Shown: positions 1 to 64,000 of the stretch, piece after piece
Layout of the letters: the number at the start of each line of letters is the position of its first letter
Position numbering within the stretch: position 1 is the stretch's first letter
From: Bradymonas sediminis
GTDB taxonomy: Bacteria; Myxococcota_A; Bradymonadia; Bradymonadales; Bradymonadaceae
Reading direction: 5' to 3'
DNA length: 64,000 nt
Assembly: GCF_003258315.1 (NCBI RefSeq)
Contig: NZ_CP030032.1
Location: 968,001-1,032,000 of the forward strand
The notes under the pieces: model-generated
Databases searched by the model: none
What the model was told of the DNA's origin: nothing
Seen by the model: only the letters and a program-made list of their open reading frames with translations
Position numbers and translations under genes: made by a program

Positions 1-2560
1 TTTCGGCCTGCGCGTTTAAGGTCTCGAGCGCGTCGTGTGCTTGGGCGATGAGGGCCCGAAGGTCGGGATCGATGCCGGGCTCTTGAGCTTTCTTTAGGAG
101 CGCGTCGCAGTCGGCGTTGCAGGTCTTGAGGAGTTGTTCGCATTTGGCCTGGGTGACGCCGATCGTGGTTTCGAGGGTGCCGAGTTGCTGGACGAGTTCC
201 TCGGCCTTTTCGACCAGACGGGTGGCGGAGTCGAGTCTTTCGGTGGCGCTTAAAAAGCGTTTGAGGCGGTGGTCTTCTTTGGCTTTGCTAAGCTCGCGCC
301 CCAGACGGTCGAGCTGGGATTGATAGCGTCCTACCTGCGCCGAGCTTGCTTGATAGACGTTCGGGTTGCCCTGCGTTGCGAGTGATTTAAGGGCATAGCG
401 AAGATCCATAAGGCGTTCTTTGAGCGTGTCTCCGCGCGAGCTAAGGTTTTGTATTCTTTGGGGAATTTTCTCTTTTGCGACGGCCACGATTTCGAGGCGT
501 CGGCTGAGTTGCTCGAGGTTGGCTCGCAGTTGTTGGGCAGCGTCGCCGACGCTCTTATCTTCCCCGTCTGCGAGCGCCTCGACAATGCGCGAAGCCTCAC
601 GCCTGGCCGCGCTGAGGTCCTGCTCGGGGGCGAAGCGTAGTTTGTCGATATCGACGCCCGAGAAGCGCAGTTGCTTGATGCGCTGGCGCAGGGCTTCGGC
701 GGTATCGCTGAGGTCGCCGCGGATGGCTTCGATGGCGTGGTTTCCGGCTTCGGCGCGCTCGGCGATATCGGTGAGTTGGGGCGTGATGCGGGCGTAGGTG
801 TCGGCGGCGGCTTTGGGGTCCTGGTCTCCGCGATTAACCGCGTCCTGCCATGCTGCGGTGGCTGATTCGAGGCCTGTGAGCAGATATTCGGCGGGTAGGC
901 CGAGGTCTCGACGTTTCTGGACGGCCTGCTCGGCGCGGGACACTGCGGCAGCCGCTCGGGCGGCCTCTTCGTCATGGCGTGCCCGGGTGGCGAGGAGGTC
1001 GTCGAGCGCGCCGAGCGCCTCGCGCTGTGCGTCGGCGAGGTTGCCTAGAAGTTGTGATGCGGTGGCGCCGTCAGCCGCGCTCGCCACCGCGTCGAGTGGC
1101 GTGTTTCGCAGCAGGGTGAGCGCGTCTTCGAGGCGTTTTGCGTCAAGCGGGTGTGATTTCGCCTGAAGTTGCTTTGCCTGGGCGAGGAGTTGGTTGCCCT
1201 GCAATAGGAGGGCGTCCACGCGCGCCCCGTATTCGCCCAGGCGCTCGTCAATCGCGGCGCTCTCGCCGGTCCAAGAGGCGCGTCCGGGGGCGAAATAAGT
1301 CGGTGCTTTGAGCTCGAGTTCTTGCTGTGATTTCGCGGCGTTGGCGAGTCGGTTTTCCCACTCGACCAGGTCCGGTTGGAGCTGGGCGAGGGCGCGACGG
1401 CGGCGCAGGGTTTGCAGGAATACAACGGCGATCGCGCCCAGGATGAGCAGCATCAGCGCCAGCAGTGGGAGCAGGGTTTTGAGGTAATAATCATGGACCT
1501 CGGCCCGGGCGACTTCGACGTCGGCCTGGGCGAGATGCTCGTCGACGAGGCGTCGGCAATCGCTGAGCTGTGCGGGGTTTCCCTCATATTTTTCGCGGAT
1601 CTGTTGCGTGAGCTTTTCGCATTCTTGGACCTGAAGGAGCGCGCGTTTGGGGTAGTCTTCGTCGACGTCGTCACGCGCCAGGAGCGTCGATTTGAGCGTG
1701 GCGATCTCGGCCGCGACCGAGTCGAGCTGCTCCATATCCTGGTTGAATATCTTTAGCTCGTCGCGCACCGGTTGCAGGACGGCTTCGGCCTTGTCGGCCA
1801 ATCGGACCGCGTCGGTGGGCGCGTCTTTGGCCCGCTCGGTTGCCTCTGTCAGGTGGGTGCGGGCGGCGGCCAATTTGGCCAATAGTTTCTGGCCGAAGGG
1901 GTGATCTTTATTGGGTAATTTAGCGAAGCGCGCGCTTACCTTTTTGTGCAGCGCGCTGAGCTCTGCGTCGACCGTCGGCAGGCGCTCCTCGATGGCGGCG
2001 ACGTCTTTCTCCATCTGCTGCTGGAGGGTGACGAGCCGAAGATCGACGGCGGTGAGCACCGAGCAGAGCGCGTCCGAATATTTGCGGCGTTTGTGAAATT
2101 TGTCGAAATGCGATGCCTCGATCGTCTTGGCGATGGTCTCGCCGTCGAAGCCGAGTTTCTGCCATTTGGCCCCCGGGCGGATGGCGATGGAGCGATTTCT
2201 GAGGCCGAAGACGACCAGGATATCATCCCTATCGTCGAGGATGCCGTCGGCCTTCCACGCGTCGTAGAGGGCGTTGGCGTAGGGGACGGCGTTGTCTTCT
2301 TTGCGCGAGCGACTGCCGCTCTCGGCGGTGACCTCGACCATCGCGCCGAAATAATCGGCGCCTACCCGCGAATCGAAGCGCCGGTAGCACTCCCGGAGGT
2401 CCTTATATTTGGGGCCATCATAGAGTCTTTTGATGGCGAAATGTTCGCGCGGTTTAAGCTCAGGGAAGCGATCCCAGTCAGCGCTAAGCGCCAGGGACGG
2501 CGCCAGGAAGCTCGCGAGAAGCGCGAGTGACAGGGTGAGTATAAGGCGTCGGATGAGCAT
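1..2560 (-). CDS. Large TPM-like/coiled-coil membrane protein, C-terminus beyond the left edge
   Basis: The frame opens with an ATG at 2560 and has no stop down to base 1, so at least 853 codons are visible and the true end lies outside the window. Residues 1-25 form a Sec-type signal peptide (basic RR, then a Leu-rich core ending ALS). Residues about 26-165 resemble the TPM fold (TLP18.3/Psb32/MOLO-1): a strand DDILVVFGLRNRSIAIRPG followed by a K/F-rich helix. Residues about 175-355 are heptad-rich helices. A single membrane segment lies at about 361-383 and is followed by an RRRR stop-transfer patch. The remaining 450 or more residues are Ala/Glu/Arg-rich and helical, probably coiled coil and cytoplasmic. 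In TPM proteins the N-terminal domain sits outside the membrane. I do not recognise the full architecture, and no enzymatic motif is visible after the TPM-like part. Confidence 0.75.
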   Translation of the reverse strand, partial: MLIRRLILTLSLALLASFLAPSLALSADWDRFPELKPREHFAIKRLYDGPKYKDLRECYRRFDSRVGADYFGAMVEVTAESGSRSRKEDNAVPYANALYDAWKADGILDDRDDILVVFGLRNRSIAIRPGAKWQKLGFDGETIAKTIEASHFDKFHKRRKYSDALCSVLTAVDLRLVTLQQQMEKDVAAIEERLPTVDAELSALHKKVSARFAKLPNKDHPFGQKLLAKLAAARTHLTEATERAKDAPTDAVRLADKAEAVLQPVRDELKIFNQDMEQLDSVAAEIATLKSTLLARDDVDEDYPKRALLQVQECEKLTQQIREKYEGNPAQLSDCRRLVDEHLAQADVEVARAEVHDYYLKTLLPLLALMLLILGAIAVVFLQTLRRRRALAQLQPDLVEWENRLANAAKSQQELELKAPTYFAPGRASWTGESAAIDERLGEYGARVDALLLQGNQLLAQAKQLQAKSHPLDAKRLEDALTLLRNTPLDAVASAADGATASQLLGNLADAQREALGALDDLLATRARHDEEAARAAAAVSRAEQAVQKRRDLGLPAEYLLTGLESATAAWQDAVNRGDQDPKAAADTYARITPQLTDIAERAEAGNHAIEAIRGDLSDTAEALRQRIKQLRFSGVDIDKLRFAPEQDLSAARREASRIVEALADGEDKSVGDAAQQLRANLEQLSRRLEIVAVAKEKIPQRIQNLSSRGDTLKERLMDLRYALKSLATQGNPNVYQASSAQVGRYQSQLDRLGRELSKAKEDHRLKRFLSATERLDSATRLVEKAEELVQQLGTLETTIGVTQAKCEQLLKTCNADCDALLKKAQEPGIDPDLRALIAQAHDALETLNAQAE

Positions 2561-2657
2561 GGTATCTCCGAGAAATGACGAGCTATTTCGCGGGATTATA
2601 CCCATGCCCCGCGGGCTGGGACCAGCGCCCCAATTCTTGCGAAGTCATGCAAAACGC

Positions 2658-2687
2658 AAAAAATCGCCTCTTTCGAGGCGATTTTTT
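2658..2687. terminator. Bidirectional intrinsic terminator
   Basis: A 7-bp GC-rich stem (TCGCCTC/GAGGCGA) with a TTTC loop is flanked by A6 on one side and T6 on the other, so it can terminate in both directions. It lies just past the end of the phosphate transporter gene on the minus strand and upstream of the TPM-like gene, so it probably separates those two transcription units. Confidence 0.85.
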
Positions 2688-2749
2688 GAGAAAATATGCA
2701 ACTGCTTTAACTCAGTCGATCCGCATTACAGGTCGACTGATGGCGGGGA

Positions 2750-4042
2750 TCAAACAAGGAAGAAATATTGTAGCACCTTGAAGATCACCACGGTGAGCAC
2801 GGCGGTGAAGGGGATTGTGTAGACCCACGCCTTGGCGATCTGCCAGATAATCTGCAGGTTCAGGGCGTTCATGCCGCGGGCAAAACCGACGCCGATAACC
2901 GCGCCGACGATGGTGTGGGTGGTCGACAGCGGCAGGCCGATCTTGCTGCCGATGAGGATGGTGGTTGCGGCGCCGAATTCTGCGGCGAAGCCGCGGCTCG
3001 GGGTGATATCGGTGATCTTGGTGCCGATGGTCTCGATGACCTTATAGCCGTAGGTCGCCAGGCCAACCAGGATGCCGACACCACCGATCATAAGGACCCA
3101 GGTGGGGACGGGAACCGCAGAGCCCAGCGCATCCGAGCCCTGGAATGTGGTGCCGTCGAAGAGGCTGACGATACCGGCCAGCGGCCCGATGGCGTTGGCG
3201 ACGTCGTTGGAGCCGTGGGCAAATGCGACGAAGCAGGCGGTGATGGTTTGAAGGTAGCGGAAGACCCGTTCGACCCGTGAATGGTGGACATCTCGCAGCG
3301 TCTCATGCTCGCCGCGGTCCACGTCGGTCGGGGTTTGAATCTTGCGCAAGATCCACCAGAGGACGGTGGAGGCGATGATGCCGGTCAGCACCGAGATGAT
3401 CGCGATGCCGTAGGTATCGAGCGGCAAGTCGACGTTCTTTAGCCCCTTGGTAAACAGCACCAGGGCCAACACCAAGAAGATGGGGAAGGCAAAGGCCGGG
3501 CCCCATTTTTTAACCGATAAAACTGGATTTGGGGTATCGATGATGGTCTTTCGGATGGCCGTAAATATCAGGAAGGCCAGCAGGCCACCCGCGACGGGGC
3601 TGACAACCCAGCTCGACACGATGATGCCAAGGGTGCCGAAGTCGACATTGGACATGCCGACGGAGGCCACACCGAAACCGGCGATGGCGCCGACGATGCT
3701 GTGCGTCGTCGAGACCGGCCAGCCAACAAACGCCGCGAAATGAAGCCAAATCGCGGCCGCCATAAGCGAGGCCAACATGCCCAGCGCGAAGATCTCCGCG
3801 CCCTGGGGCATCTGGTTAAAGAGCGCGGGGTCGATGATCCCTTTTCGCATGGTGTCGGTGACACCGCTGCCAGCTAGAATCGCGCCAGAGAACTCAAAGA
3901 CCGCCGCAATGATGACGGCTTCTTTGAAGGTAATGGCACCGGAACCAACGCTGGTTCCCATCGCGTTTGCCGCGTCGTTTGCCCCGATCGTCCACGCCAT
4001 ATAGAAACCAAAGGCGAGGGCCATATACAACACAATTTCCAC
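2750..4042 (-). CDS. pit: PiT-family inorganic phosphate transporter
   Basis: This is a 430-residue polytopic inner-membrane protein with the duplicated PiT signature. The N-terminal copy contains GANDAANAMGTSVGSGAI and the C-terminal copy contains AHGSNDVANAIGPLAG. Each is followed by a conserved STTHSIVGA or STTHTIVGA motif. Family members import phosphate (or metal-phosphate) with H+ or Na+. Length and motif spacing match full-length PiT, with a central hydrophilic loop at about residues 215-260. The start is a GTG at 4042, just before the first membrane helix. The DUF47 protein gene lies 204 bp upstream on the same strand; this pairing is common, and DUF47 proteins are thought to modulate PiT activity. 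Confidence 0.95.
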   Translation of the reverse strand: MEIVLYMALAFGFYMAWTIGANDAANAMGTSVGSGAITFKEAVIIAAVFEFSGAILAGSGVTDTMRKGIIDPALFNQMPQGAEIFALGMLASLMAAAIWLHFAAFVGWPVSTTHSIVGAIAGFGVASVGMSNVDFGTLGIIVSSWVVSPVAGGLLAFLIFTAIRKTIIDTPNPVLSVKKWGPAFAFPIFLVLALVLFTKGLKNVDLPLDTYGIAIISVLTGIIASTVLWWILRKIQTPTDVDRGEHETLRDVHHSRVERVFRYLQTITACFVAFAHGSNDVANAIGPLAGIVSLFDGTTFQGSDALGSAVPVPTWVLMIGGVGILVGLATYGYKVIETIGTKITDITPSRGFAAEFGAATTILIGSKIGLPLSTTHTIVGAVIGVGFARGMNALNLQIIWQIAKAWVYTIPFTAVLTVVIFKVLQYFFLV

Positions 4043-4214
4043 TGAATTTCTCGTCGGCTTGGGTCCGTTTATGCGGATCCGTACAAAATAAAACGCGCCT
4101 TCTTTCGAGCGTCAAATTTCTCGACTATAATCGCGTATTCGCGTCGAATGTTCTTCGGAAACTAAATTGAGACAGAGTCGGACAGGCGGGAGGGTGCTAA
4201 AACGGCTGAAATTT

Positions 4215-4241
4215 GCCGCCCGACAAATACTCTCGGGCGGC
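4215..4241 (-). terminator. GC-rich hairpin after the DUF47 gene (possible attenuating terminator)
   Basis: A perfect 9-bp inverted repeat (GCCGCCCGA/TCGGGCGGC) with a 9-nt loop begins 5 bp beyond the DUF47 stop codon. Only a weak A/T-rich tail follows, so it may partly terminate transcription or stabilise the message before the transporter gene. Confidence 0.4.
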
Positions 4242-4246
4242 GTATA

Positions 4247-4927
4247 TCATTTTGCGAGGAAAAGTCGAACGCGCGTTCCCGCTTTTTCTGAGGTATTCGC
4301 CAGGTCGCCCACTTTATTGAGAATTTTATTCCACAAAAACAGGCTGCCGGGTTTGATATCGTCGCCCAGATCGGAGAATAAGGTGCGCGCCAGGGCATCC
4401 TGAGTGAGATCGGCTTCGTGCTCCAGGCGTCCCAGCTCGTCGATCATCTTGCGGACCTTGTCGACCTGCTCGCCTTTAAAGCCAACTTCGACCAGGGCGT
4501 CGAGCTGGTCGATGATCTCGATGGCCTTGTCTACGACCAGCAGGACCTGGGGCACCAGGATCTTGAGGGGCTCGACCATTTGGTCGTGAAGCTCCATCTC
4601 ACGCAGGGTGAAGAGGATGCCGATATCTTCGGCGCAGTCGGCGATCGCGTCGAGGCTGGAGATCACGGCCAGAAGGTCGCGGCGATCGACGGGCAGAAAA
4701 ATGCTCTTGGGCAATTTGTCGCGCACGCGGTCTTTGATCTTATCGGCTTCGTATTCGAGCTGGCTGATCTTTTCGGCCTGCGATCGCACCGCGTCATAGT
4801 CGCCAGCGAAGAAAGAATCGAAGAGCGGCCCGACTTCGTGGGCGCACTCACCGACCTTATGGCCGAGCTCTTTGAGAGGTTTGAAGGGGCTTTCTGCGAA
4901 AATGCCCAAAATAGAGCGCACCATCAT
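4247..4927 (-). CDS. DUF47 family (PhoU-like) phosphate transport regulator
   Basis: This 226-residue all-helical protein has the DUF47 pattern: an N-terminal AESPFKPLKELGHKV segment, then a long helix with EKISQLEYEADKIKDRVRDKL (the E-x-E-x-D metal-binding type seen in PhoU relatives), IFLPVDRRDLLAVISSLDAI, and a second E/D-rich helix ELGRLEHEADLTQDAL. DUF47 proteins are soluble, PhoU-like, and usually encoded beside PiT transporters, as here. I chose the ATG at 4927 because AGGA lies 7 nt upstream; a TTG start at 4945 would add six residues. The gene is probably transcribed with the transporter from a promoter near 5035-5062. Confidence 0.92.
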   Translation of the reverse strand: MMVRSILGIFAESPFKPLKELGHKVGECAHEVGPLFDSFFAGDYDAVRSQAEKISQLEYEADKIKDRVRDKLPKSIFLPVDRRDLLAVISSLDAIADCAEDIGILFTLREMELHDQMVEPLKILVPQVLLVVDKAIEIIDQLDALVEVGFKGEQVDKVRKMIDELGRLEHEADLTQDALARTLFSDLGDDIKPGSLFLWNKILNKVGDLANTSEKAGTRVRLFLAK

Positions 4928-5034
4928 TATTATTTCCTGGATCAACGGTCAGTTAATTGTAGTTTCGATCTGGTCGATTGCTTCGGCGTTGCCGGGGCAA
5001 ACACGCGGAATGTCGTCGGCCAGTCGTTGTTTAC

Positions 5035-5062
5035 ACGATAGTTATCACGGCCTAGCTGTCAA
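5035..5062 (-). promoter_or_regulatory. Candidate sigma-70 promoter for the DUF47-pit unit
   Basis: On the minus strand a perfect TTGACA (5062-5057) is separated by 16 bp from TATCGT (5040-5035). It lies about 110 bp upstream of the DUF47 start and in the right orientation. The -10 matches four of six consensus positions. Confidence 0.5.
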
Positions 5063-5138
5063 TCATATTAGGAATTGGTAGAGCGTTTGGCGTAGGTATT
5101 CGACGCGCAGGATTCAGAAACTCACTAGGTGAAAAGCG

Positions 5139-5867
5139 ATGTTGCATAAATGTACGAAGATGGCGCTCGCGCCGATTCTGTTGGTTCAGGGACGCCGGGT
5201 GAAGCGGGACACGCCGCGGTTGCCCGAGGCAGAGGGCGCGCGGGAGGGCCGGCTGGGGAAAGACGCGCCGCTGCGGGTGCTGATCGTGGGCGATTCGGCC
5301 GCCGCCGGGGTGGGGGTCGAGCGCCAGGAGGACGCCTTGCTGGGGCAATTGGTCGAGCAGTTGGGCGGCGATTTTTCGCTGGAGTGGAAGCTCATCGCGC
5401 GCTCGGGTTGGACGACCGGCGCGCTGATACGTGCGGTGCAAAAGGAAGAGGACGCGCCGTTCGACGTGGTGGTGACCTCGCTGGGGGTCAATGATGTGTT
5501 GGGGGATAAAGATCCGAAGATCTGGCGAGGGCGCCAGATGGAGTTGGTCGAGCTCTTGAAGGAGAAGTTCGGACCCAGGCAGATCATCTTGACGAGCGTC
5601 CCGCCGATGCATCTGTTTCCGGTGCTGCCCCAGCCGTTGCGCTGGTTTTTAGGCCAGAGCGCGCGGCGGCTGAATCGAGTGCTCGCGGAGTTCGATGAGA
5701 TGGCGGGCTGCGAGGTTGTGACGGTGGACTTTCCGCTGACCGCCGACGTGATGGCCGCCGACGGGTTTCATCCGGGGGCTGCAGGCTATCGGATCTGGGC
5801 GGAGCAAGTGGCCGATCGCATCCGAAGCTACGGGCATGAAGTCGCCTCGGCCGAGTCGGTCGGTTGA
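5139..5867 (+). CDS. SGNH/GDSL-family hydrolase (lipase/esterase)
   Basis: This 242-residue enzyme carries the SGNH blocks. Block I is VLIVGDSAAAG with the nucleophile Ser at about residue 53, block III is SLGVNDVLG (Gly/Asn oxyanion region), and block V is DGFHPGAAGY with the catalytic Asp-x-x-His. These proteins hydrolyse ester bonds in lipids, polysaccharide acetyl groups or thioesters; the substrate cannot be told from sequence. The first ~20 residues are mildly hydrophobic but lack a clear cleavage site, so localisation is uncertain. An AGGTGAAAAG element precedes the ATG. The gene is tail-to-tail with the acidic membrane protein gene, with only 29 bp between them. Confidence 0.9.
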   Translation: MLHKCTKMALAPILLVQGRRVKRDTPRLPEAEGAREGRLGKDAPLRVLIVGDSAAAGVGVERQEDALLGQLVEQLGGDFSLEWKLIARSGWTTGALIRAVQKEEDAPFDVVVTSLGVNDVLGDKDPKIWRGRQMELVELLKEKFGPRQIILTSVPPMHLFPVLPQPLRWFLGQSARRLNRVLAEFDEMAGCEVVTVDFPLTADVMAADGFHPGAAGYRIWAEQVADRIRSYGHEVASAESVG

Positions 5868-5896
5868 GCGTTTTTGCGGCGCTAGAGGCGTTGCGA

Positions 5897-7453
5897 TTAG
5901 CCGAGTAATTTTACGGCGAAAAATAGGATCACCACGACGAAGAGTACGATCCCGATGACCAGGCCAAGGGATTGGTCTCGTGGTGGTAGATCGAGGCCCG
6001 TGTCGGCGGCCGAGGTTGGTTTGGGCTTGGGCTTGGGTGGTGAGAGATCGAAGACGCGGGTCGTGATTTCACCGGGGACTTTTGGCTTGGCGCGCGGGAA
6101 CGCAGCGTCCTTGGCTTCGCGGCTTAAGCGCGAGTGGACCAGCCCAAGTTTTATGGCCTCGGCAGACGGGCTGATATCGACGGGCAGGGCGAGGGCGTAG
6201 CCGCCCGAGATGTCGGCCAGGGGGACCGCGGCGGATTGGACCGGGGTGTTTGCGCGCTCTCGACCTTCGCTCGCCTCGTCGGCGTCGACGAGTTCGAGAT
6301 CCACGTCGGCGATATCTTTGGGCTCGGAGTCCTGATCGCCAAGCTCGGCGGACTCAAGTTCGTCGTCTTCGCCCGAGGGTTTGTCGTTCTCACTTAAGCC
6401 GACCAGGGCCGCCGCCTCGTTGAGCATCGCGTCGAGCTCGGCGTCGTCCATGGTTTGAAATTCGCCAAAAGCCGCGAGGTCTGCGTCGTCCTGAGAGGTT
6501 GCGCCCGCATCTTCTTGTTGGGCCGTCTCCTCGGCGTCGTCCGACAGCACGATTCGCCAACGCGCCTTATTTTCTTCGCCGGACTCAGAATCTTCATCCC
6601 CAAGGGTGTTGGTGCCGGATGCTTCGAGCGCGTCGTCGTCGACCGCGCTGTCTTCGCCAAGGTCGGCGCCCGAGTCGGACTCAGCGGCGTCGTCGGCTTC
6701 GTCGAAATAGGCGTTTCGCTCCACCAATTGCGTGACCTCGTCCTCCTCGATCTCATCGTCGTCGTCGTCGAGGTCTCTTAGGTCGTCGCGAATCGCGGCG
6801 TGGATATCCTCCCGGTAGATCTCATCGGTGACAAAGACATCTTCGGGGAGACCGTGGCGGCCATCGGCCATCGGCTCATTGAGGGTCGGATCGTCTGTGA
6901 GGTCGTCGACCTGTGGTTCCGATGCAATGTTGGCTTCTTCGGGGGGGGTGGCCTCGCGATGCTCCTCGAGCGGCGCGTTTTCTCGGGGCGCGTCGTCGCT
7001 GCGGAGCATATCGAGGGTGCGATCGGTCATCATCGTGATCTCATCGGAGTCACGAATCAGCCCTTCGACGCCCTCGGGGGCTTCGGGCGGGCGCGGGTAG
7101 GACGGGGTGTCGTAGGACTCGGTTGCGTCGTCGATTGCGGAGGAGTCGACCGTGAGCGTTTGGTCTGCGTCCGCGCTGTCCTCGTCGAATTCGCTGCCGG
7201 GTTGAACTTCGTATTCGGCGGCAATCTCCGACGGGGCCTCGGTGACAACGGTATCGGGCTCGTTGGCCTCTTCCTGCTCAATCATCGCGAAAATGGCGTG
7301 AAAAGCACGATGCTCGCCGATGGATTTCCAGGAATCCTTCTGGGCATCATAGATGAGGTCGGTTGGCCGGATCACCCAATTGCGGATAAGGCGTTCGACT
7401 TTTTGCTCCGACTCGCATTTATATTGTCGGATATCAGTTTTGATATGAAACAT
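5897..7453 (-). CDS. Acidic protein with GYF_2-like N-terminus and C-terminal membrane anchor
   Basis: This 518-residue protein is not one I recognise. Residues about 1-65 contain IRNWVIRPTDLIYDAQKDSW, resembling the small GYF_2-type domain (I.PTDL..... W pattern) found at the N-terminus of many deltaproteobacterial membrane proteins. Residues about 65-400 are strongly acidic and rich in Asp, Glu, Ala and Ser, with little predicted structure. Residues about 420-480 hold Pro/Lys-rich PKPKPKPT. Residues about 495-516 form one hydrophobic helix (GLVIGIVLFVVVILFFAV), suggesting a tail-anchored protein with a cytosolic N-terminus. The ATG at 7453 follows AGGCGAT. No catalytic motif is visible. Confidence 0.8.
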   Translation of the reverse strand: MFHIKTDIRQYKCESEQKVERLIRNWVIRPTDLIYDAQKDSWKSIGEHRAFHAIFAMIEQEEANEPDTVVTEAPSEIAAEYEVQPGSEFDEDSADADQTLTVDSSAIDDATESYDTPSYPRPPEAPEGVEGLIRDSDEITMMTDRTLDMLRSDDAPRENAPLEEHREATPPEEANIASEPQVDDLTDDPTLNEPMADGRHGLPEDVFVTDEIYREDIHAAIRDDLRDLDDDDDEIEEDEVTQLVERNAYFDEADDAAESDSGADLGEDSAVDDDALEASGTNTLGDEDSESGEENKARWRIVLSDDAEETAQQEDAGATSQDDADLAAFGEFQTMDDAELDAMLNEAAALVGLSENDKPSGEDDELESAELGDQDSEPKDIADVDLELVDADEASEGRERANTPVQSAAVPLADISGGYALALPVDISPSAEAIKLGLVHSRLSREAKDAAFPRAKPKVPGEITTRVFDLSPPKPKPKPTSAADTGLDLPPRDQSLGLVIGIVLFVVVILFFAVKLLG

Positions 7454-7564
7454 TCGATCGCCTGCGATACGCTAAGAGTCCCATTATGCAACATAAATAC
7501 TTCGTCGCGAGACATTCATCAACCAAGACTCAGCAATAAGTCGGGATTTCTGGGCAAATAAATC

Positions 7565-9325
7565 TCAGATATCCTGCAGCAGAGTTCGAAGCCGGGATAA
7601 GACGGCGGAATCCGAATAGTCAACCTCCCCAAGCAATCGATGGGCGATGAATTGCTGAACCGAGGCGTCGTCGACGGCGGCGGCATTTTCTTGCTGTCCG
7701 CGCTCCCAGAGGCGGGTGACGGCGTAGAAAATCCAGGCCAAACGGTCCATCTGCGGGCGCATGGCGAGGGTGGCGGCGCCGGGGGGCAGTGTCGCAAGGC
7801 TTGCGAGCGACTTTTTCGATTTCCCGATGATATCGCGCACGGTTTCGACCTGGGTTTGGTCCGACGCGCGACAGTCGCGCAGGCGGTTCTCAAGATAGCT
7901 GAAGAAGCCTTCGTGGACCCCGTATTTCTGCATATCGCGCATGATCTGCATTTGCAGGGTATTGTGGGTGCCCTCCCAATTCTCGAAGACAATGGCGTCT
8001 CGCAGAAGTCGGGGCAGCGGTGAAAAGCTCTCGATGGCGCCGTTGCCGCCGAGGATCTCGATACCCTCGACGCAGGCCCAACGCCCGGACTTGGCGGTGC
8101 GGACTTTGTTGAGGTTAAGCGCCATGCGCAGAAATTGCTGTTCGTCTTTGCCCGCCTGGCCGCGTTCATTGCGGTCGCTTAGCCAGGCCAGGTGAAGCGT
8201 CCCAGAGGTGCAGGCGTCGACTTCGGCTTTGAGGTTGGCCAGGGTTTCTTGCACGAGCGGATAATTGATGATCGGTTGGCCAAAGGCGTGGCGGTGCGCG
8301 GCGTAGGTGCGCGCGGTGATATAAGCGCGACGCGCAAGGCCCATGCACCCCGCGGCGTTGAAGAGCCGGCTGGTGTTGATCACCAGGGTCATCATATTTT
8401 TGAAGCCATCTTCGCTCGCCCCCATATGATAGGCGCGGGCGCCGCGAAAATCGCATTCGCCCGAGGCCATCGACCGGGTGCCGAGTTTGTCCTTGAGGCG
8501 GCGGATGGTGAAGTTGTTGACCGTGCCGTCGTCGAGTTCGCGCGGGACGAAGAAAAGCCCGAGGCCGCGGGTGCCGTCCTGGGCGCCGTCGGGGCGTGCG
8601 CTCATCAGGAAGACGTCGGCGTCGATATTGGAGCAGAACCATTTTTCGCCCCAGATTCGGTAGGACCCGTCGGGCTGGCGCTCGGCGCGGGTGCCGTTTT
8701 GGCCAACATCGCTGCCGCCCTGAACTTCGGTCAAAAATTGGGCACCTTCGAGATGCTTGTCGTAGTCGCGGTTGAGAAACCCCGGCAGGTATTTCTCGCG
8801 AAGCGCATCGGGCGCGAGTTCTTGGAGCACGCGAATCACGCCGGCGGTGCAGGCCAGCGGGCAATTATGCCCCGCTTCGCCGTTGTAGCTCGAGAGGTAG
8901 AAGCGGCTGAGGACGCCGACCGCGTTTGGGTGTTCGGCGTAGGCCGACATCACCCCGGAGCCGTAAATATAGCGGCCCGCCTCATGATAGGTCGGGTGGT
9001 GGGCGATCTTTTCGACCCGCTCGCCAATGCCGCTATAGCGCTCCAGCCGCGGCAAATTCTGATGCAGGTTATTCTCGCGCACTAAGGGGTCGACCGCGGA
9101 GACGACCTGGGCCCCGAAGCGTTCCAGATCGGCCTCGAGTTTTTCCACAGCCTCGCCGGTGACATAGAGCGGGACCAGGCGCTTAAAGTGCGCGTCGCTT
9201 AGGTAGATATTGGCGGGTTGCGACGCCTCCCATGCTTTGAGGTCCTCGCGGCCCTGGGCCTGCGCGGGTTGGACCGCGTCGGTCGAAGGGGTGGGTGAAG
9301 GCGATGTCGTGGTGTCTTGTTTCAT
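7565..9325 (-). CDS. AidB-like acyl-CoA dehydrogenase family flavoprotein
   Basis: At 586 residues this is longer than ordinary acyl-CoA dehydrogenases (about 380) and matches the AidB-like branch. The FAD/substrate region reads LTEVQGGSDVGQN, followed by GEKWFCSNIDADVFL. The C-terminal half has EGIEILGGNGAIESF and WEGTHNTLQMQIMRDM, both characteristic of the fold. The extra C-terminal helical part (about 450-586) is also typical of the AidB group. E. coli AidB belongs to the Ada alkylation response and binds DNA; relatives also include true dehydrogenases. The tag gene lies 63 bp upstream on the same strand, which supports a DNA-alkylation role. The catalytic base was not verified. Confidence 0.88.
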   Translation of the reverse strand: MKQDTTTSPSPTPSTDAVQPAQAQGREDLKAWEASQPANIYLSDAHFKRLVPLYVTGEAVEKLEADLERFGAQVVSAVDPLVRENNLHQNLPRLERYSGIGERVEKIAHHPTYHEAGRYIYGSGVMSAYAEHPNAVGVLSRFYLSSYNGEAGHNCPLACTAGVIRVLQELAPDALREKYLPGFLNRDYDKHLEGAQFLTEVQGGSDVGQNGTRAERQPDGSYRIWGEKWFCSNIDADVFLMSARPDGAQDGTRGLGLFFVPRELDDGTVNNFTIRRLKDKLGTRSMASGECDFRGARAYHMGASEDGFKNMMTLVINTSRLFNAAGCMGLARRAYITARTYAAHRHAFGQPIINYPLVQETLANLKAEVDACTSGTLHLAWLSDRNERGQAGKDEQQFLRMALNLNKVRTAKSGRWACVEGIEILGGNGAIESFSPLPRLLRDAIVFENWEGTHNTLQMQIMRDMQKYGVHEGFFSYLENRLRDCRASDQTQVETVRDIIGKSKKSLASLATLPPGAATLAMRPQMDRLAWIFYAVTRLWERGQQENAAAVDDASVQQFIAHRLLGEVDYSDSAVLSRLRTLLQDI

Positions 9326-9388
9326 GGCGATAACTTTGGCGTTGGAATATCGGGGGACATGCGAAGCTGATGTGAGCGAAGCCTGGGC

Positions 9389-10036
9389 TCAGGGATTCTC
9401 ACGAATCTTAGGTCGCTCGAATGCATCGCGGGCGCGCTTGATTTTGAGGCGGAAATCGCACTCTTGCATATGATTATTGACCAGCCCCATGGACTCCATC
9501 AAGGCGTAAGTCATCACGGGGCCGACGAAGCGAAAGCCGCGTTTTTTCATGTCCTTAGCCAGGCGCGTTGCCTCGGCGTTTGTCTTCGGGATGGTGTCGC
9601 GGGTGATCTTTTTTGGCAGCGTGCGCTCGTCGGGCTCGTATTGCCAGATATAGGCCGCCAGTGAGCCGAACTCTTCGACGACCTCGAGGGCGCGCGCGGC
9701 GTTATTGATCGCGGCGGTGATCTTTTGGCGGTTGCGCACAATCCCTTCGTTCGCCATGAGGCGGGCGACGTCCGCGTCGCCAAATTGGGCCACGCTTTTC
9801 ATATCAAAACCGGCGAACGCCTGGCGAAAAGCCTCGCGTTTTCGAAGGATCGTCAGCCAGCTTAAGCCGGCTTGGAAGCTCTCCAGGCAGATCTTCTCAA
9901 AGAGGTCCCGATCTTCGCCGACCGGTTGGCCCCATTCTAGGTCATGGTAGCGCTGGTAGAGCTCGCTTCGGCCGCACCAACTACAGCGGCGCGTGCCGTC
10001 GGTGGCGATATAAATGTCGGTGGTTAGTTCGGGCAT
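9389..10036 (-). CDS. tag: DNA-3-methyladenine glycosylase I
   Basis: This 215-residue protein belongs to the Tag family, which removes 3-methyladenine from alkylated DNA. It shows the family zinc ligands: Cys18 and His31 (RCSWCGRSELYQRYHDLEWG, the same 13-residue spacing as Cys4 and His17 in E. coli Tag) and the C-terminal NNHMQECDF that supplies the second His and Cys. The catalytic and binding region includes FEKICLESFQAGLSWLTIL and GIVRNRQKI. I chose the ATG at 10036; a TTG at 10048 would add four residues. It precedes the AidB-like gene by 63 bp, so the two probably form an alkylation-repair operon. Confidence 0.95.
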   Translation of the reverse strand: MPELTTDIYIATDGTRRCSWCGRSELYQRYHDLEWGQPVGEDRDLFEKICLESFQAGLSWLTILRKREAFRQAFAGFDMKSVAQFGDADVARLMANEGIVRNRQKITAAINNAARALEVVEEFGSLAAYIWQYEPDERTLPKKITRDTIPKTNAEATRLAKDMKKRGFRFVGPVMTYALMESMGLVNNHMQECDFRLKIKRARDAFERPKIRENP

Positions 10037-10210
10037 AATCGAGATCAAGCTAGCAGGGGTGGGTGATTTGCTCGGATGAGGTTTGGTGACGCGGGGCGGG
10101 CCGGGGCGTTGCGAAACCCTGGCCTTTTGAGGCCCGTCCTGAGCTGGCAGATATCATCCGGACTTATCATAGTTGGGGAAGAAAGGTCGAGTGAGGGTGG
10201 GGTGATGAGC

Positions 10211-11449
10211 TCAATTTAATTGCTCAGGGCGCGGCGGGGCGGGCAACTCGGCGCGCGGGAAGTAGAGGCGAAACGTGGTTCCCTGTTGGGGCACGGAGTC
10301 GACATAGATGGCGCCGCCGAGCTGCTCGAGGATGCTGTACACAATCGCCAGCCCCAGCCCACTGCCGCCGGCCTTTGTTTTGGTGCTGAAGAAGGGATCG
10401 AAGATCTGGCTTTGGGTCTCGAAGGGGATTCCCTCTCCGTCATCGCAGACCTCAAGGACCAGGTATTCGCCGGCGCTCAGGCTGGGATGGGCGTTGAGGG
10501 CGCCCGGCTGGAGTTCAACCGCGCGGGTGCGGATCACGAACTCGCCGCCGTCGGGCATCGCGTCGAGGGCGTTGAGGGCGAGGTTGAGGAGAATCTGGTC
10601 CAACTTGCCCGGCGCGACCCGAATCGGGGCTGGCCCCTGGGCGAGCTCATAGTGAATCGAGAAGTTCTGGTCGAAATAGCCACTCAACATCGAGTCCGTA
10701 TTTTGAAGGTGCTCGTTGAGGTCGATGACCTTGGCCGAGGACTCGCAGCCATAGTCGCTGAGCTGGCGGGTCAGGGTGACGCCGTTGGTGATCGCGGTGT
10801 CGATCTTATTGAGGAAGCCCAGGGCCTTGTCGCATTCTTCGCTCTCCAGGTCGGCGCGCAGCAGCCCGGCATAAGAGGCGAGGACCGTGAGGATATTATT
10901 AAAGTCGTGGGCGACGCTGCTGGCCAAAAGCCCCAGAGAGCGCATGCGCTCGGATTGCTCGATGCGCTGCTCGACTTCCTTTTGGCGGCTGATATCGACG
11001 CAGATCACCAGCGCGTAGATCGGGTTTTCGCGGCTCTTGGATGCCTGAGTTGGAGCGGCGACGATGAGCCCTTGGACCCAAATCAGCGAGCCATCTTGAT
11101 GCATCAAGCGCGCCTCTGCCTTCGCATGTTCGCGATGCCCCTGAAAGACCTGCTCATAGGCCTGGTTGAGGCGTCCGAGATCGTCGGGAAAGACGATGTC
11201 TTGGGCCCGGCGCGCTTCGATTGGCTGGGGGGAATCGTAGCCCAGCAGGCGGCCAAACGCCGCGTTATGGTGCACAAGATCCTCGTGACGGCTGACGACC
11301 TTGAGTGGCATGGGGGAGTGTTGGAAATAATTCCAGAGGGTGTCGGCGCGCATGCGCTGGCCGATCGGGCTTTGGGCGAACCGGGGTTGGCCGGCGGAGG
11401 GCTGCGAAGGCGTTGGTGTCGGCATTAATTCGTCGCTTGTTTGTGGCAA
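10211..11449 (-). CDS. PAS-domain sensor histidine kinase
   Basis: This 412-residue protein has no membrane segment and is probably cytosolic. A PAS domain spans about residues 36-155 (FGRLLGYDSP, then GHREHAKAEARLMHQDGSLIWV, with a PAC-like VICVDISRQKEVE). A HisKA-type H-box follows with His181 in SSVAHDFNNIL. The ATPase domain has the N-box DQILLNLALNALDAM, G1 DDGEGIP, F-box IFDPFFSTK and G2 GGSGLGLAI. The HDFNN form of the H-box is typical of NtrB-like kinases. No receiver domain is attached and no response regulator is adjacent, so the partner is unknown. It is divergent from the HupE-like gene. Confidence 0.92.
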   Translation of the reverse strand: MPQTSDELMPTPTPSQPSAGQPRFAQSPIGQRMRADTLWNYFQHSPMPLKVVSRHEDLVHHNAAFGRLLGYDSPQPIEARRAQDIVFPDDLGRLNQAYEQVFQGHREHAKAEARLMHQDGSLIWVQGLIVAAPTQASKSRENPIYALVICVDISRQKEVEQRIEQSERMRSLGLLASSVAHDFNNILTVLASYAGLLRADLESEECDKALGFLNKIDTAITNGVTLTRQLSDYGCESSAKVIDLNEHLQNTDSMLSGYFDQNFSIHYELAQGPAPIRVAPGKLDQILLNLALNALDAMPDGGEFVIRTRAVELQPGALNAHPSLSAGEYLVLEVCDDGEGIPFETQSQIFDPFFSTKTKAGGSGLGLAIVYSILEQLGGAIYVDSVPQQGTTFRLYFPRAELPAPPRPEQLN

Positions 11450-11731
11450 TAATTAGAGCTTAGGGCCGCGCACACCGTCGAGATTTGGGCGGTCGACTCG
11501 GGCGCGATGCGCGTACTTCTTATTTGTCCGATGTTCGCGAATCTCTGGTGGGCCAAATTTAGGCACTGCGGTGCAGCGTTCAAAGCCGCGGGCCCGGGCG
11601 TGGGGATGGGTTGTAGAGGCGATGTTATCGGTGGTATTCGCAGGGGCCGAGTTCTCGCACATGCGTCGGCGCGCCATGGGCCCGGGGCGCTGAGCGTTGC
11701 ATCGATTTGTCTCCCACTGACGGTTTTTCCC

Positions 11732-12901
11732 GTGATAGATTTCCGATTCGTTATTCGCGCGTTACTTCTGGGTTTTTTCGCGGTCGTTGGCGTCGGGTTT
11801 TGGACGCCCGCGCAGGCGCACCAGACCGCGATGAGTACGCTCAACGTCGAGATTCGCCCGGACTCGCGCGAGGTCGACATGCTCTTGGCCGTGTCGGCCA
11901 TCGATCTCGCCAGCTTTATGAAGCTCACCAAGCAGAGCGAAGGCGTCATCGAGCCCGCGCTGCGGGCGCAGCTCGAACCCCAATTCGCGGCGTACCTCAG
12001 CCCTAAATTACGCGCGCAGAATAACGGTGAGAATTGCCCGGCAAGCTCTGAGGGTTTTGTGCAACCCGACAAGCCTATGGCGGCGCTATTCTACCGAAAA
12101 ACGCTCACCTGTGACGCTCCGCTTGGGGAAGTAACGCTGAGCAATCGGGTGCTGCTGGAGGAGCGTGAGGGCTATACCCATTATGGGCGAATTCAGCTGG
12201 GCGAGGATATTCACACCACCGTCTTTAACCCCGAGAACCCGAACTATACCGTCGAAGTGCTGGCCGACACCCAGGCGATGGCCGAGCAAAGTGTGTTTGA
12301 GGTGGTCTCCGATTTCATGTGGTTGGGCGTGCTTCATATCGTGCTGGGCCCGGACCACGTGCTCTTCGTGCTGTGCTTGCTCCTCGCGGCGGGGAGTTTT
12401 CGCCGACTGATAAAGGTCGTCACCTGCTTCACACTGGCGCACTCGATCACGTTGGTGATCAGCGCCCTCGATATATTTAGCATCGCGCCAAATATCGTCG
12501 AGCCGCTGATCGCGCTGTCGATTATCTGGGTGGCGGTTGAGATATTTATGGCCGAGCAGCGGAGTCTGGGCGCCGGGGAAGATTCGGCCAAGGCCACGGG
12601 TTTTAGCGACGCCTTCGTCGCGGGAAAGCACCTATTCTTGCTGACATTTGCCTTCGGGTTATTGCACGGCTTTGGCTTCTCCTATGTGCTGCGCGACGAG
12701 GTGAGCCTGCCCACCGGCGCCCTGGTGCCGGCGCTCTTCTCCTTTAACCTGGGCGTCGAGTTGGGGCAGATCGCGGTGGTTTGCGTGGCGTTTCCGCTGA
12801 TTCTGTGGATGCGCAAGCAGCGCTGGGGCGGGCGCGGGGTGCAGGCGTTGAGCGCTGCGGTCCTTGCGGTGGCGCTCTTCTGGTTCGTGACGCGCATCTG
12901 A
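11732..12901 (+). CDS. HupE/UreJ_2-family membrane protein
   Basis: With the GTG at 11732 the product is 389 residues and begins directly with a signal peptide (FVIRALLLGFFAVVG, cleavage after AQA). Residues about 30-180 form an extracytoplasmic domain. The C-terminal half has about six membrane helices carrying the HupE/UreJ_2 signature GVLHIVLGPDHVLFVLCLLL, FTLAHSITLVISAL and LLHGFGFSYVL, with His/Asp residues suited to metal or proton handling. Related HupE proteins are linked to nickel uptake, but this branch is widespread without hydrogenase and its substrate is unknown. An in-frame ATG at 11507 would add 75 residues lacking signal-peptide character, so I prefer the GTG. Confidence 0.82.
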   Translation: MIDFRFVIRALLLGFFAVVGVGFWTPAQAHQTAMSTLNVEIRPDSREVDMLLAVSAIDLASFMKLTKQSEGVIEPALRAQLEPQFAAYLSPKLRAQNNGENCPASSEGFVQPDKPMAALFYRKTLTCDAPLGEVTLSNRVLLEEREGYTHYGRIQLGEDIHTTVFNPENPNYTVEVLADTQAMAEQSVFEVVSDFMWLGVLHIVLGPDHVLFVLCLLLAAGSFRRLIKVVTCFTLAHSITLVISALDIFSIAPNIVEPLIALSIIWVAVEIFMAEQRSLGAGEDSAKATGFSDAFVAGKHLFLLTFAFGLLHGFGFSYVLRDEVSLPTGALVPALFSFNLGVELGQIAVVCVAFPLILWMRKQRWGGRGVQALSAAVLAVALFWFVTRI

Positions 12902-12958
12902 GCGGCGGGGTTTGGCGGGCGGCATCGGGCCTAATGCCCGACGCGCAGATGGGGTGCT

Positions 12959-12987
12959 TTGAGATCGAGGGGGGAGGCTGCTATACT
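12959..12987 (+). promoter_or_regulatory. Strong sigma-70-like promoter before the sigma-54 activator gene
   Basis: TTGAGA (12959-12964) and TATACT (12982-12987) are separated by exactly 17 bp, an ideal -35/-10 arrangement with one mismatch in each hexamer. The predicted transcription start is near 12994, giving a leader of about 140 nt before the ATG at 13137. Confidence 0.65.
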
Positions 12988-13136
12988 TCCCCGTCGAGCG
13001 AACCATGCTGCATCGTGCGGTTTGCGTCCTGCTCGAGCGAAGAAATTCAGCTTAAGACGAGTATTTTGTGGTCTATAAGTCGTCAGAAAATAGGTTTCAG
13101 GCCGACACCAAAGGTGTTGGTGCGTCCGAGAACGAT

Positions 13137-16100
13137 ATGTCCGAAAAGAATAAATCCTGGGATATCGAGACGTTGGCTCAAGCGCTGATTGAGGACGATT
13201 CAGCCGGCAAGGCGTTTGTCGTGGAGGGGTTTAGCGCGGCGCAGATGCATCAGGCGGCCCCGTCTCTTCGGGCGGCGCTGGAGACCCATCAGCTCCCGCT
13301 ATTCGTGCTCGACCCGACCGGGGCCGCCGCTGGCGGCAGCTCGTTTGTCGGAGTTCTGCTCGAGTATGTGCGCCTGGCCGAGCTGCGCGGGTGCCTGTCG
13401 GTGGACGCGCGTGACCTCTTCGAATTTATCACCTCGGCCGACAAGCCTACCGAGAGCGGTCTATTTCCGGTCATCGGCGGCAGCCTCTATAATGACACCC
13501 TCTGCCGATTGTGGGCCGCGCTGTCGCGCGATATGCCGGCCGCGCTCCTGGTGGTCAACGCCCGCCATTGCTCGCCGAGCGAGCTCAAAACTTTGCACCA
13601 TCTGTCGAGCTTCTTCTTCACCGATCCCATCGAGCAGTTGGCCCCGGAGTTGGCGGCCGAAGATCGCGGGCGCGGGCGCCTGGTCTATTTGCGCGACAGC
13701 GCGGGGCTTCCAACCAAGCTGGGGCTTGAGTCGGCCATTGAGATCGACCTGACACAGGACGCCGAAGACGCGGTACGCGCGTTTTTGGCCGACCCCCAGG
13801 TGGTGCGGCGTTTTATTCAGTCGACCGGCGGTGACCCGAAGCACCTGGGCGACTTGCTCGAGAGTTTGCCCGGAGACGTCCAGAACTTTTGGCTCTATCG
13901 CTACGAGCGCCTCGACGCGCATTCGAGGTCGCTTGTCGAACTCTTAGCGGTTGCCAGCGAGCCGCTCTTGGTGGAGGCGGTGCACGACGCGATGGCGTTG
14001 ATGCAGGCTTCCGAGTTTTTCGCGCGCACCCTTCGCCAGTTGACGAAGGGTGGCTTTGTGAGCCGAAAAATGGGCTCGGGCGTGGTGCAGATCTATATCT
14101 CGAACCCCGATTTTGCCCACGCCGTGGTCGACGCGATTGAGCTCAAAAAACGCCAGGCGATGCACCAGGCGCTGGCCGATGCGGTCCAGGCACGCGAGGA
14201 CGGGGAATTCTCCGGGATTTTCTTGGCGCGTCATTATCTGGCCGCCGGCGACAAGGTTGCCGGGTTTGAGCACGGCAAGCGCGCGGTCAAGCATCTGATC
14301 GCGCGGCGCAGCTTCGAAGAGGCCAAGGACCTGCTTGATTCGCTTATCGGGGCCGCCTCGGATCCCGACGAGCGTCAGATCATCCTGTCTCAGTTGATCG
14401 AAGTGCATAGCGGCCTGGGCAATCCGCGCCAGGCGTTGGTGCATTGCGCAAGCCTGGCCGAATTGGTGGACACCCCGGCGACGACGCTGCGGTTAAAGTG
14501 CCAGATTGGGCGCCTGCTCATTCGGGTTAGCGAATATGACCAGGCGGCGAAACTCTTTGAGAAGGTGATCACCGAGACGAGCGACCCGGAGAAAGAGACT
14601 TATTTGGGAGAAGACTCTCAATTCTATAACCTCTGGGCCGAAGGGCAGCTGGGCAAGGGTGAGGCGCTATTTCTGCAGGGCAAGCATGACCAGGCAGAGG
14701 CGCACGCGCTCCGAGTGATTGAGAGGATTGAAGCGTGCGGAACGCTGTCGAGCGCGACCACGACCAATCAGTCCGCCGTTGAGATGGCCTTATTGCAGGC
14801 GCGCAACCTTAGCGGAAAGGTTGCCGTGATGCGCGGGGCGTGTGAGCGCGGGCGCGATTTATTCGAAAAGAATAGCGCGTTGGCCCAACAATTAGGTTGG
14901 GACGATGAGGTGGCGCGGGCGCAGGGTAACCTGGGGCTCATCGCCCTGCATGAGAGGAATTTCAACGACGCGCTGGAGCGCCTGGAGCGCTCTCGGCGCA
15001 TGGCCCCCTCGCTGTCGGCGATCCGCCGAGCCCATATTTTCATCAACCTTGGCATCGTTCATCAGCGCAAGGCGAATTACGAGCAAGCGCTGCGCTTTTA
15101 TTTGGACGGACTCCGCGCCTCTCGCCAGGAGAGCGACGACGCCGGGTATGCGTTGGCCGGCAATAACCTCATCACCCTCTATCAGGATATCGGGGCTTTC
15201 GAGCGCGCGCACTCGATCATCGAGCATCTTCAGGAGTTTGAGTCCGGCCAGAAAGACACCGGTTATCTGGGAGGGTTGCGTACGGTCGTAACCGCCAGCG
15301 TGCTATTTGATGAGCAACGCTATACCGAGGCCATCGACGTCTTCTCGCGCATGAGCAAATCGTCCGCCGAGCATATGACCTCGTGGCTGCCGGCGCTTGA
15401 GTTGAAGTTATACCTGGTCGAGGCGTACCTGAAGGTGGGCCAGGTAGCGCAGGCGCAGCAACTCGTGGATGAGTTCGAGTTTCCCGCCGAAGACACCTCG
15501 CAGTCGCAGCTGGTCGTGTTGCACGCGCTGGCGCGCGCCTGGTTGGCGCTCGAGCACGGAGAGAGCGAGCAGGCGCTGACCATTTGTCGGGGGATGGCCG
15601 ATTTGGCCCGCTCGGCCGGGCATCGTCGGGACGCGTTGCGCATCTCCAGCGTGGTCGCGCGTGCGCTGAGCGATCTGGGGCGCACCGAGGAAGCGCGCGC
15701 GTTGTTGGAGCGAGAGCTTCAGTGGCTGCAGCAGAGCGCGCAGTGTGTGCCGCAAGCGCATCGTGGGGAGTTTGCCCGGGTGCCGATTCACCGCGACCTC
15801 GTGGAGCTTTTGCGCGAACTTGACGGCGAAATCCCCAGCGAGTTTCGTGTCTCAACGCGCGCCATCGCCGCCGATGAATTTGCGGCCGGTGGCGAGCGCG
15901 CGCCGGTGGACGTTGACGTGCAGAGCCCTGCGTTTCGTCAATGGCGAAGTCGCTACAAAGATATCGTCGGGGAGACGCCGCGGATTCACTCGCTCTTTCG
16001 TATCATCGACCGCGTGGCGGACAGCAACGCGTCGGTGCTGCTGCTGGGAGAATCCGGCACGGGTAAGGAGTTGATGGCGGCGGCGGTGCATGACCATAGC

Positions 16101-17012
16101 GCGCGCAAAGACGGCGCGTTCGTCAAGGTGAATTGCGCGGCTTTCGTCGATGACCTGCTGCTCAGCGAACTCTTCGGTCACGTCAAAGGCGCGTTTACCG
16201 GCGCGCTGAGCGACCGGGCAGGGCGCTTTGAGCTGGCCGACGGCGGCACCATCTTTCTCGACGAGGTTGGCGATATCTCGCCAAAAACCCAGGTCGCCCT
16301 GCTTCGCGTTCTGCAGGAGGGCTGCTTTGAGAAGGTCGGGTCGACCGAAACCCAAAAGGTCGACGCGCGACTGGTCTGCGCGACCAATAAGAATCTCGAA
16401 GAGATGGTCCAGCGCGGGGAGTTCCGCCTCGACCTGTATTATCGCCTCAAAGGTGTCGTCATGGAGTTGCCGCCGCTGCGTGAGCGGCGCGCGGATATTC
16501 CCAGGTTCGCCAACCACTTCGCCCATAGCTTCGCGCGCGGGCAACAGCCCAAGCGCTTCTCGCCGGATGTGCTGCGCTTTCTCGCCTCGTATAGCTGGCC
16601 TGGCAATATTCGGGAGCTGCAGAATTTTGTGGGCAGCGTGTTGCTCTTCGTCGAGGGCGATACCGTCGAGATGTCGCATGTCCATGAGTTTAGCGACTTC
16701 TTTGCCGGCGGTGAGGTGGATGCAGAATTGCCCGAGATCGACTATGATCTCGAATTAGACACGTATGACAATGTTGTGGAGGCATATCAGGACCCCGAAG
16801 AGGCTCTGGTCGAGCAGATCATCGCCGAGGGCCTGTCGTTGGCGAAGATCAAGACGCGTCTGGAGTCTGAGTCAATCCGGCGCGCGCTTATCGAGACGGG
16901 CGGCAACATCACTCGAGCGGCTGCGATGTTGCAGATGAAGCGGCCGCGTCTGAGTCAAATTGTAAACGGCACCGAAGATCTGTTAGCGTTGAAAAATGAA
17001 CTTGTTGGATAA
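13137..17012 (+). CDS. TPR-containing sigma-54-dependent transcriptional activator
   Basis: This is a 1291-residue regulator. Residues about 1-230 look like a degenerate ATPase or signal-input domain without a recognisable Walker A. About 240-860 is a long helical array of TPR-like repeats ([20 protein letters not shown] is one of the clearest). A full sigma-54 AAA+ domain follows: Walker [11 protein letters not shown], the sigma-54 contact loop GAFTGA, Walker [11 protein letters not shown], and arginine finger region LYYRLKGV. The last ~45 residues form a Fis-type helix-turn-helix ([20 protein letters not shown]). All residues needed for sigma-54 activation appear intact. No receiver or FHA domain is present, so input probably comes through the TPR scaffold. 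The ATG at 13137 is preferred over the one at 13068 because it lies closer to the conserved part. Confidence 0.93.
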
Positions 17013-17022
17013 GGGAGCGGTG

Positions 17023-17916
17023 ATGGCGCAGAATCAAGCAAAATATAGCTCGCAGTCTCGTGCGTTTCGCCGCGTATTCAGTCGCTCGGCGGTTTGTCTG
17101 TCGGTGCTGAGTCTTCTTGTGATCAGCTGCGGAGACGCGTCGATCGTGTCGGTCGATGGGTATCACGACCGCTCCCAGATGATCAGTCTGGTGCCGGAGT
17201 TCTCGCTCAACGGCGCCGAGGACATGCCGGAGACGGTTTATTTTAGCGAGCTCGGCCTATCGATCGCCGAGATCCGTCTGGAGCCGCTCGCCTCGTCTTC
17301 GGTGGATGTCGAGAAGAGCTCGATTATCTACAGCACCCGAAACGCGATTCGACTGGATTACGATGTGGGGCGCGGTGAGAACGTCATCTTTGGCGAACCG
17401 CTGGAGTTGCCCCATACGGGACGTTATCTGATCAGCGTGCGCCTTGAGCCGTCCGCGCGGGTTCAGACTTCGCCCGGTGGCGTCAACGAGGTGGTCGACC
17501 CGAGCTTTCGCGTCGAGGGTTTCGTCGCGACCGCCGACCCGACGCGCACCGACCGCGGCCGGCTTGACGAGAGTTCCGATGGGAGTCCCCGGCCGATCCC
17601 GCTCAACAAATTCGATAGCCCGGACGACCGTTGGACTCCGTTTCACTATGACAGCCGTCAGTCGGTCTTCATCTCTTTGAACGAAGTTGAGATAACCCGC
17701 GATAGCGAGTTCTTGTCATTCGAGTTCAATATGAATGAGTGGGCCGAAAGCCTCGCCGCGCCGCTGCGGGATGCCGTGCAAGATGATGACGGTGTGTCGG
17801 ATTCAATCACGAACCCAAACGGTGTTGACGTGACCTCGCGCCTTGAGGATAGCGGGCATGGGGCCGAAACACTGCTGAACAACGCTCGGGTCCGTTCACT
17901 TGGCCAGCGTCACTGA
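17023..17916 (+). CDS. Hypothetical lipoprotein following the sigma-54 activator
   Basis: This 297-residue protein is not one I recognise. Starting at the ATG at 17023 (with AAGGGAG a few bases upstream) it has a basic N-region, a hydrophobic core and a lipobox LLVISC, so it is probably exported and lipid-anchored. The mature part is rich in beta-strand pattern and polar residues, with segments such as PETVYFSELGLSIAEIRLEP and HTGRYLISVRLEPSA that resemble an extracellular beta-sandwich. An ATG at 16996 would overlap the activator gene by 17 bp; the downstream start has the better ribosome site. Its 10-bp spacing suggests co-transcription with the activator. A strong terminator follows. Confidence 0.78.
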   Translation: MAQNQAKYSSQSRAFRRVFSRSAVCLSVLSLLVISCGDASIVSVDGYHDRSQMISLVPEFSLNGAEDMPETVYFSELGLSIAEIRLEPLASSSVDVEKSSIIYSTRNAIRLDYDVGRGENVIFGEPLELPHTGRYLISVRLEPSARVQTSPGGVNEVVDPSFRVEGFVATADPTRTDRGRLDESSDGSPRPIPLNKFDSPDDRWTPFHYDSRQSVFISLNEVEITRDSEFLSFEFNMNEWAESLAAPLRDAVQDDDGVSDSITNPNGVDVTSRLEDSGHGAETLLNNARVRSLGQRH

Positions 17917-17934
17917 GTTCGGAAGAGAAATCAT

Positions 17935-17970
17935 AAGAAAGCGCCCCTCACTGAGGGGCGCTTTCTTTTT
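17935..17970. terminator. Strong bidirectional terminator
   Basis: GCGCCCCT/AGGGGCGC (17941-17948 and 17954-17961) is extended by an AAGAAA/TTTCTT pairing and followed by T-rich sequence. It sits between two genes that converge on it, the lipoprotein gene and the GH57 gene, and can serve both. Confidence 0.88.
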
Positions 17971-17983
17971 GCGGCGCTGATTT

Positions 17984-20548
17984 TTATTCGTCGGTGTGCA
18001 GGGCCGGGGTGATCGCGACGCGCAGGGCCGCGGTGAGTGACTCAAATATTCGGACCCATTCCTGCGTGGGCGCCTCCATCGACTCTTCAGCGCGTTGCTT
18101 TTGGGCCGGATATTTCTCGCGCAAAATTCGATAGCAGATATTCTGAGCTTCCCAGAAGTTGACCTCAAAGGGCAGCTCTCGGGCCATCGTGGCGATGCGC
18201 GCGAACGCCACGAGCGTCGAGAGATCTTCGGCGTCGCGTTCGAATTTGGTCGCCAGCGCCAGAAGCCGCGCGTTCGCCGCGAAGGCGAGTTTTTCTTTCT
18301 CCAATGAGATATGGGCGGTCTTTATCTCGGCGAGCAAGCTCTTTAGGCGCTGCGGGTTTGGCTCCGCCGCCTCGAATGCCTGAATAAGTTTACGGTTCAG
18401 GACGATCTCGGCGGCGCTTCGGAGCGCGTGAGGTTGCGGGATATCAAGGTCCGCCAGGAATCGTAGCAGCGGGGCGCGGCGGCGGTAGACTTGCTGATAG
18501 GCTGACTCCGCCTCTTGGATGGCGCTGCCGAGGATGGCCTCCATCACCTGATGTTGTTCATCGCGAAAGAGTGAGCGCAGCGAGAAGGAATTGCCGTCGA
18601 AGCTGCGATCGAGGAGGCGAACTAGTGCGGGCGTTTCGGCTCGTTCAAAGTAGACTTTGCTCTGGGAAATCAGCTCCTCGAGGTCATCCGTGCCGGCATA
18701 GGGGCGAATGCCGCCAGTGACATTGTGCCCGCCAAGGTGCAGGGCGGCGTAGACGAATTCGCCCGACTCAAGCGTGACCTCCGAGGTGATTTTGCAATGT
18801 CCAACGCGCAGGTGAATCTCGCCGGCTTCGTAGAGCTGTCGGGTGAGGTCTTCGACCTTATATGCGTAGATGCGTGTGGGTGTGTAATAGGTGTTGAAGA
18901 GTGAGCTGATCGCGTAGTGCGCGCCGACGCGCTCCAGGCCAATCGGCGGCGAGGGCACGCTCTTCTCATAGAGGTCGCGTCCGCTTCCGAACACTGCAAT
19001 ATTGCTCTTTGCCGCGTCGAGTCGCTTCAGGAATGCCGGGCCGATCGCGACATCAAAGAGTTCCTGGGCCAATTGCACGACGCGTCCGGCGTATTCGATT
19101 ACCTGAAGCGTCTCGATGCCCGAGAGTTCGCTGAAAAACCACCCGCAGCTGGTGAACATCAGCATGGCGTGGCGCTGCATCTCGAGGAGCTTGAGCGCGC
19201 GGGTCTGCTGGCTTGGGCTGAGAGGCTTGGTCGCGTGCAGGGCGAAAAAACGCTCGAGGTTCTGAGCTGAGCGGTCGTTGATAATATCGATATAGTGGTC
19301 GCGCGCAGCCCAGGGGTTGCTCAAAAGTGCTTCGGCGTCGCGTTCATAAAGGAGCGCGACTTTGTCGCGCAGCCAATCAAGCGCCGCGCGAAGCGGCGCT
19401 CGCCACTGTTGGTTCCAATGTGGATCGCCGCCGGTATGACAGCCGCAATCGCGCTCCCAGCGGCCGATGCCGTGCGCGCAGCTCCAGGACGATTTTTCGC
19501 GAATCTCGACTTCCCAGCGGGGCGGATATTTGGCGAGGAATTGGGCGTAGTTGGTTAGCTCGACGTTGACGTCGCGCTCCAGGCGCCGCAACGCATACGC
19601 CAGCGCCATTTCTCCGTGGCGGTGGTGGTGCCCATAGGACTCGCCGTCCGTCGCGATATGGGCGAGTTCGGCGGCGCCGGGCTCGGAGCTAAAGCCGTTT
19701 GCCAGGCGGTCGGCGAATTGATCGCCGTGGTTTAATAGCTGCTCAAAAGCGATGCTGCGGGAGAGCGGGCCATCGTAGAAGAAGAGCGCGATTTCTCGGC
19801 CCGATGGTAGGCGTTGAAGATACGCCCGCCGCGTATCGATGATCGCACCCTCGACATCGCGCCACTCTGATTCGCCGTCGACAAAGGCGCTGCAATCGTT
19901 TTTGTCGGCGCTCGCTGCGGGTGTCCTCGCCGCGGGATGCCTTGAGGCGCCAAGGCTCGGGTTTGCGTTTTCACCCAGGGGACGAATACGCGCGGCCTGG
20001 TGTGGGGCGAGGAGCGTGAACTTGACTCCCTGCTCGGCCAGCGCCTCGAGCGTGGGGATATCGACCGCGGTCTCGGGCAGCCACATTCCCGCGGGGGCGC
20101 GTTTGAAGCGAGATTTGAAATCGCGGATGCCCCAGATGACCTGGGTTCGCTGATCGCGCGCGTTGGCCAGCGGCATAATCATATGATTATAGCATTGAGC
20201 CATCGCCGAGCCGTGACCGTCGAAGCGCTCGATGCTCTCCCGGTCGGCCGCCAAGACGGCTTGGTAGACCGTAGGGTGGTGGTCCTGAAGCCACATCAGT
20301 AGCGTGGGGCCGAAATTGAAGCTGATCTTGGAGTAATTGTTGACGATTTCGACGATCAAACCTTCGTCGGGAAAGCCATTCTCTCCCAGGATGCGCGCCC
20401 ATGCATTGGTGGCGTAGCACTCCTCGGTGATGCGCTCATTCCAGTCGTGGTAGGGCTCGGCGGACGCCTGCATTTGGATCGCTTCGAGCCAGGGATTCTC
20501 GCGTGGAGGTTGATAAAAATGCCCGTGAATACAGATATAACGGCTCAT
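17984..20548 (-). CDS. GH57-family alpha-glucan-active protein with DUF3536
   Basis: This 854-residue protein opens with CIHGHFYQPPRENPW, the hallmark N-terminus of the GH57 subfamily that carries a C-terminal DUF3536 domain. Further GH57-type motifs are PAGMWLPETAVDIPTLEAL, HIATDGESYGHHHRHGEMAL (likely catalytic region) and the Cys/His cluster SSWSCAHGIGRWERDCGC. GH57 enzymes hydrolyse or transfer alpha-glucans; the exact activity of the DUF3536 branch is not known to me. I chose the ATG at 20548; a TTG at 20587 would add 13 residues. The treS-maltokinase gene ends 43 bp upstream and glgE precedes that, so this is the distal gene of a GlgE-pathway operon and may trim or branch the polymer. 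Confidence 0.9.
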   Translation of the reverse strand: MSRYICIHGHFYQPPRENPWLEAIQMQASAEPYHDWNERITEECYATNAWARILGENGFPDEGLIVEIVNNYSKISFNFGPTLLMWLQDHHPTVYQAVLAADRESIERFDGHGSAMAQCYNHMIMPLANARDQRTQVIWGIRDFKSRFKRAPAGMWLPETAVDIPTLEALAEQGVKFTLLAPHQAARIRPLGENANPSLGASRHPAARTPAASADKNDCSAFVDGESEWRDVEGAIIDTRRAYLQRLPSGREIALFFYDGPLSRSIAFEQLLNHGDQFADRLANGFSSEPGAAELAHIATDGESYGHHHRHGEMALAYALRRLERDVNVELTNYAQFLAKYPPRWEVEIREKSSWSCAHGIGRWERDCGCHTGGDPHWNQQWRAPLRAALDWLRDKVALLYERDAEALLSNPWAARDHYIDIINDRSAQNLERFFALHATKPLSPSQQTRALKLLEMQRHAMLMFTSCGWFFSELSGIETLQVIEYAGRVVQLAQELFDVAIGPAFLKRLDAAKSNIAVFGSGRDLYEKSVPSPPIGLERVGAHYAISSLFNTYYTPTRIYAYKVEDLTRQLYEAGEIHLRVGHCKITSEVTLESGEFVYAALHLGGHNVTGGIRPYAGTDDLEELISQSKVYFERAETPALVRLLDRSFDGNSFSLRSLFRDEQHQVMEAILGSAIQEAESAYQQVYRRRAPLLRFLADLDIPQPHALRSAAEIVLNRKLIQAFEAAEPNPQRLKSLLAEIKTAHISLEKEKLAFAANARLLALATKFERDAEDLSTLVAFARIATMARELPFEVNFWEAQNICYRILREKYPAQKQRAEESMEAPTQEWVRIFESLTAALRVAITPALHTDE

Positions 20549-20591
20549 CTTCTTTTTGACTCGTTTCATAGCAAATGACGCCTGCAATGGC

Positions 20592-23500
20592 CTAGGAATT
20601 CTCGCACTCGTCGAGATATTGCGCCAGTGAGTTCAGCGGCAATGCGAGCCAATCGGGGCGGTTATTGAGTTCGTAGCCAAGCTCGTAGACCATTTTTTCG
20701 ACCTCGTAGGCGTTGAGCAGTTTCGCGCAGAGTTCCCGGGAGGCGGGGCGTAATTTTGAATCGCGTGTCGCGTCGAGATAGGCGTTTAGATAGGCGGTAC
20801 GAACCTGCGCGAACCATGCGCTTCCCCAGTCCTGCAAGGGTGTGTCGCGGACCGAGGCGAGGTCCTGGTGCGAGTGATCCGAGAGGGCGAAGTGAGCAGC
20901 GTAGTGAAAGGAGCGAATCATACCGGCGACATCTCGCAGTGGTGAGCGGCGAATACGGCGCTCGCTGACCGGCCGCGCGGGCTCGCCCTCGAAGTCCGTG
21001 ATGATGAAGTCCTTGCCGGTGTGGAGGACCTGGCCGAGGTGAAAGTCGCCGTGGGTTCGGATACGCATCGCGTCGATTCGCTCCGGCAGGAGATCGAGGG
21101 CTGGACGATGGAGCAGGTCGCGCGAGTCGAGCAGACGTTGGGCGACCGGGCGAAGCGCGTCGGGCAGTGTGTCGAGCTTCTTTCGAAGTTCGGCGAGGAC
21201 GCGTCCGGTCAGGTTGCGCATCGATTGGTATTGGGAGCGCTGGTATAATTTCGAGAACCCTTCGCTGCCGAAATTCGGGTCGGCAGATGGCTGAGCGAGC
21301 GCGTGGTGAAGGTCGGCGGTGCGCTGGCCCAGCAGCCGCGCGGCGTCAGGGTAGCTGCCGATTAAATCATCAATATCTGTGGTGATATCGCCCTGAGGAT
21401 ACTCGCTTCGGTGCGCGCGGGTGACCACCCGGTCGTAGAAGCGATCGAGTTCGTCGAGGGTATAGGTCCAGGCGTCGCCTTCATTGGCAATAAACTCTTG
21501 CATGATCCCAAGGGTCTGAATCGGGTCCTTGCCCGTTCTATAGTCGAATTGCCCGGCGAGCTTGGGGGCGTGCTCGAAACCCTTGTCGGTAAGGTAGCGC
21601 CCGATCTCAGCGTCGAGATTTCCACCGGGCTCCAGCTTGCGAAAGAGCTTGAAGATAAGGCGGTCGCCATAAACGACCGACGTGTTGCTCTGCTCGGTTT
21701 GCATCACCTGAGGCTCGATGCTCTCGGCGGCTTCGAGGAGTTCCCAGAACTCATCGGAGCGCTCCGAGACGAGCGCGCCGTGTTGCCCTTGGCGCGGTTT
21801 TCCGCTGCGCAATATGTCGAAGAGCACGCGGGTGAATTCCGGGTCGACGATGGCATCGTAGAGCACACCCTCTTCGCCGATGGCGTCGAAGCGAAGGCGG
21901 GCTACGATCGGGTAGCTGCGCTGGATAGCCTGGGCCGCGTGGTCTCCCATCGCCAGCGCTAACGGGACGACGTAGACCTCCGTGTGATGATTCTCCGTTT
22001 CGACTTCGACCAGGCTTAAATAAACGAGGCGTTGGTCCAGCGCGATCGGGATGAGTTCTTGAAAGTTGACGTCTCGAATAAATGTTCCTTTCGAGGCGAA
22101 CCAGCGCTGGCGGCGAAGGAAGTCAGCCATCGCCCCTTCGATGCGTGCCCGGGAGCGGCCGCTGAGCGCCTCTTCAAGGGATTTCACGCGGTAGAGGGTG
22201 ACGTTTACGGGCTCGCTGCTCTCTTCCAGCGCCCAGCCCTGTTTGCTGTCTTCGTGCTCTTCGAGCGCAAACCAGTACACGCCGTGGGTGCCGAGGGTGA
22301 GGAAATAGGGCAGCTCCCCGATGGGCGGAAAAAGGGTGCGCCCAAATAGCTCGACGGGGACCATGCCTTGGAACTCGGATAGGTCGAGCTCGACATAATT
22401 TGGGGAGCGCGAAAGGTTGGCGATAATCAGGAGCTTTTCGCCCTCGTATTCGCGCAGGAACACCAGGACCTTTCGGTTATCGGGGCGCAGGATTCGCAGG
22501 GAGCCGCGCGCCAGCGCGGCGTGTCGCTTGCGCATCGCGAGCAGGCGCTTGGTCCACCAGAACAGCGAGCTTGGGTTTGCCTGTTGAACCTCGACGTTGA
22601 TCGTCTCATAGCTATATTCGGGGTCGATAATCACCGGCAGATAGAGCTGTTGAGGGTTGGTGCGCGAGAAGCCTGCGTTGCGGTCGCCGCTCCATTGCAT
22701 CGGGGTGCGCACGCCGTTTCGGTCGCCCAGGAAAATATTATCCCCCATGCCGATTTCGTCGCCATAATAGAGGACTGGCGTACCGGGCAACGCGAAGAGC
22801 AGGGCGTTCATCAATTCGATGCGGCGCCGGTCGTTATTCATCAGCGGGGCGAGGCGACGGCGAATCCCGAGATTAACCCGTGCGCGGGCTTCGCGGGCAT
22901 AGGCGCGGTACATAAAGTCGCGCTCCTCGTCGGTGACCATCTCGAGGGTGAGTTCATCGTGATTTCGCAGGAAGACCGCCCACTGGCAGGTGTCGGGAAT
23001 CTCCGGGGTCTGCTCCAAGATATCGACGATAGGAAAGCGGTCTTCCTGTTGTAGCGCGAGGAAGAGCCTGGGCATGACCGGAAAGTGATAATTCATATGG
23101 CATTCGTCGCCGTCGCCGAAATATTCGGCGGCGTCTTCGGGCCATTGATTCGCCTCGGCGAGCAACATGCGGTCTTCGAAATTTGCGTCAACGTGGGCGC
23201 GCAGTTGCTTTAGGAACGCGTGGGTCTCGGGCAGGTTCTCGCAATTGGTTCCCTCGCGTTCGTAGAGGTAGGGGACGGCGTCCAGGCGCATGCCGTCGAC
23301 GCCCATCTCGAGCCAATAATCGAGCACCTCGAAGAGCGCCTTTTTGACCGCCGGGTTGTCGAAGTTAAGGTCGGGCTGGTGGCTATAGAAGCGATGCCAA
23401 TAATAGGCTTTGGCGACCGGATCCCAGGCCCAATTTGAGTTCTCGAAATCCTGGAAGATAATCCGTGCTTCGGCGTAGGTATTCGGGTCATCGCTCCACA

Positions 23501-23894
23501 CGTAGAAGTCGCGCTCCGGGCTCCCCACAGGGCTTTGGCGGGCGAGTTGGAACCAGGGGTGTTTATCCGAGGTGTGATTGACCACCAATTCGGTGATGAC
23601 GCGGATGCCGCGCCGGTGGGCGGCGTCCAAAAACGCCTTGAAGTCTTCAAGGGTTCCGTAGTCAGGGTGGACGTTGCGATAGTCCGCGATATCATAGCCG
23701 TCATCGCGAAGCGGAGACGGGTAAAACGGCAGCAACCAGATGGCAGTGATGCCGAGGTCTTGCAGGTAGTCGAGCTTCTGCTTTAATCCGCAAAAATCCC
23801 CCACACCGTCGCCGTCACTATCATAGAAGGTGCGCACGTGGACTTCGTAGATTACCGCGTCTTTATACCATTGGGGGTCTTTTTCGAACGCCAA
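20592..23894 (-). CDS. treS: Trehalose synthase-maltokinase fusion
   Basis: This 1100-residue bifunctional protein covers two steps. Residues about 1-550 are a GH13 trehalose synthase: [20 protein letters not shown] start, [11 protein letters not shown] (nucleophile Asp), [12 protein letters not shown] (acid/base Glu) and FLRNHDE (third Asp). It interconverts trehalose and maltose. Residues about 580-1100 are a maltokinase (Pep2/Mak): [12 protein letters not shown], a kinase-like lobe ending [21 protein letters not shown] with [10 protein letters not shown], the catalytic and metal-binding loops. It phosphorylates maltose to maltose-1-phosphate, the GlgE substrate. Fused TreS-Pep2 proteins are known in several phyla. 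glgE is 30 bp upstream on the same strand. Confidence 0.96.
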
Positions 23895-23924
23895 TTTCCT
23901 GTCCTTGGATTAGGGTCTGAGAGA

Positions 23925-26015
23925 CTAAAAATAATAATCGAAATCCTGCTCATTGCGCGGGCGCTCACCGATGCGAAAAATATGCACCGGACACCGTTGG
24001 GGCGTGAGTTCCACAAAGTTATGCCGTCCTCGCCAGATATAGCGCGCGTCATCGACCAGGTCGTGAATATGAAAATGGCGCTCCGGGTCGAGGCCAAGCG
24101 CCTCTAAGTCGAGCTCGACGGTGGCCGAGTGGGTGTGTGCGGCGCTGAGGTTCGCCACGACCAGAATAAAATTATCGTGCGCGTCGGAGCGCTTGCTAAA
24201 CACGAAGATCGCGTCATTGTCCGCGCCGTGAATTGTGGTGTTTCGGTTCTGTTGAAGCGCGGAATTTTCGGCGCGAATACGGTTAAGCCGGCGGATGAAA
24301 TCGGTGATATTCGGTGTCTGATTCAGATTCCATGTGCGCAATTGGTATTTCTCAGAGTCCAGGTATTCCTCGCTGCCTGGGTGGCGCGGGACGTGTTCCA
24401 TCAGTTCGAAGGCGGGCCCGTAGATCCCGTAATTGGAACTCATCGTCGCGGCGAGGGCGGCGCGCAGCATAAAAGTCGCGCGTCGTCCATTTTGAAGCGT
24501 TTCGTGGAGGATGTCGGGGGTATTGGGCCAGAAATTCGGCCGCATAAAGTCAAGCATCTCCGGGCGCGTAACCTCGCGGAGGTACTCGCTGAGTTCGTGT
24601 TTGGAGTTGCGCCAGGTGAAATAGGTATAGGATTGGGAGAACCCCAGCTTCGCCAACCGGTGCATGACCGCCGGGCGAGCGAAGGCCTCTGACAGAAAAA
24701 TGGTCTCCGGGTAGTTCGTTTTGATCGTGGGGATTAACCACTCCCAGAAATTAAACGGTTTGGTGTGCGGGTTATCGACGCGAAAGACGCGCACGCCGCA
24801 GTCGCACCAGAACGCAAAAATGCTGGCTAGCTCTGCCCAGAGAGCGCGCCAATCCTGGGTTTCGAAGTCAAAGGGGTAGATATCCTCGTATTTTTTGGGT
24901 GGATTTTCGGCGTATTGAATCGTTCCGTCGGGACGCTCCCGAAACCACTGCGGATGCTGGGCGACATAGGGATGATCCGGGGAGACCTGAAAGGCGATAT
25001 CGAGAGCGATGTCGAGGTCGAGGTCGCGTGCATAGCCGACGAGTCCCTTAAAGTCTTCCAATGTTCCGAGGCGGGGGTGGACGGATTTGTGTCCGCCGGC
25101 AGCGCTCCCAATGGCCCAGGGGCTTCCGACGTCATCGGCGGTGGCTTTCGTCGCGTTATTTGCGCCCTTGCGATGGGTCTGCCCTATGGGGTGGATGGGT
25201 GGAAGGTAGACAATATTAAATCCGAGATCCGCGGCATAATCGAGCCGTTCTTTGCATTGCGAGAGCGTCGCGTGCTCGGGAGGCGTGCCTGCCGGCGGTG
25301 GGCCAGACACGGCCGGAGAGCGTGGAAATAACTCGTACCAGCTCGAGAAGCGTGCGCGAGTCGGTTCGACGTCGACCCGGAGTTCCGGCTGGTAGCGAGT
25401 GACGGCTCGGCGCTCGGCCCACTCACACATCAAATGGGCCAACGGGCGCTCTTGGGCGAGGTTTGCGCGTTGAGTTTGCGTGCGGTTTGCGCTCTCGAGT
25501 TGGACGGCATAGGCGGCGAGCGAGGCGGCAGATGCGGGGGCGTCGACCTGCTCGGCGTGGGCTTGGGCGGCTCGGACCATGGCGGCGCCGATGCGAAGGT
25601 CGACGTCGATATCTTGGTCCGCCTGAGCTCGTTTTCTCAGGTCTTCTCGCCAGGTTCTAAACGCGTCGACCCATCCGATGACCGTATAGTAGTAGATTCC
25701 CAATTTCGGCAGTCGAAAGCCGGCCTGCCAGTGATCCCAGCCCTCCTCATTCATCACAATGTGAGACCATTGTTGCTCGGTCCAGTGGCGCCATAGGAGC
25801 TCGCAGCGGGGCTGGTCGTGGCCGTCGCAAAACGCGCGGGCGCGAATCATAAGGGTGTCGTTGATGCAGCGTTTGAGCGCGAATCGGCCCGCGTCGACTG
25901 TCGGCTCAACCCGGTCGATGATGACGCGTGAGCGGTCCATTTTTGGCAACGCTATCGACGGATTTGTTGCATCCCGGGACCCGAATTGCGAATGATTTGA
26001 AGGGTTTAGTTGCAT
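23925..26015 (-). CDS. glgE: Alpha-1,4-glucan:maltose-1-phosphate maltosyltransferase
   Basis: This 696-residue protein is GlgE of the GH13_3 type. The N-terminus RVIIDRVEPTVDAGRFALKR is the usual GlgE beginning, followed by a beta-sandwich, a helical insert, then the barrel with YLPPIHPIGQTHRKG, VFRVDNPHTKPFNFWEW (nucleophile Asp) and ETIFLSEAFARP (acid/base Glu), plus FTWRNSKHEL. It transfers maltosyl units from maltose-1-phosphate onto alpha-glucan. An internal ATG at 25940 sits nearer the conserved start and could be used instead. It is the first gene of the operon glgE, treS-maltokinase, GH57, and is divergent from otsA. Confidence 0.96.
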   Translation of the reverse strand: MQLNPSNHSQFGSRDATNPSIALPKMDRSRVIIDRVEPTVDAGRFALKRCINDTLMIRARAFCDGHDQPRCELLWRHWTEQQWSHIVMNEEGWDHWQAGFRLPKLGIYYYTVIGWVDAFRTWREDLRKRAQADQDIDVDLRIGAAMVRAAQAHAEQVDAPASAASLAAYAVQLESANRTQTQRANLAQERPLAHLMCEWAERRAVTRYQPELRVDVEPTRARFSSWYELFPRSPAVSGPPPAGTPPEHATLSQCKERLDYAADLGFNIVYLPPIHPIGQTHRKGANNATKATADDVGSPWAIGSAAGGHKSVHPRLGTLEDFKGLVGYARDLDLDIALDIAFQVSPDHPYVAQHPQWFRERPDGTIQYAENPPKKYEDIYPFDFETQDWRALWAELASIFAFWCDCGVRVFRVDNPHTKPFNFWEWLIPTIKTNYPETIFLSEAFARPAVMHRLAKLGFSQSYTYFTWRNSKHELSEYLREVTRPEMLDFMRPNFWPNTPDILHETLQNGRRATFMLRAALAATMSSNYGIYGPAFELMEHVPRHPGSEEYLDSEKYQLRTWNLNQTPNITDFIRRLNRIRAENSALQQNRNTTIHGADNDAIFVFSKRSDAHDNFILVVANLSAAHTHSATVELDLEALGLDPERHFHIHDLVDDARYIWRGRHNFVELTPQRCPVHIFRIGERPRNEQDFDYYF

Positions 26016-26483
26016 GGTTACCAGCGTGGAATCGGCCTAGAAATAGCAGTTATCAGTGCGGGCAAATGCCGCGACTGCTCTCCTACGTGCAACGACCCCG
26101 CGCAGGTAATGATGAGTGGGTACAAGCGTAGACACCGGGTAGAACCGGGCAAGTTACGAAGTGAAACTTTCCGGGCAATAGCGACTCAGGCGGCTTTCGT
26201 CGGGGGGATTAATCGGGTTTTGAGAGGAAAATTTCGCATCTTCTTGTCATTCGCTTCGTGATGTCTACGTTGACTTGCGAGGAAGAAAATTAGTTCGCGG
26301 TCTCTTTTTATAGCCGCGCAGAAATCCGCTTCGTTACGCTGTAGCAGTATAGAACCCGTCGCCAAAAATTAACTCGCTACAGGATGCATCGTGCCTTCAG
26401 AAAACCCGTTAGAACCATATAGTTACGTTTGCTCAAATGCCTCCTCAGAGATGCACGTCGAAGGTGCATCGGTGGGGGATATC
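26016..26483. other. Divergent intergenic region between glgE and otsA
   Basis: No coding sequence stands out in these 468 bp. The region must hold the promoters for the minus-strand glgE operon and the plus-strand otsA. The otsA side is A/T-richer than the surroundings and contains TTGACT near 26270 without a convincing -10 at standard spacing. I could not assign an operator. Confidence 0.5.
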
Positions 26484-28061
26484 ATGCGCAAGGAATACGC
26501 CACGAAAGGTCTGGCGATTGTGTCGAATCGGCTGCCGACGATAGTGGAGTTCGAGGCGAGCACGAAAGCGTGGTCGGGCAAGCCGGGGTGTGGAGGGTTG
26601 GTGTCGGCGATGAACCCGATATTGGAGCGGCGCGGGGGGACCTGGGTGGGGTGGCCCGGGATGATCAATGAGGACGCGCGCGGCCATGAGTCGCGCCTGG
26701 ATGAGTTGCTCGACGGCCTTGGACAGCAGGCCGGGTATGCGTTGGAGTCGGTGATGCTAAACGCCGAGCAGGTGCGTGATTATTATGGAGGGTTCGCCAA
26801 CTCGGTGCTGTGGCCGCTATTCCACGGTTTTCCGAATCGCTGTGACTTTAACCCGCGCTATTGGAAGTCGTATTTGAAGGTCAATCGCCGCTTCGCCGCG
26901 ACGTTGATGGACACGCTCGACGAGGACCAGCCGGTCTGGGTGCATGACTATCATCTGCTCGTAGTGGCCGAAATGTTGCGAAGCATGGGCTTCGAGGGGC
27001 GAATCGGATTTTTCTTGCATATCCCGTTTCCGGCGTTGGAGAATTTCATCAAGTTGCCGTGGCGCGCCGAGTTGATGCGTGCGTTGCTGGCCTTCGATCT
27101 CGTCGGGTTTCAGTCGGCGCGCGATGAGCGGAACTTCCTGGAATGTGTTGAGCGCCTTGTACCCCATGCGTCGATCTCGCGGGTCGCGTCGACCAGCACG
27201 GTCTTGCTAGAGGGCGAGGCAGCCCAAAGCGTGACGGTGGGCGTTTTCCCGATCAGCATTGATTTTGAGGACTTTGAAACCCGGGCGCGCTCGCCATCCG
27301 TGCTCCAGCATCTTGACGCCTTGCGGCGCGACTTTGGGGCCACGAAAATGTTTTTGGGGGTGGACCGGCTGGACTATACGAAGGGATTGGTTGAGCGCTT
27401 CCACGCGTTTGAATTGCTCTTAGAGGAGCATCCGGAGTTATGTGAGAGCGTTGTGCTCTTTCAATTGGTGGTTCCAAGTCGCGAAAATGTGCCCGAATAT
27501 CAGGCGCTTAAGCGCGAGGTTGACCGCATCGTCGGGCGGATTAACGGCCGGTTTAGCTCGCCGAGCTGGCAGCCCATTCACTACCTCTATAATACGGTCA
27601 GCACCGAGGAGTTGACGGCTCTATATCGCTTCGCCTCTGTGGCGGTCGTGACGCCGCTTTGCGACGGGATGAACCTGGTGGCCAAGGAGTTTTGTGCCGC
27701 CCAGGTCGACGAGAGTGGGGTGCTGGTGTTGAGCGAATTTGCTGGCGCAGCCGATGAGTTTCATCGCGACGCACTGCTGGTAAATCCATACGACACGGTG
27801 GGGTGTGCGCAGGTTCTATATCGAGCTGTCATGATGGACCGGCAGGAGCGAAGAGAGCGTATTCAACGGCTTCGGGCGCGGGTGCAGACCCATCATGTCT
27901 TCAGGTGGGCGAATCAATTCGTCGAGAGTCTTCACGAGCCGAGCACTCTGTTGGAGGTCTCGGATACCGAGTATCTGCCGACCATCGACACCGGGGAGTT
28001 TGCGGCGAGTCTCTTCATTCCACCGGACCCATTTGGCGACGCGACGCGTCCCTCACTCTAG
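26484..28061 (+). CDS. otsA: Trehalose-6-phosphate synthase
   Basis: This 525-residue GT20 enzyme makes trehalose-6-phosphate from glucose-6-phosphate and a nucleotide-glucose donor. Family motifs are all present: [10 protein letters not shown], the glycine loop [56 protein letters not shown] and [17 protein letters not shown] chose the ATG at 26484 because GGTGGGGGAT lies just upstream and the conserved VSNRLP then begins near residue 12; an upstream GTG at 26391 would add 31 poorly conserved residues. There is no phosphatase domain at the C-terminus and no OtsB gene in the window. It is divergent from the GlgE operon, which consumes trehalose. Confidence 0.95.
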
Positions 28062-28130
28062 CAGGCTGAACGCGTGGTGTGCGGGGCGACCCCGAGGGGG
28101 AGTCGAGAGAATGCCCAGGGTTGGTTTGGA

Positions 28131-28150
28131 CCGCCGGGGGGGCCCGGCGG
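28131..28150. other. GC-rich hairpin between convergent genes
   Basis: CCGCCGGG/CCCGGCGG with a GGGG loop lies between otsA and the alarmone-hydrolase-like gene, which converge. No T-tract follows on either side, so termination would need Rho or another factor. Confidence 0.35.
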
Positions 28151-28161
28151 CGCGCTATGCC

Positions 28162-29235
28162 TCAGGCTCCGGGCGGTAGAAATTTTTGCACGCCGGCGAG
28201 CATCAGGTCGTGAGATTTTTCGAGGCGGTGGTTGTCGTCCACCTCGATGATTTTGATGCCGTGTTTGGCGCACTTCTCGCGTACCGGTCCGATGGGAACG
28301 ATATCATCCTGTCGGGCGTGGATGACGACCGCGTCTTCAGGCATGCGTTCGACCTTGTCGGAGGCTTCCTGGTAGAGGGCCGGGGCCATGAGGACCAGGC
28401 CGCGCACGCGCTCGGGGTTTCGCGAATAGAAGAGGGAGGCGAGCAGTCCGCCGTAGGATGAGCCCACGATGACCAGGTTTCGCAGGCCCTGGGTCTCACG
28501 CTCGATTTTGTCCAGGCGCTCCCAGACGTCCATCCCCTGAAAATCGGGGGAGAAGACTCGGTTGGACTCGCACAGGCGTTGGTATTTTGACCCGTGGGGA
28601 CCCGACTCAAGTCCGTGGAAGAAATAGAGTAGTGGGTCGCCTTTCGACTCGCCGCTCGTTGAGCCCGACGCATTCATGGTGTCGACCAGGCGCTTCAGTT
28701 CGTTGGCAAGGTAGCCGGGTTTTTTGTGCAAGAAAATATTTGAGAGCACCCGATAATACCACAGGGAGCCCGCGCGCTTGGCGGTGAATCGCTCCCACAG
28801 AATGTCGCCCTCGACTTCTAGGTCCGCGACGATGGCCCGTGCGTTATAGACCTTGTCACACAGCGACACCAAAAGGGTGGGGGAGTCGGCGGGCAAGGCG
28901 TGGAGGTGATCCAAATAGGTCTGTTTGCGCGCGGCCCACGGCGGCTTCGGCAGAGTATCTGAGTCAGTACAACCTTCGACGATCTCGAGCACTCGCGGGC
29001 CGAATTTCTCGTCAATGTGCGCGCGAATTTCGGGCATCTCATCGACGCAATCCTCGATGCTGTCATGCAGCAGTCCGGCGATGACCTGGTCCTCATCACC
29101 GCCAAAACTGCCCACCAGTGAGGCCACGCCCATCAGGTGGTTGATATAGGGGACATCCTTTCCTTTTCTGGTTTGATTTCGGTGCAATTGGGCGGCGAAG
29201 GCGAGGGCAAGGTCGAAGCGGTTTGAATAGGCCAT
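28162..29235 (-). CDS. SpoT/MESH1-like HD hydrolase fused to an alpha/beta hydrolase
   Basis: This 357-residue protein has two domains. Residues about 5-190 match the HD hydrolase of RelA/SpoT and MESH1: HRNQTRKGKDVPYINHLMGV, GLLHDSIED (metal-binding HD and downstream ED) and SLCDKVYNARAIVADL (equivalent to the ADRLHNMRT motif). This suggests hydrolysis of (p)ppGpp or a related nucleotide. Residues about 210-357 are an alpha/beta hydrolase of YqiA type: LYFFHGLESGPHGSKYQ, nucleophile Ser in VGSSYGGLLASL, acid in ARQDDIVP and the His in DDNHRLEKSH. I chose the ATG at 29235 with AGGA upstream. It is divergent from a hybrid kinase gene, and a diverged paralog of it lies at 32.6-33.4 kb. Substrates are inferred from family only. 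Confidence 0.88.
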   Translation of the reverse strand: MAYSNRFDLALAFAAQLHRNQTRKGKDVPYINHLMGVASLVGSFGGDEDQVIAGLLHDSIEDCVDEMPEIRAHIDEKFGPRVLEIVEGCTDSDTLPKPPWAARKQTYLDHLHALPADSPTLLVSLCDKVYNARAIVADLEVEGDILWERFTAKRAGSLWYYRVLSNIFLHKKPGYLANELKRLVDTMNASGSTSGESKGDPLLYFFHGLESGPHGSKYQRLCESNRVFSPDFQGMDVWERLDKIERETQGLRNLVIVGSSYGGLLASLFYSRNPERVRGLVLMAPALYQEASDKVERMPEDAVVIHARQDDIVPIGPVREKCAKHGIKIIEVDDNHRLEKSHDLMLAGVQKFLPPGA

Positions 29236-29432
29236 GCAGATTCTTCCTAGTTGATGGTGAGGCGAACTTAAAAACAGCAACCCTCAGTAGTTTCGATAGA
29301 TCAATTGCTTACGATACTATTGTGGCTTTCTCAAATGGACACAGCCGTTTGGTAGCGCGCGCTCTAAATAATTCTCGAATCGACCGGGGGAACTATCTTT
29401 TAGGGGCGTGCTCATTTCAGCGGACGATATCC

Positions 29433-32012
29433 ATGTATAGGAAAAACCCAGAGAATCCGGACTTCTTTCGCATCGCAGGTGAGATGCGGGCTGCGTTGAA
29501 TTCGGTGGATTGGAACGCGACGTCGCTGGGGCCGTCGCAGAAGTGGCCTGAGAGTCTGAAGAGCTATCTGTCGGTGATCTGGGAGTTGCCGACGGCCGCG
29601 GTCATCTTTTGGGGGGAGGAGTTCATTCAGATCTACAATCAGGGTTATGCCGATATTATGGGGCCGCTGCGTCACCCAAAATACCTGGGGGAAAAAGCTG
29701 AGCATTGCTGGCCCGACACCTATCCGGTGCTGCTGCCATGGATGCATCTAGCCATGGAGAAGGAGGCGTCGAAGACGTTCGAGCGTACCCACCTAAAATT
29801 GACCCGCCACGGCTTTGAGGAGGAAGGGTATTTTACGTTTACGTTCAGCCCACTGCGCAATGATATCGGCGAGGTGGGTGGGGTGCTCCAGATCGTTGTT
29901 GAGGTGACAAAGTCAGTGCTCGCCGAGCGCCGGGCCGAGACGCTTTGGGCCCTGACGCAGCATCACCGGGGGCGTGACGTCTTGGATGAGGCTATCAGTG
30001 TAGTCGCGGACAATGCGTTGGATATCCCGTTTTCACTTGTTTATCTGTGGAATAGTACGAGTCAGCGACTCGAACTCTCCGGGCAAACGGGGTTTGAGGA
30101 GAGCGATGCCCGCGCAAAGGAGATGGACGGACTTTTTGAGTGCGCGACACAGGTTTGCCGGGGCGGTGAGCCGAAATATCTCGAGGATATCGGCGATTTA
30201 ATGCCGACGCCGCATATCAACGTATGGGGCGACCGCACGCGCAGCGCCTTTGTCGTGCCGCTTCAGCGCTCCGCCAGCGGGCGGTGCCGCGGCGTCATCT
30301 TCTTCGGGCTGAGCACGCGTATGCACTTCGACGCGGCGTATCGGGTATTCCTAGAGGAGTCAGTTCGAGCGCTGGTGGTCAACCTGCAGGCAGCCCGGGC
30401 GCGGCGTATTGAGGTGGAGTTAATCGAGCGTGAGCGTGCCGCGCGGCGCGAGGCTGAGTTTCAGCGCGAGGACCTGGTGCGTCTATTAACCCAGGCGCCG
30501 GCGCCGATGATTTTGTTGCGCGGCGCGGATATGGTCGTGGAGTTAATCAATGCTCATGCGTGCCGAATTTGGGGCAGAGAGCATGACGCGGTGATTGGTC
30601 GGCCGGTTTTGGATGCAGTGCCCGAGGTTCGCGGGACGGTTTACGACCGGATGCTTCAGGAGGTCTTTGAGACGGGCGAAACCCAGGCGGGACGAGAGCA
30701 GCGATTTGAGATCCTTGCTGCGTCGGGTGAGGTGGAGGTCAGCTACCTGAATTTCGTCTATTCGCCGCTACGCAGCCCTGCAGGGGAAGTGGACGGGGTG
30801 CTTGTTCTCGCGTTTGACGTAACCGAGCAGGTCCGCGCGCGCCACGAGGTCGATGGGCTGCGCCACGCGGCCGAGGCTGCGAATCGGACCAAAGACGAGT
30901 TTTTGGCCATGCTCGGCCATGAACTGCGAAACCCGCTCGCCCCGATCATTACGGCGGTCGAGTTGATCGAATTGCAGGGGGGCGAGGCCTTTCGCGTTGA
31001 GCGCGATATCATCAAACGCCAGGCCGAGCATATGGTCACGCTCATCGATGACCTGCTGGATATATCGCGCATCACCCGCGGCAAGGTCGAGTTAAACCGC
31101 ACCCGGGTGGATATGCGCGATGTCGTGTCTCAGGCGATTGAGATGAGCGCCCCGCTGATGGCAGCCCTTCGCCATGATTGCGGCACCGACATCGCTGATG
31201 AGCCGCTGTGGGTCGATGGGGACCCGGCGCGGTTGGCTCAAATTGTGTCGAATTTGCTCACGAACGCCGCGAAATATACGCCGGCTGCTGGTAGGATAAC
31301 CGTGCGAGCAGAGCGCGAGGGGGATTGCGTGGTGGTGAGGGTAAAGGATAACGGCATCGGCATCAGCCCGGAGATGATGCCAAAGATATTCGACTTATTT
31401 ATGCAAGAGGGGCAGTCGCTGGAGCGCGATGAAGGCGGGTTGGGGTTGGGGTTGGCGATTGTGCAGAATTTGGTCACGCTGCACGGGGGCACGGTTGAAG
31501 CGATGAGCCCCGGGCGTGATCAGGGGAGTGAGTTCATCGTGCGGCTTCCGGCGCTGACCTTGTCGGGAGACGACGCTGAGCCGGAGGCGCCCGGCGGGCG
31601 GCTCGAAGAGATGGGTCAGCGCAAATCGCGGGGGTATCGTATTCTCGTGGTCGACGACAATATCGACGCCGCCGCCGCGCTGGGGTTGTGGTTGGAGCTC
31701 GAAGGGCATCAGGTGCAGGTTGCCCATGACGGGGAGGAGGCGCTGGCGCAGGTGGAGCATTGGGCGCCGGACCTGGCGCTGCTCGATATCGGGTTGCCCC
31801 GGATGAGTGGGTATGAGCTCGCCCAGCATCTCCACGCCTGCCCGGGGCTCTCGGAGTTGCCGATCGTCGCTATTAGCGGCTACGGGCAAAAGGCCGACCG
31901 AGAGCGCTCGCGCCGGGCGGGGTTCTTCGCGCATCTGACCAAACCCGTCGGCCTGGAGCGACTCGGTCCGCTCATCGAGTCGCTCCTATCCGACGCGCCC
32001 CCGGCGGACTGA
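29433..32012 (+). CDS. Hybrid sensor histidine kinase with PAS, GAF and receiver domains
   Basis: This 859-residue soluble protein has, in order, PAS (about 15-155, with WELPTAAVIFWGEEFIQIYN), GAF-like (about 165-325), PAS (about 345-470), HisKA with His496 in AMLGHELRNPLAP, HATPase_c (about 590-705; N-box QIVSNLLTNAAKY, G1 KDNGIGI, G2 GGLGLGLAIV) and a receiver (about 735-850) with phospho-acceptor Asp785 in LALLDIGLPRMSGYE. The ATG at 29433 begins the conserved part; an ATG at 29223 would add 70 unlikely residues and overlap the divergent gene. The last 985 bp are repeated at 35.1-36.1 kb as a broken copy. The output partner is not encoded nearby. Confidence 0.93.
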   Translation: MYRKNPENPDFFRIAGEMRAALNSVDWNATSLGPSQKWPESLKSYLSVIWELPTAAVIFWGEEFIQIYNQGYADIMGPLRHPKYLGEKAEHCWPDTYPVLLPWMHLAMEKEASKTFERTHLKLTRHGFEEEGYFTFTFSPLRNDIGEVGGVLQIVVEVTKSVLAERRAETLWALTQHHRGRDVLDEAISVVADNALDIPFSLVYLWNSTSQRLELSGQTGFEESDARAKEMDGLFECATQVCRGGEPKYLEDIGDLMPTPHINVWGDRTRSAFVVPLQRSASGRCRGVIFFGLSTRMHFDAAYRVFLEESVRALVVNLQAARARRIEVELIERERAARREAEFQREDLVRLLTQAPAPMILLRGADMVVELINAHACRIWGREHDAVIGRPVLDAVPEVRGTVYDRMLQEVFETGETQAGREQRFEILAASGEVEVSYLNFVYSPLRSPAGEVDGVLVLAFDVTEQVRARHEVDGLRHAAEAANRTKDEFLAMLGHELRNPLAPIITAVELIELQGGEAFRVERDIIKRQAEHMVTLIDDLLDISRITRGKVELNRTRVDMRDVVSQAIEMSAPLMAALRHDCGTDIADEPLWVDGDPARLAQIVSNLLTNAAKYTPAAGRITVRAEREGDCVVVRVKDNGIGISPEMMPKIFDLFMQEGQSLERDEGGLGLGLAIVQNLVTLHGGTVEAMSPGRDQGSEFIVRLPALTLSGDDAEPEAPGGRLEEMGQRKSRGYRILVVDDNIDAAAALGLWLELEGHQVQVAHDGEEALAQVEHWAPDLALLDIGLPRMSGYELAQHLHACPGLSELPIVAISGYGQKADRERSRRAGFFAHLTKPVGLERLGPLIESLLSDAPPAD

Positions 32013-32618
32013 AGAAGGCGCGCGGCGCGGGCGCACCTTAGTCCCAGGAGCGCGCTATCTGCAGGTTTCGATAGCTCTGGTTGAGCATATCCATTTGCAT
32101 CATCTCGGTTTGCATCCGCAGGCCGGCGTTCGGGTCGAATTTATGCGATTTGTTCGCGCGCTTCTTGGAGCGTTTCGCCTGCCGGGCCGCTCGCGCCTGG
32201 CTATCCTTTGCCTGAGCAATCTTTTTTCGCATCACCAGATAATCGACGAGTTGCTTTTGGTATTTCTCGCGTGTCGCTGAATCCGTCGCCTTCCTGGACT
32301 TGAGCGTGATCTCGTCCATCCACTTCTTTTGGTAGCTCTTGGTAAATGCCTGTTTTTGGGTGTCGTCCAGGGCGTTCCATTGCCCGTTGAGCTTGCTCCA
32401 GGCGACGGGCATTGTGCTCATCTGGCGCTGCTGGGCGGCGGAGAGGCTGGCCCAGAGTTTGGTGATCTTGAGCTTGAAGGCTTGTTCGTGTTTGGCCTGC
32501 ATTTTGAAGCCAGGCTGATCGTAGAGCAGGCCGGTTTGAAATTGTAGGAACTCGAAGGTCGCGTTGAGGACTTTGGCCGAGGGGCGTTTGGTGTAGCCAG
32601 GCTCCTGCGTTTTCTCGG
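31028..32618. repeat. Direct repeat, copy A (1591 bp)
   Basis: Bases 31028-32618 recur in the same orientation at 35100-36691. Copy A holds the C-terminal half of the intact hybrid kinase plus, on the other strand, the C-terminal part of the chimeric gene. By eye the copies differ at only 14 bases and one inserted G (about 99% identity); nine differences fall in 31662-31793 and five in about 32405-32423. Left of the repeat both copies share GGCCG-n-G imperfect homology; on the right, the sequence diverges just after TTTTCTCGG. Confidence 0.95.
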
Positions 32619-33429
32619 AATAGAGCAGCGAGGCGAGCAGGCCGCCGTAGGACGACCCGACCAATATGAGCTGACGGAGTCCCCGGGTTTCGCGCTCAAT
32701 TTTTTCAAATCGCGCCCAGATATCCATGCCCTGAAAGTCGGGAGAGAAGACGTGGAATGACTCGCTGAGGCGTTGATATTTCGAACCGTGCGGACCCGAT
32801 TCGAGTCCATGAAAAAAGTAGACTACCGGCTCCGCTTCCATCGCATCGCGCGGTGCTCTGAAGTCCGACATGAGGTTCACGCAGCGCGTTAGTTCATCGG
32901 CGAGGTAGCCGGGATTTTTGAGCAAGAAAATATTTGAGAGCACGCGATAATACCACAAAACACTCGTGCGATTGGCTGAGAAACGCTCCCAGAATCGATC
33001 GCCCTCGACTTGCAGATCGGCCACGATCGCCCGGGCATTATAGACCTTGTCGCAGAGCGAGACCAAAAGGATGGGGGAGTCGTTGGGGAGGGCGTGGAGG
33101 TGGTCCAAATAGGTCTGTTTTCGCGCGGACCAGGACAGTTTGGGATCGCCCGCAAACTGGGTGCATCCGTCAACAATCGTGGCCACGCGCGGGCCAAATT
33201 CGCCCAAAATCTGCGCGCGAATATCAGGCACTTCGTCGATATAATCCTCGACGGCGTCGTGCAGCAGAGCGGCGATGACCTGTTTCTCATCGCCGCCGTA
33301 GGTGCCGACCAGCGAGGCCACGCCCATCAGATGGTTGATATACGGGACGTCTTTGCCCTTTCGGGTCTGATCGCGATGAAGCTTCGAGGCGAAGGCGAAG
33401 GCGCGGTCAAATTGTTCGGAGTAGGACAT
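32038..33429 (-). CDS. Chimeric gene: HD hydrolase paralog joined in frame to the C-terminus of the 36.1-kb gene
   Basis: The predicted 463-residue product is a fusion made at base 32618. Residues 1 to about 270 parallel the HD/alpha-beta hydrolase protein at 28.2-29.2 kb: HRDQTRKGKDVPYINHLMGV, ALLHDAVED, SLCDKVYNARAIVADL and the nucleophile elbow VGSSYGGLLASLLYS. The hydrolase part stops there, so its acid and His residues are lost. Residues about 271-463 are nearly identical to the C-terminus of the secreted protein at 36111-37043, beginning EKTQEPGYTKRPSAKV. The HD domain is complete, so a soluble alarmone-hydrolase-like activity could survive. I start it at the ATG at 33429, which aligns with its paralog; a TTG at 33486 would add 19 residues. 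Confidence 0.8.
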   Translation of the reverse strand: MSYSEQFDRAFAFASKLHRDQTRKGKDVPYINHLMGVASLVGTYGGDEKQVIAALLHDAVEDYIDEVPDIRAQILGEFGPRVATIVDGCTQFAGDPKLSWSARKQTYLDHLHALPNDSPILLVSLCDKVYNARAIVADLQVEGDRFWERFSANRTSVLWYYRVLSNIFLLKNPGYLADELTRCVNLMSDFRAPRDAMEAEPVVYFFHGLESGPHGSKYQRLSESFHVFSPDFQGMDIWARFEKIERETRGLRQLILVGSSYGGLLASLLYSEKTQEPGYTKRPSAKVLNATFEFLQFQTGLLYDQPGFKMQAKHEQAFKLKITKLWASLSAAQQRQMSTMPVAWSKLNGQWNALDDTQKQAFTKSYQKKWMDEITLKSRKATDSATREKYQKQLVDYLVMRKKIAQAKDSQARAARQAKRSKKRANKSHKFDPNAGLRMQTEMMQMDMLNQSYRNLQIARSWD

Positions 33430-33524
33430 GGGGTCGTCGGGTGTGGAGTCAAAGCGGGAATGAGTGGTGACGCTCCTCTCGGACAAAAATGAGGTGTCGG
33501 GAGCGTCTTAATCGGCATGCTTCT

Positions 33525-34115
33525 TCACTGGAGCAGCCACTCAAAGCCGGTCGAGTAGCTCAGATTATTATAGTCCATGCGCTCATTTTCGAACGCGAAC
33601 TTAATGCTGCTTTGGGCGACTGTCGGGCAGCACACCGTCGCCTGGCGCTCGACGACGCGAAAAATTTTCTCGCCGGGCTCGGTGAGCGAGAGTCCCATAA
33701 AAGTGTCCGCGGCGACGGCGCTGACGGCGACGGTTTCGACCCGTCCGGCATAGGTATAATCGTAGACGCTGACAACCTCTTCGTCGGCGACCGCGTCGAC
33801 GGACTGACCGTCGATGATGCAACTGGGTTGCTGCTGTGAGATCGGCTCGTCATAGATGCGCGCGGTGCGCAGGGTAATCTGCGCGCAGGACTCGCCGTCA
33901 CCCACGCTCGCGAGGATTGCTTCGTCGATGACGGCGTCGTGGCGGATATCACCTGGCACTTCTTCGACGCGATCGGCGGCCGCAAAATAATTCTGCAGGC
34001 GCGCGTATTTCGTGCCGATATGATCGCGACTGAGCGCGCGGGAGACGGTGTGGTTGCAGGCGACGGCGCCAGTTAATAGGGCGAGGATGAGGGCAATTCG
34101 GGCTGGGGATTTCAT
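33525..34115 (-). CDS. Hypothetical lipoprotein
   Basis: This 196-residue protein starts at the ATG at 34115, preceded by GAGAAG, and carries a clear lipoprotein signal peptide with lipobox LLTGAVAC. The mature part has no domain I recognise. It contains paired cysteines (QATVCCPTV; SCAQITLRT; SCIIDGQS) and the segment RVETVAVSAVAADTFMGLSL, pointing to a disulphide-containing extracytoplasmic beta-rich domain. It lies in the segment between the two copies of the direct repeat and is flanked on both sides by broken genes, so it may have arrived with that segment. Confidence 0.75.
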   Translation of the reverse strand: MKSPARIALILALLTGAVACNHTVSRALSRDHIGTKYARLQNYFAAADRVEEVPGDIRHDAVIDEAILASVGDGESCAQITLRTARIYDEPISQQQPSCIIDGQSVDAVADEEVVSVYDYTYAGRVETVAVSAVAADTFMGLSLTEPGEKIFRVVERQATVCCPTVAQSSIKFAFENERMDYNNLSYSTGFEWLLQ

Positions 34116-34309
34116 ACGTCTTCTCGGGAAATATTGCGAATCAATTTTGGAGCTACTCTGCGTGCATTTAGATACCTCAACACCATGGTAGCAAACAAGT
34201 TGCCCGCGTGAATGGCCGCCAATTGTGGACGCGCGGAAACCGGACTGGTAGTTTGATGCATCACTAATATGCGTCCTCGCCGCAATCAAACTCCACCGTG
34301 GTGCTTTTC

Positions 34310-35099
34310 ATGAATCGATTCCAAAATGTTGAACGGCTCCTTATTTGGATGGCCTTTACGTTGGTGTTTTCAACTGGATGTGAGTCGTCGTTGCGCTCAA
34401 ATCTTTATGATTCGGGAACCGACGCCGACGCTTGGAGTGTCGAGCAGGACGCTATTGGGGCGCCCGACGATATAACGCCCTCGGAAGATGCATTCGCGGT
34501 CGATATCGAGCCAGCCGATGAAACGGACGCGGATGCGTTTTCAACACCCGAAGACGTCACGCCTGCTGATCCCGACGCCTCGTCGACGGATACCGTGACA
34601 CCCGATCCGGATCCAGATCCAGATCCAGATCCAGACCCCGACCCCGATCCAGATCCCGACCCAGATCCCGACCCAGATCCCGACCCGACGCCCACCGGTC
34701 CCCCCACCGCCTATATGGCCGAGATGACTTATATGACCGCCAATATCGGTCGAACCTATTCGGGAAAACCGTTTGTGCAGGGGGTTTTCAATCGCATCGG
34801 AGATAATATCGGGCCGAGGTCTGGCCCGAAGTTTATTGGTTGGCAGGAAATCGGCGAGGGTGATCCGTGTGGGGCATCCTGTGAGATCGATGCGCTGCGC
34901 AACCGGTTTAAGGCGGACTGGGGATGGACGACGCGCCACCGCAGAGGGCAGCGACCGAACGGGCAAATGGAGCGGGCCAAGGTGCCCATCACCTCCAAAG
35001 GGGTTTCGCCCGTCGGGGCCGGCCGGGCGAAATTCGCCTCGCCGGGTTGGGCAGGGGTGAGCCCCACGCGATTCGTGACGGTGGTGCGCTACGGGCCGC
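34310..35099 (+). pseudogene. Truncated secreted endonuclease/exonuclease/phosphatase-family lipoprotein
   Basis: The N-terminus has a lipoprotein signal (lipobox FSTGC), an acidic linker, and a run of about 14 Asp-Pro dipeptides. A domain opening MTYMTANIGR and FIGWQEIGEGDPC then follows, which matches the start of the endonuclease/exonuclease/phosphatase fold (the Asn and Glu metal-site motifs). The gene is cut at 35099, where the repeat copy B of the kinase begins; the frame then runs out of phase into kinase sequence and stops at 35167. Most of the catalytic domain, including the C-terminal Asp/His motif, is missing, so it is very likely non-functional. Confidence 0.8.
34602..34688 (+). 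repeat. Asp-Pro coding microsatellite
   Basis: A tandem hexanucleotide array based on GATCCA/GACCCC/GATCCC encodes an (Asp-Pro) linker in the truncated lipoprotein. Such low-complexity acidic linkers after the lipid anchor are common in secreted proteins of this lineage and are prone to length change by slippage. Confidence 0.85.
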
Positions 35100-36085
35100 G
35101 CATATGGTCACGCTCATCGATGACCTGCTGGATATATCGCGCATCACCCGCGGCAAGGTCGAGTTAAACCGCACCCGGGTGGATATGCGCGATGTCGTGT
35201 CTCAGGCGATTGAGATGAGCGCCCCGCTGATGGCAGCCCTTCGCCATGATTGCGGCACCGACATCGCTGATGAGCCGCTGTGGGTCGATGGGGACCCGGC
35301 GCGGTTGGCTCAAATTGTGTCGAATTTGCTCACGAACGCCGCGAAATATACGCCGGCTGCTGGTAGGATAACCGTGCGAGCAGAGCGCGAGGGGGATTGC
35401 GTGGTGGTGAGGGTAAAGGATAACGGCATCGGCATCAGCCCGGAGATGATGCCAAAGATATTCGACTTATTTATGCAAGAGGGGCAGTCGCTGGAGCGCG
35501 ATGAAGGCGGGTTGGGGTTGGGGTTGGCGATTGTGCAGAATTTGGTCACGCTGCACGGGGGCACGGTTGAAGCGATGAGCCCCGGGCGTGATCAGGGGGA
35601 GTGAGTTCATCGTGCGGCTTCCGGCGCTGACCTTGTCGGGAGACGACGCTGAGCCGGAGGCGCCCGGCGGGCGGCTCGAAGAGATGGGTCAGCGCAAATC
35701 GCGGGGGTATCGTATTCTCGTGGTCGACGACAATGTCGATGCGGCCGCCGCGCTGGGGTTGTGGTTGGAGCTCGAAGGGCATCAGGTGCAGGTTGCCCAT
35801 GATGGGGAGGAGGCGCTGGCCCAGGTAGAGCATTGGACGCCGGACCTGGCGCTGCTCGACATCGGCTTGCCCCGGATGAGTGGGTATGAGCTCGCCCAGC
35901 ATCTCCACGCCTGCCCGGGGCTCTCGGAGTTGCCGATCGTCGCTATTAGCGGCTACGGGCAAAAGGCCGACCGAGAGCGCTCGCGCCGGGCGGGGTTCTT
36001 CGCGCATCTGACCAAACCCGTCGGCCTGGAGCGACTCGGTCCGCTCATCGAGTCGCTCCTATCCGACGCGCCCCCGGCGGACTGA
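35100..36085 (+). pseudogene. Kinase remnant (C-terminal half of the hybrid kinase)
   Basis: This copy of the 31028-32012 stretch contains the end of HisKA, the ATPase domain and the receiver. It has no start region and no N-terminal sensor part. An inserted G near 35597 (a GGGGG run instead of GGGG) shifts the frame between the ATPase and receiver parts. The receiver half, 35588-36085, is open on its own and retains LALLDIGLPRMSGYE, but a start and ribosome site are lacking. Confidence 0.85.
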
Positions 36086-36691
36086 AGAAGGCGCGCGGCG
36101 CGGGCGCACCTTAGTCCCAGGAGCGCGCTATCTGCAGGTTTCGATAGCTCTGGTTGAGCATATCCATTTGCATCATCTCGGTTTGCATCCGCAGGCCGGC
36201 GTTCGGGTCGAATTTATGCGATTTGTTCGCGCGCTTCTTGGAGCGTTTCGCCTGCCGGGCCGCTCGCGCCTGGCTATCCTTTGCCTGAGCAATCTTTTTT
36301 CGCATCACCAGATAATCGACGAGTTGCTTTTGGTATTTCTCGCGTGTCGCTGAATCCGTCGCCTTCCTGGACTTGAGCGTGATCTCGTCCATCCACTTCT
36401 TTTGGTAGCTCTTGGTAAATGCCTGTTTTTGGGTGTCGTCCAGGGCGTTCCATTGCCCGTTGAGCTTGCTCCAGGCGGTGGGCATATTGCTCATCTTGCG
36501 CTGCTGGGCGGCGGAGAGGCTGGCCCAGAGTTTGGTGATCTTGAGCTTGAAGGCTTGTTCGTGTTTGGCCTGCATTTTGAAGCCAGGCTGATCGTAGAGC
36601 AGGCCGGTTTGAAATTGTAGGAACTCGAAGGTCGCGTTGAGGACTTTGGCCGAGGGGCGTTTGGTGTAGCCAGGCTCCTGCGTTTTCTCGG
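35100..36691. repeat. Direct repeat, copy B (1592 bp)
   Basis: This is the same sequence as 31028-32618, one base longer. Here the left border cuts the endonuclease-like lipoprotein gene, while the right part belongs to the apparently intact secreted-protein gene (36111-37043). With copy A it brackets a 2481-bp unique segment (32619-35099). Confidence 0.95.
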
Positions 36692-37043
36692 CGCGACGCT
36701 TCATCGCGAGGGTCTTGCCCATGGCTTCCAGTCGGAGCGTGTCGCCGGTGAGCTTCGCGCGGAAATCGACGGTTTTGGGGGCGTCGCCGAAGGTGCCCAC
36801 CAACCACACGTCCGCGGCCAGCCCCCGCACCGCGAGGGTCGTCTTATCCTGAACGCGCACACTCCCCACGTAGGTGTGGGCCTCCTCGCCGCGGGCCAAT
36901 TTTAGGATGCCTCCGCCGCCTTCGTACACGCCCGAGAATTCGTGCTCGCCGGCGTAGGCCGGCGCGGCCACGCTGATGCACAGCGCGCTTAGGACGAGCA
37001 TTATGGCGGTTAAAATCGCGTTTGCTTGCGTTCGTTCTTTCAT
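36111..37043 (-). CDS. Secreted hypothetical protein (donor of the chimera's C-terminus)
   Basis: This 310-residue protein starts at the ATG at 37043, behind an excellent GGGAGAAG site. A classical signal peptide ends at PAYA, so it is exported and not lipid-anchored. Residues about 30-115 form a beta-rich domain (HEFSGVYEGGGGILKLARG...). Residues about 115-310 are helical and very basic, with repeated Lys/Gln/Ala/Met (FKMQAKHEQAFKLKITKLW, AKDSQARAARQAKRSKKRAN, then a Met-rich QTEMMQMDMLNQSY). I do not recognise the family. The basic helical half could bind nucleic acid, lipids or wall polymers, but that is speculative. Its C-terminal 580 bp is duplicated in the chimeric gene. Confidence 0.75.
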   Translation of the reverse strand: MKERTQANAILTAIMLVLSALCISVAAPAYAGEHEFSGVYEGGGGILKLARGEEAHTYVGSVRVQDKTTLAVRGLAADVWLVGTFGDAPKTVDFRAKLTGDTLRLEAMGKTLAMKRRAEKTQEPGYTKRPSAKVLNATFEFLQFQTGLLYDQPGFKMQAKHEQAFKLKITKLWASLSAAQQRKMSNMPTAWSKLNGQWNALDDTQKQAFTKSYQKKWMDEITLKSRKATDSATREKYQKQLVDYLVMRKKIAQAKDSQARAARQAKRSKKRANKSHKFDPNAGLRMQTEMMQMDMLNQSYRNLQIARSWD

Positions 37044-37509
37044 CTTCTCCCTCTCAATGAGTCGTTGTGGCTGGTCTAAATGCGCGCAGAAAATCGGCAA
37101 AGTGGCGCGACGCCGCGTTGCGCTGCGGGCGGGAGGTTCCCAACTGCTAACTTCTAGGAGGTATATCGCATGCTAGCACGGTGAGGGGGGCTGCGCAATT
37201 TGGGCGCCTGCTCGTGTCGCCGCCGGTTAGTGTTCGCGCGGCGAGTCGGTCGGAGGCGGCAGGAGCCGGTGATTGGGTCGGGCGCGAAAAAATCATCAGA
37301 TGGAACTCGGGGGGTTGCGCTCGGGCGAAAAGCCTGAGATAGGCGGCGCGGCGGGCGCCGTGTTTCGGGTGCTCAGGCGGCCCCCGAGCTTTTCGTTTTT
37401 CGCGCTGGAATAATACGCCGCGCGCATCGTTGCGTATGCGAACCCGGAGCTGGCCGCGCCAGCGTCTTTACAGAGCAATCTTTGCTTACTGCCCTACCGG
37501 TTTATCGAA
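37044..37509. promoter_or_regulatory. Intergenic region with a nested RNA-like structure ahead of the DUF2179 gene
   Basis: No gene is visible in this 466-bp stretch. It contains an RNA-type fold on the plus strand at 37306-37398. An outer stem CTCGGGGG/CCCCCGAG (37306-37313 with 37381-37388) encloses an inner stem GCCTGAG/CTCAGGC (37332-37338 with 37372-37378), which encloses GGCGC/GCGCC. The outer 3' strand is followed directly by CTTTTCGTTTTT, a terminator-like tail. It lies about 110 nt before the ATG of the DUF2179 gene. The layout is that of an attenuator or riboswitch expression platform. Confidence 0.5.
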
Positions 37510-38100
37510 ATGAACGAGTTCTTGTACACGACATTCGGCATCACGCCTGAGATCTTCAGCTATGTGGTGCTGCCGCTTTTTATCTTCTTGGCCCGCGTGT
37601 GCGACGTCACCCTGTCGACCATCAAGATTCTATTTGTGATGAACGGCGAGCGGCGGATCGCGCCCATTTTGGGGTTCTTCGAGGCGTTTATCTGGCTGCT
37701 CGCCATCGGCCAGATCATCACCGACGTGAATAACCCGTTGTCCTATTTCGCCTACGCCTCGGGCTTCGCGACGGGGACGTTTGCCGGGATGTATATCGAG
37801 GAGAAGCTGGCGGTAGGAAAGGTCGTTTTGCGTCTGATTATCCGCGAGATTAACGACGAGCTGCTCCACTTCTTGCACGAGAATAACTTCCGCTACTCCC
37901 TCATCGACGGCATGGGGCGACGGGGCCGGGTCAACGTGGTCTTCCTCGTGGTGCGCCGCCAGGACCTCGACCGCCTCATCGCGGGCGTCAACGAGCATCA
38001 GCCCAACGCGTTCTATACCATCGAGGGCGTGCGCAAGGTGAACGCGATCGACCAATTCTCGGTCTCGTCTTCGCGCCGAGAGTCGACGCCGCGCGCCTAA
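37510..38100 (+). CDS. DUF2179/UPF0316 membrane protein
   Basis: This 196-residue protein has three membrane helices in the first ~110 residues: YVVLPLFIFLARVCDVTLST, then FFEAFIWLLAIGQIITD, then FATGTFAGMYIEEKLAVG. A cytosolic DUF2179 domain follows at about 115-180 (RLIIREINDELLHFLHENNF, then VVRRQDLDRLIAGVNEHQPN and YTIEGVRKV). UPF0316 proteins of this layout are common in bacteria and their function is not established; the C-terminal domain resembles small ligand- or ion-sensing modules. It stands alone, with a structured leader upstream and a carbonic anhydrase downstream on the same strand 152 bp away. Confidence 0.9.
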   Translation: MNEFLYTTFGITPEIFSYVVLPLFIFLARVCDVTLSTIKILFVMNGERRIAPILGFFEAFIWLLAIGQIITDVNNPLSYFAYASGFATGTFAGMYIEEKLAVGKVVLRLIIREINDELLHFLHENNFRYSLIDGMGRRGRVNVVFLVVRRQDLDRLIAGVNEHQPNAFYTIEGVRKVNAIDQFSVSSSRRESTPRA

Positions 38101-38252
38101 ATCGTCGGCCCAGGGGACCGGGCCTGGGGGCCTGAGTTGGTGTGTTGCGCTGGAGCGCGGAGTGCGTAAAAATGCTGCGCTTCGTTCACCGCTGAATCAC
38201 TTAAAATTCAAACTCAGGCGCCCTCGCCGCGGTAGTCTGCTGGAGAACTCCC

Positions 38253-38900
38253 ATGACCGACTCGAATTACCGTCGCATCCTCGAAAATAATCGCAAATGG
38301 GTCGCGCAACGAAACGCCGAAGACCCGACGTTTTTCCAAAAACTGGCCGCCGAGCAGCACCCCGAATTCCTCTTCGTGGGCTGCGCCGACAGTCGCGTGC
38401 CCGCCAGCACCATCATGGGGGTGGAGCCCGGCGAAGTTTTTGTGCACCGAAATATCGCCAACCTGGTGGTCAATACCGACTCGAATTTCGTCAGCGTGCT
38501 CTATTATGCCGTCGATATTCTGAAGGTCGACCACGTCGTGGTCTGCGGGCATTACGGGTGCGGGGGCATCAAGGCGGCGATGCAGCCGCGCGACCTCGGC
38601 GTGCTCAACGGCTGGCTGCGCGAGATTCGCGACGTCTACCGCCTGCACAAAGAGGAGCTCAACGCCATCGCCGACGAGGACGCGCGCTACCGCCGCCTGG
38701 TCGAGCTCAACGTGCGCGAGCAATGCGTCAATATCATTAAGACCGCGGTGGTGCAGCGAAATTACCTGCGCCGCCAGCTCCCCACGGTCCACGGCTGGGT
38801 CTACGACCTGGCCAGCGGGCTGATTCACGACCAGGAGATTCCGTTCCAGGAGACCCTCGATATGGTGCGTGAGATCTATGACCTGAAATTGGATGACTGA
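38253..38900 (+). CDS. can: Beta-class carbonic anhydrase
   Basis: This 215-residue enzyme interconverts CO2 and bicarbonate. Zinc ligands and the catalytic dyad are in place: Cys44, Asp46 and Arg48 in VGCADSRVP, and His100 and Cys103 in CGHYGCGG. Further family features are VHRNIANLV and VHGWVYDLASGLI. Length is typical of the bacterial Can/CynT group. It has no signal peptide and should act in the cytosol. A trio of small palindromic repeats lies immediately downstream, between this gene and the convergent meaB. Confidence 0.96.
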   Translation: MTDSNYRRILENNRKWVAQRNAEDPTFFQKLAAEQHPEFLFVGCADSRVPASTIMGVEPGEVFVHRNIANLVVNTDSNFVSVLYYAVDILKVDHVVVCGHYGCGGIKAAMQPRDLGVLNGWLREIRDVYRLHKEELNAIADEDARYRRLVELNVREQCVNIIKTAVVQRNYLRRQLPTVHGWVYDLASGLIHDQEIPFQETLDMVREIYDLKLDD

Positions 38901-38921
38901 GCGCGCTCGAGGGGAAAAGAG

Positions 38922-39037
38922 CCGACCTACAGGTTGTAGTTTGGCGGCGAAGCTCTTTGGGAGGCTTGCTACAGACGGTAGTTTGCGCGCTGGAGGCCAA
39001 AAAACCGACCTACAGCGTGTATTTTGCGATCTGAGTG
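38922..39037. repeat. Triplicate palindromic repeat in a convergent intergenic gap
   Basis: Three imperfect units of about 41 bp begin near 38922, 38964 and 39005. Each contains a small palindrome: CTACAGGTTGTAG, CTACAGACGGTAG and CTACAGCGTGTA, followed by TTTGGCG, TTTGCGC or TTTTGCG. They fill the gap between the carbonic anhydrase gene and meaB, which converge. No open frame of note is present. Confidence 0.65.
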
Positions 39038-39051
39038 CCAAAACTAAGAGC

Positions 39052-40005
39052 TTACGCCTCGCCACCCAGCATCGCGATCAACAACTCGGCGGCGCGCCAG
39101 GGGGTGTCCTGGCGCTCGGTGAGCGCGTCCATCTCCTGCTTCCACGCCTGCGACCCCATCGCGCGCGCCAGGCGCGCGTCCAGCTCGCCCTGCACGATAA
39201 GCCGGATGAGGTGCTCGATGCGGCGCCGGGCGCGCGCGCCCTCCTGGCCCTGGGCGTCGAGCCAGGCGCGGTGCTCTTCGATTTTCTCGAATAATTTGTC
39301 CAGCCCGTCGTGCTCGGTCGCGATGGTGTGCACCACCGGCGGGGTCCAGGCGTCCTCGGGCGGGTTCTCGACCAGGCTCATCATGGTCTTGAGCTCGCGG
39401 CGCAGGCGGTCGGCGCCGGGGTGGTCGGACTTGTTGATCACGAAGATGTCGGCGATCTCCATGATGCCGGCCTTGGTCGCCTGGATATCGTCGCCCATGC
39501 CGGGGACGGCGACCACCAGGTTGGTGTCGGCGACGCGCGCGATGTCGACCTCGTCCTGGCCCACGCCGACGGTCTCGATAATGATGACGTCAAAGCCCAT
39601 GGCGTCGAGGACCTGGACCAGCGCGGGGGTCGAGCGCGACAGGCCGCCCAGGTTTCCGCGGGTGGCCACCGAGCGGATGAAGACGCCCTCGTCGAGGGCG
39701 TGCTCCTGCATGCGGATGCGGTCGCCTAAGATAGCGCCGCCCGAATACGGGCTGGTCGGGTCGATGGCGACCACGCCCACGCGCAGCCCTTTTTGGCGGC
39801 AGGTGCGGATGAACGCGTTGACCAGCGTCGACTTTCCGGAGCCGGGGTTGCCCGTGAAGCCGACGATATAGGCGCCGCCGGTGTGGGCAAAGAGGGCGTC
39901 GAGCGCGGCGCGGGCGCCGGGGTGTTGGTCGTCGACCTGGCGCATCAAGCGGCCGGCGGCGCGCACGTCGCCGGCCAGGATACGCGCGGTGAGGGTGTCA
40001 GTCAT
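39052..40005 (-). CDS. meaB: Methylmalonyl-CoA mutase-associated GTPase
   Basis: This 317-residue GTPase belongs to the MeaB/ArgK family, which guards and loads the B12 cofactor of methylmalonyl-CoA mutase. It shows the P-loop GNPGSGKST, the switch region VVAIDPTSPYSGGAILGDRIRM (first part), ETVGVGQDE (G3 region) and VINKSDHPGA (NKxD). Length is typical. It lies 27 bp after the gene for the mutase B12-binding subunit and is the last gene of a five-gene operon. That context supports a role with a B12-dependent acyl-CoA mutase. Confidence 0.95.
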   Translation of the reverse strand: MTDTLTARILAGDVRAAGRLMRQVDDQHPGARAALDALFAHTGGAYIVGFTGNPGSGKSTLVNAFIRTCRQKGLRVGVVAIDPTSPYSGGAILGDRIRMQEHALDEGVFIRSVATRGNLGGLSRSTPALVQVLDAMGFDVIIIETVGVGQDEVDIARVADTNLVVAVPGMGDDIQATKAGIMEIADIFVINKSDHPGADRLRRELKTMMSLVENPPEDAWTPPVVHTIATEHDGLDKLFEKIEEHRAWLDAQGQEGARARRRIEHLIRLIVQGELDARLARAMGSQAWKQEMDALTERQDTPWRAAELLIAMLGGEA

Positions 40006-40032
40006 GGCGAGGCCCGGGGGCTTTAAGGGAGC

Positions 40033-40467
40033 TCAGGAGTTCAGGGCGGCGTGGCGCTCGGCGCAGGCTTTGCGCAGGTAGTCGACGACCTCGACGGTCG
40101 ACGTGCCGGGGGTGAAGATCTTGCGCACGCCCTTGTCGATGAGCGGCTCGATATCCTCGTCAGGGATGATGCCGCCGCCAAACACGATGATGTCGGCGGC
40201 GTCCTTCTCGGCCAGCAGGTTGATGAGCTTGGGCATCAGGCTGTTGTGGGCGCCCGACAGGATCGACAGGCCGACGGCGTCGACGTCTTCCTGCAGGGCG
40301 GTGGCCACGAGCATCTCGGGGGTCTGGTGAAGGCCGCTGTAGATGACCTCAAAACCGGCGTCGCGCAGCGCGCGGGCGATGACCTTGGCGCCGCGGTCGT
40401 GGCCGTCCAGGCCGGGCTTGCCGATGAGGACGCGGTAGGTCGGTTGGGGCGTGTTGGTGGTGCTCAT
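40033..40467 (-). CDS. Methylmalonyl-CoA mutase cobalamin-binding subunit
   Basis: This 144-residue protein is a stand-alone B12-binding domain. It has the base-off/His-on signature [12 protein letters not shown] with the cobalt-coordinating His, [20 protein letters not shown], and the Gly-rich [14 protein letters not shown]. In this family it pairs with a separately encoded catalytic (barrel) subunit, which is not in the window. It lies between meaB and the acyl-CoA dehydrogenase gene in the same operon. The missing partner may be elsewhere, or the domain may serve another mutase such as isobutyryl- or ethylmalonyl-CoA mutase. Confidence 0.93.
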
Positions 40468-40509
40468 AGGGAGTCTCGGGTTCGGTTTAGCGCAGCTAGG
40501 TTTGTCGGA

Positions 40510-41673
<1,164 letters not shown>

Positions 41674-41721
41674 GGGGCGCCTTCAGGGAAATGGGTGTAA
41701 AAAACGTGTAAAATAAGCGAA

Positions 41722-42549
41722 TTATTCGCCGATGAAGTTGGGGGCGCGCTTGGCGACGAACGCCTCCATGCCCTCTTTGCGGTCGGCGGTGCCAAAGAGC
41801 TCGCCGAAGGCCTTGACCTCCAAAGCGTTGCCCTCCTCGAGGGTCGTCTCGGCGCCAAGGCGCATGACCTGGCGCGCGCTGCGCACGGCGAGCGCGCCGT
41901 TGGCGGCGATTTTGGCGACCCGCTCAAAGACTTTTTCCATGAACTCGTCGGCCTCGAAGACGTCGGCGGCCAGACCGATTTTGAGCGCCTCGTCGGCCTT
42001 GATGACCCGGCCGGTGAAGAGCAATTCGCGCGCGGTATTAAAGCCCACGATCCGCCCCAGGCGCTGGGTGCCGCCGAACCCCGGGATCACGCCCAGAGTG
42101 ACCTCGGGCAGGCCCAGCCGGGCTTTGCTCGACGCGTAGATGAAGTCACACGCCATCGCTAATTCCAGCCCGCCGCCCAGCGCGAAGCCGTTGACCGCGG
42201 CGATCACCGGGAAGGGGAGGGTGGCCAGCGCGCCCATGGCGTCGTGGCCCTTCTGGGAGAACGCGGTGGCGACCTCGACGCCGAACTCGGTCATCTCTTT
42301 GATGTCGGCGCCGGCGACAAACGCGCGGCCCGCGCCGGTGAGCACGAGCGCGCGGATATCGTCGCGGTCTTTGAGCTTGTCGACCACCTCGCTCAGGTCG
42401 TCGATGACCTGGCGGTTGATGGCGTTGAGCTGGTCGGGGCGGTTCACCGTGAGCACGGCGATCTGGTCTGTGCGCTCTTCGAGCAGCATCGATTTGAAGG
42501 TCATCATCTTGGCTGTATCGTTCGAATCGGACTGGGGTTTCTCAGACAT
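41722..42549 (-). CDS. Enoyl-CoA hydratase/crotonase
   Basis: This 275-residue crotonase-fold enzyme has an N-terminal extension of about 15 residues before IAVLTVNRPDQLNAINRQV. The oxyanion loops read AGADIKEM and NGFALGGGLELAMACDF. The catalytic Glu positions of crotonase lie in LGLPEVTLGVIPGFGG, where a Glu and the PGFGG turn are present. It should hydrate enoyl-CoA to 3-hydroxyacyl-CoA in the cytosol. GAGGAG precedes the start at 42549. It lies between the 3-hydroxyacyl-CoA dehydrogenase and acyl-CoA dehydrogenase genes. Confidence 0.94.
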   Translation of the reverse strand: MSEKPQSDSNDTAKMMTFKSMLLEERTDQIAVLTVNRPDQLNAINRQVIDDLSEVVDKLKDRDDIRALVLTGAGRAFVAGADIKEMTEFGVEVATAFSQKGHDAMGALATLPFPVIAAVNGFALGGGLELAMACDFIYASSKARLGLPEVTLGVIPGFGGTQRLGRIVGFNTARELLFTGRVIKADEALKIGLAADVFEADEFMEKVFERVAKIAANGALAVRSARQVMRLGAETTLEEGNALEVKAFGELFGTADRKEGMEAFVAKRAPNFIGE

Positions 42550-42636
42550 AATCGCTCCTCAAAGCGTGAAAGAAGTTGAGTGCTCGCGGGCCCCGGCAGG
42601 GGAGCCCGCGGTGGGCTGACGCGCACAGGCGCGGGA

Positions 42637-43515
42637 TCAATATTGGTAGAATCCGCGCCCGGTTTTGCGGCCCAGCCATCCGGCGTCGACGTACTTAACC
42701 AGCAGCGGGCAGGGGCGGTATTTGGAGTCGCCCAGGCCCTCGTGCAAGACGTTCATGATGGCCAGGCAGGTGTCCAGGCCGATGAAGTCGGCCAGGGTCA
42801 GCGGACCCATGGGCTGGTTGGTGCCAAGCTTCATCGTGGTGTCGATATCCTCGACGCTGCCCACGCCTTCCATCAGCACGTAGACCGCCTCGTTGATCAT
42901 CGGCATCAGGATGCGGTTGGCGATAAAGCCGGGGTAATCCTGGGCTTCGACGGTGGTCTTGCCCATCTTCTCGGCGGCCTGGACGACGGCGTTATAAGAG
43001 GCGTCGTCGGTGGCCAGGCCGCGGATGACCTCGACCAATTTCATGATCGGCACCGGGTTCATAAAGTGCATGCCGATGACCTTCTCGGGGCGCTCGGTCT
43101 GCGCGGCGATGCGCGTGATCGAGATGCTCGAGGTGTTGGTCGCAAGGATCGCGTGGGCCGGGGCGTGGGCGTCGATGTCGCGGAAGATCTTGAATTTAAG
43201 TTCTTCGTTCTCGGTGGCGGCTTCGATGATCAGGTCGGACTGGGCGGCCTCTTTGAGGCTGGTGGTGGTGCGGATGCGGGCCAGGGCGGCGTCGCGGTCC
43301 TCGGGGGTCATGCGCTCTTTTTTGACGAATTTCCCCAGGCTCTTCTCGATGCCGGCGACGCCTTTTTTCAGCGCCTCCTCGGAGATATCCGACAGGATCA
43401 CGTCGTACCCGCTCACCGCGGCGACCTGGGCGATGCCGTGGCCCATCTGGCCGGCGCCGATGATGCCAATCTTTTTGATCTCGGTGTGTTTGATATCAGC
43501 GTTATTGTCGGACAT
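42637..43515 (-). CDS. hbd: 3-hydroxybutyryl-CoA dehydrogenase
   Basis: This 292-residue NAD(P)-dependent enzyme has the Rossmann loop [29 protein letters not shown], and the catalytic His region in [17 protein letters not shown] with the partner Glu. The C-terminal helical domain has [17 protein letters not shown] and [18 protein letters not shown]. It is a single-domain enzyme, not a fused fatty-acid oxidation protein, as in Hbd/PaaH. AGGAG lies upstream of the ATG. It is the first gene of the operon that continues to meaB. Confidence 0.95.
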
Positions 43516-43838
43516 GGCGTTGCTCCTAAATGAAATGAATGGTTCGGTAATCTATCGATTCGGGCGCAAATTCCAGGGTTGCGCCTCAGTCTCTGGGTCA
43601 AGCCGATCTTTGCAAGCGAGAGCACTAGCACGCGATTTTTGAGACCGTCAATCCGGGGCTTGCTTTCGGGGGCGCCGCAGAAAGCCCCAATGCCCGAAGG
43701 GCTTGCGTCCGCCGGGCTGTCGGGCTATTGCTGGGGCATAATTATCCCCATCATTGGGAAGGGGCGACCCGCGTCGGGTGCCAACAACCGCCGGGCCCGG
43801 GTCTCTGATGTCTACCTGTTGTTGTATTAGAGGGTATT
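43516..43838. other. Intergenic region between divergent hbd operon and small lipoprotein operon
   Basis: This 323-bp stretch has no credible gene. It must contain promoters for both directions. The plus-strand half shows A/T-richer patches near 43738-43760 (CATAATTATCCCCATCATTG) and a run of GC-rich imperfect repeats, but I see no clear -35/-10 pair. Confidence 0.45.
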
Positions 43839-44105
43839 ATGTTGCCCAGAACACTCGGAAAACGCGGCACGAAAGCGTTGCTGCTGGCGTGCGCGGCCAG
43901 TTTTCTTTTGCTCGGTTGCGTCACCCCGCAGCCCGGGCCGCGCTATGTTGAGCAGATCACCTCGTCGAAAGACACGGTCAAATTGCTCTATAGCCAGCCC
44001 ATCGGCGAGCAAACCCGCCGCGGCCTGATTGAATGCGACCGCGCGGCGGACGGCGCGCTTCAGAACTGCCAGAACGTCAATATTCACTTCAATGACGAAG
44101 AATGA
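43839..44105 (+). CDS. Small lipoprotein 1 of a four-gene cluster
   Basis: This 88-residue lipoprotein has lipobox LLLGC and a short mature part ending in DRAADGALQNC and INIHFNDEE-like polar residues. It carries two cysteines in the pattern ECDRAADGALQNC, the C-x(10)-C motif that recurs in all four genes of the cluster. GAGGG is located a few bases before the ATG. The stop codon lies just upstream of the next gene's ribosome site (AGGAG). Function unknown. Confidence 0.78.
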   Translation: MLPRTLGKRGTKALLLACAASFLLLGCVTPQPGPRYVEQITSSKDTVKLLYSQPIGEQTRRGLIECDRAADGALQNCQNVNIHFNDEE

Positions 44106-44116
44106 GGAGTCATCCC

Positions 44117-44440
44117 ATGAAGAATACGCGCATGATTCTATCGGCACTTCTATTGGTGTGTTTGATGGCGTTGTCGGCCGCATGCTCCACGAGCTACCGC
44201 GTCCTGCATATCGAAGACCATCCGGCCGGCCAGTCGACGCTGATGCAAACCCATACCACCAAGCATATGTTGGGCGGGCTGTATAATGAGTCCCGGCATA
44301 ATTATTGGGAGTGCCAGCGAACCCAGGCGGGCTTGGACTGCCACAAGACCTGCTATAATCCGGACACCTTCGGCAATTTCCCCGAGACCTTGGCCGATGA
44401 GGACCTCGCCTGTTTTGGGTACGGAACGGTAGCCCAATAA
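44117..44440 (+). CDS. Small lipoprotein 2 of the cluster
   Basis: This 107-residue lipoprotein has lipobox LSAAC. The mature part reads STSYRVLHIEDHPAGQSTLM, with histidine-rich TKHMLGGLYNESRHNYW and cysteines in WECQRTQAGLDCHKTCYN, matching the C-x(8-10)-C motif. I chose the ATG at 44117, with AGGAG 8 nt upstream. It resembles small cell-envelope stress or phage-resistance lipoproteins only in size, and I assign no function. Confidence 0.78.
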   Translation: MKNTRMILSALLLVCLMALSAACSTSYRVLHIEDHPAGQSTLMQTHTTKHMLGGLYNESRHNYWECQRTQAGLDCHKTCYNPDTFGNFPETLADEDLACFGYGTVAQ

Positions 44441-44475
44441 CGATCGATGTCTTCCAATACGTTTAGGAGCTTGAG

Positions 44476-44730
44476 ATGAAAGTTATATTGAAATCGCTGG
44501 CATCGATGCTGGCGCTTGGCGTGCTGGCGTCGGTCGCCACCGGCTGTGTGCCGACGCGCAAGGTGATGTTCAAGCAAGAATTTGTGCAGGGGCGCAGCGT
44601 GCGCCATATCCGCAACCCGGTGACCGAGGAGTATTCGCTCCAGGTCTGCGATTACGGCGAAGACGGACGGGTCACGACCTGTAAAGAGAGCACGATTCTG
44701 GTCGAGAGAGAGACGGAGAATTTGCTATGA
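44476..44730 (+). CDS. Small lipoprotein 3 of the cluster
   Basis: This 84-residue lipoprotein has lipobox ASVATGC after a short signal peptide. The mature part contains QVCDYGEDGRVTTCKE, again C-x(10)-C around an acidic Gly turn. AGGAG precedes the ATG. The stop overlaps the next start (ATGA), so translation of genes 3 and 4 is probably coupled. Confidence 0.8.
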   Translation: MKVILKSLASMLALGVLASVATGCVPTRKVMFKQEFVQGRSVRHIRNPVTEEYSLQVCDYGEDGRVTTCKESTILVERETENLL

Positions 44731-45233
44731 AAACTCAGACAAAGACAACGCGAAACCCTGGTGTGTCGACCTGCGCGCGGACCTTGGCCGGGGCCGCGCT
44801 GGTAGTGCTGATGGCCTCGATGTTGGTCGGTTGTTCGGTGACCAACACGCGCGTCATCACCGCGACCCATTGGGGCGCGCAGCAGACGGGCGCCTCGGGC
44901 GCTCAGCGCGCACAACAGTCCGCGCCTCAGCCCGAGGCCGCGCCGGTTGACGACGCGGAGGGCCAGGGCGGTGAGCAACCGGTCGCCGCGCAGCCGGTCG
45001 CAATCGCCGCGGCCCCTGCTGGAGCCAACGGCTATACCGATATGACGCTCTATATCGGCTATACCCAGACGACCACCTCGGAGATGATGACAATAAGCGA
45101 CGACAACGCGCCGCTGGCCGTCGAGTCCCGAATGCGGTTCTGCAACCTCAAGGAGGACGCCTCGCTGGTCTGCACCGAGAGCCCGGACCTTAACCGTATG
45201 CTTAACCCGCATATCTATGAGGCCAGAAGATAA
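44727..45233 (+). CDS. Larger lipoprotein 4 of the cluster
   Basis: This 168-residue lipoprotein has lipobox ASMLVGC. A Gln/Ala-rich linker occupies about residues 50-95 (SAPQPEAAPVDDAEGQGG). The C-terminal part, GYTDMTLYIGYTQTTTSEMM and RFCNLKEDASLVCTE, repeats the C-x(9)-C motif of the other three genes. The start overlaps the preceding stop by 4 bp. A strong terminator follows, closing the operon. Confidence 0.8.
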   Translation: MKTQTKTTRNPGVSTCARTLAGAALVVLMASMLVGCSVTNTRVITATHWGAQQTGASGAQRAQQSAPQPEAAPVDDAEGQGGEQPVAAQPVAIAAAPAGANGYTDMTLYIGYTQTTTSEMMTISDDNAPLAVESRMRFCNLKEDASLVCTESPDLNRMLNPHIYEARR

Positions 45234-45273
45234 GCTCGCGGCCTGAATCGCGACCCATTATCTCGCAACCGTC

Positions 45274-45304
45274 AGCCCCCTCGGCGCTCGCCGAGGGGGC
45301 TTTT
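45274..45304 (+). terminator. Strong intrinsic terminator after the lipoprotein cluster
   Basis: GCCCCCTCGGC/GCCGAGGGGGC (45275-45300) with a short GCTC loop is followed by TTTT and a further T-rich stretch. Confidence 0.92.
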
Positions 45305-45319
45305 CTGTGTTTTTTGTTG

Positions 45320-45351
45320 TTAATACCAGGCGAAATCCACTAGGGTATTAA
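45320..45351. promoter_or_regulatory. Perfect 8-bp inverted repeat, candidate operator
   Basis: TTAATACC (45320-45327) and GGTATTAA (45344-45351) are separated by 16 bp, giving a 24-bp centre-to-centre spacing compatible with a dimeric regulator. It lies 65 bp upstream of the FG-GAP lipoprotein start, within an A/T-rich promoter-like stretch. Confidence 0.45.
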
Positions 45352-45415
45352 TGTAATTCTTTAGTGGTTTTTCGGTTGAATGAATTCAGCCCCGACTCCA
45401 ATCCCGAAGTCTATC

Positions 45416-48205
45416 ATGAATATATCGGTTCGTTTTCTGGCACGTTTTAGAGCGCCGCTCCGTGTCGTTTTATTGCTGGTGCTCGCGATGAGCGTCGTCA
45501 ATTGCGGCAGCTGTGACGACGCGGGCAGCGGCGGTGATATCAATAATGGCGGTCCCAGGGATGTCATTGGGGACGACGTGTTGACCTCCGACACGAACGA
45601 CCTGGATGCGACGGGCTCGGACACCACGCAGGCCGACGGCGCGGGCGTGGACGGAGCGGGCGATGATGCCACGACCTGCGGCGGGTTGGTCTGCGGCGAT
45701 GAGTGCTGCGCGGCGGGTGATGAGTGCGTTCTGGACCAGTGTATGGCGCCGTGTGCGGGCACGCGATGCGGCGACTCGTTGGGGCTGTGCTGCGAGGGCG
45801 GGGATGTCTGCCTGGGCGGCGCGTGCGTGATGCCCGGCGAGGCGTGTGAGCTCACCGAGGAGTGTAACCTCGACGAAATCTGCGAGCCGACCCTGGGGCA
45901 ATGCGTGCCGCGTAGCTCGGTGAACGTCTGCGAGTTTATCCCGCCGGTGGGCGAATTCAGCCCCGAAATTGCCTGCAGTTGGCCCTCCGGGACGCTGACC
46001 GTGAACCCGGGGCGCGACCGCGTGGTCATGGCGCCGGTGGTGGCCAACCTGACCGACGACAATGGCGACGGGCTCACCAATACCGACGACACGCCGGACC
46101 TGGTGTTTTTGTCCAACGACGGCGGCTGCTGCAATAAGCCCGGTACCCTGCGCATCGTCAGCGGCCAGTGCAACCCCGACGGCTCGATGCAAGAGATCGC
46201 CTCGATCAACCACGTCCAGATGATCCACGACGGCTCGTTGGCCATCGGCGACCTCGACGGCGACGGCGTCCCCGAGATCGTCGCGATCGGATATAACGGC
46301 GCGCTGGGCAATAATAACGTGCAGAATCCCCAAGGCGTCGTGGCGCTCAAGCGGGTGACCGACGACGGCTCCGATTGGGAGGTGATGTGGCGAAATACAG
46401 AATATCCGACCTGGAATGTGCACTCGCGCGGCGGGGCGATCATCAGCCTGGCGGACCTGGACGGGGACGGAAACCCGGAGGTCGTGGTCGGCAACGTGGC
46501 GATCAACGGGCAGACCGGTGACCTTCTGTGGGATGGCAACGTGACCCCGGCGGCCGAGGGCGTCGATGACTCGATTCGTCGCGGCATCGGCAATAACGCC
46601 TTTTTGGGGCCGTCCTCGGCCGTGGGGGATGTGAACCTCGACGGCAAGCAGGAGGTCATCGCCGGCAACACGCTGTATGCCCACGACGGCACGGTGCTGT
46701 GGACCTTCGAGTACACGAGCTCGGGGTCGGGCTGCCAGGGCCCGCTGCCCTGCGACGGGTTCTCGGCCATCGCGAATTTCGACGACGACCCCGAGGGCGA
46801 GATCGTCATCATTCGCCAGGGCGAGGTCTTCATCCTTGAGCACACCGGCGAGCTGCTGTGGAAGGCGAAGGTGCCCCAGGGAAGTTGCGCCCGAAACGAG
46901 TCGGGACCGCCCACCATCGCGGATTTTGACGGCGACGGGCGCCCCGAGATCGGCACGGCCGGCGCGGATTATTACGCGGTCATGGATATGGACTGCGACC
47001 CGGCGCTCAACCCCAACGGGGTCGCCGACAATTGCGACCCGAACTTCCCGAGCGTGCTGTGGGCGAAGGCCAATAAGGATTGCTCGAGCCGCGCGACCGC
47101 GTCGAGCCTGTTTGACTTCGAGGGCGACGGCAAGGCCGAGATGGTCTACGCCGACGAGACGACCTTCCGCATCCGCGCGGGCGCCGACGGCGCGCTTCTC
47201 TTTGAGGACGCCACGCACCGCAGCAACACGCGTATCGAGATGCCGATCATCGCCGATATCGACAACGACGGAAACTCAGAGATCGTCGTGCCCTCCAACA
47301 GCATCCCGTCGATCAAGGTGTGGGCCGACGTCGACGACAACTGGGTGCGCACCCGGCGCATCTGGAATCAGCACGGTTATTCGGTCACCAACGTCACCGA
47401 AGACGGCCAGATTCCGGCGCAGCCCGAGCCCAATTGGAGCAACGACCGGCTGAATAATTATCGCCAGCAGGTTCAACCCGGCGGTCTCTTTGACGCGCCG
47501 GACCTGACGGTCGAGGAGATCGCGCTCGGCCAGGCCTGCGTCGGGGCGAGCGAGCTCGACCTGCAGATTAAGGTCGCCAATCAAGGCGCCCTGGGGCAGT
47601 CCCCGGGCGTGCCGGTGCGCGTGGCGGTGGAGCATGAGGGCAACGTGGTCGAGATCCGAACGCTTTGGACCACCCAGCGCCTCTTGCCGGGGCAATTCGA
47701 GGTCTTGACGGTCTCCTGGAGCGTCCCCGAGGGATGGTGGGAGGACGGGTTTAACCTGCTGGCCATTATCGACCCGGATGAGCAGACCAATGAGTGCAAC
47801 GAGGACAATAACGCGTTGAGCGTCGATGCCTCGACCCTGGCGACCACCCAGCCCGGGTTGGTGGTCTCCGAGGTCGATGTCGATGATTCGGCCTGCGGCC
47901 TGACGTTCGGGCTGAGCGTGAGCGTGACGCTCACCAATAACGTTGAAGATACGATTGCGGCGAATGTGCCGGTTGGGTTGGTCGCGGTGTCGGCCGACGG
48001 CAGCGTGGATTTGGGCGAGGTGCGCACCACCCAGCCGCTCGCCCCTGAGGCCAGCGAGACCCTGACGTTTGAGTGGCGCGTGCCGCCGAGTTTCACCGAG
48101 ATCGATTTCGACATCGTCGCCACGGTCGACCCCGACAGTGAGGTGATTGAGTGCTCGCTCAAAGACAGCGCCAGCGGATCGGGCTTCTGCGCGCCTCAGG
48201 GCTAG
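45416..48205 (+). CDS. Large secreted lipoprotein with FG-GAP/VCBS repeats and CARDB domains
   Basis: This 929-residue protein has a lipoprotein signal (lipobox MSVVNC). Residues about 30-90 are an acidic linker. Residues about 90-180 form a Cys-rich EGF/DSL-like segment (GLVCGDECCAAGDECVLDQC). Residues about 190-690 hold at least seven FG-GAP/VCBS-type repeats with calcium-binding DxDxDG loops (DDNGDGLTNTDD, DLDGDGVPEI, DFDGDGRPEI, DIDNDGNSEI). Residues about 700-929 hold two CARDB-type beta-sandwich domains (DLQIKVANQGALGQSPGVPV). It is likely a surface-attached adhesin-like protein. The ATG at 45416 begins the signal peptide; an ATG at 45380 would add 12 residues without an obvious ribosome site. 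Confidence 0.88.
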   Translation: MNISVRFLARFRAPLRVVLLLVLAMSVVNCGSCDDAGSGGDINNGGPRDVIGDDVLTSDTNDLDATGSDTTQADGAGVDGAGDDATTCGGLVCGDECCAAGDECVLDQCMAPCAGTRCGDSLGLCCEGGDVCLGGACVMPGEACELTEECNLDEICEPTLGQCVPRSSVNVCEFIPPVGEFSPEIACSWPSGTLTVNPGRDRVVMAPVVANLTDDNGDGLTNTDDTPDLVFLSNDGGCCNKPGTLRIVSGQCNPDGSMQEIASINHVQMIHDGSLAIGDLDGDGVPEIVAIGYNGALGNNNVQNPQGVVALKRVTDDGSDWEVMWRNTEYPTWNVHSRGGAIISLADLDGDGNPEVVVGNVAINGQTGDLLWDGNVTPAAEGVDDSIRRGIGNNAFLGPSSAVGDVNLDGKQEVIAGNTLYAHDGTVLWTFEYTSSGSGCQGPLPCDGFSAIANFDDDPEGEIVIIRQGEVFILEHTGELLWKAKVPQGSCARNESGPPTIADFDGDGRPEIGTAGADYYAVMDMDCDPALNPNGVADNCDPNFPSVLWAKANKDCSSRATASSLFDFEGDGKAEMVYADETTFRIRAGADGALLFEDATHRSNTRIEMPIIADIDNDGNSEIVVPSNSIPSIKVWADVDDNWVRTRRIWNQHGYSVTNVTEDGQIPAQPEPNWSNDRLNNYRQQVQPGGLFDAPDLTVEEIALGQACVGASELDLQIKVANQGALGQSPGVPVRVAVEHEGNVVEIRTLWTTQRLLPGQFEVLTVSWSVPEGWWEDGFNLLAIIDPDEQTNECNEDNNALSVDASTLATTQPGLVVSEVDVDDSACGLTFGLSVSVTLTNNVEDTIAANVPVGLVAVSADGSVDLGEVRTTQPLAPEASETLTFEWRVPPSFTEIDFDIVATVDPDSEVIECSLKDSASGSGFCAPQG

Positions 48206-48221
48206 TTTGGGGGTTGCAATA

Positions 48222-48282
48222 TCGCCCATTAAGGGCGACAAGACGGCCCGCTCGGATGATTTCTTACAAAAATCCGAGCGGG
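48222..48282. other. Two hairpins between the FG-GAP gene and infC
   Basis: TCGCCC/GGGCGA (48222-48238) and CCCGCTCGGA/TCCGAGCGGG (48247-48282) are both well paired. No T-run follows directly, so they may be weak terminators or belong to the infC leader. Confidence 0.4.
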
Positions 48283-48432
48283 AATTGTCAATTCGCTTTT
48301 TAGCGGCTATTTTAGTGTACACCAAAATCCGGGAGCAATCGTAGAAGCCCGGTTGAACTCGTCTGCGCTCGGCGTTAACTAATTGGCAGTGTCGCCCGCT
48401 TCAGCTCAGACCCAAGCAAAAGGTGAAGGACC

Positions 48433-48978
48433 ATCGTAAGGAGAAATAGCAGAAGTTCTAAGGGTGGCGGCAGTGATTCGTTTCGAGTCAATAACTCGAT
48501 CCGTGCCAGAGAAGTCCGCCTCATCGATCCGGATGGCGAGCAATTGGGCATTTTGAGCGTCGAGGATGCGCGCGAGAAAGCCGAAGCGCTGGACCTGGAC
48601 CTCGTGGAAGTGGCCCCCAAGGCGCAGCCGCCCGTGTGCAAAATCATGGACTACGGTAAATTCAAATACCAATTGTCCAAAAAACAGAAAAAGGCGACCG
48701 ATAACGTCTCCTTGAAGACCCTGCGGATGCGGCCCAAGACCGACACCCACGACCTCGAAACCAAGCTCAATCGCGCGGCGAAATTTCTGCAGAAAGGAAA
48801 TCAAGTCAAATTCGTGATGCAGATGCGTGGTCGCGAGCGTCAGTTCAGCAACCATTGGGTGGAGCATCTTGAGGAGATCATCGAGCAATTGCGCGAGCAG
48901 ATTGACCGCGACATCAAGGTCGTGAGCGCGCCGGAGAGTCAGGGCTGGCAGATCACGGCTGTGATCGAGCCCGCCTGA
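48433..48978 (+). CDS. infC: Translation initiation factor IF-3 with a non-canonical start codon
   Basis: The frame is IF-3 throughout: FRVNNSIRAREVRLIDPDGE, then DREKAEALDLDLVEVAPKAQ-type N-domain helix, VCKIMDYGKFKYQ linker and the C-domain TLRMRPKTDTHDLETKL with VKFVMQMRGRE. IF-3 binds the 30S subunit and checks start-codon pairing. The upstream frame is closed by TGA at 48424. Between that stop and the conserved residues there is no ATG, GTG or TTG; the only near-cognate at the expected distance is ATC at 48433, which gives 181 residues (E. coli IF-3 has 180 and uses AUU). A TTG at 48544 would remove the conserved N-terminus. AAGGA lies just upstream of the ATC. The neighbours are unusual because rpmI and rplT do not follow. 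Confidence 0.9.
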   Translation: MVRRNSRSSKGGGSDSFRVNNSIRAREVRLIDPDGEQLGILSVEDAREKAEALDLDLVEVAPKAQPPVCKIMDYGKFKYQLSKKQKKATDNVSLKTLRMRPKTDTHDLETKLNRAAKFLQKGNQVKFVMQMRGRERQFSNHWVEHLEEIIEQLREQIDRDIKVVSAPESQGWQITAVIEPA

Positions 48979-49031
48979 CCCGTCGAGCGCCGGCCTGTTT
49001 TGTCGCGCCGAGTTTGCCCGCAGTCGACACG

Positions 49032-49080
49032 AAGCCGCGAAGTGATGCCGAATATGATTCGGCGCGCTTTGCGGCTTTTT
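49032..49080 (+). terminator. Long hairpin terminator after infC
   Basis: A nested structure: outer AAGCCGC/GCGGCTT, inner GCCGAAT/ATTCGGC around ATG, followed by TTTTT and GTGTC. It is the first strong stop signal after infC. Confidence 0.8.
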
Positions 49081-49257
49081 GTGTCTTTGGGCGGCATGTA
49101 TCGGGGCGGGCCGCGCTTATGTTGACCTTGCAAATTACCGCGCCGATAACTTAGGACAGGACAGCCCCGCGCCGATTGCTTTATACTGGCCGCAGCGGGC
49201 TTTGCGTTGCCCGGCACGATTTCTCCCCAGTTGCATTACCGATGATAGGGTTTGCTT

Positions 49258-50211
49258 GTGACCACATGGCGTTCCAGAGCGAAGGTTACTGCTGGGCGCC
49301 TCTGGCGTTTTATTTGGCGCGTGGTCGCCGCATTTATGGACAACCAGGGCGTCCTGCTCGCCGGAAGTCTCGCCTATAATAGCCTCCTGTCGGTCATCCC
49401 CCTCATCTCGGTCCTGGTGATGGCCCTGTCGTATTTCGTCGAGCAAGACCTCTTGCTCGCCACGATTTCGGCGGAGCTCTTCCTGATCATGCCAAGTCAG
49501 GCCGACCAGATAACCGCCGCGATTGCCACGCTGCTGGCCAACCGTTCGGTCATCGGCGGCGTGGGCATTTTGGTGCTGCTCTTCTTTAGCTCGATTGCGT
49601 TTCGCATGTTGGAAGTCGCGATCGCTAATATCTTCCATGTGCCCGACCACGTGGAGTCGCGCAGCTTTTGGATGTCGGCGCTTATCCCCTATGTCTATAT
49701 GGTGGTGATTGGGCTGGGCATCGTGGTGCTGACCACGTTGACCGCGATTCTGGAGTCGGTCAGCAGCACCCGCTATATCTTTTTGGGCTATGACTTCTCG
49801 CTGGAGAGCCTCCCCGGCATCCTCTTATATGTCTCGGGTTTTGTGGGGATGGCCGCGCTGTTTACCTCGATCTACAAGGTCCTGCCGGTCATCAATACCA
49901 ACGTGAAGCGGGCGGTGATTGGCGGGGTGTGCGCGGCGATTTTGTGGGAGATTGTCCGGCGGATACTCTTCTGGTATTTCGCGTCCATCTCGCTGGTGAA
50001 CGTGATCTACGGGTCGCTGGCGACCGTGATCGTGGTGCTATTAAGTTTGGAGATTGGAGCGGTGATTTTGCTGCTCGGCGCGCAGCTTATTGCTGAATTG
50101 GAGCATAGCGCGGAGCATGGGTATCCCTGGTATATCGACCCGGAGAACCCGCATCCCGAGTATCAGGAACCCGAGCAACTCTCCCTGCCGACCGGCGGCG
50201 AGGCGGAGTGA
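49258..50211 (+). CDS. YihY/BrkB-family inner-membrane protein
   Basis: This 317-residue protein has the BrkB/YihY fold, about six membrane helices: AGSLAYNSLLSVIPLISVLV at the start, GVGILVLLFFSSIAFRMLEV, YVYMVVIGLGIVVLTTL, LYVSGFVGMAALFTSIYKVL, the conserved NTNVKRAVIGGVCAAILWEI and a terminal IEIGAVILLLGAQLIAEL-like helix. The family was once misannotated as RNase BN; its role is unclear, with membrane export or cell-surface functions suggested. I chose the GTG at 49258, 8 nt after AGGG. It ends tail-to-tail with the Ser/Thr kinase gene (1 bp apart). Confidence 0.88.
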   Translation: MTTWRSRAKVTAGRLWRFIWRVVAAFMDNQGVLLAGSLAYNSLLSVIPLISVLVMALSYFVEQDLLLATISAELFLIMPSQADQITAAIATLLANRSVIGGVGILVLLFFSSIAFRMLEVAIANIFHVPDHVESRSFWMSALIPYVYMVVIGLGIVVLTTLTAILESVSSTRYIFLGYDFSLESLPGILLYVSGFVGMAALFTSIYKVLPVINTNVKRAVIGGVCAAILWEIVRRILFWYFASISLVNVIYGSLATVIVVLLSLEIGAVILLLGAQLIAELEHSAEHGYPWYIDPENPHPEYQEPEQLSLPTGGEAE

Positions 50212-50212
50212 C

Positions 50213-52294
50213 TCAGGGGGCGCTGTCCGGCGAGGACGCGTCTTCGGCTGAGTCCCCAGCCGGCAGCAACTCCGCCGGCGGCAACGTCATGATGGCCTTC
50301 TCCAGGTCCGCTCGTATGCAGCCGTAGCAATCGTCGCGCTTAAACGTCCCGCAACCCCTGCGGGGCCGGTCGTCGTAATAATAGATAATTTCAAGGCCGC
50401 GGGGGTCATTGGCTGCCACGATTTTCTCGATGGCGTCGCGGTGCTCGGTGCACCCGTTGGCGAAGCGAAGCTCGATGGAGGCGCGGTTCCACGGCTCCAG
50501 CTCCGCCAGGCGCCCGTTCTGCTCGAGCGCGCTCTTGGCGCGCCGGCGCAGCGACGCCCCCTTGCCCATGCGCGCCATCTCGCTGAGCGCCGCGTTGGTT
50601 TCGGCGCGCGGCAGCGCGTTGATGAGGATGTCTGCGGCGAGCTCCTGCAGGGCGTCGTCGCCGCCGCGGAATTGGTCGAGGATGTCGTCGCGCACGCGCT
50701 TGACGCTGCCGTAGCGCGGCTCGGCGGCGATGGCCTTCTGGTACGCGGCGAGGGCCTCCTGCGGGGTCTCGTCCATGATATGCGCGCGGGCGCTCAAGAA
50801 GTGCAGGTGCGGATTGTCGCCGTGCTCGCTTATCAGCGCGTTGATCTTCTGCAGCGCGCCCTGGGCGTCGCCCATCGCCAGGGCGTTGATGAGCGCGGAT
50901 GCCTCGATTTGCTCGATATATTCGCGGCGCTCGCTGGCCAGGGCGTTCTCTTGCTCCTCCATGGATTGCGCCGAGGCATTGTCGGCGGCGCTATCGGAGA
51001 AGATGAAGACCGCGCCTAGCGGGACGCAAATAATTAGGACGAGCAGGGCGCCGAGGATGGCCTTTTTCGCCTGAGGGTTTTCTTTGACCCAGGCGCGCGC
51101 GCGGCGAAGGTGCGGTTTGAGGGGACGCGCCGCGCGGCGAAGCGCGACGCTGCTGTCGGCGACCGCGTCGCGGGTGACGCTGACCCACGTTTGGGTGTTG
51201 CCGCCCTGCTTGATGCGCGCCAACTCCGCGCGAACCTCGGCCGCCGTGGCGGGGCGGTCGTCGGGGTCTTTGGCCATCAATTGGAGCACCAGCCGGTCGA
51301 GGCTCTTAGGCAGTCGGGCCTCGGGGGCGCGTTTTCTGAGCGACGGCGCGGGCTCCGTGAGGTGCATGGCCATCAGCTTGACCGAGCTCTTGTCGATAAA
51401 GGGCAGGGTGCCGGTGAGCATCTCAAAGAGCATGACCCCGACGGTATAGAGGTCGGAGCGCGACTCAATGCCGGTCTCGCCAGAGGCTTGCTCGGGCGAC
51501 ATATACATCGGGGTGCCGTAGACCCGCCCAACCCTGGTCAGGCGGGCGTCATCTTGCTCTTCGGCCATCGGAACGCGGGCGATGCCGAAGTCCATGATTT
51601 TGACAAAATCGGGGTCGCCATCGCGCTCGACCAGCATGATGTTTTCGGGCTTGAGGTCGCGGTGGACCACGCCGAATTGATGGGCTTGCTCCAGGGCGGA
51701 GAGGATCTGGTCGATGATGTGGATGGCACGGTCTGGCGGCAGGCGGTCGACGGTGGCCAGCGTTTCGTCGAGGGTTTGGCCCTCCAGGTATTCCATGACC
51801 AGGAAGAAGCCGCGCTGCTCCATCTCGCCAAAGTCGGTCGCCACGCACACATTCGGGTGGTCGATATGCGCGGCGGCCTGGGCCTCGCGCCGAAAGCGCT
51901 CGACGGCCTCGCCGCGCCCGACGATGTCGTGGTGGAGCACCTTGATGGCGACCGTCTTTTTCATCAGGGTGTGCTCTGCGCGCCAGACCGTACCCATGCC
52001 GCCCACGCCCAGGCATTTGCCCACCCGATAGCGCTCCGAGAGCACGACGCCTTCGAGGTTCGCGCTGCCGCTGGCCAACGCCGTGGCAACGGCCGCCTGG
52101 GAGGCCCCGGCGATCTGGGCGCCGTCGATATCATTGGGCAGCGGCAGCGTGTCGCCGGAGGTGTGCTCCGGGTCGGCCAAGTCGATAGACTCGCTGGCCT
52201 GCGCCGCGTCGCGGGTCGCCTCTACCTCGTCGGGCGCCTGGGCGTCGACGCTCCCTCCCCGTGCATTTTCGATGCTAGATTCTTCGTTTGACAT
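50213..52294 (-). CDS. Membrane-anchored Ser/Thr protein kinase with TPR-like sensor part
   Basis: This 693-residue Hanks-type kinase has the catalytic domain at about 88-355: glycine loop LGVGGMGTVW, AIKVLH (Lys), HRDLKPENIML, DFGIARV and the activation-segment GTPMYMSPEQASG. An Arg/Lys-rich juxtamembrane part (about 370-410) precedes one membrane helix (AILGALLVLIICVPLGAVF). The C-terminal ~250 residues are helical, TPR-like, and end in a Cys-rich stretch RRGCGTFKRDDCYGC that could bind metal or form disulphides if exported. The N-terminal ~80 residues are acidic and disordered. Such kinases are abundant in myxobacterial relatives. No phosphatase or substrate gene is adjacent. Confidence 0.93.
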   Translation of the reverse strand: MSNEESSIENARGGSVDAQAPDEVEATRDAAQASESIDLADPEHTSGDTLPLPNDIDGAQIAGASQAAVATALASGSANLEGVVLSERYRVGKCLGVGGMGTVWRAEHTLMKKTVAIKVLHHDIVGRGEAVERFRREAQAAAHIDHPNVCVATDFGEMEQRGFFLVMEYLEGQTLDETLATVDRLPPDRAIHIIDQILSALEQAHQFGVVHRDLKPENIMLVERDGDPDFVKIMDFGIARVPMAEEQDDARLTRVGRVYGTPMYMSPEQASGETGIESRSDLYTVGVMLFEMLTGTLPFIDKSSVKLMAMHLTEPAPSLRKRAPEARLPKSLDRLVLQLMAKDPDDRPATAAEVRAELARIKQGGNTQTWVSVTRDAVADSSVALRRAARPLKPHLRRARAWVKENPQAKKAILGALLVLIICVPLGAVFIFSDSAADNASAQSMEEQENALASERREYIEQIEASALINALAMGDAQGALQKINALISEHGDNPHLHFLSARAHIMDETPQEALAAYQKAIAAEPRYGSVKRVRDDILDQFRGGDDALQELAADILINALPRAETNAALSEMARMGKGASLRRRAKSALEQNGRLAELEPWNRASIELRFANGCTEHRDAIEKIVAANDPRGLEIIYYYDDRPRRGCGTFKRDDCYGCIRADLEKAIMTLPPAELLPAGDSAEDASSPDSAP

Positions 52295-52495
52295 GTACAG
52301 CTTCTCAGTCGCATCTGGGAGCGAACGCTACGAATTTGGTGCAGGCCCGATGACCCGCGCGGACGCTCGGAGATCGTGCCTGTGAGGTCGGCGCAAACAG
52401 AGCAGTACCGGGCGCCAACTTTGCCCCGAAGTGCTATCAGAAGCAGCGCGATTATTCCACTGACGCGGCGTTCACATCCTGCGTGATGCGCGGCG

Positions 52496-52942
52496 CTAAA
52501 CGGGGTAGCGGCGCTCAATCAGGTCGGTGAAATATTGCACGGTCACGTCGTGGTCGTAGGCGATCTCGCGGGCGCAGTCGCCGATGGAGATGATGCCGCT
52601 GAGTTCCCCGTCCTCGAGCACCGGCAGGTAATGGACGCGGTGCTCGGTCATTAAATAGAGGCAGCGCGGGATGCTGAAGCGCTCGTTGATGAACACCAGA
52701 TCCGGGTTCATGATCTCGATGACGAAGCTGGTGCGCGAGGAGCGCCCCTGGAGCGCGACTTTTTTGAGGTAATCAGTCGAGGTGATGATGCCGGCGAGGG
52801 CTTGCGTGTTGTCGACCACCAGCAGCGACCCGATGGACAGGTCGACCATCTTTGAGATCGCGTCGAATACCGTCGCGCCGGGGTCGATGCTGTGGACGAA
52901 GCGCCCCTTACGATTGAGTAAATCTCCCACCATGCTATTCAT
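52496..52942 (-). CDS. Stand-alone CBS-domain protein
   Basis: This 148-residue protein is a single Bateman module of two CBS motifs: GATVFDAISKMVDLSIGSLL with DNTQALAGIITSTDYLKK, then RFSIPRCLYLMTEHRVHYLP with ELSGIISIGDCAREI. Such free-standing CBS proteins usually bind adenine nucleotides and regulate other enzymes; the second motif's GIISIGD and following YDHDVTV fit that class. It stands between the Ser/Thr kinase and the di-heme peroxidase genes, with no clear operon partner. An ATG at 52933 is an alternative start three residues in. Confidence 0.88.
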   Translation of the reverse strand: MNSMVGDLLNRKGRFVHSIDPGATVFDAISKMVDLSIGSLLVVDNTQALAGIITSTDYLKKVALQGRSSRTSFVIEIMNPDLVFINERFSIPRCLYLMTEHRVHYLPVLEDGELSGIISIGDCAREIAYDHDVTVQYFTDLIERRYPV

Positions 52943-53069
52943 GTTTTTGCCGTCCGTACGTTGAAGGCCTATGCGCTTGATTAGACGTCGGGCGCGGCCT
53001 CGCCGCGCATAATCTGAAGCCTAAATCTAAACCTAGTCACCTTGGCTCGCTCGGACATCGTTTCAGGCG

Positions 53070-54437
53070 TTAATCCTGAGGGTTTGTCGCCGCCGAGGTC
53101 GCCACGGGCGTGGCCGGGGGGTGCATCAGCTCCGGCGCAAGCGGCTCGCCGGTGAGGGATTTGAGGAACGCCACGACATCGTCTTCTTCGGCGTCGGTGA
53201 GCCCCAGCGGAATCAGCATATCTTCGCGATGCCCGATCTGAACCTGCTCGTTGAGCAGCGAGTAAAAATGCACGACCTCCTTGAGCGTCTCAAAATGGCC
53301 GCCGTGCATATAGGGCGGGGTGAGCGCGATATTGCGAAGCGTCGGGGTTTTAAATTGCCCGTGGTCCTCGGAGGTCTGGTGCAAATAATAGAGCCATTTG
53401 GACTTCTTTCCGTCGCGCGAATCGCTATAGACCCCGGCGGAGTTGAAGATATTTTGCTTGATCTGCTGCACCCCCTTATAGCGCCCCGGATTGGCCGGCT
53501 CGAGCCAGTCGCGCGGGCCTAGTCCCAGGTTGTGGAAGCTATCATCGCTAAAATTTGGGCCCACATGGCAGCGGATGCAGCCGGCCTTGCCGACAAAGAG
53601 CTTCAGCCCGCGTTGGGCCTCGGGGCTCAGGATTTCTTCGTCTGTGGTGGACTCGCCCTGCGCGTTGAGCTGGGCGACGAAGCGGTCAAAGGGCGCGTCC
53701 CCCTGGACCAGGCGCGTGACATAGGCCGCGATGGCCTTGGTGGTGTTGCTCGCGATGCGATTGACGGTGTCCTGGTCCTCGGGCTGCATCTTCTGCCAGG
53801 CGATATGGGCCGGGGCGTCCGGGGTCTCCGGGGTGGGGTGGGCGACGTCGGGGAATCGCGCGGAGTCAGACAGGTCGGGCATCGCGCCGAAGAGTGCCTC
53901 ATAGGCCTGTCGAAGCTCCGCGTCCTCGGCCATCAGATGCGCCAGTTGCGTGCGCGAAAACCCCATCTCGACCGGGCTCTCCAGTGGGCCAAACGCCTGC
54001 GCCCAGATGCTGTCGACCCGCCCGTCCCAGTCAAACCAGGGGTGATACGCGGTGTTCAGGAGACTGGGCGTGTGCCGCGGCGTCTTGCCCAGCCCGTCGC
54101 CTAGGCGCGTCGGCGCGCTGAACCCGTGGGAGGGTTGATGACACGTGGCGCAGCTGACCTCCTGATTGGCCGACAGGCGGGTGTCGAAGAAGAGAAATTG
54201 CCCCAGTTGGGCCGCGCGCGGGTCGTCGACGTAGGCGTTTGTCTCGTCGCCAGGCGGCGGCCCCAGCGGCGTCAGGCCGGCGATAAGTTGCATTTCACGC
54301 GCGCTAAATTGCGTCGACACCGACGCCGACGCGGCGTCGGTCGGCGCCTCGGCGCGTGATTTGCACCCCGATAAGAGGGCGATGCTGAGCAGCAATAGCC
54401 CGCTTATCAGGATTCTCTGAGGTGCATAGAACGGCAT
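53070..54437 (-). CDS. Di-heme cytochrome c peroxidase (MauG/CcpA family) lipoprotein
   Basis: This 455-residue protein is a periplasmic lipoprotein (lipobox LLSGC) with two covalent heme sites: CATCHQPSHGF at about 96-100 and CIRCHVGPNF at about 287-291. Other conserved elements are FDTRLSANQEVSCATC and TPTLRNIALTPPYMHGGHFETL (first part TPTLRN, the heme-region His/Met motif). Members reduce hydrogen peroxide or modify tryptophan residues in partner proteins; which reaction occurs here is unknown. A YtkA-like lipoprotein gene lies 39 bp upstream on the same strand and may be co-transcribed. Confidence 0.93.
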   Translation of the reverse strand: MPFYAPQRILISGLLLLSIALLSGCKSRAEAPTDAASASVSTQFSAREMQLIAGLTPLGPPPGDETNAYVDDPRAAQLGQFLFFDTRLSANQEVSCATCHQPSHGFSAPTRLGDGLGKTPRHTPSLLNTAYHPWFDWDGRVDSIWAQAFGPLESPVEMGFSRTQLAHLMAEDAELRQAYEALFGAMPDLSDSARFPDVAHPTPETPDAPAHIAWQKMQPEDQDTVNRIASNTTKAIAAYVTRLVQGDAPFDRFVAQLNAQGESTTDEEILSPEAQRGLKLFVGKAGCIRCHVGPNFSDDSFHNLGLGPRDWLEPANPGRYKGVQQIKQNIFNSAGVYSDSRDGKKSKWLYYLHQTSEDHGQFKTPTLRNIALTPPYMHGGHFETLKEVVHFYSLLNEQVQIGHREDMLIPLGLTDAEEDDVVAFLKSLTGEPLAPELMHPPATPVATSAATNPQD

Positions 54438-54476
54438 TTTATCGGCCTGCGCCCAACTGGGTTCGGGGCGGCTGGG

Positions 54477-55037
54477 TTAGGGACGACAGCACTGAAGGTC
54501 GAAGGGGATGACCTCGAGTTGGCCCGCGTCGCGCAGCAAGAAGTCGATGGTCCAGGCGCCGTCATCGCCGTCGCCCTGCATGTGAAATTGCATGCCATGC
54601 ACGCGGAAGACGCCGTCTTCGATCTTCTCGATCTCGGGCTTGGTCTTCATGCCGTGGCCGTGGGCCGGCATCATCGGGCGGACCTGGTCGAGCTTGACGC
54701 CCTCGGCCAATTTGGTGTGCTCGGCGTCTTCATAGACGCGCACCTCGAATTCGACCAACTCCTGGAAGGGAATCGGGTTCGGGCTCGGGGTGGCGACCAG
54801 GAAGAGGTTGCCGCTGGGGCCTGCGCCCGACAGCGTCTGGTCCTCGGGGATATCGGTCATGGTCGCCGTGTTGGGGACCGCGATCAGCGAGCCGGTCGAT
54901 TTCTCGGCGGCCTCTTCTTCCTTCGGCTCCTCCTTCGATTTGCAGGCGACTAGCGTGCTCATCACGAGGAATACGGCCAATACCTTCGCGAGGGTCGCGA
55001 CAATTTGCGTTCGGTTCTTCTGTGTCTTTTGTTCCAT
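54477..55037 (-). CDS. YtkA-like lipoprotein
   Basis: This 186-residue lipoprotein has lipobox STLVAC and an acidic Lys/Glu linker (KSKEEPKEEEAAEKST). Residues about 85-180 match the YtkA-like fold: LVEFEVRVYEDA then MMPAHGHGMKTKPEI and the close FRVHGMQFHMQG with WTIDFLL. The Met/His-rich MMPAHGHGM pattern is typical of copper-linked or redox-linked periplasmic domains. AGGAAG precedes the ATG at 55037. The di-heme peroxidase gene follows, suggesting a shared oxidative or copper-related job. Confidence 0.82.
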   Translation of the reverse strand: MEQKTQKNRTQIVATLAKVLAVFLVMSTLVACKSKEEPKEEEAAEKSTGSLIAVPNTATMTDIPEDQTLSGAGPSGNLFLVATPSPNPIPFQELVEFEVRVYEDAEHTKLAEGVKLDQVRPMMPAHGHGMKTKPEIEKIEDGVFRVHGMQFHMQGDGDDGAWTIDFLLRDAGQLEVIPFDLQCCRP

Positions 55038-55280
55038 CTTCCTGAATCCTTCGATGAGTTTATACGGGAGGGGGACTCGGAAACTTCCAATTTCGTTATA
55101 TAGGGCGTTTCGCGCAGGCAATTCAAGGGATTTCGCCGGGCATAGTCCTTGCGTCCTTTCCGGTACGTGACCTATCATTGTGCGAGCAAGTAGGCCACCC
55201 GACCAAGATAACCATGACGAACCTTTAAGCACGCCGGATTGATGCGCGGCTTGGAGGTCATATTTGGCTGAGATTAGATA

Positions 55281-58200
55281 ATGACGAACAATAAAATAGC
55301 TGATGAAAAGAGCCACGCTTCGCCGCGATTCTCGTCTGTTTTAACGCGCCTCCGGGGCGCTCCCGGGCGCCGGGCGATGCTGCTCGGGCTTATCTTCTCG
55401 ATGTCTTTATCGGTGGCCTGTGGCTCAGATGAAGAGGAGAAATTTGACCCGATCGACGTGGTTGACGCGGGCGAGGGAGATACCGGTGAGGTGACCAAGG
55501 TCGAGCTTCCCGACGGCGTCGCGGTGCCCATCGACCTGAGCGAGTTTCTCGAGGGCGCCCCGACCGGCGAGGCGGGGACCCTGGGGGTCTACGAACTGAA
55601 AGAAGGCGATGACCGCCCGACCAATGAGATCGCCGAGTCGCGCCCCGGCGATTGGGTCCTCGAGAACGACCGGGTGAAGCTATTCGTCGAGGGGGCCAAG
55701 CGCGCCATGAGCCCGTGTCCCTACGGCGGCAATATCATCGACGCCCAGGTCAAAGGCGAGGGCGGCAACCTGAGCCTCGATAATACCGGCGAGATCTGCA
55801 TGATGATCAACGTCGGCCAGACCTTCGCGCCGGAGCGCTTCGACGTCGTCCTCGACGGCGCCGACGGCGGCCCGGTCGTGCTCGCCGTCAGCGGTGAGCT
55901 GGAGCTGCTCGACTTCATCGACATCAAAACGATGGCCGACAGCTTCGCCCCGGGCATCCTCGATAAGGTCGCGATTGATCCCGACAATATCATGCCCAAT
56001 AAGGTCACCCGCTACTTCATCCTGATGCCCGGCGAGAATAACGTCCGGGTGATCGAGGCGCTGCAAAATACCGGCGAGGAGCTGCGCCATATTATGTCCG
56101 GCCACCTGATGCGCGGCGGCGGGCATGGCAATTATTTCAACCCGATCAGCCGGCTCAACGGCTGGGGTTATACCTCGCTGGGCTTGAGCAATCTGTCGGG
56201 TGATCCGCTGCCCTTCGTGGCCTTTGCCGGCCCGACCGGCGGCTACGCCTATGTCCCCAAACCCGACCCCAACTTGATGCCAGAGGAAGGCGGTCTGCCG
56301 CGCGGCGGCGTGCAGGCAGCGGTCGCGGGCGTGAGCCTGTCGCTGCTTGGCCTGGAAGATGTCGCGGCGACTCTGTTGGCCAAAGAAGAGAAGTTGGCCC
56401 AGATGCCCGGGATCCTTCACCTTCAGCCCGGTGAGATCGGCCTGGTGGAGCATCGCGAGTATTTCGGCGGCGGCGCGCTCTCGTCGATCACCGACGACAT
56501 TTATCCCTACCTGGCAGAGACCACCGGAACGCTTCAGGGCAAGGTCCTGGACAGCGAAGGGAGCGGAGTCGCAGGGGCCAAGGTCACCGCGATCAACGCC
56601 GGCGGTCAGGCGATGAGCCAGGCCGTCACCGACGCCGACGGGCGCTACTCGATGGTGCTCCCGGTCGATGATTATAGCGTGCGCGCACGCTTCGAGGCGC
56701 GCGTGAGCCTGGCCGACGCCAGCGCGACGGTCAGCGCCGACGCCAGCGCCGAGGCCGACGTTACCCTCAAAGATGGCGCGACCATAAGCATCTCCACGAA
56801 GACGCCCGGCGGCGCGGCCACCCCCGGGCGCGTGTCGCTCTTCTGCGAGGGACCGTGCCCCGATATGCCCACCTCGCTGGAAGAAGATATCACCTTCGAC
56901 CCGCTGCCCGCGGGCTTCTCGCAGGTGCGCTGGACCGACGTCAACGGCAACGCCGAGCTTAAAGTGGCCGCCGGCCGCTACCGCGTCTCGGTCAGCCGCG
57001 GCATGGAGTGGTCGGTGTGGCCGACCAACGCGCCGGCCGACGGCGGCGAATTGGTCGAGGTTGCCGACGGTGAAGTGAAAACCCTGGCGGCCGAGATCGC
57101 CCACGTCGTCGACACCAGCGGCGTGATGAACGGCGACTTCCACGTGCACGGCATCACCTCGGCCGACAGCGTCGTGCGCCCCCAAAACCGCGTCCTCGGC
57201 TTTATGGGCGACGGCGTTGACGTCCTGGTCAGCACCGACCATGACTTCATCTTCGACTACGCGCCGACGGTCATCGAGTTGGGCGCCGAAGCCGAAATTG
57301 CCACGATGGTCGGCGTCGAGATTACGACCCCGAATATCGGTCACTTCAATAGCTTCCCGCTTATCCGGGACCCGGAGCACAGCCGCGGCGGCGCCCTCGA
57401 TTGGGGCCCCGGCAATACCGGCTATAACCTGAAGCCCTCCGATATGTTCGCGTGGATGGACGCCCAGGGCGGCGGCGCCGAGCACCGCGTCAAGCAGATC
57501 AACCACCCAGATTGGACCATCCCGGCCCTCAAGGCCGACCTGTTGCGCGGGCACACCTACGCCTCGGCCGAGAGCCGTCGCATGGAGCCCAGCGACCCGG
57601 ACCCGATCACCGGCGACACCGGTCTGTGGTCCGACGACTTCAACTCCTTCGAGGTCATGAACGGGCCGAGCATGCCCAAATATTGGACCGTGATGCGCTG
57701 GTGGCTCACGATGGTCAGCCGCGGCTTCGCCCCGACTGGCGTCGCGGTCACCGACACCCATATGCTCTACTCGGACCTCGGCGGCAGCCCGCGCACCTTC
57801 GTCTTCGTCGACCCGGCCCACGACACCGTGGCGACCTTCGACGAAGCGGTCTTTGCCAAGGCCATCACCGAGGGGCGCGCGATCGGCAGCAACGGCCCGT
57901 TCTTCCGCGTGGCGCTTGAGAATAGCGAGGGCGCGCGGGCGAGCATCGGCGACACCATCGAGAACGGCGACGGCGAGTTGACGGCCTATGTGACGGTCGA
58001 CGTGCCGGAGTGGATGACGGTGGACACCATCGATATCTATACCAACCTGCCGGCCGAGGATATCGTCACCGCCCCGGGCCAGGAGAAGTCGACCCCGATT
58101 CCGCCGACCTCCTCGCACCCCATCGACTTCGAGCCGACCGACCTGGTCGAGGTCGCCAACGGCGCGCTGTCGCATAAACATTGGACCAAGACGGTCGAGA

Positions 58201-58502
58201 TCCCGCTGACCATCAACGAGGACGCCTATGTCGTGGTGGTGGTCCGCGCCGAGGACGCTGACTCGAGCATGTGGCCGGTGATTCCGAAGGTCGGCTTGAA
58301 GCCCTACGCCTTCTCGAACCCGGTCTTCGTCGACGCCGATGGCGGCGGCTACGACAACCCCCCGCTCGCCGCGCTGGCCCAAACCCCGTCGCCGCACCTG
58401 CTCAATATCATCAGCCCGAACGACTTCGTGGGCGTGACGCTTACGCCCGAAGAGCAGTTGGGCCGGCTCTTCGAGGGGATGAGCCACAGTCACGATCATT
58501 AA
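55281..58502 (+). CDS. Large PHP-domain (CehA/McbA-type) metallohydrolase lipoprotein
   Basis: This 1073-residue lipoprotein has lipobox SLSVAC and an acidic linker. Residues about 60-410 form a large domain of beta-sandwich type. Residues about 415-480 are a carboxypeptidase-regulatory-like beta fold (LQGKVLDSEGSGVAGAKV). From about 618 a PHP domain follows: DFHVHGITSADSVV (His-x-His), VLVSTDHDFIFDY (Asp-His) and GVEITTPNIGHFN (Glu and His), with DTHMLYSDLGG and KAITEGRAIGSNGPFF near 830-875. These are the metal-binding motifs of the CehA/McbA metallohydrolases, which cleave esters or phosphoesters. It is divergent from the YtkA-like gene. The substrate is unknown. Confidence 0.9.
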   Translation: MTNNKIADEKSHASPRFSSVLTRLRGAPGRRAMLLGLIFSMSLSVACGSDEEEKFDPIDVVDAGEGDTGEVTKVELPDGVAVPIDLSEFLEGAPTGEAGTLGVYELKEGDDRPTNEIAESRPGDWVLENDRVKLFVEGAKRAMSPCPYGGNIIDAQVKGEGGNLSLDNTGEICMMINVGQTFAPERFDVVLDGADGGPVVLAVSGELELLDFIDIKTMADSFAPGILDKVAIDPDNIMPNKVTRYFILMPGENNVRVIEALQNTGEELRHIMSGHLMRGGGHGNYFNPISRLNGWGYTSLGLSNLSGDPLPFVAFAGPTGGYAYVPKPDPNLMPEEGGLPRGGVQAAVAGVSLSLLGLEDVAATLLAKEEKLAQMPGILHLQPGEIGLVEHREYFGGGALSSITDDIYPYLAETTGTLQGKVLDSEGSGVAGAKVTAINAGGQAMSQAVTDADGRYSMVLPVDDYSVRARFEARVSLADASATVSADASAEADVTLKDGATISISTKTPGGAATPGRVSLFCEGPCPDMPTSLEEDITFDPLPAGFSQVRWTDVNGNAELKVAAGRYRVSVSRGMEWSVWPTNAPADGGELVEVADGEVKTLAAEIAHVVDTSGVMNGDFHVHGITSADSVVRPQNRVLGFMGDGVDVLVSTDHDFIFDYAPTVIELGAEAEIATMVGVEITTPNIGHFNSFPLIRDPEHSRGGALDWGPGNTGYNLKPSDMFAWMDAQGGGAEHRVKQINHPDWTIPALKADLLRGHTYASAESRRMEPSDPDPITGDTGLWSDDFNSFEVMNGPSMPKYWTVMRWWLTMVSRGFAPTGVAVTDTHMLYSDLGGSPRTFVFVDPAHDTVATFDEAVFAKAITEGRAIGSNGPFFRVALENSEGARASIGDTIENGDGELTAYVTVDVPEWMTVDTIDIYTNLPAEDIVTAPGQEKSTPIPPTSSHPIDFEPTDLVEVANGALSHKHWTKTVEIPLTINEDAYVVVVVRAEDADSSMWPVIPKVGLKPYAFSNPVFVDADGGGYDNPPLAALAQTPSPHLLNIISPNDFVGVTLTPEEQLGRLFEGMSHSHDH

Positions 58503-58531
58503 TCAGCAACGGCTGATGAACCGGTGATGAC

Positions 58532-58570
58532 AAAACGCGGCGGTCGTTCTAAACGACCGCCGCGTTTTTA
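58532..58570 (+). terminator. Intrinsic terminator after the PHP lipoprotein
   Basis: AAAACGCGGCGGTCGTT pairs with AACGACCGCCGCGTTTT around CTA, followed by further T residues. It also has A4 on the other side, so it may work in both directions. Confidence 0.92.
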
Positions 58571-58594
58571 GATCTCTTAAGCTTAGGAATACCG

Positions 58595-58861
58595 ATGCGT
58601 CTCCCCATTCTTTTGCTCGCGATGCTCTTCTTATTTTTGGCCGGATGCGCCAACGCGCCCGTCCCGGTGGACGGGGAGGGCGCGCGCTGTCCGCTGCCAC
58701 GCAGCACGGACGGGATGTTCTGCTCGAATATCGTGCGCTACGCCCGCGACCCGGCCACCGGCGCCTGCTGCCGGTACCGCTCGCACTGCGCTTCGCCGGC
58801 CGGCTGGAAGACCTACGCGCGCAAAAGCGCGTGCGAGGAGGCGGGGAGCTCGGCCGAATAA
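58595..58861 (+). CDS. Cys-rich small lipoprotein
   Basis: This 88-residue lipoprotein has lipobox LFLAGC. The mature part carries six cysteines with the spacing C-x(10)-C-x(14)-CC-x(5)-C-x(14)-C and the segment RDPATGACC followed by GWKTYARKSACE. The arrangement is close to that of Kunitz-type protease inhibitors (Cys, Tyr/Arg strand, Cys, then F/W-x-T-x(3-4)-Cys), but one disulphide partner is shifted, so this is only a resemblance. It lies tail-to-tail with dnaE (4 bp apart). Confidence 0.72.
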   Translation: MRLPILLLAMLFLFLAGCANAPVPVDGEGARCPLPRSTDGMFCSNIVRYARDPATGACCRYRSHCASPAGWKTYARKSACEEAGSSAE

Positions 58862-58865
58862 GGCG

Positions 58866-61800
58866 TTAGCGGAAGCGCCCCACGCGCTTTCGAAACAGCC
58901 GGTCCAGCGACATCATCAGCTCGTCGCTGGGGTCAATCGAGTATTGCTCGGGCAGGCGCATCTCTAATTTTCCCTCGCCCAGCTCGTGGGTCATGCTGAA
59001 GACCAGGCTGGTGGGGATTTCGCCGCGGTACTCGGCGAAGAGGCGCTTGAGGTCTTTGAGCGAGTTATGCTTGAGGTCGTCGACGTCCAGGTCGACGCAC
59101 AGGCGGTTGACCCGCTCGCGCCGGCTGTCGATGATCCGCTCGATCGACTCGGCGCGCACCTTCCAGGTCCGCGCCTCCCCGTCGCCATCTTCATGCAGCT
59201 TTCCGCGCACCAAAATGGGCTCGCCAGATTTGAGCGGCTCTTCGTATTCGGCGAAGCAGCGGCTAAAGACGATGACCTCGATCTGGCCGGTCTTATCTTC
59301 GAGCTGGGCGAAGGCCATGCGGCCGTTGCCGCTCTTGAGCGGGCGCTCGCGGTACTCGGTGATGACGCCGGCGACCACGATCTCATCGCGGCTCTGGGTC
59401 ATCTTGCCGGAGCTGATCTCCTCGGTGGCGGTGATGCCGTAGAGGCTTAATTCGCCCTCAAAGCGGTCCAGCGGGTGCCCCGTGACGTAGAAGCCGAGCA
59501 GGGCCTTTTCGTTCTCCAGAAGCTCGCGGTCCGACCACGGCACGGCGTCGGGATAGTGGTCCTCCAGGACCTCCTCCTTGGCCGTCTCAGTCATCATCCC
59601 AAAGAGGCTCGACTGGCCGACCGCGGCGTCGTGCTGCTGCTGCTGGCCGCGGCTCACGGCGAGTTCGATGGCGTCGAACATCTGGGCGCGGCTGGTGCAG
59701 ATATCCCCCAGAAAGCGCGACTCGCGCGGCCCCGGTCCGATGGAGTCAAACGCCCCGCAGCGCACCAGCGCCTCGATGGTTCGCTTATTTAGCTTCGATT
59801 GGTCGACCCGCGCGCAGAAGTCGTACAGGCTCTCAAACGGGCCGCCCTCATCGCGGGTGGCGATGATGGACTCGACCACGCCGCCGCCGACGCCTTTAAT
59901 CGCGGCCAGTCCGAAGCGGATCTTGTCGTCGGTCACCGAGAAATCCAGATGCGACTCGTTGACGTCGGGCGGCAGCACCTCGATGCCCATGCCCTTCGCC
60001 TCGGTGATAAAGCGAACGATCTTGTCGGTATTATCGCGGTCGTTGGTCATCAACGCCGCCATAAACTCGACCGGGAAATGCGCCTTGAGATACGCCGTCT
60101 GATAGGTGATGAGCGCGTAGGCTGCGGAGTGAGAGTTGTGGACGATGATGCCGTCGGCCACAAAATTATGGTCGACGTCGACCGTCAGGTCATAGGTCGG
60201 CTGCTCGCCGCGCGGCTCAATCGAGACGACGCGATCCCAGAAGATGTCCGACGTGGCGGCGTTCCTTAAGTGCTCGGAGTCCAAAAATTCAGCGAGGCGA
60301 ACAATTGTTTCGCGTCGAAACCCCTTCTTAGGTCCGGCGACTTTTCGCTGAAAATCTCTGCAACAAACACCCGATTGAGCGTCGAGTTCGCGCCAGGTCA
60401 GTTTTGCGTCTTTGCGCGCTTTGTCGACGAGGTGGCGGACTTCAAAAGGAATAGTGTCTTTGCTGGTTCCACTCTGCGACTTCGCCAAATAGTCGCGAAG
60501 GCTCCCGACGGTATCCTGACGTCCGATAATATGCGGTCCGACAATCTCAACAAAGCGCTCGCGGCTACCTGTACCCACGAGATGAACCGTATATCCAGCG
60601 CGCTCTCCGCCGCGGTATTTGAATTGTTTTTCATGGGTTCCACTGACGATTCCCAGCCGCAACAATAGAGTCTGCACGTCCTGGGCGAGCCGCGACGAGG
60701 AGGTCGCGTAATACGGCTGGAATTGCGTTTTGTTGCAAATAAAGCCGTCTCCAGCCCACAAACGGCCCAGAAATAATGCAATATTGTCGTCGCAAAGCTC
60801 AAAGACTCCTCTTGGAACGGCCTTTTCAGTCGCCGTTTTTCCCAGAATGTCGAGGTCGCGAGCCCAATGATAGGCGCCCGAAAAGCGCCCTGCGTCGCTG
60901 GCGGCTTCCGGTGCATCCGCAGCATTCCAGGGTGTTTGTCCAGGCTTAGAACGCGTGTCTCGGCCGGTCGAGAGCACAACCTCCATGCGCGCGTCTTCAC
61001 GCTTATCGAGGCGCGCGATGGTGTTCGGGAAGTTGTCGCTGGCCGCGATGAAATCGTCGATGAGCGCCTGAGAATTGTTGAAGAAATACAGGCAAGATGG
61101 GTGTGTCGTGCTCCCCTCTGCGATCAATCCCGCCAGGACGATCAGCTCATGCTCCGGCCAACTTGCGGTCGTCGTGACGGGGAGCGTGCGCGGGATCGCG
61201 ATGCGCGCGTTGGCGGGCAGATCTTCGAGATTCACCCAACCATCATAGGTTAAAAAGGGATGATTGCCGGTCGCCGTGATCGTCTTTCCTTGAGCGGTAC
61301 GAAGCTCAAAAACCGGCTTGATTCCGTTGAAGACAACATCAGTAACGTCGCGGCTACGCAAACGGCGCGCGTCGTCGACCGCGTGAATACGCCAGGGGCG
61401 GCGGTTGTTGAAAAGGGCTTCGACCGATATTTGCTCACCTGTCTCGGCGTGCGTGATCTCGGTGTCCCCCACGACACATTTGTTGAACCCGTAGCCGGCG
61501 AAATACGCCATCAGGTCGAAGATCTCGGCGGCCTTGTCGGCGTCGACCTCGTTTTTGATCGCGCCGTCGACAAAGAGCTTCTTTTGCTGCTCCATGACCG
61601 ACGCTTTTTTCTTGCCCATCGCGCGCCGGAGAATATCGGCGCCGCCCAGCGAGTAGCCGGCCACCGTCCGCGCGGTCTGCATGACCTGCTCCTGGTAGAC
61701 CATGACGCCGTAGGTCGGCTTGAGCACGTCTTCGAGCCAGGGATGCGGGTATTCGACCTTTTTTCGGCCGTGTTTTCGGTCGATGAAGTCATCGACCATG

Positions 61801-63791
61801 CCCGAGCCCAGCGGGCCGGGGCGGTACAGCGCCACCGACGCGACGATATCCTCGAAGGTATTGGGCTTGAGCTTTTTCAACAGCTCCTGGAAGCCCGAGG
61901 ACTCCAATTGGAACACGCCGGTGGTATTACCCGACGAGATCAGGTCGAAGATCGCCGGGTCATCCATCGGGATGGCGTCGATATCAAAGGGCTCGCCTGG
62001 GGTCTGCAGCTCGACCTTAAGCGGCTTCGAGTTGATGATCTTGAGCGCCGTGTCGATGACCGTGAGGGTCTTAAGCCCCAAAAAGTCGAATTTGACCAGC
62101 CCGGCTTCCTCGACCTCTTCTTTGGCGAATTGGGTCACCTTCTCGCCGTCGGAGCCGCGCGAAATCGGCACATATTCCCACAGCGGGCGCTCCGAGATGA
62201 CCACGCCCGCGGCGTGAATGCCCGCCTGGCGGTTCAGGTTCTCCAGCGCCAGCGCGATGTCAAAGAGCGCGTCGACCAGCGGGTCCTCGGCGCGCATATC
62301 CCGAAGCCTCGACTCCTGCTCGAGCGCCTCGGACAGCGAGATGCCGATCTGGTCGGGGATAAGCTTCGACATCTTGTCGGCTTCGCCGTAATTAAAGTTC
62401 AGCGCGCGCGCCACGTCGCGCACCACGGCCTTGGCCTTGAGCTGGCCGTAGGTGATGATCTGGCCGACGTTATCCGCCCCATATTTATGGTGCACATACT
62501 CGATGACCTCGCCGCGCCGATTCATGCAGAAGTCGATGTCGAAGTCCGGCATCGACACGCGCTCCGGGTTCAAAAAACGCTCGAAGAGCAGGTCGTAGGG
62601 CATCGGGTCGATGTCGGTGATCTCGAGTGAATACGCGACCAGACTACCGGCACCGGAACCACGCCCCGGGCCGACCGGGATGCTCTGCTCCTTGGCCCAG
62701 CGGATAAAGTCCCACACGATGAGGAAATACCCCGGGAAGTCCATCTGCCGGATGATGCCGATCTCCTCGGCCAGCCGGTCGAGATAGACCTGGCGGTCGT
62801 ACTCCAGGCCGAGGCGGTCGAAGTCGGCAAAACGCGCGTTCAGGCCCTCCCGCGAGACATGCTCGAAATACTCGTGAATCCCGTCCTTATAGTCGGTGAT
62901 ATTATTGGCCTGAATAAACTCCTCAGGCACCCCATATTGGGGCAAAAATATCTCGCCGAGCGGGATCTCAAGGTCGCACATGTCCGCGATTTTTAAGGTG
63001 TTATCGCAGGCCTCGGGCACGTGGGCGAAGACCTCGCGCATCTCGTCGGCGCTGCGGATATAGTGCTGGTCGACCCCGTGCTCCATCAGCCGCTCAAGGT
63101 CGACCTTTTTGCCCAATTGGATGGCCATCAGCACGCCGTGGGCGCGCGCGTCCTCGCGCTCCATATAGTGGCAGTCGTTGGTCGCCACCAGCGGGATGCC
63201 CAACTCCCGGCTAAACTCGATGAGCTGGTCGTTGCACTTTTGCTGCTCGGGGAAGGCGTTGTCGATAAGCTCCAGATAATAATGTTCGGGGCCGAATATC
63301 TCCAAATATTCCTGGGCGATCTTGCGTGCATCTGCGACGTCGCCGCGCAAGATCGACTGGTTCACCTCGCCGCCCAGATCCCCCGACAGACAGATCAACC
63401 CCTCCGAATACTCGGCCAGAAGCTTGCGGTCGATCCGCGGCACCCCCGAGCGCTCATGAAACCCCTTCATCCACCCCATCGAGTTCAAATACATCAGGTT
63501 TTTATACCCCTGATGATTCTTGGCCAGGATGGTCACGTGGTAGCTCTTGGCGTCCATGGAGGTCTCGTAATCCTCCTTGGTCAGGTAGAGCTCACACCCG
63601 ATGATCGACTTAAGCCCCGCCTTTTTGGCCGCCTTCTGAAAATCCACCGCCCCATACATATTGCCGTGGTCGGTCATCGCCACCGCGTCCATGCCGAGCT
63701 CTTTGACCCGCGCCATCAGGTCGGGGATCTTAATCGCCCCGTCCAAAAGGCTATATTGAGTGTGCACGTGTAGATGTACGAAGTCGGCCAT
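58866..63791 (-). CDS. dnaE: DNA polymerase III alpha subunit, intein-containing
   Basis: The 1641-residue precursor contains DnaE (1193 residues after intein removal). The PHP domain begins FVHLHVHTQYSLLDGA. The polymerase active site includes SMPDFDIDFCMNRRGEV, preceded by VGPGRGSGAGSLVAYSLEI (first part VGPGRGSGAGS). The tau/beta-binding and OB regions follow toward the end (VVAGVITEYRERPLKSGNGR). It is the replicative polymerase catalytic subunit. The intein interrupts GYGFNK/SHSAAYAL in the fingers region. I chose the ATG at 63791; an upstream start at 63872 would add 27 poorly conserved residues. Splicing must work for the cell to live if this is the only dnaE. Confidence 0.96.
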   Translation of the reverse strand: MADFVHLHVHTQYSLLDGAIKIPDLMARVKELGMDAVAMTDHGNMYGAVDFQKAAKKAGLKSIIGCELYLTKEDYETSMDAKSYHVTILAKNHQGYKNLMYLNSMGWMKGFHERSGVPRIDRKLLAEYSEGLICLSGDLGGEVNQSILRGDVADARKIAQEYLEIFGPEHYYLELIDNAFPEQQKCNDQLIEFSRELGIPLVATNDCHYMEREDARAHGVLMAIQLGKKVDLERLMEHGVDQHYIRSADEMREVFAHVPEACDNTLKIADMCDLEIPLGEIFLPQYGVPEEFIQANNITDYKDGIHEYFEHVSREGLNARFADFDRLGLEYDRQVYLDRLAEEIGIIRQMDFPGYFLIVWDFIRWAKEQSIPVGPGRGSGAGSLVAYSLEITDIDPMPYDLLFERFLNPERVSMPDFDIDFCMNRRGEVIEYVHHKYGADNVGQIITYGQLKAKAVVRDVARALNFNYGEADKMSKLIPDQIGISLSEALEQESRLRDMRAEDPLVDALFDIALALENLNRQAGIHAAGVVISERPLWEYVPISRGSDGEKVTQFAKEEVEEAGLVKFDFLGLKTLTVIDTALKIINSKPLKVELQTPGEPFDIDAIPMDDPAIFDLISSGNTTGVFQLESSGFQELLKKLKPNTFEDIVASVALYRPGPLGSGMVDDFIDRKHGRKKVEYPHPWLEDVLKPTYGVMVYQEQVMQTARTVAGYSLGGADILRRAMGKKKASVMEQQKKLFVDGAIKNEVDADKAAEIFDLMAYFAGYGFNKCVVGDTEITHAETGEQISVEALFNNRRPWRIHAVDDARRLRSRDVTDVVFNGIKPVFELRTAQGKTITATGNHPFLTYDGWVNLEDLPANARIAIPRTLPVTTTASWPEHELIVLAGLIAEGSTTHPSCLYFFNNSQALIDDFIAASDNFPNTIARLDKREDARMEVVLSTGRDTRSKPGQTPWNAADAPEAASDAGRFSGAYHWARDLDILGKTATEKAVPRGVFELCDDNIALFLGRLWAGDGFICNKTQFQPYYATSSSRLAQDVQTLLLRLGIVSGTHEKQFKYRGGERAGYTVHLVGTGSRERFVEIVGPHIIGRQDTVGSLRDYLAKSQSGTSKDTIPFEVRHLVDKARKDAKLTWRELDAQSGVCCRDFQRKVAGPKKGFRRETIVRLAEFLDSEHLRNAATSDIFWDRVVSIEPRGEQPTYDLTVDVDHNFVADGIIVHNSHSAAYALITYQTAYLKAHFPVEFMAALMTNDRDNTDKIVRFITEAKGMGIEVLPPDVNESHLDFSVTDDKIRFGLAAIKGVGGGVVESIIATRDEGGPFESLYDFCARVDQSKLNKRTIEALVRCGAFDSIGPGPRESRFLGDICTSRAQMFDAIELAVSRGQQQQHDAAVGQSSLFGMMTETAKEEVLEDHYPDAVPWSDRELLENEKALLGFYVTGHPLDRFEGELSLYGITATEEISSGKMTQSRDEIVVAGVITEYRERPLKSGNGRMAFAQLEDKTGQIEVIVFSRCFAEYEEPLKSGEPILVRGKLHEDGDGEARTWKVRAESIERIIDSRRERVNRLCVDLDVDDLKHNSLKDLKRLFAEYRGEIPTSLVFSMTHELGEGKLEMRLPEQYSIDPSDELMMSLDRLFRKRVGRFR
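60135..61478 (-). other. Intein with LAGLIDADG homing endonuclease inside dnaE (448 residues)
   Basis: The intein spans precursor residues 772-1219. Block A starts with Cys1 (CVVGDTEITHAETGEQ). Block B has TATGNHPFLTYDGW (Thr and His). The two endonuclease helices are LAGLIAEGST and LGRLWAGDGFI; the Asp/Glu positions are present, so the endonuclease may be active. A helix-turn-helix-like part follows (KLTWRELDAQSG, RRETIVRLAEFL). Block F and G read LTVDVDHNFVADGIIVHN with penultimate His and terminal Asn, and Ser is the +1 extein residue. All splicing residues are intact. The insertion point is three residues after that of the cyanobacterial split DnaE intein (Y/CFNKSHS). Confidence 0.95.
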
Positions 63792-64000
63792 GATGTGGTG
63801 TGTGGTGCGAGGGTCGTGGGTGGGCAAATACGTTGCGGGCGCACCGTAGTTTATCCGGCTAAAAAGGTCCATTGGGACCTTGGGGTTGGGCGTCGCGATC
63901 CGCCGCGATTCGCGGGTGCGTTACTCGCGCCGCGGGCTCCCTACGCCACGCTTCGGTCACCGCGCGGCTACAAGGCCTGCGCAACCCACGGACGTAGCGA

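Follow-up and report, generated by a model that had tools for sequence, protein, structure and literature searches.

The window, a stretch of 64,000 nucleotides from the genome of Bradymonas sediminis, a predatory bacterium of the Myxococcota, carries on its reverse strand a gene in which an HD domain of the small alarmone hydrolase (SAH) type is followed, in the same frame, by an alpha/beta hydrolase. Direct reading of the sequence shows an intact frame, opening with an ATG at 29235 and closing with a stop codon at 28162–28164. This gene, referred to below as copy 1, stands alone between its convergent and divergent neighbours. The features of the gene and its surroundings are as follows:

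28162..29235, reverse strand: fused gene copy 1, SAH plus alpha/beta hydrolase, 357 aa (open frame, Pfam/NCBIfam, AlphaFold2)
29243..29248, reverse strand: Shine-Dalgarno-like AGGAAG, 7 nt 5' of the copy 1 ATG (sequence read directly)
28666..29235, reverse strand: SAH (HD) domain, residues 1–190 (HD_4, match to 7qoe, Foldseek)
28633..28665, reverse strand: linker, residues 191–201, Gly/Ser-rich, of low model confidence (pLDDT, comparison of the copies)
28165..28632, reverse strand: alpha/beta hydrolase domain, residues 202–357 (Abhydrolase_1; 2qjw by profile and fold)
29223..32012, forward strand: PAS/histidine kinase/receiver hybrid kinase, divergent neighbour (Pfam)
26391..28061, forward strand: trehalose-6-phosphate synthase (GT20, OtsA-like), convergent neighbour (Glyco_transf_20, E = 9e-141)
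17984..26015, reverse strand: GlgE-type alpha-glucan cluster of GH57/DUF3536, a TreS–maltokinase fusion and GlgE (Pfam)

Taken with the OtsA-like synthase, the region 17984–28061 constitutes a GlgE-type alpha-glucan/trehalose cluster, in which the TreS–maltokinase fusion has 1100 residues; beyond it, a large TPR and sigma-54-activator protein of 1314 residues is encoded at 13068–17012.

Within copy 1, Pfam assigns HD_4 to residues 10–156 (E = 1.1e-24) and Abhydrolase_1 to residues 230–285 (E = 1e-9), and the NCBIfam model TIGR00691 (spoT_relA; 3e-17) covers the first half alone; by these scores, both halves match their families far beyond chance. A preceding sequence-only reading had claimed that one frame joins an HD domain to an alpha/beta hydrolase, and both the 357-residue frame and the motifs that it quoted are indeed present. 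Structure prediction of the two halves, which the same reading had proposed, was run with AlphaFold2 on an input of 22 homologous rows, and yielded a model with a mean pLDDT of 92.7 and a pTM of 0.76. It comprises two well-formed, confidently predicted domains, the sole low-confidence stretch being residues 191–200 (pLDDT 58); according to the model, a flexible linker joins the two halves.

The two halves of the fused protein

By both sequence and predicted fold, residues 1–190 belong to the SAH family. Motif positions and alignment to other SAHs place all of the catalytic residues: His33 (in the RKG motif), His57-Asp58, Glu61-Asp62, Asp127 and Asn131. The best match to a solved structure is to the Leptospira SAH (PDB code: 7qoe; E = 2e-47), followed by the Corynebacterium RelH (7qoc; 4e-33), with MESH1 considerably weaker (9e-15). 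The five highest-ranking Foldseek matches of the N-terminal half are likewise to 7qoe, 7qoc and 7qod, with TMt values of 0.85–0.90 (0.88 for 7qoe, with an rmsd of 1.8). The first half is therefore of the alarmone-hydrolase type, as had been proposed from the letters alone, and profile searches did not place it in a non-alarmone HD family. The more specific kinship that had been suggested, with RelA/SpoT and MESH1, stands in so far as the spoT_relA model matches and the family is that of the SAHs, but the nearest solved relatives are the RelH/SAH structures 7qoe and 7qoc rather than MESH1; for the MESH1/Mesh1 subgroup proper, 3nr1 and 5vxa are far outscored by RelH-type SAHs. Neither Pfam nor NCBIfam finds a synthetase, TGS or ACT domain in copy 1; only the HD part of spoT_relA is matched, which sets the protein apart from the long RSHs (HD, SYNTH, TGS and ACT). 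SAHs are, in general, regarded as small single-domain enzymes (PMC3153485), and the present protein departs from that description through the second enzyme domain at residues 202–357. We also considered whether the HD half might be a duplicated fragment of the organism's own Rel, and rejected this origin: the half is ~31% identical to Rel versus 66% to stand-alone SAHs.

The genome (5,045,683 bases in one contig) contains a single RelA_SpoT synthetase domain, which sits in a separate frame for a long Rel (735 codons); neither a small nor a toxic alarmone synthetase was found in the genome. A toxin–antitoxin setting was accordingly rejected; with the sole synthetase residing in the long Rel, the SAH half would be an 'orphan' that tunes the alarmone pool, not an antitoxin.

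Residues 202–357 are assigned, again from sequence and modelled fold, to the cap-less serine-type alpha/beta hydrolases. The predicted triad comprises the nucleophile Ser260 (in GSSYG), the acid Asp310 and His336, in that order. Across nine stand-alone homologues, the serine and the GSS.GG around it do not vary, and the aspartate and histidine columns are at least 90% conserved. The closest solved structure is XCC1541 (PDB code: 2qjw), with a profile E-value of 3.9e-12, and Foldseek agrees, while also returning matches to esterases. The label 'YqiA-like', given to this half in the sequence-only reading, holds loosely: UPF0227 (PF05728) scores 20.8 bits on copy 1 against a Pfam gathering cut-off of 21.0 (a stand-alone homologue at locus L045 reaches 21.9), and it is XCC1541 that provides the closest fold. 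One YqiA/YcfP-type esterase favours short p-nitrophenyl esters (PMC13230378).

A second copy and the history of the fusion

A second version of the fusion, which the sequence-only reading did not mention, lies 4 kb from copy 1, on the same strand:

32038..33429, reverse strand: fusion copy 2, a chimera of an intact SAH domain, the first ~71 alpha/beta residues and a foreign tail (alignment, HD_4)
32038..32618, reverse strand: foreign tail of copy 2, derived from the end of the gene at 36111–37100, displacing the part of the alpha/beta domain that bears the acid and the histidine (protein and DNA identity)

The two copies are 71% identical over residues 1–275, and ~75% identical at the DNA level. 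In copy 2, HD_4 matches with an E-value of 2.7e-23 and the SAH catalytic residues are all kept; the acid and histidine of the alpha/beta half are gone. Upstream of copy 2, at 33525–34289, is a small lipoprotein-like gene with no Pfam match. When trees are built for each half separately, the copies emerge as sisters both times, with support of 100/99 for the SAH half and 97/92 for the alpha/beta half. Between them, dN/dS is 0.21 for the SAH half, 0.07 for the shared alpha/beta part and ~1.3 for the linker, figures that are rough, given that dS is near or above 1 (~0.9 for the SAH half); the linker region, residues 187–203, is only 12% identical. These values fit a history in which selection has acted on both halves during most of the period after the duplication. 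As the copies are sisters in the trees of both halves, and purifying selection has acted on the domains while the linker drifted, the best reading of the sequences is a single fusion event, the product of which was then duplicated and kept working.

The end of copy 2 has a more recent origin. Its tail is 98% identical in protein sequence to the end of the gene at 36111–37100, and the DNA of 31022–32618 is 99.0% identical to that of 35094–36691, forming a 1.6-kb direct duplication that includes the hybrid histidine kinase's 3' portion together with the 3' end of that gene. On this evidence, a recent 1.6-kb duplication replaced the end of the putative serine hydrolase of copy 2. Between the duplicated blocks lie 2.5 kb of unrelated DNA, in which fusion copy 2 starts. 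A simple tandem duplication was rejected as the source of copy 2, since the blocks that are 99% identical lie 2.5 kb apart, whereas the fusions themselves share only ~75% of their DNA. The duplicated kinase fragment at 35094–36085 lacks the N-terminal part of the kinase and is shifted in frame by one base compared with the intact gene; it looks like a decaying pseudogene. The tail donor at 36111–37100 appears to be secreted, with a signal-peptide-like start at ~37043, and has no confident Pfam match.

A match spanning both halves was found in none of ~1,070 other genomes, and the matches in 235 plasmid records and 46 phage records likewise never covered both. In the search of other genomes advocated by the sequence-only reading, the pairing was thus seen in one organism; at the cut-offs used, fusions whose SAH half had diverged much further would escape notice. 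Among 57 relatives and a 379-genome draw of the phylum, the B. sediminis genome alone gave a both-half match, and, at stricter cut-offs, none was present in 395 genomes sampled around a Bacteroidales locus or in 298 sampled around a Gemmatimonadetes locus. A scan of genome contigs with weakly conserved peptides returned three distant HD proteins and nothing else. Long frames had suggested fusions elsewhere (G027:C44, 627 aa; G032, 559 aa); these were rejected as chance frames in GC-rich DNA, because the homologous part stops where a stand-alone gene would end. In the relatives, the SAH (~190 aa) and the alpha/beta hydrolase (~160 aa) are encoded separately, at different loci, and often only one of the two is present; nothing there thus hints at a pathway common to both. 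The neighbours of these stand-alone genes show no useful recurrence, except inside one close genus. Nor was an SAH–alpha/beta hydrolase fusion found in the literature searched, in keeping with the remark in the sequence-only reading that it knew of no described protein with such a pairing. We conclude that the fusion is real, lineage-specific and built from two known families; it is also, apparently, new.

Function of the fusion and alternative explanations

We consider it reasonably probable that the gene encodes a bifunctional, two-headed hydrolase, so far seen in the Bradymonas lineage only, whose activities we infer from the architecture, the active-site residues, the single fusion with its subsequent duplication and the selection on both halves. 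The N-terminal half would be a Mn-dependent SAH that takes the 3'-pyrophosphate off (pp)pGpp, with other nucleotides phosphorylated at the 3' or 2' position as possible further substrates. Related SAHs catalyse this reaction on (pp)pGpp and form homodimers; that of T. denticola is Mn-dependent, and Km values for (pp)pGpp hydrolysis have been given for the C. glutamicum protein (PMC10434055). The C-terminal half would be an independent small serine hydrolase (Ser260–Asp310–His336) cleaving a small ester or thioester, and the short flexible linker would tether the halves such that the two activities are presented in a 1:1 ratio and in one place in the cell. The proposal of the sequence-only reading, that alarmone turnover might be coupled to ester or thioester cleavage, draws on the fusion itself and on its conservation since the duplication. 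Against a two-headed enzyme stands the fate of copy 2, in which the SAH half looks intact but the working alpha/beta half has recently been lost, implying that the activities do not invariably go together.

This last observation, together with the unlinked state of the two genes in relatives and the lack of linker conservation between the copies, is also what would be expected of a neutral fusion, in which both domains work on their own substrates, as in the relatives, and were joined by accident without functional coupling. Such an origin is possible, albeit doubtful: the arrangement has long been kept in both copies under purifying selection (dS of ~0.9 for the SAH half), a persistence that a passing accident would not call for. 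In long RSHs, regulation proceeds through crosstalk between domains, and one half of the fusion might by the same token serve as a sensor, with alarmone binding or hydrolysis in the HD half toggling the serine hydrolase, or the reverse. A flexible linker and a probable SAH dimer, by analogy with the homodimers of related SAHs (PMC10434055), would permit the requisite contact, but both active sites look catalytic and not degenerate, and the linker is devoid of conservation; we regard this arrangement as unlikely. An improbable alternative is that NADPH or (p)ppApp, not (pp)pGpp, is the main substrate of the HD half, and that the fusion serves redox or nucleotide metabolism. The orphan XccSAH does hydrolyse pppApp and NADPH as well as (pp)pGpp, although it is itself ~40 times poorer than Mesh1 on NADPH (PMC9765508), and RelH of C. 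glutamicum, which is among the close relatives of solved structure and has been characterized kinetically, hydrolyses (pp)pGpp.

Coenzyme A offers a further possible substrate, and we think it quite unlikely that the protein performs a two-step catabolism in which the alpha/beta half cleaves acyl-CoA and the MESH1-like half strips the 3'-phosphate from the CoA set free, leaving dephospho-CoA. YqiA is active on palmitoyl-CoA. In one relative (G011; L047:5924-7683), an acyl-CoA dehydrogenase gene and the stand-alone alpha/beta gene share 4 nt at the stop codon of the former, an overlap that suggests translational coupling and gives a weak hint of thioesters. MESH1 acts on CoA (PMC13221220), but the SAH half is nearer to alarmone-type RelH than to MESH1, and the link to acyl-CoA dehydrogenase occurs in just one of the eight loci examined. 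Very doubtful, too, is the extended form of this scheme, a CoA-salvaging or -degrading enzyme in which deacylation of CoA thioesters by the serine hydrolase and removal of the 3'-phosphate by the SAH half would tie acyl-CoA levels to alarmone turnover. That a frameshift error or a decayed pseudogene merely mimics a fusion is hardly credible. Nothing speaks for this in copy 1, and only copy 2 is partly broken, through the recent duplication; the fusion cannot stem from a frameshift introduced in sequencing or assembly, since it occurs in frame in two copies that have diverged, and the purifying selection, the complete genome and the confident two-domain model argue in the same direction.

The physiological substrates of SAHs are debated, with alarmones, NADPH and lately, for MESH1, CoA as the contenders. 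A natural fusion of an SAH to another enzyme, selected in two copies, provides a clue to what an SAH cooperates with in the cell, and could reveal the working partner of a bacterial SAH; copy 2, in which the partner was cut off by a recent duplication, provides a natural control. Were the reading in terms of CoA true, a bacterial SAH would act in coenzyme metabolism.

Comparison with known systems

The nearest counterparts of the SAH half are RelH of Leptospira levettii (7qoe) and Corynebacterium glutamicum (7qoc/7qod), assigned to the MixSpo group as named in PMC10434055. They share with it the HD fold, the catalytic residues, a similar domain length and the lack of a synthetase, and 7qoe additionally has the same PKPPWxxRK insertion; however, the known RelH/SAHs are single-domain proteins, whereas the fusion protein bears a C-terminal alpha/beta hydrolase. 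MESH1 (HDDC3) and Drosophila Mesh1 (3nr1, 3nqw) belong to the same superfamily and have the metal-binding HD site, but they are more distant (E = 9e-15 versus 2e-47), have no PKPPW stretch and are unfused. XccSAH of Xanthomonas (PMC9765508) is comparable by its description, as an orphan that lacks a toxic alarmone synthetase and as a model for a housekeeping SAH, although it is assigned to Mesh1-L and has a single domain. For the C-terminal half, the counterparts are XCC1541-type proteins (2qjw) and the YqiA/UPF0227 group, small lidless alpha/beta hydrolases with GxSxG, aspartate and histidine in the same order as in the fusion; identity to 2qjw is 24%, the match to UPF0227 falls just under the Pfam cut-off, and the known members are stand-alone. 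Finally, the actRel-type small alarmone synthetase with an N-terminal DUF429 (PMC3153485) is likewise a small RSH enzyme that carries an additional domain, but it is a synthetase, not a hydrolase, and the partner domain is unrelated.
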